Of a stretch of 64,000 nt of DNA, positions 1-64,000 are shown piece after piece. The stretch is from Cytospora piceicola (lineage: Eukaryota > Ascomycota > Sordariomycetes > Diaporthales > Cytosporaceae), in NCBI GenBank assembly GCA_023375675.1, contig JALQBC010000002.1, positions 2,073,960 through 2,137,959 on the forward strand, read 5' to 3'. The notes under the pieces were generated by a model. The model did not search any database, was not told the origin of the DNA, and saw only the letters and a program-made list of their open reading frames with translations. Position 1 is the first letter of the stretch; the number at the start of each line of letters is the position of its first letter. The position numbers and the translations under genes were made by a program.

Positions 1-208
1 CCGACTTGGAGCTTCTTCCACCCTCCGATTCGAAACTCCCACCTCAAGTGCTTCCCCCCTTCCACTTTGGTAGACCCCTCGCGTTGGTCATCTACTACTT
101 GCGAGGCCCTTGGAACACACTTACAAGTTCTAGGACATACAGCCAACCATCCACCCGCCAACCAATCCACGCCCGCGACCCCGACCGCGTCGGGCCAAGA
201 CAGAAATC

Positions 209-1633
209 ATGTCCGTCCTCCTCGAGACCAGCACAGGTGACATCGTGATCGACCTGCTGGTCGACTACGCCCCAAAGCTCTGCGAAAACTTCCTCAAGCT
301 CTGCAAGGTCAAATACTACAACTACGCTCCAGTCCATTCTGTACAGAAGAACTTCTCCTTCCAGACCGGCGATCCACTTGGTCCTCTCTCCTCCGATTCT
401 GATGGCGGCTCCTCCATATGGGGGCTCTTGTCGTCCCATCCCGTCGACCGGACCTTCCCTGCCCTGTTTCATCCAAAACTGAAACACCTGGAGCGCGGAA
501 CCGTGAGCATGGCCACAGTACCCAATCCAGCAGACGGCGGAGAGACACGGCTAGCCGGCAGCCAGTTCATCGTCACGCTGGGCGACCAGACAGACTACCT
601 AGACGGGAAGGCCGCAATATTTGGCAAGGTTGTGGAGGGCTTTGACGTCCTAGAGAAGATCAACGACGCCATCGTTGACGGGAAGGGCCACCCGCTTGTC
701 GATATCCGCATCAAGCACACCGCCGTGCTCGACGATCCCTATCCCGACCCCGCGGGCCTACGCGAACCGAGTAGCTCGCCCGTGCCGAGCAAGGCCCAGC
801 TTGCTACCGTTAGGATCGCCGAGGGTGAGGCTGAGAACCTTGACCAAGAACAAGACGAAGAAGCCGCAGAAAATGCAGAGAAGGTCCGTCGCGAAAGGGA
901 AGCTCGAGCCCAAGCGCTTACCCTCGAGATGATGGGCGACCTGCCCTTTGCCGAAGTCAAGCCGCCCGAGAACGTGCTCTTTGTCTGCAAGCTGAACCCA
1001 GTCACCGTCGACTCCGACCTGGAGCTCATCTTCAGCCGGTTTGGCAAGATACTATCCTGCGAGATCATCCGCGACAGGAAGAGTGGAGACAGCCTCCAAT
1101 ATGCCTTCATCGAGTTTGAGGACAAGGGCGCTTGCGAAACCGCATACTTCAAGATGCAAGGTGTGTTGATCGACGACCGAAGGATACATGTCGACTTCTC
1201 CCAGAGTGTCAGCCGCCTGAGCGACATGTGGAGGGACGAGGCGAACCAGAAGAGGAAGAAACACGCCTCAAATGGGAACAGAGGTGGGTGGGGTGGTGTC
1301 CAGGATCTCGAAAAGTGGCGAAAATACAGGGAGGAAGATGATGCTCCGGGACAAGGGGATCGCTATAACATGGTGCATGGTGAGGAGGACATCAAGGACA
1401 GAGCCGCGAGAGACCAAGACCGCACGAGGGCAGGGGCGGGTTCCAGACCAAGCGGGAGTCACTCTCCACCCCGGCGTGGGAACGGGGATCGAGAGTACCG
1501 GAAGCACGACCGAAGCAGAAGTCCTCGTCGAGATAGGCACGACAATACCAAGCGGGACCGCGACTACGACCGGAGAGATCGGCGACAGCGAGGCCGGGCT
1601 AGAGACGACTTTGATGGCTACAGAGGCAGATGA
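209..1633 (+). CDS. cyp6: Cyclophilin-RRM peptidyl-prolyl isomerase (PPIL4 type)
   Basis: Intronless gene for a 474-aa protein. Residues 1 to about 165 form a cyclophilin-like PPIase domain starting [16 protein letters not shown], with the family's [10 protein letters not shown] segment and a diverged active site. An RRM lies at about 255-335, with RNP2 in NVLFVCKL and RNP1 in LQYAFIEF. The tail from about 400 is rich in RS, RD and RDR and looks disordered. This order (cyclophilin, RRM, charged tail) is that of PPIL4/Cyp6, a nuclear protein associated with spliceosomes and transcription. Length matches the family. The ATG at 209 is the first one giving the complete cyclophilin N terminus. The other reading frames here are shadows. 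It looks like an ordinary conserved core gene and marks the internal, non-subtelomeric side of the window. Confidence 0.95.
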
Positions 1634-4600
1634 GACCCCGCACCCCAGGATGTAATACCAGTGATACCCTTTGCATTTACTGTGGCGGCAAACCAAGCAC
1701 CACCACCCGAAGGTCTATAAAACCGGTAGTCTGGGCCCGAGTACATGAAGCGCCCAAATCTTGCAGAACTATCCGTGAAGTCCATCATCAGGGCCTGGGT
1801 CAAGGTCTCCATGGGGGTTGGAATACATGCAGCAGATGTTTACTTGAATGAACCACCTCAATTTGCCAGCTGCATTTGATCGACCAGCTGCCTCACCCGG
1901 CGTCGACAGCTTCCACTAGGAAAGATTACAATTACCACGACTGCCCACCGGTACCTTCGCTCCAGAGCACAAGTCATTTTGGAGTCGCAGAATCACCGAC
2001 TACCTTAATGTCGGGCTTGGAGAACACGGCTAGTACAACTTCTCGGAGATGATACTTGTTGCCCCAGACTTGTCAACAGAAACAACATGTTTATTCTTCG
2101 TGAGTTTGACTCTTGTTCATTCGTGAATGACATTGTGCGCATCTAATGAGACCGATTGAATAGCTGCTGCCGTTTTTCCCAATCTTAATCCTAGTCCCAA
2201 TCCCAGCCCGGTCCTAGCTGGTTCGACCTCAGCAGCAGTAGCCACCTTGGGCATGATACGATCATTAATGATCTGAATACTCCTTTCCAAGGCTCGAGCC
2301 AGCTTGGGTGAGATACGAGCGAAGTGTGCCTCCTGGTCCGGTATGGCTTGGAGATACTGAAACACAATAAGCCGACGGGCCCTACTTGGCTAGGGTTGAG
2401 GAGGACAATGGCTGGCAACTAAGACACTCGCAACGATCCTTGGCTTCTCTTACACTGAATCAACATCCTATTCGCCGCATACCTGCCATGGCTTCATCGA
2501 GTTTCCATACTTGAACATGGGCCAGATCGTTAGTGCCTTTGGCCGGTACACAGCAACATCAGTGGGCCCAAAGCAGTCACGTTTGTCTCATCGTCTAACT
2601 GTGCGAGCTGCGAAGCCCGTAAACAAAACACCGATGACCATAGAAGTGAGACACACACTTGGGTCCGGCCACAAAGAATTGACAGAGGGTCAGTAGTGCT
2701 TGGGTTGGGTTACAGCAAAACAATGTATCGAAGAATGTGGAAGCTGGTGAGCCTTTGTTCCATGGCCGCTATGCTCAACTCGCTATTGCATGTCAGACCA
2801 AGGGAGCAAAGTCGATAATCCTTGCTACGATACATCTTCCTGCTTATGGCACGTTGCAGTTGTATTTGGTCATTACCACGGGGGAGCTCAGTTCCAGGGT
2901 CACTGCCAGAGTCAAAGCCACAGAGCAGGCCTTTCTCAGAGGGGAAATGGCTGCGAGGTACCTCAAGGTCATCCGGATCAGGGGTCATGATACTGTTTTT
3001 ACCAGAGCTGCTACTCTGCGAGAGTCGAAAACGTTCTCCTGCGAAAGTAATGTGATCCCCCGAGTGCCAGTCCGTTGAGACAACCACCGGGACAGTTTAT
3101 CTCCACCGATCGCATATTTACAAGAGGACTGTGAGACCAATTGGAAGCCCGTTGTCCTTCATGAGACAAAGGGCTGGGGCTACTCATCACTTTGATCGTA
3201 AGCCTCGCTCACCGGTCAAATGAAAACGGGTTTCTCCTGGGCTTCGGGCTGTATGGGAACTCGACATTGGCTGCTCTAACTGATCACACCGCACACTCTC
3301 TCTCACCGGCGGAGCTGCGGGTCCTTGATTGGAAGAGGTAGACAGCGTGTATGCATGAGGCGACCACAGTGCTCGAAAGAAAGCCTTATAACATTGGCTT
3401 TTTTGCTCGACTGCGGGATCTAGCGAGGGCCGCTGTATCTTGCTGCTACACATGTAGCTGCATGTCTCATGAGAAGCACGCCGTCGGGTCCGCCAGATGG
3501 GAGCAAACGCGATCCGCCGGTGATAGCCTTAATCATCGGGATCTATGCTTGTTTCCTTTGTTGAAGGTCATGCCAGTTGTGAGACAAACTCCCAAATCTC
3601 CCAGGAGAATTGGGTGTGGCGTCTGCGGTGGTTCACATCGTCCGGATGCTGTGTCGCAGACACTCTTCTACGTCTTGCTGCACATAATCTTGCGCCACTG
3701 GGAGATAGGGGGGTGACGAGACTTTCAGCTTTCTGTTTGCAGTTCGCTTTCCGCGTATCAGCAATGCGGCTGACTGGGCTTGGAGGAAACCGAACGGCGG
3801 CGCCCACCGTGTTGCTCCTCGTTGCAACACCGGATGCCTTCCTCGATCCTCGGTTCAAGATCCCCTCTTCGCCCAGATCAACTTGATTTAATCGAGCAAC
3901 CTATCAACACGCCACAGTCTACGTGTTGGCCTAAGACATATTTGGTACATCCCGTCGTGTTTTCCGTTGGCGAGCTGGACTGCGCAAAAGTCTGGTCGAT
4001 GTCTCGAAGACGCACGGTTACGCAGGCAGTGTTGTCCACAGGCGCCACTGATACGGTCGGCTACCACTCGCATTCCAACACTCTACATTCACTTCAAAGA
4101 TGAGGAAAGCTCTTCTATGCCTGCAGTACTCCCCGAATCCCAGCGTGGGGGTTCGGGTCAGGATGAAATTTTGGGGTCCTGGTGGTCGGTCAAACAACCC
4201 ATTTCTGGCCGCTGCGCACCTGTCAAATGACGGCTCACCCCTTCGTCATGGGTTACGGCAGATTCGACAATCAGAATACCACTTCGAGAAACGACCAGGC
4301 TGGAGCTGACTGGCCCGCGCTTCCCAGGTCCGTTGGCGGCTGGCCGAATGGCGGAGGGTTGCATTCGCCTTGCGACGCCCAGTCAACTGCCGCGGTGAGC
4401 TGTCATATTTTTGTATATTATCAGCTAGCGTGCCTTGTTTCGCGGGCAGTCCTGTCTGGTCTTGACCATCTTGGCTCGACCTCGGAGCTGCAGCGTTCTA
4501 TGACACTGCATCGTCTCACGACGGCCTTCCATTTCGACATGCGGACCGTTTTGTGCGGAGAGGTTGCTCTGCAGTAGCAACCTAGTCCTCGAAGCTTACC

Positions 4601-7600
4601 TGCCGTCACACTGCCGAGTTGGTCGTGTTTGACAACGTGAAGGGGTCCTTTGTCTTCAACTACATGTTGCAAGCTTGTATTTTGTTTTCTTGCCTTGTAC
4701 TTGCAGATGGTCCTGCGAGGAAGGACCCCCAGAGTCTTATCAGACAAGGCCGCCGACCCTAACGACGACTCTCACCTGCGAAATCAATTTGATGAGCCAA
4801 GGCTTGATATCCAATTTACAGCGGGCAGAACAACAACCCAAATTCCACGGAACAAGTCTTGGCACGGAAGACGAGACGGGGAGAGCACAATCGAACTAAC
4901 TTCCAAGGTTTGGAATGACGTCTGCCTTAATATGGGTAACAGAAGCGATTGGACATGATCCCGATGGCCTCTCAGCCCGCCCCCAAAGGAGTCTGCTGTT
5001 TTATTGATATGTTTTATCTTTCAAAGCAGCTTTCAGCGAGTCGAGGTCTGCCCGGGGTGTTTACATGAATTGCATCACCATCCGTCCCTGCTGGGTGACA
5101 CGAAACCTGTAGCAAGGCGATTGAGAATGGAGCATCGAACATCCGCAAATCAACGTCAACAAGCAGCTGCGTCACCCTAAGAAGTGCGTCTCTCGTGACA
5201 CGAAGGGCAATCTTGGAAGACGCGGGCGTGTGGAAATGCTTTAGAAAACACTTCTGTCTAAGTGGAACCTCTAGCTCGAAGGGGTTGGTTCTTCGCAGGA
5301 CACGTATGGGAGCTGTCTTCGTTATCGAAACGGCGTTGGCCGCCCTCCCAATATCAAACATGTCCCGGGGCGGCGCTCAGCCGTTGCCTGCAAGTCATCT
5401 TCTGGCTCCCCTCTTTGCACCCTATGACACGACTACGGTATGGTCGATTCATCTACCTGCGGCGCGGTAACCTCCACAATACTATGTAAAGGCGTTTGAA
5501 AGGTGGCAGCCTTAGAAGGTGGGGATGGCCAGGCCGCATGTCCTGCGCCCCCCCTCTCCCCGGTACTGTCTTAAGACACTTATTGGCTCCTAGGGACGCC
5601 GCATCGTACCAGGATGCTCAACGTTACACAAACGGGAATCCACATATCGTAGTGGCTGATGACAGGTGGTGCACCTCATGCAGTAATGCATTTTGTGTGA
5701 CGGAGGAGAAAAGCTCCGCCCCTCCCCATCCGACCACCAGAAACGACTCCTACTTCTCAGCGTATGTGCTTCCGTTACAGCTCAATACAGCCCAACATTC
5801 GTGGATTTCCGTCAACTATGGTGTTCTCGGCAGGCACTGGCGTCTAGGACTACCTATATGCCCCGAGAGGGTGGTTGTGGGAGTATCTAGCAGTGCCCGG
5901 TGCCAGCGACAGTCCTACAGCAAATGCGCTATTAGCGGAGCCGGGGCCATCTGCACGCCCATGCTCCTCCGATACGAGATCCAGCGCAGGCCCCCCCCAG
6001 CTCCTTGACTGACGTGTCTGACTCCGGCCTCAAGTTCAGAATACATCCTAGTGGTATTAGGCTTCAAAGCCGCTTATCGTTTCTCAGCCCTTGGATATGG
6101 GCCCCCAAGCTTAGCATCTATGCGTCCCGGACCGTTGAGCCATTCCAGATCCGTGCTGGATCGAGGCTCCCAAATCTGGTTGCCATGGGCCCTGATCGTC
6201 ACCCAGAGATCCAGCCCGCCCCCATCCGCTCGTCTATCTCTGTCACTCTGTCCTGGACTTGGTATACCTAGGCGAGGTCCGGATAAGTGGAAGTTCAATG
6301 ATCGCTCAATGTCCATGTCCATGTCAATGTCCCATATGTGTCTGTTCGCCTGGGCCGAGCTTGCACCCGGTACCTGGCCCTCACAGTGCAAGCTCAACCG
6401 CATCCAGTGCCTTCCAGCAGTGATCAGAATAGTTTCCGGCCTCCTGACAGCTGCAGCAGCGTTTTTATCGGCATCAACCAAATCTGCGAGGCTAGAAAAG
6501 AAACGAAGCAACAATGGGAGCTCGCTGCGAACCTGGACTGAGCTGCAGCCTCCGAATACGCCTTCCATCGGTCTGGCGGTCTGTCGCAGACTAATCTGCC
6601 ACATCATCGGCACTGCTGCTGTGCTTATCGGCATACTGCGACAGGACGCCGGCCCCCTTGTCGCCTGAGGCCCGCAATTCACACCCAATCCACGGGACGG
6701 ATCGCTCACTTTGAATCGAAGGTGCCCACGATTTCATCTCTGATTTGATCTTCCGGCTTGCTGCCGTAGATTGGGGCCATGGCCATGTGATTAGCCTGCC
6801 TTGCATATGCAGCCATTGCGGCGATGTGATGGAATTTCCCCTTCTTTCCTGCTTCTTTTTTTTGTTCCCTTCTCTTCGCATCAGAGCCTCCCCCGTGGCT
6901 GATACTTGAGTTGTGGTTCAGCTACGGCACGGTACAGTAGGGCTGGGTTGTCCAGACACGAGCACACCTCCCCACAATACGGATCTGTCATGCTGAGTTC
7001 CGCTTTCATCGGAGTATCCTCCTGTCATGCAGTAGGCAACCAGGCACCACTCGATGCCTCAATGCAATGGGGGGAGGGGGCCGAGACCAAGCAGTTAAAA
7101 CAGCGGCCGTGATGCTAAATATAGGCATATATGGGCATGATTCCCACTCAAACCTCGTGACACCAGAGCTGGAATGGTGGCCCTCTTCCCGAATGCAAGG
7201 CCATGATGGCTCTCGCTCTGTCTGCTTCCGAACACCGTCAACATTGGAAGCTGCTGCCGGGCGGCTTTCCGCGGCTGCATCGTCAGATCCGCATGCAGAC
7301 GTCCCTGGCTTATCGTGCAGCTAGCTGCACATCTTTGGGCGATATTTCCTTCGGGTTGAAAATCTCCGGTTGTCATCTTATTTCGATTGGCATGACACAT
7401 CACAGCCATCGAAGCAGTCTATCATGATGCATGTGCTACGAAGATGTCCGCAGATCAATGGACAATCCTTCTTAGACACGCACAGGCCTCATCTCCCCGT
7501 CAGCTTCGTGCCTCCTCCAGATGTTGTTGAGGGATTTGAGGCACATTCATGGTCGTTGACGGCGTACCCAAAGGTTGCTCAACGAGAAATGGGGCAAATC

Positions 7601-10600
7601 ATGCCGAGGAAATCTCCTCTTGGCCCGCTTGGATCTTGAGGTCCCATGGCAAACACCTCTGGTGTACCTGTGCACTGTTGCTTCTCCCGCATCCAAGTCG
7701 TCACGCATGACAAGTTTGCTGTTGACGTGCGAGAACAGAGCTAAGCCAGCCAGCCAGCCGCAGCTTGCTGTGCCTCATTTGACCACATTTGGGCAGTGCA
7801 CTCATTGTCGCCGCCCAAGTGGCCTGCGTCAAACGGCGGCAGAAGTGTCGGAGACCACCGTCGAATTTCTTTTGTGTTGACCTTGATAACCACGCAAACG
7901 CTAGGCGACCGGTGCATCCTTTCTCCTTCTTCATTTTTCCTTCTTCTTGGCCCAATAGGAAAATAGGGGTTCATGCAGCCAGGCTCCTTCGACCTCACTT
8001 TGGTACCTGGGCGTTTGTTCTAATTCTTGCCTACGACGCTGCTGCGAATGACGGTTGACCCGGTGGCAATGCTCACTGCTGAGTGGACAGTTGGCGCATA
8101 TGCATCAGACCAGCATCATGCAGCTTGGTCAGATCGACCATGAAGTTGGACTTGCCTGTCAAGAAATCCTCGGCACCCTGTCGTCTACGCATGTCTTGGA
8201 AGTCGGGGCAGTACAGTGTCCGGCGGACCCTTGCGAAATGTCTCTCCTGTCAGACTGCAATTCGTCAGTATGAAAAAGGTTGCCCTGAGACTCAGGCCAT
8301 ATCGTGGACCTACCCTCCTGGTGACGTTTGTTTCACCTCGTTTGTTTCCCCACGGAGGACGGGACACGGCCACAGTCAAAGTGGGGGGGGGGGGGGTGGT
8401 GGGAGGAAGGCAACACAGTCCAGTGACTCTCTCGTCCATGCCTTCAGTTTGCTTTACAATTATTTCGTCATTCTCTCTCTACATATATCACTTGACCACT
8501 CGCCGTTATCCCCTCACCAGATTCGGAAACAGATGTCCCTGGCCAGCTTGTCAGCCCCGTACCTTCTACTCCTGATGAACCTGAGTATTCTGTGTGTTGT
8601 ATACGTGTATATCCTGTGCCAGTCTCAGTTCGATTCAGTCTGACAGGTGTGCAAAGGACCTTCCTGTCCTCCGACTCCCATTAATCCTCATTTGGGTACG
8701 GAGCAAGAGGGGTGTTGGGCGACATAAGGGGAGGCAGAGGGGGGGGGGGGAGGGGAGAGAGCAATGACAATAAGGCGCTACGTACCGTAAGTACCGTGTT
8801 TCTCCTCGACCGCTTATGTTATATGTATGTACCTACCTACATATCTACATACCTATATACATACATACATACATACATACACGAGCGATGAAGACTGCGT
8901 GGGGGAAGGCGAAACACAAGTTACAAAACAAAAGCCACGCGACTTTTACGGATCTTGTCGTTCCCCTTCCGCAGTCAGAACCTTACTTCTAACCAGATCC
9001 ACACGACCACAACTTTCCCCCTCCCTCCTTCACACCACTGCCTTCCGCAAGCTCACTTGATATGGTTGTTTGTGGTCAAGATGACCTCTATGAAGAGGCT
9101 CTGGAGCAAAGTACTGCCGCCCACGCTAAGCTGCTTACACAAGCGGCTCTTGTCAGCACCGTATTTGGAAGAAGTACATGGGGTCCTCGTGGAGAGTCAC
9201 ATTGCTGCCACGATCTTTGATTCTCGGGCAGTAGAGCCAGGTCGCCAGTTTCAGCGCCTACATGTCCCGGCCAACCTTCCTATTGGTCATGGATTGGCGA
9301 AAACGTGCCGGTTCTAAGATGAGGCTACGCCTCACTACATCATGTTCTCTGCAGCAATTTTGATGCCTGTCAAATCTCATAAAGCATGGCTTTTCCCGGG
9401 GTCTGTTTGGAGTTGACCCAGTCTATCCGTCACCTGTTGGGCCTTTCCAGCTTCCGATGCTGCTCTAATACTTTGCTCCTTGTACCTTGATACTGTCAGC
9501 TCTCGGTACCAGGGGAAATCTGCAACCGTCAAGGCTGGCCAGCAGATCACCGGCCACACTGTTCGGCCCTTGCACGGTGCTGCAAGCTGCAGCCACCCGT
9601 TGGAGATATACTTACTGGTGGAAGACATTCATGAAAGCTATCTCACCACCAAGATTTGGACAACAAAATACTTTGGTAGTGACATGCGCTGTGTTCCCTC
9701 CGTCCAGTTCCACATTGACTGTTCAGCACGTATCACATCTCGACTGCATTCAGAGGGGCTTGAATAAGTGAGGGTGAGAAGCCCGGCTGTTGTAGGTGTC
9801 TGTTTGTGTACGCATCCCTCTTTATTTTTCTTTTTTTCCTGGGGGGGGGGGGGCAAGGGGATGAAGGAGCTGTCCGTTCGTTCGTCTCATCTACCTGGGC
9901 AAGCGTTCCCAGTCTGGCAATATCTACCAAGAAGCCAAACGAGAGTTGGGAAATTTCGAGAAGGGGCGGAATGCGGTCAGTTACACGGAGACTATAATAT
10001 TCTACTTCTTTCAACTTTCTTCATCGTCCTCTTTCCGCAACACTTCCTCTTCCTGCAACATTACCATCTTCCATCTCCAGCTTCCTCCTCATCCTCCAGG
10101 GTTGGACCTTGTGGCCATCTCCGAAGAAGCACGAACGCTTTACCAACCTTGCATGTTCTCATGTTGCATCTCCTGACTGGGTCCCTCCCAAAACAAATCG
10201 GTCTGGCGAGACAGTACCTTGTTAAAGTCCGACAAGATTAGGCGTTCAAGAGACTCGGGACGGTGGCCACTGCCAGACAACGACAAGACTACATACATAC
10301 CTACATACGTACAAGCCTACCCTCATCCGGATTTCTCTCGGCTTGACTCAGAACAGCAACGCGGCTGCCCCCTAGGACGTTTCTTGCCAGCAGTATCGGA
10401 CCAAGCTTTTTTTCAACGCCATATACATCACGTCCCAGACCCTGCTGCGCCTTTGGTGGATATTGTGTATTCGACGCCTTGTTTTATCAGCCGGGCGTGG
10501 CTGTCTTTGCGAATCTTTTACTAGAAAGAGCCGCTGGAGACACAGGGCCGTACCATCGAATCAGCCCCCAGACAGCCAGTTCAGACAAGCAACGGCAAAC

Positions 10601-11135
10601 ACGCACCCACTGGGTCCGACTCTTCCCCCCAGCTGGTTCCTCTCACTGGCTTACTTTCGGCTCGGCTTTGATTTGGACCTTGCAAAGTTTCTTGCCGCTA
10701 TCTGATGTGACCTGTCTTGTTTCGCCTCGATAACCCTGCTCACGCCCAGCTGCCAACCTGCCGGCCTGCCTTCCTTCTTGACGGCCTGCCATATTCACCT
10801 ACCCGTGGCGGACCCTGGTCTGTCTGATCAATCCGAAAGGTGGTCTGCGTCTTGCATCCACTTGCGTGTCGACCTCGCTTTCGCTTGCCCCTTTCTATCA
10901 ACATCCCCTGGTTATCGAAGGTTCACTTACAGCAGTTCAAGCCATCCAAGCCAGCCAGCCAGCTCAGTCTCTTTATCATCGATCGACTTGACTCCTAACG
11001 CACCCCTCCAACAAACAGCCATCAAGTGTTGTCAAGGCCTTACGTCCCTGGAGTACACCACTCTCCTCCTACTCCTCGTCAAGCTGAACACCCACTCATA
11101 CACTTACTCGAAGTCAAGCAAGCGTGTATAATACC
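1634..11135. other. Long stretch without a recognisable gene
   Basis: About 9.5 kb of normal-GC sequence with only short overlapping reading frames on both strands, none showing a known domain or a coherent spliced model. It contains pyrimidine-rich tracts, several pure G runs (for example 14 Gs at 8383-8396 and a run at 9841), CATG and CAGC simple repeats and a TACA/TACC microsatellite. The part close to 11136 is CT-rich, as in long fungal 5' leaders. It is most simply the 3' flank of cyp6 plus a very long promoter or 5' UTR of the downstream Zn2Cys6 factor. A non-coding RNA cannot be excluded from sequence alone. Confidence 0.6.
8826..8880. repeat. TACA/TACC microsatellite
   Basis: Imperfect tetranucleotide array of TACC, TACA and CATA units, ending in about five pure copies. 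It is followed by non-repetitive sequence. A related short CATAC/CTAC array occurs near 10290 and another TACC array near 29350. Confidence 0.85.
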
Positions 11136-13083
11136 ATGGTCTCCCGGGCTTATTATCCTCCCCCACATCCTCACTCACACGAGGGCGCGAGATATTTGCC
11201 CAGCCGCTCGTGCGCGCCGTATTACTCCTACCCGGACCGACGTTATCAGCTCCCATCTCACGACGCCCGTGCTGTCACGATGACGGATTCTCAGACTGAC
11301 GACACGACGCCACCACGGAAGCGCATTGCTGTTGCTGTAAGCCTAGACTCTCCTTCACTTGCCTTATCCCCCGTTCCTCAAACTGTCTGTAGTTTTGGCT
11401 AGACTACAGCTGGATACTATCGACCTCCTTACCCCCCCCCCCCGTTGGCTAGTTTTTATGAATTGAACCTGGTGAAGAAGCAATGCCATAGTGGACAGCT
11501 GCAGCAGATTGTGAAGACGTAAACCAGTGAAACAGCATACTGACAAGCTATCGATATAGTGTGGACGATGCCGCAAGCGTAAGATCCGTTGCAGTGGAGA
11601 TCCTGGCGGTGGGCTGCCATGTTCCAACTGCAAAAACGCAGGCGTCGACCAATGTCTTTTTCTACGGGTATGTTCCTCTCCTGTTCTCTGAAACTCTTCG
11701 AAGCTTGGGACTGGACAATCGTGGGGAGAGGATGAACGGAGAGGTGATCCCTCTGGCTACTGCTCGCCTTTCATTATTTTCTGGTCTGACCAACTTCCTT
11801 GAGTCTAGGTCCAATCCCAGGAGGCACCGCTACGAGACGATAACAAATACGACTATAACATGGACGTTTCCCGCTCACTAGCCCAGCGTGGAACAGGAAC
11901 CATGGCGCACATGAGCTCGTCCATGGCCCAGTATCCACAGGAAATGCATCTTCTAAGCTCAGGGGCATTGCCGACGTCGTACCGGAGCAGTGGCTACTCC
12001 AACATGGGCGCCAAGGGTTACTATCCCATGGGGGCAGACTGGACGGATCCTTACGTGGCAGATGGAAGCGTTGACTATGGTCTGAACTGCCCGCCATACC
12101 AGGTGATCAACGGCGATGCGGCTCCTATGGTCACCAGCTACGGACATTGGGCTGGCCGGCAAAAAGGAATGGGACAGAGCACAGGCGTTTATATGGAGCC
12201 AGAATCCGGCTATCCATATAACACCGGCGCAACTGCTGGTCTCGTCCATCGTCCAGCCGTTTCTGTTCCTGGTGACTCGTCCGCGTACTCGTTCTCGAGC
12301 ATCGCCGCCTCGCTTCCGTCCGCTGGTAACGAGCGACTTCTCCCTAACCCAGCTGCAATTTCGCGCACTGTAGGGAGCTTGGCTGCCAGCTACCGCTCGG
12401 ATGGTCTCCCTTCAAGCTACAGTCACCACAAGTCGAACCACTCGTCAGTTTCTGGTAGCCAGACTTCGCCTACATCTCCAGTAGATGTCACAGCTGCGGC
12501 CGTGGCTGCTGGATACGCCGCTAATTCATACGACTACACCACAGCTGGGCGACCCTCTGGCCACCACGGCAGCAGCTCAGCTGATTCGTATGGGGCAGCC
12601 TCATCAGGAGGGGCCGAAACCATTTTTGGTGACTCGGATCGCAGCGCCGCCACTCAAGGCTCCGCAGTCGACCTCACAGGATACACGTACGGCGGAGCCA
12701 GCCCGGCAGACTCGTCAAGCTTACGGCGGGCCTCCTCTGGATCTGGACTGACGACCCGGTCGACTGCCGAAAGCACCATTAGCACAGGCTATGCTGGTAG
12801 TGAAGGAGCGTCGACCCACGGCTATCAAGCCTCCTCCACACCGCATGGAGCACACCATCACCACCACCACCGTCACCACGGACCCTCCCACCATGCTTCT
12901 CCACGTCACGGGAGCCACCACCTTGTCCAGCAGCAGCAAATACCTAGCTCTCATGCTGTGGCGGGTGGTACTGCCTACGGGGAAGCTCCTGGCAGCGGCA
13001 ACTCCAGTACCGGAGTCGCTGGTGGCGTTGGTGGCACGACGGCTGCAGACAGCCACCGGCTCAGCGTCACTTCCCGCCGGTAA
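11136..13083 (+). CDS. Zn2Cys6 transcription factor
   Basis: Three-exon model: 11136-11336, 11560-11667, 11809-13083 (introns of 223 and 141 nt, GT-AG, both in phase 0), giving 527 aa. Exon 2 encodes almost exactly the binuclear zinc cluster: Cys68, 71, 78, 88, 91 and 99 in the pattern C-x2-C-x6-C-x9-C-x2-C-x7-C, with the basic RKRKIR between Cys71 and Cys78. The N terminus is Pro/Tyr/His-rich. The C-terminal 400 residues are low-complexity, rich in Ser, Ala, Gly and Tyr, with a His run near 12860. No fungal-specific TF middle homology region is visible, which is unusual for the class and suggests a developmental-type regulator. The ATG at 11136 is preceded in frame only by a GTG. Target genes cannot be inferred. 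I do not recognise an orthologue name. Confidence 0.88.
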
Positions 13084-16000
13084 TTTCATTCAGGGGCTTC
13101 CCGGAATGACATGCTTCCCTGTTTGGACGCCACCCCCCCCCACCACCTCCTCCACACCACTACACCACCTCGCTAGGTGTGTCTGTTGCATTACTTCCCT
13201 TACCCTGCATGCATACTACCTGACATGCACGCAATCATGTTGGAGGGCTGAGGAGGGGAAGGGGAGGGGCAGCCGGAGAAGAAGCAACCAACGGGGATTA
13301 TGTTCCATGTCAGATTTAGACGGGTTGGGCTGCCACTGCTACCTTGCATACCTGCCTGTCCGTCTGCCCCTGTCATATACCCCAGTGCCTTTACCCCATT
13401 TCGTCATTTTCCTTCTCTTCCATTGAGGACCCCTCGGGGAAACTGTGTGTTATGTATGTTCTGCTTAGTTCTATCTGTGGAGGAGAGAAGTTTGGGCTGG
13501 TAGGTGCCGCCTCGACCTGCGTGGAGGACCCGCATGAAATATGGGGGAAAGAGGCTGTCCGGAACAGCATCTACATGACAGGATGACAGGCAAGTCTATC
13601 TAGTCGGGTCAAGATCGGCGGGAAGTCACAGGGGGCCGCACATTCTGAGACGCTGTCACGTTATGACTGTCTGCTGCCACTCTTGGGCAGACACTCGAAA
13701 TCGTTTTTCCAGCTGCACGCTTCACAGACGACGCGCATGTGCACTCATCAGCTTCCAGTCCGCTCAATTTCAGGCCAGTCAAAACCAAAGGACTCGGGCT
13801 TGCGATAACAGTGCCTCCTTCTCACATTCGTCCGCCTCGAGGGAGTTGAGCGCAGCTTGTCCCTCAGGGGTCGGTCTTGGTCGGAAACGAGCCCACCTGG
13901 ACTAGATTGCGAACTGGACTCGGCCCAAATCGACTGGACTGGCTCGACTCGAGACGGCAGGATGCTCGAGGCTTCAATTGACACCCATCAAGATGTTAGC
14001 GACTGGTTGTCACTCCTCCCGGTCTTGTTCTGGCGGAAGCGCCACAATAAAATGGAAACAGGCACTTGGAAGGCATGGTACGACACGACCTGCACCCATC
14101 GACTGCGGACTATTTTTGGCCTCCGCACTTTCTCTCCAAGTGCTGTCATCCCATCCCGGCAACGTTCTTCAACATTTCCGGGACAACGTTTGTGGCTTCC
14201 TGCATCGTTACCACCGGTGAGGCCTTAACAAACGCGGGTTCCGGGCACAGCCCTCCCCGAACAGGAACTACACGAGCTGCCAAAATGCCTGACGACGATG
14301 GAATACGGGATGCTGAAAGATATGACACCTGCAATGCAACATCAGCAGGCTGTCACAGTCAGTCGAACCCAATCGAAGACATACACACCTTCGGGAGGCC
14401 CATATTCACTCGACGCCGGCTGCCGTCCGCATCGACTCCTCGCCATGCCCGAACATCCTGTCCAGTTCAGGGATGTATACGACCTGGAAGCTTAATCGAC
14501 TCTGCCCCTCCCCCATCTGCTTGGATGCTTCCAAGAGTCCCTGCTTTGAGGATCAGGTGTGTACTGCGACCCATTGGGGGTTTGACACAAATGGGACAGA
14601 CTGAACTGGACTGGGACCACACGATGCCCAACGCTGCACCAACCCGGAAAGTCCTGCATCTCTTGCGTGTGTGCTCCTGTCAGGTTGTCCCCTCATTTTC
14701 GTGCCAGCTCAGTGAGTCTACTACGGCCGTGTACACCCCACCTGCCTACACCTACCTTCCTGGCTCGAGCCTCTCACCGGGACGTCGATCCGACGTTGCA
14801 TCTTTCTCACATATTTTCTTCCTTGGGGCTTCGTACAGCCCGTTTTATCTGTTTCCATGTGTTCCCTGCTTTTCAGTATTTCTTTCGGAAACCGGTCATA
14901 TTGTCTGTTTGCGTTCAGTCCCATCCGCGTGTCTCTGTATTATGTGGTACAGCGCCGGTCATTCCTCATGTTGCATTTACATCATAGAGAGATACCGGCC
15001 ACCCAGGTCCTTTGCTCCCGTCCAGGGAGGTGTGTTACCCATAATGTTTTTGCACTTTGCACTATTATAATTTGTTAGTCAGCATGCTTCTTTGTCATCA
15101 GTTGGAGTTGATGTATTTCTCTTCCATAATCATAATTTCTTACTCACGGTGAGAGAGGCCCTTTTATTCGTGGCATTTACTGGAGACTGGAAATTTAAAA
15201 ATGGTTACGGGCTCGGTGTCAAGGCATGATTGAAAGAGGTGGGGGAAAATGGGAAAATGAGAGATAGGATTAAAGACAGGGCGTCCAGACGAGGGAACTG
15301 CATTGACATCATGCATCATGGGAGTGAGGCTGGACGGAATAAGATTGGGGGACCAAAAAAGGAAAGGGATATTGTTCACTTCTCATTCACCGTCAGCTTT
15401 AGTTGACCTTCAGATCTTCTCCCCGGGACCAGGCCTAGGGAGTTTTGCCCATAACCGGCATATGTATGTGAGTAACATTGGTAGGGACTTGACGATTGTT
15501 CGTTCCTCTTGGAATTGATACATTATCTTCAGCACGCATGTTTCGTTGAGATCATAATTTACCAGGTAATCCGTGTTGATAGTGTCATACATACAGGCAA
15601 GCAACAACAAAAACAAGGTGCCAGAAACATGACCCATGAGAGTATAAGGGAGAGACGATATAGACTCGCAAACGGACAGAAACATCCCCCTCTGAGGCCC
15701 ACAAGGCTCAAGACCACTTGCAGTAGGTAGACATGTTTTGGTAGACATGCTTCATCAAGCCCTGGCTTCCAGCCTTCTTTGCCCAAGAACCCGAACTGTG
15801 ATATTGCCGTGTGAATCTTCTTTGAAATAATTATTTGTAATCTTCCCTTCCTTGATATGCAAGAAAAAGCGTCGTGAGATAGATCATGAAGTAGATTCTC
15901 TAATTTCACTTTGATTGCCAATCTTAAGTTATCCTGAGAAACCTGCAATTCAATGCTTATTTATTATTTTAGGCAATCATCTTATGAGGCGGCATCGTGC

Positions 16001-16310
16001 CCAGAATTGCGCAAAATTGCATATTTGCTTTGTTTTTTTGTTTTGTTTTCGGCGGCCTAGAGAATTTCCAGCGAGGTGAGTGGTAGCATGATTGTCTTCG
16101 ACCATCAAGTTTTAAATGAGACCCTTCCAGTCCCAAGGATAGCCGATGGGGAAGTCAGGCTCTTCATTCTCGAGAATACGGGACCTAACCAAAGCACCTT
16201 AAATCCGATGCATCTTTAACTTTCTTACTTTTGCCGCCAACTGTTCCCACCAACCTCCCTTCTCGGATCCACATCTGCATACAGTCGATCACTCTTCCAA
16301 GGCTCGTAGA
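13084..16310. other. Intergenic region, no supported gene
   Basis: Contains the likely 3' UTR of the Zn2Cys6 factor (C-rich and CT-rich), then unremarkable sequence. The longest open frames (up to 334 codons near 14066-15070) start at non-ATG codons, have irregular composition and show no domain, so I do not call them. Confidence 0.55.
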
Positions 16311-16319
16311 CTATCAATA

Positions 16320-17165
16320 CCCTTCCGTTGCCAACGTATCAAAGCCATGGTCCTTAACAAGCGTCGTGTTGATCTCGGGCTCTGCAGTCAGGTAAGAGGG
16401 CATCCTGGCCATCAGGTCGAGCGGTAAAGGCGTAGAGAATCCTGAGCCCGTGGAGTACTAGCCCAACACAGCTTGCGAGTCGCCTACTGAAGCAACTCAT
16501 AAGGTGAATGTTATGGGGTTCAAGATGGCAAGCACAGCCATGGAGCCCGAAACGGCTGGGGCGGTATCAGCGATGATCTCTGCGCGTGGCCTATGGCCCT
16601 TTCTGGTTATGGAGTATAGGGCTCCCTCTACGATGTCGTTAACGTGTCTGAGGAAGCCCGTTTTGATCGTCTCATCCGTTTTGGCCGCTTCGCCCGTGTG
16701 GATTTCTTTGAGCTCTCTAGAAATATACGAAACAAAAGCCTGGCTTAAAACGGTGGATGTTTGTCAACCCGGGGAGATTTCAGCAAAAAATGTTGTTCTG
16801 GTATCTGGGTTTCGGAAAAAGACCTTACTCATGGCCGTCGAAAACTAACCAGAAATACCACGGCTTGTCCGCTCCAATGTGAACTCTCTCGTAGGTGAGA
16901 CTGTCTGGATCGTCGCTTCTAAAATCAGGGTGTTAGCTTGAATGAGAGGGACCTTGGTCGAGCCCGTCAAGTAATTGGACATTTTACCCTTATCAAGACT
17001 GCATTCGCATCGTTAAGGTCCATCATGGGGTAGTTCCTTCGGTGCCACTGAAGGCGGTAATAGCAGTCTTGGACCATTGTTCCACCGGTCCCATCATTTT
17101 CCCGGTTCGCTTTCTTTAATAGCTTGATTCGGATTCTGGATGACAGTCCTTGGCCCAAATTCAAC
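16320..17165 (-). pseudogene. Decayed PP2C-type protein phosphatase
   Basis: Read on the minus strand. A canonical intron with a GCTAAC branch site and TTTTAG acceptor (acceptor near 16920) leads into an exon reading SDDPDSLTYERV and then FWLVFDGHE, the metal-binding FDGH signature of PP2C phosphatases. After a disrupted junction the frame continues QTSTVLSQAF, then a long stretch ending NPITFTL, stop, VASVGDSQAVLG, stop, matching the PP2C motif in which GDSRAVLGR is usual. Further on, YLTAEPEINTT and DTLATEG match the C-terminal part. There is a TGA where Trp is expected, two stops at or near Arg positions, and the block between GDSRAVLG and LTAEPE is largely missing. It is a remnant of a pyruvate-dehydrogenase-phosphatase-like PP2C. 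The 5' end is uncertain. Confidence 0.75.
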
Positions 17166-17169
17166 AAAA

Positions 17170-18754
17170 GATTATTTCCGTAATACCTACGGACTACAGA
17201 ATATTCGAGGCCAGACTACTCACATGTATGTTAGGGAACTTGGGCGGTGGCAAGGCAGCAAGTGATCACGCGAGCCAACGCCCCACGGTCTTCTTATCAG
17301 TGAGTGTGGCTGTGCTGCATCCATGGGCGGAACTAAATAGTCGCTATCGTTATAAGTACACACCAGAAAAGGGAGAAGACGAGGGCGAATGGTCAGCTCT
17401 GTGACAAATGGCGGTCACCTCTCCCGGGGTTAGGACTGAAACCGACCTACGATGCTCAAGTACATACTTAAGTAAGTTATGTATGTGGACATATCGGATT
17501 CGATGTGACTTGGAAGTATGGCCGTTCATTGCGATAACACAGTAATACCTGGTGGGAGAAAACGAGAAAAGACAGAAAAGAAAATGGAAAGAGGTAGGCT
17601 AGCGAAGATAACCATTGGATTGCATGCATCCAATGGTTATCAAGAGGAGTCTTCTTCGGCCGCTTCTGTAGCTACACCATAGGCATGGGACACATGTCTT
17701 GGACTTGGATGACACGCCATCCCATTGGGAACATCATTTTCTGGCTATGTCGGAGGGGATATGGGAATCTCCAAAGATGAAGACTTCAAAGAAGTACTGC
17801 GGTACCTTGACAAGTATTTCGCGGTCAAGAGGTCCAGATACACAGGCTAATCCAAAAATACAGGATTCAAGTAGGGACATGGAGGAATTGGCGCTGAAGG
17901 CTCAGCACTGGTCTGGTCGTGGGACTCGTGGAGGAGCAGATGCACAACCCACCGCCACGCCCTCGGATCTGATTGGTGTGCACTGTGTGGTGGACGACAA
18001 ACGTAAGGGCATCGAAGGTGGGCATCGCGAGTTTCTTGACCAGATGGAACCGTTTTTCCCAACCTTGAAACGACAGGGAGTCTAATGTGTGGCTCGGGGA
18101 GTCAAATGATGCTTTTTAGTGTACAATTCGGCGATTGTTTGTTCTTCCAAGGTTCGTCTTCAACCACAAATCATTGTTCCCGAGAGGTTGATTCAGTCTC
18201 GATGGCGTGATTATAGCGTGTTATTCCAAATGGAAAAGGACGAGAACCGACTACGCTGTTACTGCAGGGGCTACTCACTAATCGACCACGGCTGCATGGT
18301 GTCAGTGGTGTTGTCTCGGAGCAGGACTAGAGAGGATGACCACGGAATGACCACGGACGAACTTCCCCCGCCATCCTGCGCTAATGCGATCTGACCTGCT
18401 TGGCTTGCTGGCTTGCCGGACTTCACAGGCAAACGAGGCCGTCTGAAAACGATCGACGAAAACGATCGACGGCGGTTGAAGAAGGAAGATCGATCATCAT
18501 CCATGCATCCCGAGTTCCAACATTGCCAACATCATACACATGTAATATTGCTCGTTCCTTACTTCTCCCTCCTCGCTCAATCTTGATAGTAATGCAACAA
18601 ACCGCCTTTGACAGTCGAAGCACAACACGCCAGCACCCGTACACTGAGTGTTGATTTTCCCCACACCAAACAAAGAAAACAGTGCAGTTGTGGCCACGAG
18701 TTCAAGCCCTGCATTGCGTTTGTTTCATATATTTCGCTTTTGTTTTACTGATAG
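17170..18754. other. Intergenic region
   Basis: No supported gene. A frame at 17699-18085 has protein-like composition near its end but starts at TTG and has no recognisable domain. The region also holds a 35-bp perfect palindrome, listed separately. The last few hundred bases are the promoter side of the MFS transporter. Confidence 0.5.
17607..17641. repeat. Perfect 14-bp inverted repeat with 7-nt spacer
   Basis: Arms 17607-17620 and 17628-17641 are exact reverse complements (GATAACCATTGGAT and its complement) around TGCATGC. The whole forms a near-complete 35-bp palindrome. It may be a hairpin, a dyad operator or a transposon-footprint junction. No transposon ends are visible beside it. 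Confidence 0.85.
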
Positions 18755-20586
18755 ATGTTTCTCATGATGATCTCGGGAGAAACTGGCACCGATATGAACG
18801 AGAAGAACGCCATCGAGGGGGCAGCATATGTCCCTGACCAGGAGCCGGGCTTTCTGCACAACGGCAACAACACAGATGTGCTCATTGGCATAAACGATGC
18901 TGCTATCATTCCCAAGGGCGAGATCGATCCGGTGTACGAGGCAAAGGCCAGGGTCCTGAACCGAGCTGCACGTTGCAAATCCCTGTTCCCGTTGTAATGA
19001 AACTGACCATCGCCCCAGATCCAAGACATTGGAATGGGCTGGTACCAATGGTTCGTCTCTCTCCAGATAACCAAAGCCTGTGCCCCAGTCATTGAGATTC
19101 TCCAACAGGCAACTATTCATCGTGGTGGGTTTCGGCTGGGCTTCTGATAATCTATGGCCCATCGTGACTTCACTCATTTTAACGCCAATCACGAACGAGT
19201 TTCACCCATCCAAAGCACCCCTCCTCACACTCTCCCAGAACATCGGCCTCCTCGGGGGCGCGGTATTTTGGGGCTTTGGCTGTGATATATTTGGGAGGAA
19301 GGTTGGCTTCAACGCCACTCTTGGGACGGCGGCCGTCTGGGGAATGGTCTCCGCGGGATCGCCCACTTTCGCTGCTATCGGAATCTTTGCGGCTTTCTGG
19401 AGCTTCGGTGTCGGGGGCAACCTGCCTGTCGATAGCGCCATATTCCTGGAATTTCTGCCTGCAAGCCACCAGTATTTGCTTACAATCTTGAGTGTAGACT
19501 GGGCTCTTGCACAGGTCATAGCAACACTGATCGCCTGGCCGCTCTTAGGTGAGCTTACCTGTCAGCAAGATGATGAATGTACCCGCTCCAAGAACATGGG
19601 GTGGCGGTATTTTGTTATCACCATGGGAGGCCTCACTCTGATCATGTTTCTCGTCCGTTTCCTCTGTTTCACCATCTTCGAGAGTCCCAAGTATCTCATG
19701 GGAAAAGGCCTCGATGACAAGGCAGTTCAAATCGTGCACGAGGTGGCTAGGCGTAATGGACACCCTGGGAGATGTTCATTGACCACCGCCGATCTGAAGG
19801 CTTGTGAGCCTGAAGATTACGTACCTCAGACCAACGCTGCCACCGCAGTCAAGCGACGTCTCGACAGCCTCAGCCTGAGCCGCGTGCGGCCTCTGTTCGC
19901 CACAAGGAGGATGGCACTGAGCACGGGCATCATCATGGTTGTCTGGGGGTTTATTGGCCTGGGATACCCGCTATACAACGCCTTCTTGCCATACATACAG
20001 GCCTCTCGGGGCGCCGACTTCGGTGACGGCTCCACTTATACGACGTACCGTAACAGCCTCATTATTGCGGTGCTAGGGGTCCCAGGAGCACTGCTAGGAG
20101 GTTTGATGGTGGAACTGCCTCGGTTTGGCAGAAAAGGGACTCTCAGCCTGAGTACGATCCTAACCGGTGTTTTGTTATATGGGAGCACAACGGCCGTTGA
20201 CTCGAAGTCTTTGCTTGGGTGGAACTGCGGATGGAACTTCGCGAGTAATATCATGTATGCGGTTCTCTACGGGTTTACTCCAGAACTCTTTCCCACGCCC
20301 CAGAGGGGCACCGGTAACGCGTTGACGGCGACGTGCAACCGCATCTTTGGAATAATGGCAGTAAGTCTACTCTGTGTGGGGTTGGAGCTCGTTACTGATC
20401 CATGCTTGTCTATCCGCCGAATAATACCTTTACATTGCTGACATCTTGGTACCGCAGCCCATCATCGCCATGTTTGCCAACCTGCAGACATCGGCTCCTG
20501 TCTATACTAGTGGTGGATTATTCATAGCAGCTGGACTCTTGGTGTTACTCCTGCCCTTTGAATCTCGGGGGAAGGCAGCTCTCTGA
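18755..20586 (+). CDS. MFS transporter, sugar/SV2-like
   Basis: Four exons: 18755-18967, 19019-19050, 19109-20360, 20458-20586, giving 541 aa. The family hallmarks are a cytosolic N terminus, a first helix LFIVVGFGWASDNLWPIVTS, a GRK loop (FGRKVGF), FESPKYLMGKG after helix 6, a long central loop, RFGRKG in the second half and PELFPTPQRGTGNA, the PETxG-type loop of sugar/SV2-like carriers. About 12 helices are expected. The protein is in the plasma membrane and the substrate is unknown. The first intron appears to use a GC donor (18968-18969, GCACGT): only this splice keeps the conserved AIQDIGMG segment in frame. Introns 2 and 3 are GT-AG. Start choice among ATGs at 18755, 18764 and 18797 is uncertain. 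The gene otherwise looks intact and sits alone among decayed genes. Confidence 0.85.
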
Positions 20587-21439
20587 ATTTCCGTATGGCT
20601 CCGTATGGCCGAAAGGAACAGGCAATCTCGTAACGTATGTGAAGGGCAACGGTGGTATTTTTGGTAGGGGGGGGGGGGGGGCGCGCAGCATGCAGCTTGT
20701 CTTGCGATGATGCCAAAGACCATCCAGATAGGGCTCATGTATCTGCATGATGACTTGCTGGAAATGTGCCAGTATATTTGGTTCTCATCATCTAAATGCA
20801 ACGCGATTCGGCTCTCGTCAGCCGTATGCTGCATATGCATAGTAGTGCATGTCGAACTTGTTGCTGATACGGAACTGCCTCAAGATTGTACCTGACACAA
20901 ACCCATATCCTTCGCATATACGCGGATGAGGACTTGTTCTCTAAGGCCTCTACTTGAATATCAAGTTCATACATGTATAGGTGTGGGAATCTAAAAGTTC
21001 CTTTGTTATCTGGCACAAGCCAGGGATAAAGTACATGCCATTCTCATATTGAACCTGTAGCTCAGCCATAGCGTGATGGCTGAGATAGGGTCACTCAAAT
21101 GCATAATACCGCAAAGGTGAGCGGTCTATTGGGTTCCCAGGGTTATTAAGGGGATAATTGTACCGACAACGTCCCGGAGGCTCTGAAAAGTCTTCGGCTT
21201 TGTGCACATTAGCCAGCGCTTGGGCGCGCTCAGTAATTTCGTCTTCATCGAGGTGACTTCTGATCACCACTCGAGTGCTTTTCAACTAGAGGCATTTCAG
21301 GAGTTCTATCCAATAGTAGTGTCTGTTGGCCTATTCTGAAAGGATTCCCACATCGTTCACCGTTATGGCTTAGTCGAGTGTCATTCTCATCACTAGTGTC
21401 AGCAGAGGTATTCTATCACCTTTTAAAAAGTGTCCACGA
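20587..21439. other. Intergenic region with a 15-G run
   Basis: No gene seen. It contains a pure run of 15 Gs at 20667-20681 just downstream of the transporter, and moderately AT-rich sequence. Confidence 0.5.
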
Positions 21440-22090
21440 AAACTCACAAGCCGATTCGGGCGTAGGGAAGGCTCTCTTACAGACCTATCTCTCACGCCCC
21501 AACGTCGCCGTTATTGACAGTGTGCGCAAGAACATATCCGCCACGCCTGCTCATTGTCAATATCGAGTGTGCCTCGCCCCACCGATTTGTTCGAGGCCAT
21601 CAGAGAGCTTGAGGCGGCAGGCACTGGGAATAGAGTTGCTGTGGACGTTGCCATCGTTAATATAAGCGTTTCGAAATTGCGGGCGCTGGCCTCGCTTACC
21701 AGCTCGAGTGTTGACGATATCACCGCCTTCCAGGTCAACACACTCGGCCCGCTTCTTTTGCTGCAATTCCTGACTCCATTGCTACAAAAGAGCAAGGAAC
21801 CCAGGTAGGTATATATCACCAGTGCTGTTGGCTCTATCAGCGGCATGGCTACCTTTGGGGCCTATGTTGTTCCTGCCTTACCGTAAGTTGCCAAGGCGGA
21901 CTTTGAACTATGTTACTCAGTTGTGCATTTTATAAAGTCCCAGTAACAAATGGTGACAGTCAACTACTATTGCTGATGGGTGTTTACGAGTCGAAAAAGC
22001 AGCAAGCTGTCCGGGGTGCCAACAAGAAGTAGCTGGTTGCGTTTGTTTTGCACCCGGGGTACGTAGAGACCTCAATAGCAGCCCTTCTCT
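21440..22090 (+). pseudogene. Broken short-chain dehydrogenase (SDR) gene
   Basis: Pieces of a norsolorinic-ketoreductase-like SDR are readable in order. VGKALLQTYLSRPNVAVIDSVRK lies just after where the Gly-rich cofactor loop should be. After a frame change comes SSVPRPTDLFEAIREL, then DVAIVNISVSKL at the strand-4 position, then VDDITAFQVNTLGPLLLLQF, a stop (TAG at 21806-21808), VYITSAVGSISG (the catalytic Ser strand) and FGAYVVPALPY leading to a possible donor. VLHPGYVET, from the conserved PG motif, is visible near 22050. The N-terminal Gly motif, the middle segment and a continuous frame are absent, so it is not expected to be functional. Boundaries are approximate. Confidence 0.65.
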
Positions 22091-22711
22091 ACAATAGCAC
22101 CAGAGTTCAATTTTGGGATTCGGAAACGATGCGGTGATAGCAGCTCGGTTGCTCCTATCAGTTCAAACCAAACTAAGGCCGAGGGAAAGGAGAAGAGTCA
22201 CATACCAAGGAGCAGAGCACGATGCCATCATTACCTTGGTAAGTTCGGATATTTACCATCCCTACCTGCAAAGTAAGCAAAACCATCAACACGATGGAAA
22301 TAGATTAACAATGCCACCCGCGAAGAGACATCGGGAAGATTCTTCGACATTATCGGAGGCGCCATCATCCCGTGGTGATATCCTGTCCTGTTACTACAGA
22401 GAAGCCATGTTGAGTTTTCCTTATCCAAAGCTCCCCGAGGGTCATTTGACCATATTCGTTTTCCATCAAGCAAAGCATCCCATATTTCTTCTCATGCAAT
22501 AATCAGCCTGCAACACTCCCGGCAACTTGTGCAAAACAGACAGACTCAATAGAGCCTTTTCACATCACCGAGCACAAAATATTGACTGATCGATGATACA
22601 GACTGGAATGTCATGGCGCTGTTGGAAAGAATAACGTTTGCCATGTTTATACTTAGTAGCCAAGTCTGATACAATTGGGTGCAAGAAGAAGAACACCCCA
22701 AAAAGTTCAGG

Positions 22712-23290
22712 CTTGTTTGCTAGTAAGAATCTCTACCAGTATCATGAGTTGTATAGCAGCAGCAGCAGCCATCTCTCGACACCGTTGGTAGAATCTGTAG
22801 TGCAGGTCTGGGGTATCCGACAGAAGAGACTCCATGTACTCGTCGTTGTTCGGCTGGTTGTTCTCGTCCCTGTTCTGGTTCATGTTGCTGCTGCGGCCCT
22901 TGACCAGGAAAGTCAGAACGGTAGCTTTGTACGTGGTGATGAATTTTGGAATTGCTTCATCAGAAGCAGCTTACGCCGCAGCTTGAAATGCATGGGGTGG
23001 GGCGGCTTCCGTGCTGGCTTGGCCATGGCTTGGTGCTTCAGGGTCGTCGCTGATGGCAGAAACGCCTGCAACACTGGGGATGCTGGCATTGGAATTGTTG
23101 TTGTTATTGGCCGACGTGGGGGAAACGCCCTGGGGAACAACTCGAAGACTCCGAGAAGGAGAAGAAGTGGCAGGCCCAGCTCCCGTTGGTTGCTGAGCAG
23201 CACTCCCACCTTGACCTGGAGAATGATCTCCTTGTGGTCGCTAGCATCGTCCGGAAGAAGTTTACTAGTTGCCTACTGAGATATTCTTTC
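22712..23290 (-). pseudogene. Coding-like Asn/Ala/Pro-rich fragment, unidentified
   Basis: On the minus strand one frame reads for about 190 codons with a single internal TAA. It includes an Asn run (SANNNNNSNASIPS), SDDPEAPSHGQAST, FITTYKATVLTFLVKG, NMNQNRDENNQPNNDEYMES and an Ala run before the end codon near 22712. A second frame upstream gives DDASDHKEIILQVKV. Composition and codon phase look like an exon of a low-complexity protein rather than noise, and a frame shift separates the two pieces. No family is recognised. It may be a decayed gene or contain unrecognised introns. Confidence 0.3.
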
Positions 23291-24639
23291 TAGAGGAGGC
23301 CTTCAAGGGAACCTTGAATCAAATCCTCTGAAGATGAATCACGGTGGATTATAAGGTAGGCAAGCAATTCACGCTCTGAAAGGCAGGTCTCATTTTTATC
23401 TCCTTTTCTACACATAACTAAAAAAGTACTTATTATCCTCTCCTTGTTGGAGCATACCAGCAACATTCTTCATGCCCCGCCCTACAGTAGTCAGTCAGTC
23501 CCTTTCAGACAGTGAAAGCATACGAAGTGAACAATCTATGTTATGAAGGGACTCTATGGTTGCCTAGATGGATTTTATGGTATGTTATAAATATTTATAT
23601 AGAAAGGATGTCTAAGGATTGTTGTTGATTAATATCAACATGTATTACCATTTAACCCAAATGGAGCTGATCCAAATAATTGTAGGCCAGACAAGACACT
23701 TTATTAGGCTACTTTCAAGATCAAGCAAGGCCTTGTGTCTCAGACTCTGCCCAGGTGGGACCATGCTGCTGTGTCCTTTCTTCCCAGGTGCGATAATGTG
23801 CTGAAAGATTTAAGATACTGGTACCTGACTAAAAAGGAGACAAAGAAACAATAGATATTTGAATAGAGAGAGTTGAAAGGCTATAGCCACTTTCTCTCTG
23901 TGAATCAACAAGACGTTTCTAATCGACAAAAACTTACTTTCATTTCTTTAAGGCAGTAAAGAACACAATGAATAGGATAAGTTAAGATAACTGACTGTAA
24001 ACTCTGGTTATCAAACTAGCACACGTGCTTTCATATTTGTGTGGTCCGTGCGTCTTTAAGCCTTGTGTGTAACTGTTTATCGAGGCATATTACGGGGTCA
24101 AAGAGTTGTGAAAACCTATCTTCAGGTCAATGCTAAGCTTCTAGATATTCTTCGACTCCTAATTTCATAGCACTTCTATTGCTACTTGATTTACACACTC
24201 CCTCTCGGCCTGAAGCTCCCTCATACTGCATCCAGAACATCACGCCCTAGCTGCACTTCAGGTCATATTAAAAGCTTATCTTCATACCTGTATCTACGCG
24301 TGAACCTACTATCAGCAACAAATGCTCTTTCAGAGCATCAAATACACACAGACCAGTCACAACCAGTGTCTACTACACCCTACTGCAGCTCGCAAACAGG
24401 CGGGGGAGTGGGTCTCCAGGCACAAAAGGTAAGTACCTAGTTGCTCCAGAACTCCTGGGGGTGAAGACTGTAAAGCACGCTTTGATCTACGACCCTCCCT
24501 CCCGCTAGAACCTTCTAACAAACCTTTCAGGACGCAACCCGTTGACCAATCTCCTCTTTTCTGTTCAACAGTCCAAGACACTAACACCGACAAGCCCGTT
24601 GAAAGAATTTCGCATTCCCAAACAAATTATCAATCCAAC
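23291..24639. other. AT-richer intergenic region
   Basis: Lower GC than its surroundings, with no open frame of interest. The stretch 24430-24620 is CT-rich and leads into the small gene at 24640. Confidence 0.45.
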
Positions 24640-25103
24640 ATGTTCAGTATCGAGGAAGAAAGTATCCTAGAGGAAGTCCTACAGGACAAGGAAACCTATC
24701 TCGATGCTATCAGCCGTGAGCTACTGTACAATATACCGAGCAAGGACGATGGCATGGACAAAGTCCGTCAGTGGGCACTCCAGGTCGCCGGTTCTCGTAT
24801 GACCCAGGCAAGCCTCGACCCTGCTAAGATTGTCTGGCGAGGGGCCGACCCCTACAACTTTGTCCCTCGAGACAGGGACGTAAGTATCGTCGATGCCTGC
24901 CCAGGTGCCCCATTTTTGACCATCAGGCTGCGCTGTCCAAGTCTATGCGTGAGCAGCTGCTTGCCGATGTCACCAGGCTGGTTCGTATTAGAAAAGCCGT
25001 CGACCGTGAGCTCACAAAACGGGAAATCAAGGCAAAACAGGAACGCAAGAAGCAGCAGCGGCAGCAGCGGCAGGGGCAGCAGTATCAACAAAATGATTTC
25101 TAG
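24640..25103 (+). CDS. Small hypothetical protein, Gln-rich C terminus
   Basis: Two-exon model 24640-24879 and 24927-25103 (47-nt intron with GTAAGT donor and CATCAG acceptor, phase 0), giving 138 aa. The N terminus MFSIEEESILEEVLQDKETY is acidic. The second exon begins AALSKSMREQLLADVTRLV and is a basic helical segment (REIKAKQERKKQQRQQ) ending in a Gln run and NDF. The charge pattern suggests a helical, perhaps coiled-coil or nucleic-acid-associated, protein. I recognise no family. Splicing converts a frame that would otherwise run into poor composition into a coherent one, which is the main support for the model. Confidence 0.5.
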
Positions 25104-25278
25104 GAATGAGCAGCCTGGACAGCCTTCAGAGGGGCCATCGGAGGATGAGTGCTGCTTAAGCTGCCTATTGACAGATATCAGTAAATCCTGAGACGAGAGT
25201 GGTGATATCGGTAAGATTGTGGTCAAGAGGTTTCTGATCATCCTCTTCACCTCTTTCTATATGTGTATGAGCCTGGCC

Positions 25279-25341
25279 ATTCTGGGCGTTATCCTCTTCA
25301 TTCTGGGCGTTAACCTCTACATTCTGGGCGTTATCCTCTAC
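25279..25341. repeat. Three 21-bp tandem repeats
   Basis: Three near-identical 21-bp units (25279-25299, 25300-25320, 25321-25341). Read on the plus strand they encode a hydrophobic heptad (ILGVILF and variants). On the minus strand they encode an acidic/Asn heptad (EDNAQNV, EVNAQNE, EDNAQNG) inside an open frame 25168-25368. The minus version has the better protein composition and could be an exon of a small gene on that strand. Neither is proven. Confidence 0.7.
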
Positions 25342-25963
25342 ATCTTCTGGAAGCCTATGTACGTCCACGGGTGCTCGTCCGCCTGTTCGTTCTGGGAATC
25401 TTGATTATTTGGTCTGTGCGGGCGGCTCTACAGACTCTTCAGGGGCGACCGAACAACCCACGAGTCCTCCAGTCCAGAGGCTGCCCAGGTGTAGCCCACG
25501 CAGTCTTGACTCTGGAGGTGGAATGGATGGTCTGGGTGGGTCGATGATTGCAAGGTTCCGTCAATACTTACCGGTATCCCGTTCCGACATCACAACGTTG
25601 GACAGAGATGCCTGGGGATAGAGGGAGGGGCAGCGATATCTGGATCGGGCGCAATATGGTCGAAGGAAGTCCATTTGACAGATTTGAATGAGGGTGTAGA
25701 AATTATTGATTGACAGGTGGTGGTGGCTGTGTGAGGGGGGGGGGGGGTGACATCGTGCTTAAAAAAAACAGCGAATTCCGAATTCTCCACTGTATCGACC
25801 CCAGTTGGACTTCTGAGTCAGGCCACTACTAAGCTTTCTGCATGTCCCGAGGTTTCCAAACTTATCGTTCGATTTGTGCAAACTTAAACACCCTCCTTTC
25901 CAACCAGTCTCATCCGTCATAATATACAGTGAAGGCCAAATTCTTGTATTAAACAAACCTTTC

Positions 25964-26873
25964 ATGATGACAGAAAACGCTGCACCTGACTCAACTGGGC
26001 GTGCGAATAACAAACCTGCGAAGGGCAACAAGCAGCAGTCCAATAGCGATGGCAGCGCAGAAAAGCAGGAACTCAAGATCCTCATGCTCCATGGTACGTG
26101 TTTACCAGGATCCATAGCTTCCCCCTCTGTCTTCGATATCATGTCTAAGTCACTTGACCACAGGCTACGCACAAACGGGCCCTTCATTTCGCTCTAAGAC
26201 GGGGGCTTTAAGCAAGCTTTTGGGCAAGGGCATCCCGAGCATCAACGCGACCCGAATCTATCCGACAGGGCCGCACCGGCTGCAACCGTCAGACATCCCA
26301 GGCTTTCAGCCGCGCGAGGGCGACGACGCCAACGCGGAGCTCGACTGCTTCGGGTGGTTTTTCCATGACGAGGAGCCGGGGATCTTGCGCGGACTTTCCG
26401 AAGGCATGCGCGCTATTGCTGAAGCTATTCGTGAGGTTGGCGGTGTCGACGGCGTATTGGGCTTCAGCCAGGGCGGGGCGGTGGGCGCACTGGTCGCAGC
26501 GGCGCTTGAAGGCGACCGGGAATTGCCTGAGGATGAAGAGCAGAGGGCTTGGACGGAGCGGCTACGTGAGGCAAACGGAGGTAGGCCGCTGCAGTTCTGC
26601 GTTGTCTACTCGGGCTTCGTCACGCGGCCGGGTGCGCAGCTTGGTTGGCTGTATGAGGGACAAATCAAGACGCCAACGTGTCATTTCTTTGGGAGTACTG
26701 ATTCGGTGGTTGAAGAGTCGAGATGTAGGGGTCTGGCCGATAAGTGTGTCGCTCCTGAGGTTGTCGTACACCCTGGAGGTCATCACGTGCCTGTGAGAAA
26801 GGAATGGGTGGCTCCGTTGATCGGATTCTTAAAGAAGGTCTTGGAGAAAGATGAGACGGTGAAAGCAAGTTGA
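25964..26873 (+). CDS. FSH1-family serine hydrolase
   Basis: Two exons, 25964-26093 and 26164-26873 (70-nt intron, GTACGT donor, phase 1), giving 279 aa. The alpha/beta-hydrolase fold of the FSH1 (family of serine hydrolases) type is clear: strand 1 with LKILMLHGYAQTG, an IYPTGPHRL loop, FGWFFHD, nucleophile elbow GFSQGGAV with catalytic Ser, FFGSTDSVV with the acid, and HPGGHHVP with the catalytic His. These proteins are cytosolic esterase-like enzymes. Related fungal members act as hydrolases in polyketide clusters or in general metabolism. The N-terminal 40 residues are Asn/Lys/Ser-rich and probably disordered. The start could be the ATG at 25964 or the next codon at 25967. All catalytic residues are present, so it looks functional. 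Confidence 0.88.
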
Positions 26874-27622
26874 GCGTAATTCTGCTCCAGGGCCCAAGGG
26901 ATGTCAGACGCTATGAAGTATTACAATCAATATTGTTGCATTTAGAAACAACAGAGGGAAGGGGTGCGAAGCAACACTTGCTTTGCAATAGCGAATTCTT
27001 GCACAACAAGTCAACATGGCAGGAGCTGATTGTCTTGCTGATGATGGCTCTGTTGCAGCTCTACATAGTCGGGGTTTAGTCATAATCCTACAGATATCCT
27101 CAGAACTTGTGTACCGTTATATATGACTTGATACACCATGGATGTCGGGGACCAGCCTTTGTAAGGACATCATCCCTCCTTGTCCAGTGCTGTTGTGCAT
27201 ATAGGCACCGGACGAAGTGTATCGGCATCCGTAACTGAGGCAAATCAATCACGGAAAGAAGGCCAGTGTCAGACATCTGGATAGTCCGAAGTGTTTGTTG
27301 CATTCAGCAAGTGACATAGAAAAGCTATAATTCTATAAAATTACGCCCGCCGCGCTGGATACTAGGAAAATATAACTTCTATCAGTGCCGTACTGTAAGT
27401 ATTACCGCAAGCCAGTCGTTGTCATAGCTCCAAAAATGATGAAGGGGGTAAGCCATGTGGCCATCCCCCCTCCCTGGTGCTGCTAACTGCGACACAAAGT
27501 CCATCCTAGGCTAAGCATATATTAACGTGCGTTCTAGATAAACTAACTGCAGCATCTGATCACCCTATGGTCTTCAGACGATCCCATGCCACTGATCGCA
27601 ACAAATTCGTCAAAAACCCTTG
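26874..27622. other. Intergenic region
   Basis: No gene seen on either strand, and no repeat structure. Confidence 0.5.
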
Positions 27623-28568
27623 TTATCCTTCGACCCGGCGGCTCTGTGCTACTGCAGTACATGCAGGGTATCGATTGTACATCTTCTTTTGCATACACGG
27701 GCAGGCACCTAGGGTCCACCATCTCTTCTGATTTGCGCTGGACACCGACTCAGAGCTAAACTTGTCCGTTACAATCTGATACTTCCTCGCCTTGTCGTTA
27801 ATGATGACTTCTTTTTGATTCGGCAGCGGGAGAATCCATTTGAGCTTAGACTTCATAACAGGTTTTAACTCAGGAGATAGCCGAATGAACACGAGCTCAA
27901 ATTCTTGTACCTCGTCTCGTCACGGGCATCTTCGAACTCGTTGATGACTTTAACACCAACTGGATCCCCCACCTTGATGTTTTCCCAGTGGTTCCCAACC
28001 AGGACCGTGGAGCCACATGCACATGTGCACTGGCAGTTCTGTTCGACTGGTAATCGTTGCTGTTAGCAGAAGAGTTGTCGGTGGGGCAGTCGGCACTGCA
28101 TGATGGTTCTCGTGAAGTTGTAGCAGGGGGGCGGGCACTGAGGCCACCTGCCGACAGGGCAGACGTGACGGACACAGGGAAAATCGAATGGAGGGATGAT
28201 GAGCTCGGTAATTAACCGATGAGGGTCAATGTCGGGGTAACTTTGCCTGTACTTTTGTAGCTTTAAGGTCCGTATGGCTTTTTTGTTCTGTGTGGTTCGC
28301 AGAACGTGTTTGTTTACTTGTCGCATGCTACGGCAGCATTGTCTTCTCGTTCAAATGTTCGATTTTCTTTATAGTTGAAGATATAGTCGACCTTGAGGCG
28401 GTCAGTCGTTGTTCGAAACGGATCTGATCTCAAACCCATTCTTGCCCGAGTTTGTCTTGTCGAGTTTAAGGAACTATGCTGAATGTGTAGGTCGCCAAAA
28501 CACAAGTGCCTATGATCAATAACAATGGCGACAGCTAGCACCATCAGCAACAGGATAATTGACTCCAT
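27623..28568 (-). pseudogene. Secreted Cys-rich protein gene, interrupted
   Basis: Minus strand. Exon 1 (28568-28318) begins MESIILLLMVLAVAIVI, a good signal peptide. A 71-nt intron (28317-28247, GTAAAC to GTACAG) joins in frame to exon 2, which reads to a TAA at 28063-28065 for 144 aa and has Cys-rich blocks PCVRHVCPVG and QCPPPCYNF. Beyond that stop the same frame continues with NCQCTCACGSTVLVGNHWEN and NEFEDARDE. There a direct 5-bp duplication (ACGAG twice, about 27908-27920 on this strand) shifts the frame, and the protein-like reading resumes as VQEFELVFIRLSPELK to a stop at 27623. The TAA follows a Cys and precedes Gln codons, consistent with CAA to TAA. It is either a shortened functional secreted protein or a pseudogene of a protein nearly twice as long. 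No family is recognised. Confidence 0.5.
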
Positions 28569-31500
28569 GCCTACAGGTGGTCTGTGAATGTACTTATGCA
28601 CATGTCAGCAAATTTCCAGGGAACAGACACAGTATAATTATGTGATATACCTCCTTCAAAAAACAGAGGTAAGGTGATCAGACACTTACAGGGAGTTAAT
28701 GGTCGGGGACACAAGCCATGGCAGACGCGGTTAAGGAGGTGGAGAGATGAAGGGAGAAGTGAATGGCAACAGAGATTGTGCGTGTAGTTTAAGTCGGCGG
28801 CATATTGTTTAGTTAACGTTTAGGCTACCGGTAATGTGTGCTTGACAAATTGGTCGTGGCCACAGGCTGCTGCTTACTGCTAAAAACAGCAACTGCAACA
28901 CACTCTTCTGGCTTGCACTATATCAGCACCCTTCCCTAACTTCTAAAAGACGGTATCAATAACACTTTCTGCTTGCTTCTAGACCGTGACGCCTTCGTCG
29001 GTTGTTTTACATTATCTCCTAAATGGCAACCTCAAGATATTGTTCCCCTTCCCACCACTCCTTTCCAAATACCACCACGACCCATGCCTCCTACGTAGTC
29101 ACCTTGTTTATTATCCCCGTACTAAAATAGCACCTGTAACACCCTCAATTTCCACTTTCTAAAACTTACCTGGCCATCACGACATAATCAATTTCTTTCC
29201 TTCAATCCCAAAAATGGCAACAGTGTCAGCTCTCTTAAAGTTCTCCACTGACATCGCAGCCGTATGAACCCTAACCTTCAAAACACACTAACCTCGGCTG
29301 CTTGCGTCTCTTCTGCGACAATACTGTCCTAGAAGCTTGTTTTCCGTTACTCTGCCTACCTACTTGCCTACTTACCTACCTACCTACTACCTACCCATCT
29401 ACCCAACTATGCAACCTGGGTATAGAAGGGTATCGAACAAGACGTGTATACAGCAAGCTCTGCTATCAAGAAAAACTTTACCACGCATGGACAGGTCCCT
29501 AAACAGGCGAAAGAGTACAATATTGTTCACCCCCAGTTTGGACGCAAAGCGGTGTACCCCTAGACATGTCAATTATCGAGTTCTGAGACATGAAGGTCCA
29601 AATACATTGTGTGGGATCACTCGCGACCAAAGTACCCCGGAAGCAGGAAGTTGCCGATGGCTGCGACCAGGCCCGTTATGGAGGAGACGAGACTACACCG
29701 GCGGAATACTTCAGCTAAAGTTTTGATGAGCCGGGAGACGGAGACGAACTTCGGATTAAGTTTGTGGGACTAGGCACTGGGTCATTGGGTGCGCCGTGTC
29801 GTTGGCTTCAAAGCCATCACGGGAGGGCAGTAATGGTCAAAATAATACAGGATTGCGTCTTTCGTCTTTCGCCCGAGTAATATTTGTCTGAACCATTGAT
29901 AGAACTGCCGTCATCCCTTTCACTAATGCACTGTGGCCCTGCGTCCCCCCTCCCTGCTCTTCAGTTGAACACTTACACAAGGCCACCAACCTCGTCGGAC
30001 CGTCGCGCTCGCCCGGGTACTGCTGCCACCAACTGCCATGGAGGCTTGTGTATACACCTAGGTCAGAGGCAAGAGAATAACCATATGGGCGACTCAATAA
30101 GGGCAAAGGGACAGACTGGCAAACGGCGCAGAATATTGTTAGCTTCTCCAAGTTCTCGAGCCTGATTATCATGCGTGGATTTCGATGCTTGAGACCGCAC
30201 TACACATCTCTTGCATCTACCTGAGGCCTCTGCATTAACTCTAAATCAACGTAGCAGACCGGACCAAAGCTGTAAGGACTTCAAGTGGTTATATTGTGTT
30301 CGTTTTTTGTTTGTTTCTTAGTCTCAAAATCCGCGAAGGTTTCTCAAGCTTGGGGTCAAAAGCAGCAGCCCATCGCGTACCCCAGGTCCACCGTAGATTT
30401 GGTCGGTTCCGTGTGCTCATAGATGTTTGCCTGTCCCCGCAAAGCCTTCAGACAGGTCATCAACACAATCATCAGCGAAATCGTCAAGAGGAAAGCGTCT
30501 GACCTCTCCGCCAATCGTCCGTGTTTTTGCGATAACTGATGCTCTTGTGCTCCCCTTCCGGAGGGCTATCGTTCTCGTCTGACGAGATCTGCCATCACTG
30601 TCCTGAGGGACAGATGATCCAGATACCACTGAAAAGGGCATCATGATCATCAAGATGGCTCGCAAAAGGAAAAAGGATTCCGTCCGCCCCACGAGTCGAT
30701 ATTTGAAGGGGAATTGTGTTCAGAGGAAGGAACTCTAAAACGATATGCATAAGCTTATTTCCAAAGTTTGTACCGTAATTCAGTGGATTGCAGAACCTTA
30801 GAACGGAGGAGTCATACAGCACCTGCCCAGGTGACGTCTGCTACTAATTACGAAAACAACACTATAGACTAGAACCGGCATCCCGGAGGCGTATAAATGA
30901 ACTTGCAGTACCTATCTGTTTGCTTCCAAGTCCCGCAGCTTGTCGCTCTGGGCACTCTGCGCGGAGCTTTGCTCTAAGCCTCCAACGACCTTATCGATTT
31001 CATGTCCTCTTCATATCGAGCTGCCAACTCTGGGTATAGACTTTAATTAGTCTCCACGACTTGCTGTGGGGCCTTGTATCTGGTCGTGCCCCTGTGCAAG
31101 AATTAGGTACGACGGAACACCATTTCTTGGGGCATCGCTATCAACCCGGCAGGTCAGATGTAGAAGAAGGCGAAGAGACATATGTAGTTTTTGTAAGGGA
31201 TCAATCAGCGAACAACAAAAAAGATAAATTGCGGGAATAGGGGTACGCCGCCGAGCTACATGACAAAGCGTAATTGTCGGGCTAAGTCGGGAGAACGACA
31301 GTTTCAGACCAGATGACCTCCTTCTATGCTCCGGAAATAGCGAAAACAGGAAAAATTCGAGCAGGAGTACGATAAGAAACAAGGAAGGTGGTGTCATTTC
31401 TGGCCTGTCCGGAAGCCATTCGGGGATACCCAAAGGAAATTCAAGTAGGGATGGCCAACTTTTTTTTTTTATTTTTTTGTTTTTTGTGTGTTAAATGCCA

Positions 31501-32272
31501 TATCACACAGATTTATTTGAAAAACAACGTGGTGTTTGAAATGGCCTCCTGAAAAGGGTACCATTAAGGCCCTTCAGAAAAAGGATCTCCGGGGAGAACC
31601 TTCTAAGTGTTAGGGTTACTCTCTGCGGTACCCCCCTACATTTGTCTCGGAGATCAGGCCAAGAGGACACAATATCTTTGACTCACTGGCTGCCCTGCCC
31701 GCCGCCATGACAAGTTTCCCTTCTTGGGTGAAGATGGAAAGAGCACGAGTGACAGGTGCTCGCGAAGAAAGGCTCATGTATAGGCTATGTTGGGTAGATG
31801 CATTGGGTGCTCGTGGGCAAAACTTGTATGTACCTCAATTTGTCGCTGAAGAGAATAACTTGTGTTGGCCGAAAACAGGACGAAAAATAGGGATATAACA
31901 TCATTTCAGGACCGTTCCGTCGTGAAATAACTCGGTAATAAGTTTAGATAAGTATAAGTATAAATATCAAGTTTATATAGAGAAAGACAAGGTTATTATT
32001 AGCCATAGGGCGTACGGGCGGGTGTGGTCAAATAGTACCTTGCACGTTTTATGGGAACCCATGCCGTGTATGTAAAGCGAGACCCCCGCGCTTACACCCC
32101 ATGCTTTGTCTACTATGGACATCTCTAAACAGCTTAGAACACAAATAGTTCGGCTGTTGGTATCTCGACACCGTGAACCTGACTTTGCCCCGCATCTTGA
32201 TCTTTCTTGAAGACCCAAAATTCTTACCTCTACACGTATCACTTTGCCCTTTGTCCCTTCATACTGTTTACC
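28569..32272. other. Intergenic region with a coding-like fragment
   Basis: Mostly featureless. 29340-29400 is a TACC/TACT simple repeat. On the minus strand around 30595-30822 a frame reads YDSSVLRFCNPLNYGTNFGN and then HIVLEFLPLNTIPLQI and SHLDDHDALFSGIWII, which has real-protein texture, and the overlapping frame below it (30417-30640) continues with charged sequence. They may be one decayed gene. No domain is recognised. Sequence 31440-31490 is T-rich. The region next to 32273 is the promoter of the NRPS-like gene. Confidence 0.4.
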
Positions 32273-35200
32273 ATGGCTACAACAGGTCTACCAGCTTACG
32301 GACGAAGGCTCGTTCCGCAAGTGCTAGACGAACTTGCATCAGCCGATCCTGGTAGGGTCTATGCTGCAATTCCCAAGACATCAGATGTCAAGGATGGATA
32401 TCATGATATCACAGTGGCAGACCTCGCCCGTTGTGTCGACTTCACAGCGAGGTGGATCGAAGACAACTTCGGCAGAAGTAACGTCTTTGAGACCATCACC
32501 TACATCGGATTGTCTGATCTCAGAGGAATTGTGACTCTATTGGCGGTAATCAAAACAGGCTACAAGGTGCGGAACTGTCCGTGACAACTTCAACATTGAA
32601 TGACACCTACTGACAACGGCAGCTTCTTATTCCCTCACCGCGCAATCCTCCATCAGTCAATGCTTACTTGATGAACAAGACAGGCAGCAAGAAGCTCATA
32701 TATGCTGCTGAGCTTGTGCCGATGATGAAACCTCTCCGAGCACTGATACCAACGGCAAGCTTTGACGCTGTACCCTCGCTCCAAGTCATGCTCGACAGCA
32801 AGCCAGATCACTACCCCTACGCGAAAAGCTTTGAGGAGGCTAGACATGATCCCATTGTGGTTCTACACTCCTCGGGATCGACTGGTAAGATGAAATGCGT
32901 ACTGGAAATGGACTGAGAAGTGCTGACACAGTACAGGCCTACCAAAGCCGATTACCATAACCCATGGCTCTGTGGGTGCCCATGACAATGACCACAACCT
33001 ACCCGCTCCATCTGGCCGCAGGAAGATGGACACGACTGTGTTTTCGCTAGATGGAGAGGAAAGGCGAATTTATCTCATTCTTCCTTTCTTTCATGTAAGT
33101 CCTCTTATGTGTTTGGCAACAGTTTGAAACTAATTCGACGCCTAGCTCGGCGGTTTTGTTTTCTTCATTGGTAAGTTCTACCCCCTAGGGGACTGAAGTA
33201 CACTAATCAGTCATAGATCACGCAATTCTCAACAACCTCACTCTCGTCTTGGGACCACCTCATGTAGCCCCGGACGCAATCCTACTGAAGGAGGTAGCAC
33301 AGCAGCAGAAGTTGCGAGCTATCATGGTTGTACCCGCTATATTGGAGCAGCTCCTTCATGATCCACAAGGTATCGACTTGCTCAAGGGCTTGGACTTCGT
33401 CGCTTGCGCCGGAGCCCCTCTGCCGAGCTCGGTTGGTGACCGGATCGCAGGAATCGTCAAACTCTACATATTCATCGGATCGACAGAGACCTTTCCTCTC
33501 CCTGAGCTGGTGAAGTCTCCTGAATACTGGCAATACCACGAGTTCAACCCAAACCTCGAGCATGAGATGCGACCATATGATGAGAACACGGGAACGTTCG
33601 AGTTGATCATCTTCGCCGGTGAGACCACTCAGGATAAAGCTCCTGTGTACCACAACCTGCCCGGCGAGAATCCATTTTACACCAAGGACCTGTTCACAAG
33701 ACATCCGACAAAGCCAAACCTCTACAAGTACTACGGGCGCCGGGATGACATCATTGTCTTCGCCAACGGCGAAAAGGTGAACCCAATTCCCTTGGAGCAA
33801 CACGTCCAGGGGGACCCCAGGCTCCAAGGCGTCCTACTGATCGGAACTGGACGAATCCAGTCAGCTTTGCTAGTCGAACCTAGAGAAGCCCTGGAAGAGG
33901 GTGGGCGTGCACAGCTTCTGGAAGCACTCTGGCCGCGGGTAGAAGAGGCCAATTCGCACATTTCTGGCCAAGGCCGTGTGCTCCGGGGCATGGTGATTTG
34001 TGCCTCGTCCGACAAACCTTTTTCCAGGACGGGCAAAGGGACAATCGTACGCAAGTTGACCGAGGAAGCCTACAGAGATGAGATCGAGAGCCTCTACTCG
34101 AGTTCGTCAGGGAAAGAGAAAGTCGTCAAGGTGAGCCTGAAGGCCAGCACCAAGGCAGTATACGAAATAGCTGCCATTATAGGATTCTTACGACACGTTT
34201 TTGCAGTCTCGTTCCCCCGGGCTTCGACTGTTGGGGAGGATGAGGACTTCTTCGCCCACGGGCTGGATTCGATACAAACCTTACAAATTGCGGTCAACTT
34301 GAGGCGAAACCTCGAAGGACTCACCGCGGACTCGGTGGCTTGGGTCTCACCGCGTACCATATTTCGACACTCAACACTTGCTGATCTGTCGAGAATATTG
34401 GTAGGGTACTTGAATGATGGTGTAGTACCGTCGGAAGACTCGAACACCGCTCGAGCCAGCTATGTAGATGACGCTGTAGCACGACACACCAAGAGTCTGC
34501 CTCGACGAGAAGTCTCCCCAGAGGCAGCGGCGGTTACCCATGGCTCGACCTCCACCATCGCTATAATCGGCTCAACTGGCTATATCGGCTCTCATTTAGT
34601 TGCTACTCACCTGAGAAACCCCGATATCTCACGTATCTACTGCCTGGACCGCGGCAGTGATGCCCCAGCAAGACTCCAGACAAGCCTGGGCAAGCTTGGC
34701 AAGGACCTGGATACAACCAAGCTCGTCTTCTTCAAGATCGATATTGGAGCCCCACACCTTGGACTGGGCCAAGAGCAATACAAGCACATTGCCGGAGAGG
34801 TGGACGTGATCGTCTACGATTCATGGAGGCTTGACTTTGGGCTTGCTATTCAATCCTTTGAACCTTTCCTACATGCAACACGAGAATTGATCGAGTTATC
34901 GGTATCAAGTCAACAAAAAATGCGCATCGTCTTCGTTAGCTCCTTGTCCTCGGTTGAGGGACTCGCGCTCACAGGTTCCACGGTCCCCGAGGCTCCCGTT
35001 GAAGATCCACTGGCAGCGATGTAAGTACATACCTTTCCCTACTCTTAGTCTACCGGAGTCCTCGCAATCTAGATGCACGGACATTGCTTTACTGAGTTTC
35101 GCTGATTACATCATACCAGGAATACCGGCTACGGACAGTCCAAGCTAGCTGCTGAGCGCATTCTTGCTGCCGCAACCCGAGAGTCTGGTGTAGCTGTCTC

Positions 35201-35729
35201 CATCGTCCGAGTCGGTCAGGTCGGCGGTTCCAGTCTAGGTGCACACGTGTGGGCAGATCAACCCTGGATATCTGCCATCATCCGTACTTCGAAGACACTT
35301 GGGCTTTTTCCCAGCCCAGTCGCGCCCATTGATTGGATTCCAGTGGACGATCTTGCTACCATTTTGTATAGCATCATTCTCCAGCAACCTACATCAGAAT
35401 CAGGGGTACCTGAGTTCTTCAATGTAGTTTCTGAGCGACAACCATGGAATGTGCTTATAGACGTCCTTCGCGGGTTGGAGCCCAGTATTGTCTCCGAAGT
35501 CGTGTCACTGCCTGACTGGATCAACAAACTCCGTCAATCGGCAGATCTGAGTTCCGCAGACGTTGCAAAGTTTCCGGCACTGCGCCTGCTGGAATTCTAT
35601 GAAGACTTGGGCAGCGGGTCAAACTCTTTGGAGTATGCAACGGAGCACACACAAACTGTTTCTGGCCTGGACCTCGGTCCTTTAGGACAGGAATTGCTTG
35701 CATCTTGGCTGAAGACTTGGGATCTGTAA
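32273..35729 (+). CDS. NRPS-like A-T-R reductase (adenylate-forming reductase)
   Basis: Six exons: 32273-32566, 32623-32884, 32937-33094, 33146-33170, 33217-35020, 35120-35729, introns of 46-99 nt, giving 1050 aa with every junction in frame. An adenylation domain covers about 1-560, with the phosphate loop SSGSTGLPKP at about 181-190 and YYGRRDDI near the hinge. A carrier domain has DFFAHGLDSIQT, where Ser598 should take phosphopantetheine. A thioester-reductase domain begins at 698 with GSTGYIG, the NADPH loop, and has the catalytic pair Tyr852 and Lys856 in YGQSK. Such enzymes activate a carboxylic acid, load it on the carrier and release it as an aldehyde or alcohol; there is no condensation domain. 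Neighbours are not obvious tailoring enzymes, so it may act alone or with the cluster about 8 kb to the right. The substrate cannot be read from sequence by eye. Confidence 0.92.
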
Positions 35730-38291
35730 TGCACATAGCTATTGTCACTCCTGGTTTTCTGAGCATATGTATTAGGCTTCTTGGTCTTTTGATACTGAAA
35801 CCGGACTAACGTATCTTTTATACTTTCCTTGTCGCAAAATTCTTTATTGATTTGAAGAGCCGTTGAGGCTAGCGGTATAGCAAAAGATTTTGGTTGTGCA
35901 AGCCGAACAGCGATCTATGATCACACATGATATTGTTAATTTACAAAATCCCATCTTGGCCAAAGTCTGCCCTGGCCCCACGTGTTGCTCTCTTTTTGAG
36001 TGAGACCATTCAATCATCCGGTGTATCTTTATGCAGAAGAAAGCCACCCCCCGCAAGTTGTGGAAAACCTGGAAGGCCCATATTTGCGACTGATGTCCAG
36101 TAATCTTTCGAACTTTAGTCTGCCTTAAGAATAGATAGGGCTTTGATTTCAGGTAGCGATCAAGATACCTTGTTTTCCAGCAACTTCGCGAATTACACAA
36201 CAACCCCTTTGAAACAGACCGTGCCAGCTACTGAGCCCTTCGGTTTGTTGCGGCCACTTTAACTCACAGTAAACATTGAAGGGTGGATACGGTGCAGGTG
36301 TGATGCGTACATGCATGTGTAGATCCCTAAAGGACCCTCGAGGACCATGTGCAACTTCTCTTTTTTCGTGTTGAGTATGAGCGTGTCACGTATGAGGACA
36401 CGCGCGTGCCTATGAAGAGATCGAGTGGTCAATACCGAGGAGCGAGACGTAAAACAAATTAGCAAATTGATCAGGAAAAAATCGCATTTTCTTGATAGAT
36501 ATAGTGAGACTATCAGTTAAGGGGAAGTGTCTATTACCTCATGTATTAACATTTGGTTTGCTCTTTCTGTCTCCGTGAATCGACTTTAACTGCCAGTCGG
36601 TCGGCAGCATAGCCCATGACGTCGTTCAAGGTGTTCTTGATCTGTTCCATCATGAGACGACGTCCTGGCATAGCTTTCCCGGACGAGTTGCTTTCGACTG
36701 ATTGCATGTCGGAGTCGGAGTCATCGTCCTTTACCGGGGTTCCGTCTTCAACTTTTACCTCCTTACGGACATCACTTCTGACACACCTCTGGTGAACAAG
36801 GATACACAACACATACAACATGTCATAATGGCTTTAATCCCGATTTCGAGTCCGCGCAACTTATAGCCATTGCGGCTTTAGAAGTGGCGCCGTCTGTGCT
36901 GGGCGCATCGCCACGCTGCTCCAAGTACAACTCCAAGCAGTCATTCGCAAGAGAGTCTTTTTCCATCGTCAGAACCAGAGTGCCCTTGGGCATGACGGAA
37001 AAAGGGTCAACCAAGACCATATACAAAATAATATCACATCTCATCATTCAGCTGCCGCGATCTCTTACCTATTAATATGTCGAGTTTGGTGTATACGACA
37101 AGCGATTTGTGTGTCACTCAGCGCTGATCAACACGATGCTACATACGACTGGTCTGATGGCGAATGCAGTGGTAGAGAGGACCATAGCCTGCATATGTTC
37201 CCAGGTGGACCGTTTCATGCTGCCCACAGGCTCATGCACAGAAGTGCAGCATTTACTGCAGCATCGTGCATGTTGGCCACTCCATGCTTGGAGACTCCTA
37301 CGTTCTTGATTCCCATGGAAGGTTTGTTACTGGATATATGTATGCTTCAAGTTTCTAACCCCGAGTACTACAACCTTCCGAAACTTTTTCAAGAATAAAA
37401 CAAGGTGTGCCTTGATGCAAGGTACAGTGGCAAGGGTATCTGCCACGAAGTCCTGTCCGCTCGTTATTACCAGATGTATAGTTTCCGGGATGAGGGGCTT
37501 TAATCGAAGGTGGAACAGGCTTTAGAGCAAATAGATTATACCTCGTGACCCTAATGATGTGCTAAACCAGTTGTCAATGTTTTAAATACGCTATGCCAGT
37601 ATGTAAGCTCACTTCTATAATAAGGAGTATCGTTGAACAAAGGTAATCATATTCTGTAAAGTGTTTCTGCTCTCTCGACATAGGTACGTGTAGTCTTGAG
37701 ATACTAATTAGGGCATCAGTTTGGTATAATACCTACATATATATATCGATGTCGACACTTGTGTGTATACACATGTCGGATGACCTTGTAACTTGTGTTG
37801 TAAAGCGTACCTTAGTAACAACTGCCCGCATTAGTATGTTTTCAGTGGTGTGATACTCTCATCTTTGTGCCTCAAGATCGTCAACCATGCTCCAGTATTG
37901 GCCATAATAAGAAAGACGTCGTGCTACCGGTTGAGACAAGTAAAGTCGAGGGAGACATCAATGGCAGACCGAAGGCGTTTCCACCAACAGCGGGGGAGTT
38001 GCCAACTTTAAAGGGGCTATGAGGTTTGCAGATGAAATGTACATGGTTGGGACCACACTCTCAGCTGGGCGAATAAACCTGCTTGTCAGCATCTTGAGGT
38101 ATTCTGCCAGGTTTAGCAGATGAAGCGTGTGAGGTGGGTCAACTGGTCGAAAGGGAACAGTACATATAATTACATAAAAACCCAAGACTACTGGAATTGA
38201 TCTAGACATGATGAGTCTTACAGGTAATTGAATAAATCTTTGATTATAAACCCATGTTATTACGTGCAGTTTGTTATATCTGTACAAATAA
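35730..38291. other. Intergenic region
   Basis: No confident gene apart from the weak minus-strand fragment at 36546-37047, listed separately. A plus frame at 37111-37398 has no recognisable domain. Sequence is moderately AT-rich between 37400 and 38290. Confidence 0.45.
36546..37047 (-). pseudogene. Coding-like minus-strand fragment, unidentified
   Basis: Two adjacent minus-strand frames have protein-like composition. The upstream one (37047-36823) contains TLVLTMEKDSLANDCLELYL. The downstream one (36821-36546) contains the acidic VKVEDGTPVKDDDSDSDMQ followed by MEQIKNTLNDVMGYAADRL and ends QKEQTKC. They could be exons of a small nuclear-type protein, but I found no convincing intron linking them. 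It may equally be a decayed gene. Confidence 0.25.
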
Positions 38292-38951
38292 TTATACACT
38301 ACATGGGAGATCCAGGTCTGGACAGTCCCTCGGGTCCTCATAGAAGACAGCACCCAGCTGTTCCAAGGCCTTGCACCGTTCGTCCATACTGTATGCGTTG
38401 TGAATAATTGCCGCCCCCTTCTCGCTGGCCTCGTCATAAGTCGTGCTGAGGACCCAGACGCCCCCACCGGGAGGCCACCCTACTTTGACGTAAGGGCTGC
38501 CGCCGTTGTCCCCGATGCGCCACTTAACATACTCTAGCGAACCCGGCCACCACGATGCGCCGAGTTGTCGCATCCTGTCGCAGTGGGCCTCCTCGTCGGA
38601 GGACCCGGCGCCGACACCGGCCGGGCGCGGCGTATCGCGAAATCGGTCGAGCCCTAGGAAGTCGAGCTCGACCCCGGTAGCCTCGATAAGCATGAATAAG
38701 CCGCCGCGAGCGGGCAGGCCTTGGATGTCGGCGCCAGGTCCTAGAAGAAACTGCACTGCGCGAAAGTGGTTGTTGTCGGTGTCGTCGTAGGGGCAGATGG
38801 GACCCGACATTTTGGCGACTTGATTCTGAGCGGCGAGGAGGTAGGAATCAGGAACGACCTCGGCAGCTGGATGCTTGTCGAAGAGGGGACGGGCGATTAG
38901 GGCGAGGACGACGGCTGTGATGATGGCTGGCAGCAAGAGGGCTGTGGCCAT
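38292..38951 (-). CDS. Hypothetical secreted or membrane-anchored protein
   Basis: Intronless 219-aa frame with an ATG at 38951. The N terminus MATALLLPAIITAVVLALIA is a strong signal peptide or single membrane anchor. The rest is soluble, with ICPYDDTDNNHFRAVQFLLG, EATGVELDFLGLDRFRD, KWRIGDNGGSPYVKVGWPPG, a Tyr/Asp-rich segment and the ending CPDLDLPCSV with two Cys. GC is higher than in the surrounding sequence and no stop interrupts it, so it looks like a maintained gene. I recognise no family. It sits between the NRPS-like gene and the chitinase relic, with about 0.3 kb to the latter. Confidence 0.7.
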   Translation of the reverse strand: MATALLLPAIITAVVLALIARPLFDKHPAAEVVPDSYLLAAQNQVAKMSGPICPYDDTDNNHFRAVQFLLGPGADIQGLPARGGLFMLIEATGVELDFLGLDRFRDTPRPAGVGAGSSDEEAHCDRMRQLGASWWPGSLEYVKWRIGDNGGSPYVKVGWPPGGGVWVLSTTYDEASEKGAAIIHNAYSMDERCKALEQLGAVFYEDPRDCPDLDLPCSV

Positions 38952-39347
38952 TGTTGCTTATCCTTGGGAGAAGATGCGAGAACCCGGTTGCCTGCTCAGG
39001 TGTGACCCTTGATTCAGTGGAAGTGAGTGACCTTGTGAACGTGAAAGTATGAGTGTGAGTGGCCTGAGCTGACGATGGTGAGCATGTATGTAGCTTTCTT
39101 TGTGGGACGGGGCTACCGTACGTTCTTCCCTACTTAGGTACCGAGGTCAAATTCAACCAAGAAGAGATGACTTCCGGTCGGAATCCCGAGGAAGAGTAAG
39201 GTAGAACAGACACAAGCTTAGAAACCACCATGCACACGCGTGATAAATAACTGCGTGATAAGATTATAACAATTCGTACGCGAATCCTGGATGCCCTACT
39301 GGTAACCGCCTCCGCTCTCACGTCAACCTGACCGAGACGGAATATGC

Positions 39348-40313
39348 CCATACCGCGCACTGGTGGGGTGTAAAGGTCATTATAGTGATCTTCACAGGTA
39401 GAACGGTAGGTTTACTAACCTAGTGATAATTTCTGATTGTAACAAACTATCGCTATGAAGACCTTTGTGCTAAGTCTGACAGAACCTTTAAGGAGCCCTT
39501 ATTTTAGGGATTGATTCGACCTTTGACGATACCTTAACAGATGTGACGGAGGCCTTTTTCTAAAGGTTGCTGTAAGCCTAAAGGAGACCTTTTGATCGAA
39601 GTAGGCTTATATTGATCGAGGTGGACTTGTTTTGATCGAGGTGGACTTGTTTTGATCGAGGTGGACTTGTTTTGATCGAGGTGGACTTGTTTTGATCGAG
39701 GTGGACTTATTCGATCGAGGTGTACTTGTTCTCGAGGTAATTATAAAAGGAAGGTGCGTTGCTTTCTCGAGGTGACTATCGAAGGTTTATATACGTACTA
39801 CGCTAAGGTACGAAGACTGACCGTTGAAGATTCTCTTTGCCGTTCTGATACGCTAGTTCCCTTACGATTTGAAGGTTTATAACGAAGGCCTTCGATTGAT
39901 CTTTATTGAGATTGATCTTTGTCGAGATTGATCTTAATGGATTGACCTCGATTGATCCGGAGGCTGGCGTACTTACCTTCGGTCTTAGGAAATCTGGTGA
40001 TAGATTCTAGTAAAGTCTTTCGAGAAGGGAAGGCACCTACGTAAGCCGCCGGAAAGGTATCTACGTACCTAAGTACCTAGAAATAAGGTAGCCTTAACAG
40101 AAGAAGGATCGCCCTTTTGCTTTTTGGTAGCTTTCTTCTCGTGGTTACCTTTTTCGAGAAAGATCACCTTTCGTACGAGTCCATCATTTTGTTTTAAAAT
40201 ATAGGTCCTGAGATAGTCTTCTAACTTTAAGATAGATTCTAAACTCTGGGACTACTATTCTATTGGCAAGGGTCCTAGTGATTGCTATTACACCCCACCA
40301 GTGCGCGGTATGG
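39348..40313. mobile_element. 966-bp TIR element inserted in the chitinase relic
   Basis: Perfect 26-bp terminal inverted repeats at 39348-39373 and 40288-40313, beginning CCATACCGCGCACTGG on the left. The element is flanked on both sides by TGC (39345-39347 and 40314-40316). Removing the element and one TGC rejoins the chitinase codons EYA-LSM in frame, which fixes the insertion boundaries independently. It contains no transposase frame, so it is a non-autonomous (MITE-like) DNA transposon. A 3-bp target duplication suggests the PIF/Harbinger or CACTA groups; the internal CACTGG...CCAGTG would fit CACTA-like ends, but with extra bases outside. Assignment to a superfamily is tentative. Confidence 0.88.
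39589..39728. repeat. 20-bp tandem repeats inside the TIR element
   Basis: About seven copies of a 20-bp unit containing TGATCGAGGTGGACTTG. The central copies are identical and the outer ones diverged. Further GATTGATCTT-type degenerate repeats follow at 39890-39960. The period is not a multiple of three, so it is not coding. Confidence 0.85.
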
Positions 40314-41576
40314 TGCACTCTCGATGATTACCAAAGCTGGTGTTCCGGCCAACAAGGTCGTGGTCGGCATCGCTAGCTACGGTCGTAGCTTCGGCATGGA
40401 GGACTTAAGCTGTACGCCCGGGGGGCCCGAATGCCTCTTTACAGGTCCCGACTCGACAGCATCTCCGGGAAATTGTACCGATACTGCCGGCTATATTTCT
40501 CAGGCAGAACTAGGCCAGTACAGCAGTGACACGGGAGAAGGTACTCTGCCTCGCCGTGATGTCACGACCTAGCACGATAACAGCAGTGGACTCGGACATA
40601 ATAACCTGTGGTTACAGGACGTAGGTTGCATACATGTCGGACGACACAAAGGCAACCCGCATAAGCTTATACTCGAGCTACAACTTTGCAGGCTCTGTTG
40701 AGTGGGCGGTTAACCTAGCCAACTTCGTCGAGACAGTAGCGGAGGAAGAGGCAAGTGAGAATATCACGGCACTCGGGGACTATTTCACAGCCGCCCTCGC
40801 CATAAGCGACTACGACATCTCCAACTTCACCGCGTACAACCTCAGCGACCTTGCCACACGGCTGGTCGGTTGGGAGGGGTACAAGTTCGACCCCGACACA
40901 TTTCCCATCCCCAATCCGGAACGAACCATCTACTCGGGATAGCAGGAGTCTTAGAAGATCATGAATTATATGTACAACGTAGCCTAGAGCGGTATCAACT
41001 TCAACGAGGCAGCGGCGGTAGAATATCTGGGTCCTCCAGCCATCATCAGTGACACTCAGCAGGCCTCCTTCAACAAGATATACAAGAATCTAGCCACCAT
41101 CCAACCTGGCTAGGGAGACTGGTTCGCATGGAAGTTACATGTCCGTTATGATAACCCGGATAATCTATGCCCCTGTAGCGCAGGGCCGATCGCGTACACA
41201 GTCAAAAAGGACTCAAGTTAAGGCTTAGCACGCATCAATTTCTACCAGAGGTACTTTTTTCTGCCCACGCTCGAACAGAAGATGTACTTTGCTTCCACGT
41301 CTTTACCCGTCAGTATCTACGCCGATATCGCACAATATCTGCAGAACCACGCCACTGTATGGCTTCACAAGCTACTACACATCGACTGGGTCTCCACAGC
41401 CGACCAGGACGTAAATATTGCTCACGTCACGGACATTAAGATACGGGCTAGGTTTGCAAACAAAGGGTCGCAGTAGGTAGACGTATACGGAGCCGAGTTA
41501 ATCAAGATCCTGGCGCGCTAGGGCGGGAATACAGGTGGCTGGACCATTAGGAACGCCGAAAGCATTGCCTTATTCG

Positions 41577-41636
41577 GGTTTACCAAGTACATCCAGAGTT
41601 TACCAAGTACATCCAGAGTTTACCAAGTACATCCAG
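41577..41636. repeat. 20-bp unit triplicated in the chitinase relic
   Basis: Three exact copies of a 20-bp unit (GTTTACCAAGTACATCCAGA). A single copy would encode the expected FTKYIQNALGN segment. The two extra copies add 40 bp and shift the frame, so this is a replication-slippage type lesion arising in, or accompanying, pseudogenisation. Confidence 0.85.
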
Positions 41637-42460
41637 AACGCGTTAGGGAACATTTACCCCCGGCCTCGCAGTCCCCGACCGGCAGCAGCCCCGGCAACGG
41701 CGACGTCACTTTCGCCGCCGAGGACTTCTTCACCGTCTATAATAACGATACCATCACTGAGCCCGCCAACACGACGCTGCTAGACCAGTACTCGTGGAGC
41801 ACGACCCAGGGCGTCTGCGCTAAGGCCGACGACGAGGACGGCGACCTGGACTCTTCGGAAATCCTGACCCTAAGCACCGACTTCGCCGTTCAGTCTGAAT
41901 TCCCCAGCGCCTACCTGTCCAGCTAGTCCTCGTGGGCCGGACTGGCCACGACCACGGCCACTTCGACGAGCGCCGCAGCCAGCGCCACAGCGACGTGGAC
42001 CATCGCTATATACAGCGGTACGGACTGCTCGGGCGACTACTACTCGCTCGAGGGCTACAACGTCGACTCCACCACCGACAGCTATCTCGTTCTTCGAAGC
42101 GGCGACCTTAGGACCGAGATAGGAGGTACGGGCGAATCATGCCGCTTTTTCACCAACGGGGGGGAGGACTAGGCCGACTGCAGTACAAGTTCCCTAACGC
42201 AACCTAAGTCATAGGAGGTCAAGGGCGGCACATGTACGGCGTACGATACGGACGATTGCTCCTCGGATGGGCTACGAGGACGCCTACACGGCCGGCCAAG
42301 GATGCCACAACTACGCCTCTAGCCGATATAATACTAAGACATAGGTCTCGCTGCAGTGTGGTACGGACGTTGACCTGGATAGCCTGCTACATCACCCCGG
42401 TTTCAACGGCACGGTAGCGGCGGCCATAACGGGCGCGGCCACCGCTGTGCGTGCGTCTGT

Positions 42461-43206
42461 GCCGCCTTCTTTATTAACATCCACAGGTCCTAGCAGTCAA
42501 CACCTACAGCCACGGCTGTAAGCAGCTTTCCTTAAAATCTCTAGTCTTCCGGGTCTCTTAAGTTTAGGTTTCTATATTTAAATTCTTAAATGTTTTATAG
42601 AAAAGATAAAGAACAGTAATTATACCTATTATATCTATTTTATATAAGTATTATAAAAGATATTATATATATATAATATAGTATTTAAAGGATACTTATA
42701 TAATTCTAGTTCTATTTAACTACTATTAAATATACTTATATATAAACTACTTAATATCTAAGTATAAGTTATAGTTAATATAATATTACTTATATTTAAC
42801 TATATTAAAGCTAGCTATTTTACTTTTTTTTAAGGCTATATAGCTATATATTAACGCTAACTACTACTTACCTTTAAGATTAATAATAATAAGTAGCAAT
42901 CGACTGCCTTTTACTTATAATAAGATTTAATATATATTGCTAAGTGTAGCTTATATTTGCTGTAATGTTACCTGTATATTTAGCTGCATTAGTGCTAGCT
43001 GCTGCGCCCCCGCGCATTAGCGCCAACTGCTACCCACCCCCTAGATTAGTAATTACCTAGGTAGCTATCGACCGCAGGCCTGTGTAGCTGTTTAGGTTCA
43101 TAATCCTTCGACTAAATCATATTGTAGCAACAAGAAGCATTCACTCGAGATCCCCCAACCTACCTGCCTCCTTGGGACCTGTTGCTTTCCCTTTAACTCA
43201 CGCAAG
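42461..43206. other. AT-rich block and SDR promoter
   Basis: 42550-42990 is very AT-rich with TATA/TTAA-rich sequence and no frame, typical of RIP-degraded repeats. From about 43000 GC returns, and 43100-43206 is the promoter side of the SDR gene. Confidence 0.6.
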
Positions 43207-44312
43207 ATGGATGATTCGAAAAGCAGCAAGGGCACTATCCTGGTGACAGGCACCAATGGAACTCTCGGAAGCGAGACTGTGTCTCAGCTCCTTTCGACGC
43301 CCGAGCTGGCAGCATACCACGGCATCTACACTGTTCGCAATGCAGAGAAAGCTCGCGTTCTCGGGCTTGCCCTCCAGTCCGGGAAACACTCCCATGCACA
43401 TTCCCACAATGTCATTTCTCTAGACCTGGCTGATCTTGATAGTGTCCGCGCTGTGGCCGGAAAGATTAACCAGCAAGTCGCTGGTGGCGAGATTCCACCC
43501 ATCCGAGCCCTGATCCTCAACGCTGGCTACCTCGAACTTACTACTCAAGCATGGACAACCGATGGCTTTGATATGGCTTTCGCCTGCAACTATCTCGGCC
43601 ATTGGCTGCTGACTTTGCTGCTGCTGCAGTCCATGGATCGTGATATGGGCAGGATTGTTGTTGTCGGAAGCGAATCTCATGACCCTCACAACCCAAAGAG
43701 CAAGGCGGCGTTCAACCACGAGAAATGGCTGAATTTCATCCACGATATTCATGGTAGTGTGCCGATAGCCAAAGGCACATGGAGTACTTCTAAGGAGGAC
43801 CCATCCTTCCACTCTGGATTTCGCCGCTACGGCGCTTCTAAGTTTTGTCAGGCTCTAATGATGTATGTTCAATATCCCCTTGTAAGGAAACAAATTCACG
43901 CTAACCAACGAGCAGTCCGGAGCTCCAACGCAGGCTCAATACTGATCCAGCGCTTGAGAAACTTTGCATCCTCGGCGTGGATCCCGGGTCAATGCCAGGA
44001 AACTTGACACGCCGTGGACCATGGATCATACGAGTTTTTCTCTTCAGACTCGTTATGCCCTGGCTGGCTCCCATAATGGCATGGCTGCAGCCTAATGGAC
44101 CATTGAGTACTGTCAGGATGGGTGCAGCCGATGTCATCGCAACTGCGTTGGAGAGAGGCGAGTCTCCCAAGGGCATGTATTTTTACAGGTCAGGGATTTC
44201 AGAGATGACTTCTGAGGCGAAGGATGAGAAGAAACGAGAGAGGCTTTGGGTCGATACTATAAGGTATACACAGCTGAAAGCGGGTGAGACTGTTTTGGCG
44301 AACTGGCAGTAA
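43207..44312 (+). CDS. Short-chain dehydrogenase/reductase
   Basis: Two exons, 43207-43862 and 43916-44312 (53-nt intron with GTATGT donor and a CTAAC branch site, phase 2), giving 350 aa. Classical SDR features: TGTNGTLG cofactor loop at about 14-21, DLADLDSV after strand 3, LNAGY, the catalytic Ser strand IVVVGSES, and YGASK (Tyr-x3-Lys). After splicing, ELQRRLNTDPALEKLCILGV and DPGSMPGNL follow, as in retinol-dehydrogenase-like fungal SDRs. The NAD(P)-dependent reaction and substrate are unknown. It is intact although it lies between AT-rich relics, and it is the leftmost gene of the proposed secondary-metabolite cluster. Membership is inferred from proximity only. Confidence 0.88.
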
Positions 44313-45027
44313 TGCAAAGGGGGAGATGTCGCTGGATGGCACAATGGAACAGTCGAACGTTGGCAACGAAGGACCCCAGGACGCAGGCTTCTCTGATAGC
44401 ACATTGTAGAGGCTCCCAAAGGAGGCGGAAGACGACCCTGAGGACCCAGGACCGAGCTCTCCACCTTAACCATTCGAATGCGACACCCGAGAAGCTGGAC
44501 AGAACAGTGATTATGAACACAGCACCCCAAGCGGCGATAAAGTGGTCGGTTGGGATGACCGAGGCACCAAATATGCCGATAAAAAGGCCCCGGCACATCG
44601 GTAATCAGTATCAGTACCGACGATGTGCCGGACGAAGCATATCTGGCAGATGCAAAGGACGGCAAACCCCTAGACACAGACACAGACAACGATAAATCCA
44701 GAACTAGAGGAAATAATTAAACCAACGCAGCTCCCAGATAGGTATATACCCCGTGAACTAGAAGACTACATTCAGACGGTGCCTAAGATAGCCGGGCTAT
44801 AGCCCGACTGGCGCGAGCACTAGACCTCCTCTTTGATGCATACGAATATATAGATATCGAGAAATTAGCCAATAAGATTAAGGAGAAAGTGGAAAGTCAG
44901 GATTTTCAGTGTTTATTCGCTAAGCTACAGTAGGTCTCCAAAAAGTATTATTACACTTACAGATCAGCAACATCCGGGCTATATATCACCCAATAATATA
45001 ACTACTGATTATGCCCGAAAGTCAATC
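44313..45027 (+). pseudogene. Intergenic region with degenerate coding fragment
   Basis: Between the SDR and the transporter. At about 44700-44960 the plus strand reads IIKPTQLPDRYIPRELEDYI and, in another frame, LDLLFDAYEYIDIEKLANKI, separated by stops, so a small decayed gene of unknown family is likely. An 11-bp-arm hairpin (CCGGCACATCG and its complement) lies at about 44591-44635. Confidence 0.35.
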
Positions 45028-46538
45028 TTAGACCTGCACCTTAAGCACCCACCCAGTCCTACTCATCCGTGCCGCCACCAGAGCCCCCACACCTAGCAAC
45101 ATACTACTCGCCGCCCACATCTGCGCTGGGAGGTAACCTCCCCCGCTCGCTTGCACGATGGCGCCTCCGATGGGACTACCCGTCAGACTGGCGAATGCGA
45201 CAATGCTAAAGACCATGCCCATGCGCGTGCCGAGCTGACTTAGGTCGTCTGTTAACGCGGCCAGAGAGACGGCAAAGAGCGAATGAATGAAGCTGGCCAC
45301 GAAACCATAGGCGAGCGCGAAACCGTATAACGAGCCGTGCGTATGCCTCACGGCTGGCCAACAGTACAACACTAAAGATACGAACGAGGCAGTCGGAATA
45401 GCAGTGTTCAGGGGCCCGAGAAAGCGAGTCGCGATAAATCCAGGTATGATGCGCCCGGGTATTCCGAGGGCGTTGGTGAGGAGCAGGAGATTAATGGAGT
45501 CCAGGGAGGTAAAAGACGCATAGGTGTAACCGTAGAGATCGATCTGGCGATAATCACGGTCAGATTCATTACCGAGAAGGAGGAGATAGGCACATACGTA
45601 GTAGAAGGCGAAGTACACAGCCCAATAGACGAAAAAGAAGCCAACACAAAAGAATATGTACGATAGCTCCTTGAAGGCATCGAAGGCGAACAAAGGGCCG
45701 GATCTACGAGCTGGAACGCGTACGCGTAGGAGCAAGTTGATGATGATAGACACGAAAAGCGTCACGAAGGCCATGCTGCGTATTGTCCAGCTGAATCCTG
45801 GGTACGCACGTCAGGCTTCTGTTTGAAGGAAAGACGTAATAAAACAGGGGCATACTCACCAACGCGAGGAAGCAATTGTTGGACCATGGGCGGATACACC
45901 AAACCACCAGATCCTGCGCCCGACGCAATGATTGCAACTGCCAGAAACTTTCTCGCCTTAAAGTACGACGATGGCACTGAAAGGCCAGGCATGTACAGAA
46001 TACCCATTCCGAGCCCCATACAGACACCCTGGGCGAGGAAAAGCTGGTAGTACTGCGTCGCCAAACTCGTCATAAACATGCCAAAGACGACCAACACTGT
46101 TCCAACAAGGACAGCCTCGTGAACAAGACCTGCGTCACTTGCCCGACCAGAGACGGTGCCTACCAGCAGGAGTGTAAAGATTTGTACTGTACCAATCCAT
46201 GAGACGGTCGATGGGGCGGCTTGCAGCATCTCTTGGTAGGTGGACTGGAAATTGCCGAAGCTGGTAATTAGACCCCAAGTAACAAAGCACATCAAGTGTC
46301 CTGCCAGAACCTGAAGCCATGCCCTGATGCCGCCATCAGGGGGAGGTCCTGGGTCCTGAGTTGGAGGGGCTGGGAACAATCCCAAATTCCGACGAGACCG
46401 AAGCGGCACAGGTGTAGCCTCTTCGAGTATGTTCTGAGTTTTGACCGGCCATGCCTCGATCCCCCTAGAGAACGCTGGCACGTTTCGTTTCCCCTCAGGA
46501 CTTTCTTCTTCAATGCCACTCTGTATTACAGATGCCAT
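45028..46538 (-). CDS. MFS transporter, monocarboxylate (MCT) type
   Basis: Minus strand, two exons: 46538-45860 and 45797-45028 (62-nt intron, GTGAGT donor, phase 1), giving 482 aa with about 12 helices. The N terminus is soluble and includes PPPDGGIRAWLQVLAG, the [D/E]G[G/S][W/F/I] entry motif of MCT-like carriers, followed by FGNFQSTYQE, GRASDAG, GMGILYMPGLSVPSSYFKAR (the YF..RR/K-type motif of MCTs) and AIIASGAGSGGLVYPPM. The second half has GRIIPGFIATRFLGPLN and a cytosolic end. Fungal MCT-type genes inside metabolite clusters are often exporters. Here export of the cluster product is inferred from position. It is intact. Confidence 0.88.
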
Positions 46539-47009
46539 GAGCGCTTTGTTCGATATACAAAGGCTATCCCCTAACGAATCGAAGTGTCTGACGACTGCGA
46601 CGTAGCGTCCAGGATTGCTATATATACGCTACACGAGAGCAGCCTTAAGTTAGAAGGAATTAAGAGAGAAAGAAATTGGAGGAGAGAATTATAGCCTTCA
46701 GCGTTTAGAGTATTTGGTTACTTGAGTATAATTATAATAGTGAAGTACCCGAGCACACATGTGCAGACGGAAATGGCACAAACCTTATCCACAAGTCAGC
46801 CGGGCTGAACAACCATCGCCCTTTCCAATAATACTACGGACGAGCCGTGAATGGTTTGAAGCTATTAGCTACTGTACTTATTGAGTGAATACTGTGGTAC
46901 AGTCGCACTGATATGGAGGCAAGGTTCTCATGATCTTTGGCGATTTTCCTGCTTTGTGGGGGCCACCTACTGTAGTAGGTAGGTATGGCTGGCCCCTACG
47001 GATACCTCT
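46539..47009. other. Intergenic region next to a TIR element
   Basis: AT-rich sequence with no frame. It is the promoter side of the MFS gene. Confidence 0.4.
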
Positions 47010-47680
47010 TAACATACGCCTTTGCCTACACTAGTAAAACTGTATCTCCTATTGGTTAAAGCAGTAGGGAGGTATAAAAAGCTCGGGCTAAATACGTAGT
47101 AGGCCGTAGTCACTTTATATACTTATTTCCGAAGCAGAATAAGTATATATACGAGAAATCTAAGGTCGGTAGACGCGAGGTAGGTTTTAATAGTCGTCGA
47201 AGGCCTAGTAATAGCATTAAATAGGTAGCTAGAATATCGTAGCGACAACTGTTTTAAACCGAGAAAAATCGAAATTTAATACTTTTTATAAAGATAAAAG
47301 CGACTATCGGCTTAGATTATCGCTTTTATCACACGTCGTAATGTTTTAAAGCGATTTCGATTAAGTATAATTAAAGGTTATAAGGATAGTTCTAGTTAGT
47401 AGATAAAATTCGAGAAATACGTTCCCGATTAAGTAAGCGGTAGTAAACCTTAACCTTATATATAATAACTAGAACTTTAACGAAGTTAGCTAAAACTATA
47501 CTATTTATATCGCAGAAAAAAATAGATACCTTTTTAAAGCTAATATAAATTAAATTCTGACTTTAAAATAGGTAGTTTATAGGGTAGTTGTTAAGAAAAC
47601 TAGTAGGTTATACGAGCAGGGGTTTAGTACTGTTAAGTATCTGTTCCTACTTCTACTAGTGTAGGCAAAGGCGTATGTTA
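47010..47680. mobile_element. About 670-bp TIR element flanked by TA
   Basis: Perfect 27-bp inverted repeats at 47010-47036 and 47654-47680 (TAACATACGCCTTTGCCTAC at the left end). If the outermost TA on both sides is the target duplication, the element spans 47012-47678, as expected for Tc1/mariner/pogo-type insertions. The interior is AT-rich, full of stops and RIP-like, with no transposase. It is either a MITE or a degraded mariner. It lies between the transporter and the precursor gene. Confidence 0.8.
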
Positions 47681-48031
47681 GGAGATACTACGTACAGTAA
47701 CTAACTGAACCTTGGAATGTTTCACCGTGTTCATGACTCCATTTTATTATTATTAAAGAGTCATGAAGATCAGTGACGCAAAGAAAGCAACAGTTTCAGC
47801 AGGATCACGAAAATATACGTGGCATCAACAGTTGTCATTTATCAAATAGGCAGCTAGAGTGATTGCGCTTCACGTGTCTAGTGAAACTATACCCAATCAT
47901 GAACCGCATCTTATAAGAAGATCACTCAAGCCCCCTGTGATGACATTATCTACCTCTTGGAGCTTCAAATGTTGATCACACTCAGACCAATGTTGCTCGC
48001 CGGCTGTTGGACGCCACAGAGAATTCCCACC
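47681..48031. other. Intergenic region, 3' side of the precursor gene
   Basis: No gene seen. Confidence 0.4.
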
Positions 48032-48392
48032 CTAATAAATATTCTCAGCATAGGAAGAGGCGGCGTTCTCGCCAACTTGCAGCATTGGGTCGGTCTCAAA
48101 GTTGGCTCGCTTATCGCTCTCTGCATAGGAAGAGGCGGCGTTCTCGCCAACTTGCAGCATTGGGTCGGTCTCAAAGTTGGCTCGCTTATCGCTCTCTGCA
48201 TATGAAGAAGCGAGCCTGTCAGCCACTTGCATTATAGAGTCTGGTTCGAGGTTTGTATCAAGGCAAAGTTCAAGGACTATCTTGGAGACATCAGCGGGCT
48301 GCGCGGGTTGCTAACTTACCAGGGACGGGAGCCGCAAAGCAGGGTGCCACTAAGGCCAGCGATATAATGATGATACTGAATTGGGAGAACAT
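48032..48392 (-). CDS. Secreted Kex2-repeat protein, putative RiPP precursor
   Basis: Minus strand, exons 48392-48320 and 48276-48032 (43-nt intron with GTAAGT donor, GCTGAT branch and GATAG acceptor, phase 1), giving 105 aa. Residues 1-20, MFSQFSIIIISLALVAPCFA, form a signal peptide. The mature part contains three related units ending SSYAE (residues 48-52, 73-77, 98-102). The first two are followed by SDKR, with Lys-Arg at 55-56 and 80-81, and the spacing is exactly 25 residues. The last unit ends NIY. Kex2 cleavage after KR would release peptides that each carry the Tyr-containing SSYAE motif, the layout of dikaritin-type RiPP precursors (ustiloxin/phomopsin class) and other Kex2-processed repeat proteins. 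The UstYa-family gene starts 792 bp away in the opposite direction, which supports this role. Alternatives are a repeat effector or a pheromone-like precursor. Unspliced, the frame ends after PVPGKLATRAAR. Confidence 0.75.
48048..48262. repeat. 75-bp tandem repeat encoding the 25-aa units
   Basis: Copies 48048-48122 and 48123-48197 are identical over 75 bp. A third, diverged copy follows at 48198 to about 48262. It is in frame with the precursor gene (75 = 25 codons). Complete identity of two copies points to recent duplication or gene conversion, although RIP acts on longer repeats nearby. Confidence 0.93.
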
Positions 48393-49184
48393 AGTTGTAA
48401 ATTTGTTGGCTTGAATGGTGTTGATAGAATACAAATACCCATTGTTAGGACGGGTGCTATGGGGGGCCCGCGAATTATTTATGTTTCTTTCCCTCTCCTG
48501 TTGTGTAGGACTTCGTTCACGTACCGTATGCCCATTTCCTCCTGCCAACAGCCAAAAACCAAGGCGACGAGGATGTGAAGGCTGTGCAGTTCTGACATCA
48601 TTGAGTATGGGATGAACAACAAGCGAGTCCACAAAACAAGCTGATATCTGGCTTTAACTGGACAACAAAAAACTCAATGTGGGTTGTGTATGCATGACTT
48701 TCGTTGATAGCAACATAACGACCGTGGGTCTGACTGCAACATTGAAGGACGTGAACGACTATCATGCCGGTGTTACGAACAGTGTGCCCCTTCAGGTTCA
48801 ACCCGTCAGTTCTTTTGTAGACTTCCCATCCCGATGATGGTGATAATGAATATGTGACCATGTTCGGGGTCCCGAGACGGTCAATTTTAGAAACAGATAT
48901 GACAGCGGGTCGATCGCACATACATTCATAGGGTACACCAACTCCCAGGAATAAGGTCTAGAACTGTCGGTATTTGGCTGGGAAGTACTAAGTACTTAAG
49001 TATGTAGACGGACCGCCATTCGGCATGTGACATCGTATCAATTAGTACAAATAGAATGAATATTGACCTCGACTCAGGATGGACATTTCGTCTCTTTCAC
49101 ATCCTTGATGTAATTTATTTCATACCTCATGTGCCCTGACTGGTCTATCTGACATTTGCTTGCAATTGACCCAGTACCATCGCC
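48393..49184. promoter_or_regulatory. Divergent promoter between precursor and UstYa genes
   Basis: This 792-bp interval separates the start codons of two genes read away from each other, so co-regulation is likely. On the precursor side an ATAAATAA-like TATA element lies about 85 bp upstream of the ATG (near 48474-48482). No gene fits inside. A CGG...CGG pair (about 49009-49024) could be a Zn2Cys6 site, but that is weak. Confidence 0.4.
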
Positions 49185-50118
49185 ATGATCCCTGCTCAAA
49201 ACTATTATCCGCTGCCTGGCAAAGAGAGCGCGGAATCCAATGTACATTTTTAAATGACCCAGCCCCTTTCCGTGTCGAACAGAAGCGCAGACTCAACAAG
49301 CTGTGGCATTGGGTTTTCCATGGAATAAGCCTTCTCGCGATAGTAGGGTTGCTCGTCGGTCTACACCTAGTTGCTCACACGAATGGGAACAAATGTTGGG
49401 ATATGTTCAATTATTATTGTGAGATTACTAGGAAGACGGAATCAAAGATTGGTACGCTAACTCGTTTTCAGCACCTGTGAACGATGCAGTCAAGCCACAT
49501 CCTTACATTCACAAGGTCTTCAATGGCTCGCTATGGCACCAGAGTCCATGGAAAGGCCCACCCACCGACGAGGTCGAGAAGGCGTGGTATGAGATCATGA
49601 AATGTGAGCACAATTGTCGAGTAAACCATCAGGCGGTCCTTGAACTGATTGAGGGATGTGTAGATGGCATGATCAGTGTCTCTGGGGAAGACATCGAGAA
49701 GGTGCAGCACCCTGACTGGTCGGCTCAGTTCCCAGCCGAGGTTGGCGGTGGATACATTGCGGCTACTGTAGGGACGCACCAGTTGCACTGCCTGCATTAC
49801 ATCTGGCAGGACCACTACATCGACTACTTTCCCAAGACGCTGGATAAGAAGCAGCGTGTTCCGGAGATGTATGAGCGCCACTACGAGCATTGCGTCGACT
49901 ACATCCGCCAGAGCCTAATGTGCCAATTCGACACGGGGATCATCCCTTACAACTGGGTTCTGGACCATCAGAACCCGACCCCAAATGCTAATACCCACCA
50001 CACCTGCGTCGACTGGGATGCCTTACAGGTCTGGCTGGAGGACCGTGCGGTCGAGGTCCCGGACGGGTTCGTGTGGAGACAACCCGAGGACGCTGTTTCG
50101 ATGGAATGGAACCCTTAG
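49185..50118 (+). CDS. UstYa-family (DUF3328) oxidative cyclase
   Basis: Three exons: 49185-49241, 49283-49418, 49472-50118 (introns of 41 and 53 nt), giving 279 aa. The N terminus MIPAQNYYPLPGKESAES is cytosolic. One membrane helix lies at about 27-50 (WHWVFHGISLLAIVGLLVGL). FNGSLWHQSPWKGPPTDEVEKAW begins the DUF3328 domain. The two diagnostic HxxHC motifs are present: H167-Q-L-H-C171 (in GTHQLHCLHYIW) and H201-Y-E-H-C205 (followed by VDYIRQSLMC). UstYa/UstYb proteins are copper- or metal-dependent oxidases that cyclise Kex2-released peptides in the secretory pathway in ustiloxin- and cyclochlorotine-type routes. Its place next to a Kex2-repeat secreted protein makes a RiPP cyclase role plausible. 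The gene is intact, with both canonical motifs, and introns remove the early stop that the unspliced frame would meet. Confidence 0.92.
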
Positions 50119-51348
50119 GCTTCAAAAGAGTGAGGAAGAGCAGGATATAGCTGTTGGATGTTACCCCATGTTACAATAGTGTTGGGCGGCGATATACGGG
50201 AGGGTCATCTATTACTTGTTATGTTCAATTTTATGTCGGGACTTTGATTTGCATTATGTACAATGAAGAAACCCCAGTGTTCCACAACACTGGGCTTATT
50301 GGCCAATGGTCTTATCAATACCGGGCCAAAGACTATGGCCTCACGGTGATTGTCGTGTATGACCTATCACATCTGATGTCGCGCGTCCCACGGTCTGTCT
50401 TCATGGTCAAGAACGTAAGGATGGTTCGTTATTTATTTCTGTAACACCAAGTTACAATATTATCGTTGCAAATGCAGTCGAGCCAACGAGACGGAAGGGC
50501 ACAGACAGCGTTGACTTGCTTGTACGGGGCACATGGGTGCATGAGGCTGAATGCTGTGGGGGCGTAAGCAATTACGTGTACAGGGCACAGATTTTACTAT
50601 TGTCAGTGGAGGCTATAGGACAAGGCCTACCGATTTGCTCGAAGACCTTGAGAATTGGGTCAATGGAAGATCAGGACTTCATATTACGTTAAGATTCGCC
50701 TATAGCACTCAGTATTGTTGATCCCCTCCACAGGTGACCTCCACTGGCAAAATTAATCCCTGTGGCCTATATTTCGGCCTGGTACCCCAGTAGAAGCTTG
50801 CAGCTCCCGCTATTTTAACAGAGTATCTCTGTGGAGGAGTTAATGCTACCCAGAAACCGGTTTCTTGTATGTGATTATGTACATATGTAGGAAGGTGCTT
50901 AAGAGTAGGCGCAACGATGGCACAATGTGCGGTGAACGACTTGTTGTAACGGTGACATCCCATGGGATGTAACGATGGAAAATATCTCGGCCAAACGCCC
51001 AAATACTGCTCCGGTCACAGGTTATCTACTTCTCTGTCGCTGTTGCTTGGTGGAAAATGGATGAGGCTGGGGCATGATTGCATATTGTGGCCCCCAAATG
51101 CAAGAATTGCATGATTTTCGCGTTGCTCCCGAACAGCAGAGAGATGCGTACAGGAACCTATTCACGGCCAGATCTGCTGCACTTACTACATTAGAAACTG
51201 AGTCATGGCTTCAGGCGGCTTATAGTTTCGAGAGAGCCATAGCCTGTTCGACTTCAAAATCTCCCCTATTAGGTGGTCGCTGCACAGAAGACTGTTCCAC
51301 AACCCGCACTCGCCGATACTATTGCCACCTGGGCATCTGCTGCACAAC
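50119..51348. other. Intergenic region
   Basis: No supported gene. An inverted repeat with 9-bp arms (CCCAGTGTT and its complement) sits at about 50275-50296, roughly 160 bp after the UstYa stop, and may mark the transcript end. The remainder holds only short non-ATG frames and the promoter of the rhodopsin-domain gene. Confidence 0.45.
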
Positions 51349-52830
51349 ATGACGGGTATCGCGACGACACAGAGCGCTCTTGCAGTTGGATTTTCCTTCC
51401 CAGTAATTGATGGCATACTCGTGGGTCTGCGCTTCTACATACGCCGCCACATGAAGGCGGATATTCAAATCGATGACTGGTTTTGTATTCCAGCATGGGT
51501 GCGTCTGCCTTGCCTCGCCAATGAAGACGTTCACGGGTGATCTGACTCTCCGTATAGATTTGCTTGACGGGCTGCTGTGTCTCGCTTCTGACAGGTAGTT
51601 CTCCCCATCGATGACCAGGGTAACTATTGAATGGTGCTCATCAAGCCTCCAGGAGTCTTCAAGGGATCATACGGTGATGCAGCCGTGACTGACCCCGAAC
51701 ATGTCACAGACCAGGAGCATACCCTGGCGCAGGTATGTCGACCCATCTGTTCCAATCTTCAAGTATGTGCTACCATTAACAGCCTTCCAGGTTACAGCAG
51801 CCTTAGTTATCCTCTGGATGGGGGCAAACTTTTTTATCAAGCTGATCATGCTTTTCTTCTACCGCCGCATATTCGTCGGCCGCGTATTCAACATCTGCAA
51901 CTGGGTACTCATTGGGCTTTCGGTCATTTGGTTCGTGTACGCGATACTTTCATGGCTGCTTTACTGCGGCAAGAATCTTGAAGCAGACTTTGAAGGTGGC
52001 TGGCTGGTGTGCCCGATGTGGGGATTTGAGATCCAAATGGGTGTTTTTGCTTTAGATAGCTTCATTGACCTGTGTCTACTGGTGCTACCCATACCCTTTG
52101 TAAGTGGACCACCCCTCCCGAGCTAGAAGGAATTGGAACTGATGCCTAGGTTTATGGCCTCGCGTAGGTATGGCGCCTCCAGTTGGACCTCAAACGCAAG
52201 ATTGCAATCACAATCGTGTTCATCATTGGCGGCTTGTACGTTTTCCACACCTAAATATGATACTTTCAAACACCCGAGTTGACCTACCTCTAGCGCCTTC
52301 GTCGCCGGCCTCAACAATACCATCGTCCAGCTCGTCTACCTTACTGAGCCCAGCCTGGCTTCTGAGGGAGGTGGTGCCAACTTCTTCCAAGGTAGGTGAA
52401 CGTAAGCTTCTGTCCGGACCTGTCCTTTTATGGCTGCTGATCACGCGCAGGATCCTCCCTCCTCTTCTCTAACTGGCCCGCGATCGAGATTGGCGTTGGT
52501 TTGTTGGCGTCCAACCTCCCACATTTGTCCCTACGACTTGCCCATGCCCTTGCGCAATCCCTGCCACGCGCCCTGCGCATTTTCTGGAACTCTCTAAGGA
52601 GAGCAGTGGCGGCGACATCTCTACACTCATTACGGCACTCTCAGGGGAGCGGGTACAGGGGCACCATTAGGTACGAGGCCCCACAGCAAGGCGCGGAGAG
52701 CTGTCAAAGCCTGCACCCAAAGCTGGTAGGTCGGCATGAAGAGGGAAAAACAAGGACAGGGTTCTTGAAGCAAAGCTCCGCACAGAGTGCACAGAGCCTT
52801 GAGCTGCGGGACTTGGAATCAAACAACTAG
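51349..52830 (+). CDS. Fungal rhodopsin-domain seven-helix membrane protein
   Basis: Seven-exon model: 51349-51498, 51558-51594, 51653-51732, 51791-52099, 52168-52235, 52294-52391, 52451-52830, giving 373 aa with all junctions in frame. Family signatures of the fungal integral membrane (PTH11-like, no CFEM) group are RFYIRRHMKADIQIDDWFCI, CLTGCCVSLLTG, VTDPEHVTDQEHTLAQVTAA, MLFFYRRIFVGRVFNICNW, CLLVLPIPFVWRLQLDLKRK and AFVAGLNNTIVQLVYLT. The C-terminal about 100 residues are soluble and rich in Ser, Arg and Gln. Such proteins are frequent in fungal metabolite clusters with unclear roles (proposed receptor or membrane-scaffold functions). The second and third exons are the least certain. Confidence 0.82.
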
Positions 52831-53034
52831 GTACTGCAGCTTCACTAGGATGCCCCCGACGTACTTGTGCCTTTGAATGTCCATAGTGCTTTTTTACAAG
52901 CAGTAATAGACTTCAGTTGCTGTATAATTCAGATGTCTTCCGTTATTCAATCCACTGAATCACAGCACGAACTTTAGGATGGGCCTGAGCTTGTGAATGG
53001 ATTCAGAATCCTTTCCGTGGAAAGCAGTGCTCCT

Positions 53035-54231
53035 TCAAACATCCGTCTCACTGTACTCAGTCCAGTCCTTCCCACGCCAGAACTTCTGTCCACCTCTAAA
53101 CGAATGCTCAATCTTCTCCTTTGCCATCGCTTCCATCCTCGCCTCAAAATTCAGAATACTACTGTCCGTGATACCTTCCTCAGCAAGTGTCCGTGCCAAG
53201 TCTGCGGCGCTTCGAATAGCCGTATCCCCACCGGAGCCACCCATGGGGCTCATTGGGTGTGCTGCATCGCCGATCAGCGTGACTCTTCTGGTCTGACCAT
53301 CAGAGCAGATCTGAATGTCTGGCTTGCTTGATAGAATAGGTACGCAGGCGGATGTCTCGTGCGTAGCGGAATCAAGGAGATGCTTCAGAGCAGGATGCCA
53401 GGTCTCGGACACTCGCGCCAGGTACTGTTTCTTCTCCTGCACCGTCTTCGGCAAGTGATCTGCGTACTGCGAAAATGCCGCGCAAACAACCCAGTATACG
53501 TAGTTGTCGAAGTCTGGCAGCTCGGCTTCGGACTCGAGTCGCACGCTCTTCGACCACTTTATCGGCTCGACGACCGTCTGCACGTTAGACTCGTGATCCA
53601 GAGACATGAACCAGCTCAATATCTCTGGCACTCCAAGTCCCCTTCTCAAATCATCCGTCATTGGCGTTCGACCCCACATAGCCCAGCGTTCCAAATCAAG
53701 CAGCTTGCGACCTGGCTGGAACTGTTTTCGCACCCGGCTCTTGATCCCATCTGCGCCAACAAGGAGCTGTCCTCGTTCGACTGAGCCATCCGTAAATTTG
53801 ACCAGAACTAGCCCTCCTACGATCTCGTAGGAGTCGAACTCCTTCTCGTAGCGAATGTTATCCTGCAGTTCGAGAGAAGCGAGCATGCGGAGCCAGGTCC
53901 TGTCCAGGGGCATCGAGTACGCAGGGTCTACCGGCTCAGGCCTAGCAAAGTCGAGCTTTCGGGCGTCTACATATCGTGGCGCAAAGTGGTATCTCTCAGC
54001 TGCAGTGCGTTGAAGCAGGTCCTGGAGGCGGGGCGAGAGGACGCTGTCAAGAGCGGCCTGGCCGTCTCTCGAGATGCGTAAACGGTGGCCCTGCTGAACA
54101 TGCGATCGTGCGTGGCGCTCAAAGATGCGGAACGGAACAGAACGAAGTCGCAATCCTTGCGCAAGCGTAAGTCCAGCGACGCCGGCACCGACAATTAGAA
54201 CAGGGACATTGACTGGGGTTGGTGAACTCAT
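53035..54231 (-). CDS. FAD-dependent monooxygenase (group A type)
   Basis: Intronless, 398 aa, ATG at 54231. It has the dinucleotide-binding VLIVGAGVAGLTLAQGLR at about 11-28 with GxGxxG, the acidic/basic end of strand 2 in RIFERHA, the DG-type motif LLVGADGIKSRVRKQF in the middle, and the second FAD motif LIGDAAHPMSPMGGSGGDTA near 310-330. These place it with the salicylate-hydroxylase/FAD-binding-3 family often found in fungal metabolite clusters, where it hydroxylates or epoxidises the product. It is transcribed toward the rhodopsin-domain gene (204 bp between stops) and is the last intact gene before the telomere, about 9.7 kb from the repeats. The reaction on the proposed peptide is unknown. 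Confidence 0.92.
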   Translation of the reverse strand: MSSPTPVNVPVLIVGAGVAGLTLAQGLRLRSVPFRIFERHARSHVQQGHRLRISRDGQAALDSVLSPRLQDLLQRTAAERYHFAPRYVDARKLDFARPEPVDPAYSMPLDRTWLRMLASLELQDNIRYEKEFDSYEIVGGLVLVKFTDGSVERGQLLVGADGIKSRVRKQFQPGRKLLDLERWAMWGRTPMTDDLRRGLGVPEILSWFMSLDHESNVQTVVEPIKWSKSVRLESEAELPDFDNYVYWVVCAAFSQYADHLPKTVQEKKQYLARVSETWHPALKHLLDSATHETSACVPILSSKPDIQICSDGQTRRVTLIGDAAHPMSPMGGSGGDTAIRSAADLARTLAEEGITDSSILNFEARMEAMAKEKIEHSFRGGQKFWRGKDWTEYSETDV

Positions 54232-54604
54232 GGTTAACGGGAAGTATATATGTATGTTATACCTTTAAAGAAATAAAGCTGAAATAAGAATAGCTTTCTA
54301 ACTGCGGTTAAGTATATAGAAAGTCGGACTATTTATTTCCGACGCACCCTTTTTATCTGGAAATTAAGGTTCCACTTTATGCAGGTAAGGCGGAACAAGC
54401 GCCTTTTATTAGACGGCAGTAAATGTAATTACAGGAATACCTTAGTTTATATAAATAAGTAAGTTATATAACTAAGGAGCGGCGGTAAGACCGCCTGCTA
54501 AGAAGGCCTTCTGTTAAGAAGGATCGGAATCTTAATAACTACTTAGGTAGATATACCGCTTAAGCTATAAAGGAGACGATAGAGTAAGGCCTGTTAAGCG
54601 GCGA

Positions 54605-54860
54605 AATAATTAACTAACTAACTAACTTATTATTTATTACATTTATTTACTTATTTACTTACCTTCTTACTTACTAACTTATTAACTTACTAACTTATTA
54701 ACTTACTTACTTACTTAATAAGTAAGTAACTAACTAACTTAATAACTACGTTACTTACTAATATATTAAGTAACCTACTAGCTAACTTATTAACTAACGT
54801 ATTAGTTAACTTACTTACTAACTTACTTACTTATTTACTTACTTATTTACTTACTTATTT
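54605..54860. repeat. TTAC/TAAC tetranucleotide array
   Basis: About 250 bp of mixed CTAA, TTAC and TTAT units with frequent phase changes. It could be a RIP-softened simple repeat. Confidence 0.85.
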
Positions 54861-55028
54861 GCTTAATTCGAATTTTAAGGCTTATATAAGCCTTTAGTAA
54901 AGAATAAAGAAAGGAAAGGCTAGAGTTCGAGTTAAGAACTTTAAATACTTTAAGAATTAAAACTATTAGCTTTAATAGTAAACCTACTTTAAAGGCTACG
55001 ATTTAATTAAATATACCGTTTAATAGCA

Positions 55029-56815
55029 TTAATAGTAATTATTAATTAAAATAAGGTTTTATTTTAATTACCTTTTATAGGTAAGGCTAAAGGTAAGCGT
55101 TAATTAATATATTTAAAAGCTTAGTTTTAAAACCGGCTTTATATACCGAGTTTAAGTTAAATTTATATAATTTAACCTAAATCGGGATCCTTATAAAAAG
55201 GGCTTTAAAACACTATTTTTATTTATTTTTTATCTTATTAAGAGAGGTAAATATTCGAGACTTTAAGGTAAACCTTACGGATTCGCCTCTCGCCCTCTCT
55301 ATTATAGCCTTAACCTTAGCCTTTTTTATAGCCCTGCTTTTTATTAATATAGTTTAATATATTATTATAATAACTATAATTAATTAAAGCTTATTACTAT
55401 AATAACTGCTATTATAAGAAGCTTATTATAAATATAGCTATAGTAAGTTTATTATAAAAGTAATATTTTTATAGTTATATCTTAATAAAATTAAATAAAT
55501 AAAATATATTATAATAATATAAATTAAACGCTTTAAAACCTTATTTTTATTATTTTTATATCTAATTTAATAGAATAAATATTAACCTTATTATATTAAT
55601 AATACTATTATATATAATATACCTTTAATTCTTTATATAATTAAATACTTTTTAATAGTTTTTATAAAGTTAAAATTAAAAAGAATAAAACTTTAGTTTT
55701 AATATTATAATATTTAACTTAATAAAATAAATATTATTATTATTATAGTAAATATACTATTATAGTTATTATACTTATTATTTTTAATATAATAAAATAA
55801 TTTAAATATTTATAAAAAGCTAAAAATAAAATAAATAAAAATCTATTAGTAGTTTTTTAATATTTAACTTAATAAAATAAATAATAACCTTATTATATTT
55901 TTAATATATTATAGTTAATATACCTTTAATTTTTAATATAACTAATAGTAATTATTAATTAAAATAAGGTTTTAGTTTAATTTTTCTTTATAAGTAAAGT
56001 TAAAAGCTAAGCGTTAAATTATTAATTTAAAAACTTAGTTTTAAAACCGGCCTTTTATATTAAGTTTAACTTTAAATTTAATAATTTAACTTTAATCGGA
56101 ATTCTTATAAAAAGAGCTATAAAACTTTATTTTTATTTATATTTTATCTTATTAAAAGAGGTAGATATTTAAGACTATAAGGTAAACCTTAATAGTAATT
56201 ATTAACTAAAATAAAGTCTTATTTTAGTTCTTTCTTATAGGTAAGGCCGGAGGCCGAGCGCTAATTAAATAGTCTAAGGGCTTAGTTTTAAAACCGGCCT
56301 TTTACGTTAAGTTTTACTTTAAATTTAATAATTTAACCTAAATCGGAATCTTTATAAAATAAGCTATAAAACTCTATTTTTATTTATTTTTTATCTTATT
56401 AAGAGGGGTAGATATTTAAGACTTTAAAGTAAACCTTATAAATTTACCCCTCGCCCCTCCTATTATAACCTTAACCCTAGCCTTTTTTACAGCCTAATAG
56501 TTATTGTTAACTGGAATCAGGTCCTGCTCTAATTACCCCCTGCAGGCGGGGCCGGAGGTAGGGCGCCGATTAGCTAGTCTGGGGGCCTAGTTTTAGAACC
56601 GGCCTCCTACGCCGAGTTTAGCTCCGAATTCAATATTTTAACCTAAATCGGAATCCTTACGAAAAGGGCTATAAAACCCTATTTTTATTTAATTTTTATC
56701 TTATTAGGGGGGGTAGATATTCGAGACTCTAAGGTAAACCCTACGGATTCGCCCCCCACCCCTTCCGTTATAGCCCTAACCCTAGCCTTTTTTATAGCCC
56801 TGCTTTTTATTAATA
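55029..56815. repeat. Four copies of a ~300-bp repeat, graded decay
   Basis: Related copies begin at about 55029, 55944, 56191 and 56495. Each contains the conserved block around CTTAGTTTTAAAACCGGC followed by an AATCGG..CTTATAAAA-type segment. The copy at 56495 is much richer in G and C (CCTAGTTTTAGAACCGGCC); the other three differ from it mainly by C-to-T and G-to-A. A larger duplication is visible: sequence from about 55300 onward reappears about 1466 bp downstream (for example the block at 55321 and at 56787), continuing into the 150-bp satellite. Confidence 0.85.
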
Positions 56816-56989
56816 TAGTTTAATATATTATTATAATAACTATAATTAATTAAAGCTTATTACTATAATAACCGCTACTATAAGAAGCTTATTATAAATA
56901 TAGCTATAGTAAGTTTATTATAAAAGTAACGATTTTATAGTTATTTCTTAATAAGATTAAATAAATAAAATATATTTTTATAATATATA

Positions 56990-57905
56990 TTAAACGCTTT
57001 AAAACCCTATTTTTATTTTTCTTATATCTAATTTAATAGAATAGATATTAACTTTATTATATTAATAGTTTTATTATAACTATTATATCTACTATTCTTA
57101 ATATAATAAAACGATTTAAATATTTATAAAAAGCTAAAAATAAAATAAAGAAAACCTTATCGGTAGTTTTTTAATATTTAACTTAATATAATAAATACTA
57201 TTATTATTATAGTAAATATTCTATTATAGCTACTATATCTATTATTTTTAATATAATAAAACGATTTAAGTATTTATAAAAAGCTAAAAATTAAATAAAG
57301 AAAACCCTATCGGTAGTTTATTAATATCTAACTTAATATAATAGATATTAATATTACTATAGTATATATTCTATTATAGCTACTATACTTACTATTCTTA
57401 ATATAATAAAACGATTTAAATATCTATAAAAAGCTAAAAATAAAACAAATAAAACCTTATCGGTAGTTTTTTAATATCTAACTTAATATAATAGATATTA
57501 TTATTACTATAGTAAATATTCTATTATAGCTATTATACGTCTTATTTTTAATATAATAAAACAATTTAAATATTTATAAAAAGCTAATATTAATAAGAAT
57601 AAAACCTTAGTTTTATATTTTTAATACTTAAGTTAATATAAAAGATATTACTATAGTTAAAATAAGTATACTATTATTATTATTATAATTCTTACCTTTA
57701 ATATAATAAAATAATTTAAATATTTTTAAAAAGTTAAAATAAAAAAAAATAAAACTATATCTTTAGTTTTTTAATACTTACTTTAATAGAATATATATTA
57801 CTATTATTATAAAAAACTAATTATTATAGCTATTATACTTACTATTTTTATTATATTAATATAATTTAAATATATTTAAAAGCTAAAATTAAAAGAAATA
57901 AAACT
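56990..57905. repeat. 150-bp-period satellite, about six copies
   Basis: The landmark ATAATAAAACGATTTAA and its variants occurs with landmarks at 57111, 57261, 57411, 57561, 57711 and 57861, that is at exactly 150-bp spacing. Units share the GGTAGTTTTTTAATAT-type segment and drift progressively to the right. A related stretch occurs at about 55500-55930. There is no coding potential. Confidence 0.88.
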
Positions 57906-57939
57906 ATATTATTAACTATATAATATTTAAATATATTAT

Positions 57940-58270
57940 ATTAAGGAAATAAGTAAGTAAATAAGTAAATATATATATAAGTAATATATTATATAAATAC
58001 TTTATTAAATAAGTAAGTAACTAAGTAAGTAAGTAAGTAAGTAAGTAAATAAGTATATATATATATATAAGTAATATATTATATAAATACTTTATTAAAT
58101 AAGTAAGTAATTAAGTAAGTAAGTAAGTAAATAAGTAAGTAAATAAGTAAGTATATATATATATAAGTAATATATTATATAAATACTTTATTAAATAAGT
58201 AAGTAACTAAGTAAGTAAGTAAGTAAATAAATAAATATATAAGTAAGTAAATATATATTTATATATAAAA
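57940..58270. repeat. AAGT/AAAT array with ~90-95-bp higher-order unit
   Basis: Blocks of AAGT repeats separated by a shared segment GTAATATATTATATAAATAC that recurs at about 57981, 58071 and 58166. Confidence 0.85.
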
Positions 58271-58464
58271 AAGATATTATATACTATATATATATATAAT
58301 AAAAGTAAAAAGAGAAAAAAAAGAAATCTTTATTAATTTAACTACGATTTTATTTAATTAAATTACGAATTATTTAAATTTACAAATTATTTAAATTTAC
58401 GATTTTATTTTATTTAATTTACGAATTTTTACAATTTTAATTTTATTACGAAAAGCACTGCACA

Positions 58465-58531
58465 GAGGATTTAAACTAAAGACCTTTAAATTACTATATT
58501 TATTATATAACTACCGACTATACTATCTAAT
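58465..58531 (-). repeat. tRNA-derived relic (SINE-like), RIP-altered
   Basis: On the minus strand the sequence shows an A-box-like TAGTATAGTCGGTAG, a B-box-like AGGTCTTTAGTTTAAATCC at tRNA spacing, and a tail CTCTGTGCAGTGC. The B box differs from the consensus GGTTCGAATCC by transitions. It is most likely the tRNA-related head of a SINE or a dead tRNA copy. Confidence 0.45.
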
Positions 58532-59283
58532 CTATTATAGAATCTATTTAATTATAAACTTACTTACTTTAGACCTTTTATAAGAAGAGTTGCTTTTTAA
58601 ATTAGTAAAGGGGGGAGGTAGGGGGGATTTATTTACTAAAGGGTTTTACTAGGTTTCCTTTTTAAGCTATTTATATTAATAAAATCGAGTAAAAGAAAAA
58701 TACTATAAAATCGAATAAAATTAAACGTATATAATATTAAATTTAATAGTTAAAAAGTATATAAATAAGCAAGCTAGCTTATATTTTAAAGTCGAATTAA
58801 TTTAAAAAAATAATATTTTACTTATACGTTACTAGTAATATATAACCGAAAAGTATATATAAAAATAAAGTAAGTATACCGTTTTATAGGTAAAATTTAA
58901 TAATATTAGTAAAATAAAAAAAGATCTAATAAAATTTAGATTTAAAAGGAGTTAAGTCTTTTAATAAATAATAAATATAAAGATTATTTATTATTTACTA
59001 TTTTAATACTTTATACCGCTTATATAAGGGAATTAAAATATATGTTTTATACCGTTATTTAGAAGAAAAAACAGGCTTTATTATAGTATACTTTATTATA
59101 TACTAATATTAACTCTAAGCGGTAAAGTAGTATTAAGAAAAAACAAAAATATTAAAAACTCTTTTAAATCGGGCCTATTAAGGCTAATAACTTAACACCG
59201 GGTATATATATAGATAAAGTAACTTAATATATATATAATAAAGCTATAAGTAACTAATAATAAAAAGAAAAAAGTGTAACTTT

Positions 59284-59353
59284 TCGGAACTCGAACTTAG
59301 TACCTTTACTATAGTATTTACACGGGTACCGTGTTTTTTAGCCAATCTAATAG
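59284..59353 (-). repeat. Second tRNA-derived relic
   Basis: On the minus strand it reads from TAGATTGGCTAAAAAACACGG (A-box position) through a stem-like CACGGTACCCGTG to the B box AGTTCGAGTTCC. A full cloverleaf is not evident by eye. It is different from the relic at 58465, and may be part of a retroelement or a tRNA pseudogene. Confidence 0.4.
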
Positions 59354-61084
59354 TATCGATATCTAGCCTAATACTAAGAATAAAAATAAACTAAAAATAG
59401 GGTTTAGATCGCTTTAAGCTTATAAACCCGATTTAGGTAGTCCGGAGTCGATATCTATTTTATTTAATTTTTAAACGTAGGTTAAAGTTATAGGACCGAA
59501 TTTGCCCTACTATTAGCCGCCCTACAAATCGCGGGGAATAGCCTTTATAAGCTAGTTTTTAAGCCGTTTTCTCGTATAAAGTAGTGTAGTTAGTTAAGGC
59601 GTAGGCTCGAATTAGTAAAATTACTACGTACAGGCCCTGTAGAAAAAAAATAAATTTAATAGGCTAGTTAACAGGATTTATTTACTACCTTCCGTAGTAA
59701 AAAGGGTTTTAAAAATATTTCCTTATCGAGAGTATAAAAGGGTTATCCGATATATTTAATCTATTAATTAATGTTTGTAATACTTTGCTTACTTATTAAT
59801 TTATTTCTAGCCCTACCTAGTTTTAAATTAATAAGCTTTAAGCCGCCCCTCTTTTTTTATTTTTTTAATAAACGTAATATATAGTAAAATAAAGTTAATT
59901 TTCCTATATTTTTATATATAGGTTAATCGACTAAAAAAGCATCCCTTCCTTGTCTTCTTCGTCTCCTAAATCAATTCCTTCCTCTTTACAATCTACTATT
60001 TCCCCTCGTTCGTACCGGTCTTTTTATTTTCTATATTAAATTAATAAATAAAAATTAATTTAAATAAATAAATAAAATAAACTTACTGTAAATAAGCTAT
60101 ATACGCAGCTATTTTCTTTAAAACCTTTTTAATTTCGGCTATAAAAGTACGGTTTTACCGGTAAATTTCTTCTGTATTTAACAGACTTTTACCGTAACGA
60201 ATAAATTCAGGCTTAGAAGAAGGGTAAATTTATAAAAGAACCTGCCCTCTTTTCTTTAAAAAGTACTATAAAAGGTTTCGTTCGAATTTTAAGCCGTATT
60301 TAATTTTATAGGCTTAAAAATCGATTCTAACCTTCTTAAAAAAGGCTTTTATTATTTTAAATTCAGCAATAAGCTAGCAGATATTTTTATAGCTCTTGCT
60401 AGGTCTCGAATAAAGGTAATTAAAATAATAATTAATATAAGAATCTAAAGGGGTATCGGGACCCTTTAAATTAATATAAAAAAATGCTTTTATTATAGTA
60501 AATTATTAGGTATAAAAACCTAATATTACTAAAAGCTAAAAAAAGAAAAAAGAAAAGGAAATTAAATAGAAAGAAAAAGAGAAAAGTTGTATTTTTATAA
60601 AAGAAAATTAAAATTTTTACTTAGTAAGTACGCTTATTAATTAAGGTTAATTAGTAATTAAATTTATATTATTTATTATAATTTAATAATTTAGTATTTA
60701 CCTTTAATTACTTAATATAAAGAATAAAGAAATTATTTAAATTAGTTTAATTTATATTAAATCTCGACGAGTTTTTAATATTTTAATAGTTTTATTTTTC
60801 CTTTAGTATTTAGTTACCTTATACTTACCTTAGTATTTTTACTAGGTTTTTTTAAAAGTACGTTAGTATATGCGTGCCGGAAGATAAATTTAGTAGCCGT
60901 AAGTCGATTTTTTTAAAACCCTATACTAACTAATTAGTCGGCTAACTTAAACATATACTACAGCCTCCTATAGCGTACTACAGGGTAAAACGATATCGGA
61001 AGGACTGTAAGAGGGAAAAAAAAAATCGAGAAAAAAATTAAACTAATTTTTAAGCCTTTTTATAGTACTATTAAATTTTTATTA

Positions 61085-61325
61085 ATACTATTACCGCCGG
61101 TATTGCCTTTAAAAGATATAAAATATAAAAGGTGCTACGTTATAATAGTTACTTTTTAGTACTATTAAAAAAATTACAGACCTAAAAGATATAAAATACA
61201 GAGGGTGTTACGCTATAATAGTTACTTTTTAGTACTATTAAAAAAATTACAGACCCGGAAGATATAAAATATAAAGGGTATTATACTATAATAGTTACTT
61301 TTTAGTACTATTAAAAAAATTACTT
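61085..61325. repeat. 73-bp tandem repeat, about three copies
   Basis: The segment AGTACTATTAAAAAAATTAC recurs at about 61158, 61231 and 61304 (73-bp period), with intervening AAGATATAAAATA and ATAATAGTTAC blocks. The left part of a further copy begins near 61085. Confidence 0.85.
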
Positions 61326-61559
61326 AAAAAGGTATTATATATAAAAATACCTAGGCTTCGAAACCGCCTGGCGATTTTATCGTCTAGTCTTTCTTTAAGC
61401 CTTATACAGCCTATAGAACTTTTAGAAACTACGGTGCCTATAGAATCTAGTAGTTTTATAAGGCTTATAGCGCCTTTAGAAAGTACTACGTCTAGCTTTA
61501 TATTAGAAATAAATTCTTTATTCCCTTTTATAGGGTTTTTATAAGGCTCGGGCCTTTTA

Positions 61560-63891
61560 GTATACTTTATTTACTAGATCGGGCTTATTTATAACCGCTT
61601 AAAAGAGTATATACAGGTAGGGAACTACGTATTTTTAAAATCTAAAATAAAAAAGATTAAATAATAGGCTTTAAGCTTCCTTAGCCTTTTAAAATCAGAA
61701 GAAGAATTAAAAGGATTTAGCGGTTACCCTTTTAAAGAGACGCCGGCTATAAAGGGTTTAGTAGTAATTAAAAACGGTTACGTCTATAATTATACCCTTA
61801 GCTGTAATTACTATAGTGTTATAGAGAGTATAATTCGAAAGTATATATAAAAAGAACATTAGCCGTTTAAAGGCCTTCGAAAACCTTTTAAAAACGAGTC
61901 TTTAAAATAGTTTTATAGGGCCGGGGCTAATTTATAGCGCTTTTTAAATAATAGAAATAGTAGCCGTTATTTCGAGGTTAATTACGGGCGTATATCGCTT
62001 ATAATTACTGCTACCTTTACTATAATCGAAGGCGAAGGCTTTAAAATCGGGTCGGATATAGTATTAAATAGGCCCGAAAATAGCTTTAAAAATAGTCTTG
62101 AAAATAAGCCTGAAAATAAGCCTGAAAATAACGAAAGCGATAGCGATTTTAGTAGCTTTAATAGCGACGATTTAAAGGACTTTAGTATTAAAGCTTCTAC
62201 GATTAGGCTAGAAAACGCTGCTAAATTTAGGGCGTTAGATAAGAAGGACGCGCTTAACCTATAGTTTCGAAAATTCGGGGCTTTAAGGTATCTATTGCGA
62301 ATAAAGGCTACTAAAGAGGAAATTAGAGCCTTTATAATATTATATCCGGCCCCGATTTTAACGGAAAAAATACCGGAAGAAAATGAATTAGAAAGGCGAG
62401 GCCTTTTAGAAATTTATTTTTCGATCGACTGTATTATTTCAGAGGGTAAAAGGCGAATAAATTCAGACAAGTTCTCCCGGATTAAGTTATTAGAATTAAA
62501 TCGGACCGATTTAAATAGCAGCCCTTGAAAGCCGTTTAATGCCTTATATAAACTAGCTACGTAGAATCGCTATAGTATCGTTTTTAAACGTTTAATTACG
62601 TTTATATTTCGAACTATAAATATTCTTAAGGGGAAAAGGCTTGCTTACGTCCTTTCGGATAGTGAAAAAAGCTGTTTAAAAACCCTTCGAAATACTTTAA
62701 AATCCTTTATTTAAAAGGTTCCGATCGACTGTAATTTAGAGTTTTTATAAGGCCCTATAGCTAAAGACGAATATTCTAGACTCGATTTAAGCCTATTAAG
62801 GTTTATTTTAGAATTATTTAATCGGAAGCTAAATAACGGCGAATTTTAAAGCGTTTTAATTAGCTTTATAGGCGTTTTATATATTTAAGAGGACAGGACC
62901 TACGAAAAGGTCGATATTATTACTCTTATTATCTCTGTAATTACTACTTTAAGCCGTTTATTTATTATCGAATATAATTTCCGGGCTAGAAATCGTATAA
63001 TTAAAAGATATATTAGAAGGGAAGGTATATCGGAAAAAGAAGCCGAGGAAAAAACCCTTACTTTATTTAATAAAATTTAGGAATATATAGAAGGCTATTT
63101 TCTGTCTAATAGAGACTATAAGCCTTTACCTTATTTAATTAATTTACGTTTTTACGGCTTAACTTTAATTAATAATAGTATTAAAGCCGGGGGTATTAAC
63201 TAGGATAACGATATCTTAATATATAGAGAAATTCGCTTTACGATTACTAGTATTAAAACTACTGTTCGGAAAGGCGTTTTTTAGGCCCGAGAGGTCCTTT
63301 TTAAGGACCTTTTATATATTCCGGAACGCCGAAATAACGAAGGCGTAAATTTAATCGAATATTATAAGGGCTTTTTACCCGAAATAGACTAGGAAAATTT
63401 AACTAATAATACTATAAAACAGTTTATCGGTTACTCTTTTATTTCTGAATTAAAAGAAAGCCTTTTATTTAATACTAGGCAGTAGCTTTTAAGGCGAATT
63501 TTATTAAATAAAGTAGCCCGAAAGGCTTAGTTTTCTTATTTAAAAGTAACTAAATTTAAAAAGCCTTCGATTAAAAAAGCTAAATAATATAGTCGTTTAA
63601 TAGGCCTATTTCTCGAGAAATTAGCCGCTTTAATGTATATTACCTTTAGGCAGCCTGTTAAAGGTACAGAAGCCTTATCGATTCGGTTTAAGAATGGCGA
63701 TAACGAGGGTTTTAAAGGGTTTTTCCTCGATAAAGGCCTAATTTAGTTAATTATAAGCTACTATAAAGGCTATACTACCTTTAGTAAATTAAAAATAATT
63801 TACCGTTATCTGCTTAAAGAAGTAGGCGAGCTTTTTTCTTATTATATCTTATTAGCCCTTCCTTTTTTCGAAGATTTGTAGGCAAATTTAA
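61560..63891 (+). pseudogene. Telomere-linked RecQ-helicase-like (TLH) gene relic
   Basis: From about 61740 to the telomere a single plus-strand frame can be followed for over 700 codons with no frameshift, interrupted only by stops. Recognisable TLH N-terminal blocks are AIKGLVVIKNGYVYNY with a C2H2-like LSCNYYSVIESIIRKYI-stop-KEH, SRIKLLELNRTDLNSSP-stop-KPFNALY, LLYIPERRNNEGVNLIEY, FRQPVKGTEALSIRFKNG, FFLDKGLI-stop-LIISYYKG and IIYRYLLKEVGELFSYYI. Stops are mostly TAG at expected Trp positions (D-stop-ENL, RQ-stop-LLRR, A-stop-FSYL) and TAA at a Gln position, the RIP signature. The helicase motor domain is absent because the gene is truncated by TTAGGG repeats at 63892. The 5' limit is approximate. 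Confidence 0.85.
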
Positions 63892-64000
63892 TTAGGGTTA
63901 GGGTTAGGGTTAGGGTTAGGGTTAGGGTTAGGGTTAGGGTTAGGGTTAGGGTTAGGGTTAGGGTTAGGGTTAGGGTTAGGGTTAGGGTTAGGGTTAGGGT
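63892..64000 (+). repeat. Telomere, (TTAGGG)n
   Basis: About 18 perfect TTAGGG units running to the window edge, G-rich strand 5' to 3' outward, so this is the right end of a chromosome or the start of its telomere. The join with the TLH relic is direct. Confidence 0.99.

What the first reader, a model, noticed from the sequence alone, without database searches (positions are those of the whole stretch)
43207..54231. Candidate new fungal RiPP (dikaritin-like) cluster beside a telomere
Six intact genes lie in 11 kb between decayed sequence: SDR, MCT-type MFS exporter, Kex2-repeat secreted precursor, UstYa-family protein with both HxxHC motifs, rhodopsin-domain membrane protein and an FAD monooxygenase. 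Established: UstYa (DUF3328) proteins plus Kex2-repeat precursors define ustiloxin-like RiPP pathways. Seen: both are present and divergently arranged. Inferred: the six act together. I do not recognise this gene combination or repeat sequence as a described cluster. Only one UstYa gene and no tyrosinase or peptidase are in the window.
Basis: partly seen in the sequence, partly recalled or inferred. Interest (0 to 1): 0.95.

Follow-up and report, generated by a model that had tools for sequence, protein, structure and literature searches.

The report
Conserved fungal Kex2-repeat peptide pathway
Near a chromosome end, a fungus carries a small gene set that probably makes a modified peptide cut from a repeated precursor; the peptide sequence recurs almost unchanged in distantly related fungi, but its product and purpose are unknown.

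Summary
The precursor and UstYa genes are real. The precursor (48392-48032, minus) has a signal peptide and Kex2-delimited 25-residue repeats and matches 8 public hypothetical proteins: Cytospora, Hypoxylon, Xylaria relatives and the lichen fungus Letrouitia. In the last repeat 17 of 20 aligned columns are invariant in 9 of 9 sequences. The UstYa gene (PF11807, 136.8 bits; both HxxHC motifs) and the MCT-type MFS gene belong to the same unit: in Hypoxylon CI-4A the UstYa, precursor and MFS relatives bear consecutive locus numbers, and in 6 of 6 strains listed for more than one of them they share one contig length. A three-gene RiPP core is thus well supported; membership of the SDR, rhodopsin-domain and FAD-monooxygenase genes was not tested. 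'Intact' needs care: the UstYa N-terminal tail is frame-offset unless a 41-nt intron is spliced, the precursor acceptor site is ambiguous and repeat 1 is diverged. The repeat lacks the YxIx core of ustiloxin and phomopsin; gene composition recalls the asperipin-2a cluster. Most likely a new family of a known kind, product unknown. The repeat string is in no paper of the open library.

The parts
48032..48392 (-). Precursor gene: signal peptide MFSQFSIIIISLALVAPCFAAPVP (48392-48320), intron with donor at 48319 and acceptor at 48277, 48241 or 48226, then three repeat units
   Evidence: 8 public homologues, best E 7.7e-35
48182..48256 (-). Repeat unit 1, diverged (TNLEPDSIMQVADRLASSYAESDKR), possibly partly intron
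48107..48181 (-). Repeat unit 2 (ANFETDPMLQVGENAASSYAESDKR), Kex2-type KR at its end
48035..48106 (-). Repeat unit 3 (ANFETDPMLQVGENAASSYAENIY), C-terminal, no KR
49185..50118 (+). UstYa-family gene; introns 49419-49471 and 49604-49663; frame offset against homologues in the N-terminal tail before the membrane helix
49777..49791 (+). First HxxHC motif, HQLHC
49879..49893 (+). Second HxxHC motif, HYEHC
45028..46538 (-). MFS transporter gene (MCT type); introns 45859-45798 and 45597-45544
43207..44312 (+). SDR gene, one intron, probably 43863-43915; membership of the unit not tested
51349..52830 (+). Rhodopsin-domain membrane protein gene; a six-intron model is open; membership not tested
53035..54231 (-). 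FAD-dependent monooxygenase gene (FAD_binding_3), single exon; membership not tested

Best explanation
A ribosomal-peptide pathway with a three-gene core. The precursor enters the secretory pathway by its signal peptide; Kex2 cuts after KR and releases units of about 25 residues (ANFETDPMLQVG-xx-AASSYAE-SDKR); the membrane-bound UstYa oxidase modifies the peptide, most likely by an oxidative cross-link at its single tyrosine; the MCT-type MFS transporter moves the product or a precursor of it. Shown: gene anatomy, repeat structure, sequence conservation, shared neighbourhood in other fungi. Inferred: Kex2 cleavage, the UstYa reaction, the link site, transport and expression. The SDR, rhodopsin-domain and FAD-monooxygenase genes may be accessories or plain neighbours.
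For: Precursor family in Diaporthales, Xylariales and Lecanoromycetes with 17 of 20 last-repeat columns invariant in 9 of 9 sequences. UstYa, precursor and MFS relatives numbered M426DRAFT_316337, 316338, 316339 in Hypoxylon CI-4A, the window's order. MFS orthologues form one group of 29 of 43 rows, SH-aLRT 100. One precursor locus in the genome. In PMC7329392 22% of 7878 Kex2-repeat genes have a DUF3328 gene nearby.
Against: Linkage is read from contig lengths and locus numbers, not from sequence of those loci. No UstYa of Cytospora mali was listed, and of the 8 precursor hits only 3 (C. mali VM1G, CI-4A, FL0016) have a partner listed on the same contig; lists show 90% cluster representatives, so absence cannot be read from them. 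UstYa tail frame offset and diverged repeat 1 leave room for a decaying copy here. No expression or chemistry.
Confidence: 0.72

Rival explanations
1. All six genes are one biosynthetic cluster: SDR and FAD monooxygenase tailor the peptide and the rhodopsin-domain protein assists or senses.
For: All six sit in 11 kb without RIP flags in their bins; the asperipin-2a cluster has a reductase and a transporter beside precursor and UstY gene (PMC6514808 passages); ustiloxin uses flavin monooxygenases.
Against: No relative was checked for these three genes; the CGG-CCG promoter scan showed nothing common to all six; the rhodopsin-domain gene has no known role in such pathways (recalled).
Confidence: 0.25
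2. The repeats yield a linear secreted signal or effector-like peptide, and UstYa acts on something else or only trims it.
For: [quoted passage not shown] linear Kex2-repeat peptides exist (same section).
Against: UstYa next to the precursor by locus number in CI-4A; a single Tyr kept in each repeat.
Confidence: 0.15
3. A decaying subtelomeric copy: the pathway works in relatives but not in this strain.
For: UstYa tail frame offset, uncertain acceptor site, diverged repeat 1, a decayed inverted-repeat element inside the unit and RIPped flanks.
Against: The catalytic part of UstYa is open and 129 of 150 residues match CI-4A; MFS and repeats 2 and 3 are intact; a GT-AG splice would keep the UstYa frame.
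Confidence: 0.25

Closest known systems
Asperipin-2a cluster (aprA, aprY, aprT, aprR), Aspergillus flavus
   Same: Kex2-repeat precursor, one UstY-type gene, a transporter and a reductase, no tyrosinase (passages of PMC6514808 and PMC7329392)
   Different: Core FYYTGY in 8-residue repeats against 25-residue units with one Tyr; aprR is an isoflavone reductase, here an adh_short SDR of untested membership
Ustiloxin and phomopsin clusters (dikaritins)
   Same: Signal peptide, KR-delimited repeats, UstYa family; Tyr-Ala in the repeat as in YAIG, with acidic residues and KR after it (for UstA)
   Different: No YxIx core, no tyrosinase on this contig, no S41 match in the genome, one UstYa gene
Epichloecyclins (gigA, Epichloe)
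   Same: Longer repeats with KR sites and a Tyr-based ring (passages of PMC9233826 and PMC6514808)
   Different: Different core sequence (recalled); GigA relatives were not among the 8 hits
Kex2-processed repeat proteins (KEP) survey, PMC7329392
   Same: Same definition: secreted Kex2-repeat proteins, 22% with a DUF3328 gene nearby
   Different: In the part of Table 2 read the only type listing Valsa and Cytospora, G-7, has 1 of 50 with DUF3328 and lists neither Hypoxylon nor Xylaria; the supplementary table was not read, so the family may be in it

Membership tests
Kex2-processed repeat protein (KEP) | Signal peptide | tested here: met
   By inspection only: hydrophobic N-terminus ending CFA-AP; no signal-peptide program was run
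Kex2-processed repeat protein (KEP) | Near-identical repeats separated by KR or RR | tested here: met
   75-bp array, KR between units; KR or RR also in homologues
Dikaritin / UstYa-dependent RiPP | DUF3328 (UstYa) gene with HxxHC motifs beside the precursor | tested here: met
   linked in Hypoxylon CI-4A by locus numbers
Ustiloxin/phomopsin type | YxIx core in each repeat | tested here: not met
   Repeats read SSYAE; definition from PMC7329392 section 9
Ustiloxin/phomopsin type | Tyrosinase gene in the cluster | tested here: not met
   5 matches in the genome, none on contig C14
Ustiloxin/phomopsin type | S41 peptidase gene in the cluster | tested here: not met
   No PF03572 match in the six-frame genome search; a gene split by introns could be missed
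Asperipin type | Precursor, one UstY, transporter and reductase together | tested here: inconclusive
   All four kinds present; only precursor, UstYa and MFS shown linked in relatives
Dikaritin / UstYa-dependent RiPP | Cyclic product through a Tyr side chain | not testable with these tools
   Needs mass spectrometry
Six-gene biosynthetic cluster | SDR, rhodopsin-domain and FAD-monooxygenase genes linked to the core in relatives | not tested

The most novel reading that the evidence does not exclude
The whole stretch of about 21 residues, not a short core inside it, is the product: a UstYa-modified secreted peptide kept almost unchanged across Diaporthales, Xylariales and a lichen fungus of another class. 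It would be a conserved modified signal or interaction peptide rather than a fast-changing toxin.
Probability: 0.25. Interest if true: 0.65.

Novelty: new member of a known kind. Interest (0 to 1): 0.5.

Why it matters
UstYa-dependent Kex2-repeat peptides include microtubule toxins, yet few families have a known product. This one offers a three-gene core, a clear mass target (a peptide of about 21-25 residues with one Tyr) and several sequenced Xylariales carriers, so the UstYa reaction on a long peptide and the reason for its conservation become testable. PMC7329392 (section 9) says most Kex2-repeat types are unique at least at genus level; this one is in at least six genera by name and two classes.

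Tried and rejected
Chance repeat: rejected, homologues down to E 7.7e-35. Second precursor copy in the genome: the 2 matches are this gene's own exons. Horizontal transfer of the MFS gene from Xylariales: suggested by the quick tree (SH-aLRT 82-88 on the nesting forks), not supported by the AU test (17 rows against 8, p 0.284). Solved relatives of UstYa: 2 sequence hits up to E 1, best 0.28, and no fold match at E 0.001 among 77 Foldseek matches up to E 10, for a model of relative P0012 (50-row alignment, mean pLDDT 83.7). Shared promoter motif: a CGG-CCG scan found nothing common to all six. 44330-45000 and 47010-47690 have no second copy in the genome. In one search the repeat windows were anchored on SSYA[ED], so the invariance of those columns there is by construction; the unanchored alignment is the evidence used. 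The claim that the peptide is more conserved than its enzymes was weakened on checking: against CI-4A the last repeat is 19 of 21, but the UstYa part from GMISV onward is 129 of 150; I lowered the novel-case probability from 0.3 to 0.25 for this. Species: not established; 82% MFS identity to Cytospora mali suggests a relative of Cytospora, an inference.
Full report
What is there. The window is the end of contig C14 of a held 43.6-Mb genome and finishes in 18 TTAGGG repeats. Six gene models lie between 43207 and 54231 (starts and stops re-read). Pfam supports SDR, MFS_1, UstYa and FAD_binding_3 and, when spliced, Fung_rhodopsin. RIP criteria flag 12 of 64 one-kb bins, at 42-43, 47-48 and 54-64 kb. 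The 47-kb flag comes from a 685-bp piece with 37-nt inverted ends, 92% complementary, between MFS and precursor.

The precursor. It reads signal peptide, short intron, three units of 75, 75 and 72 bp. Units 2 and 3 differ by one synonymous codon over 21 compared; unit 1 against unit 2 has 10 amino-acid changes in the first 15 codons and none in the last 10. Part of unit 1 may be intron, since three acceptor sites keep the frame. The protein search gave 8 hits from 9 candidates, all named hypothetical: two of Cytospora mali, Hypoxylon fuscum, Hypoxylon CI-4A, Xylariaceae FL0016, Letrouitia transgressa, Xylaria cf. heliscus and Annulohypoxylon moriforme. In the last repeat 17 of 20 columns are invariant in 9 of 9 sequences. 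By taxonomy these include Sordariomycetes of two orders and a Lecanoromycete.

UstYa. One search gave 90 hits from 464 candidates, one of them the window's own; the nearest named are Daldinia loculata and Xylaria multiplex at 69%. Homologues place two introns and show that the window's N-terminal tail, ahead of the membrane helix, changes frame relative to them unless a 41-nt GT-AG stretch is spliced. Relatives without this offset exist. The catalytic part is open. In a quick tree of 36 rows the window falls in a set of 17, set off with SH-aLRT 96; that set also holds a long-branched Dothistroma row, so its limits are unsure. No solved relative was found by sequence or fold. The genome has 36 exon-level UstYa matches.

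Transporter. One search listed 120 of 442 hits. A group at 64-82% identity (P0099-P0128, P0131 and the partial P0210) stands apart from the rest of the list at 54% or less. In a tree of 42 of these proteins plus the window's, 29 rows including the window form one group, SH-aLRT 100. The window is closest to Cytospora mali.

Linkage. Each hit list prints a contig length. Within the orthologue groups, six strains are named in more than one list: C. mali (precursor, MFS), Hypoxylon CI-4A (all three), Xylariaceae FL0016 (precursor, MFS), Hypoxylon NC1633, Xylaria bambusicola and Viridothelium virens (UstYa, MFS). In 6 of 6 the lengths are identical. In CI-4A the locus numbers are consecutive, in the window's order. 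Outside the groups, a second Viridothelium MFS and the Pleopsidium flavum UstYa and MFS hits lie on other contigs, as paralogues may. Equal contig length is indirect evidence, and locus numbers are taken to follow gene order. No UstYa of C. mali was listed, and 5 of 8 precursor hits had no partner listed on the same contig; the lists show cluster representatives, so absence cannot be read from them.

Mechanism. From what is established for dikaritins (PMC6514808 and PMC9233826, passages; PMC7329392, passages, section 6 part 1 and section 9), Kex2 should cut after KR and UstYa should oxidise the peptide, probably at Tyr. This is inference. There is no YxIx core, so an ustiloxin-type ring is not expected, and no tyrosinase match is on this contig. 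The four left-hand genes recall the asperipin-2a set, but the SDR was not shown to belong.

Conservation. Against CI-4A the last repeat matches at 19 of 21 residues, the UstYa part from GMISV onward at 129 of 150 and the compared UstYa at 195 of 259, and MFS is 74% identical. The peptide is thus about as conserved as the catalytic part of its enzyme and more than the transporter. Whether the long conserved stretch is product or recognition sequence is open.

Literature. Eight searches: no paper holds FETDPMLQVG or the four Cytospora locus numbers tried; for the topic searches I read the listings. Passages read: PMC12048977, PMC6339444, PMC12533866, PMC8403587. The last reports a putative ustiloxin-like RiPP cluster in some Hypoxylaceae; whether it is this one cannot be told from the passages. 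Supplementary files could not be read.

Verdict. Real, conserved, and ordinary in kind: a new family of Kex2-repeat peptides with a UstYa enzyme. Three of the six genes are supported as a unit.

Noticed in passing
window 47003-47687: Decayed 685-bp element with 37-nt inverted ends and RIP signature between MFS and precursor; no second copy found in the genome
   Followed up: partly
window 54001-64000: AT-rich, RIP-flagged subtelomere with tandem arrays of 150- to 305-bp units, ending in (TTAGGG)18
   Followed up: no
window 33207-35726: Pieces of an AMP-binding, carrier and reductase (NAD_binding_4) enzyme of the NRPS-like kind upstream of the unit
   Followed up: no
own genome G000: 36 exon-level UstYa matches, several on the same contigs (C2, C54, C68, C79), so more such peptide loci are likely
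   Followed up: no
window 39590-39730: 20-bp unit repeated 7 times in a partly RIP-like stretch
   Followed up: no
window 19071-20438 and 26118-26870: A second MFS transporter and an FSH1-type serine hydrolase
   Followed up: no
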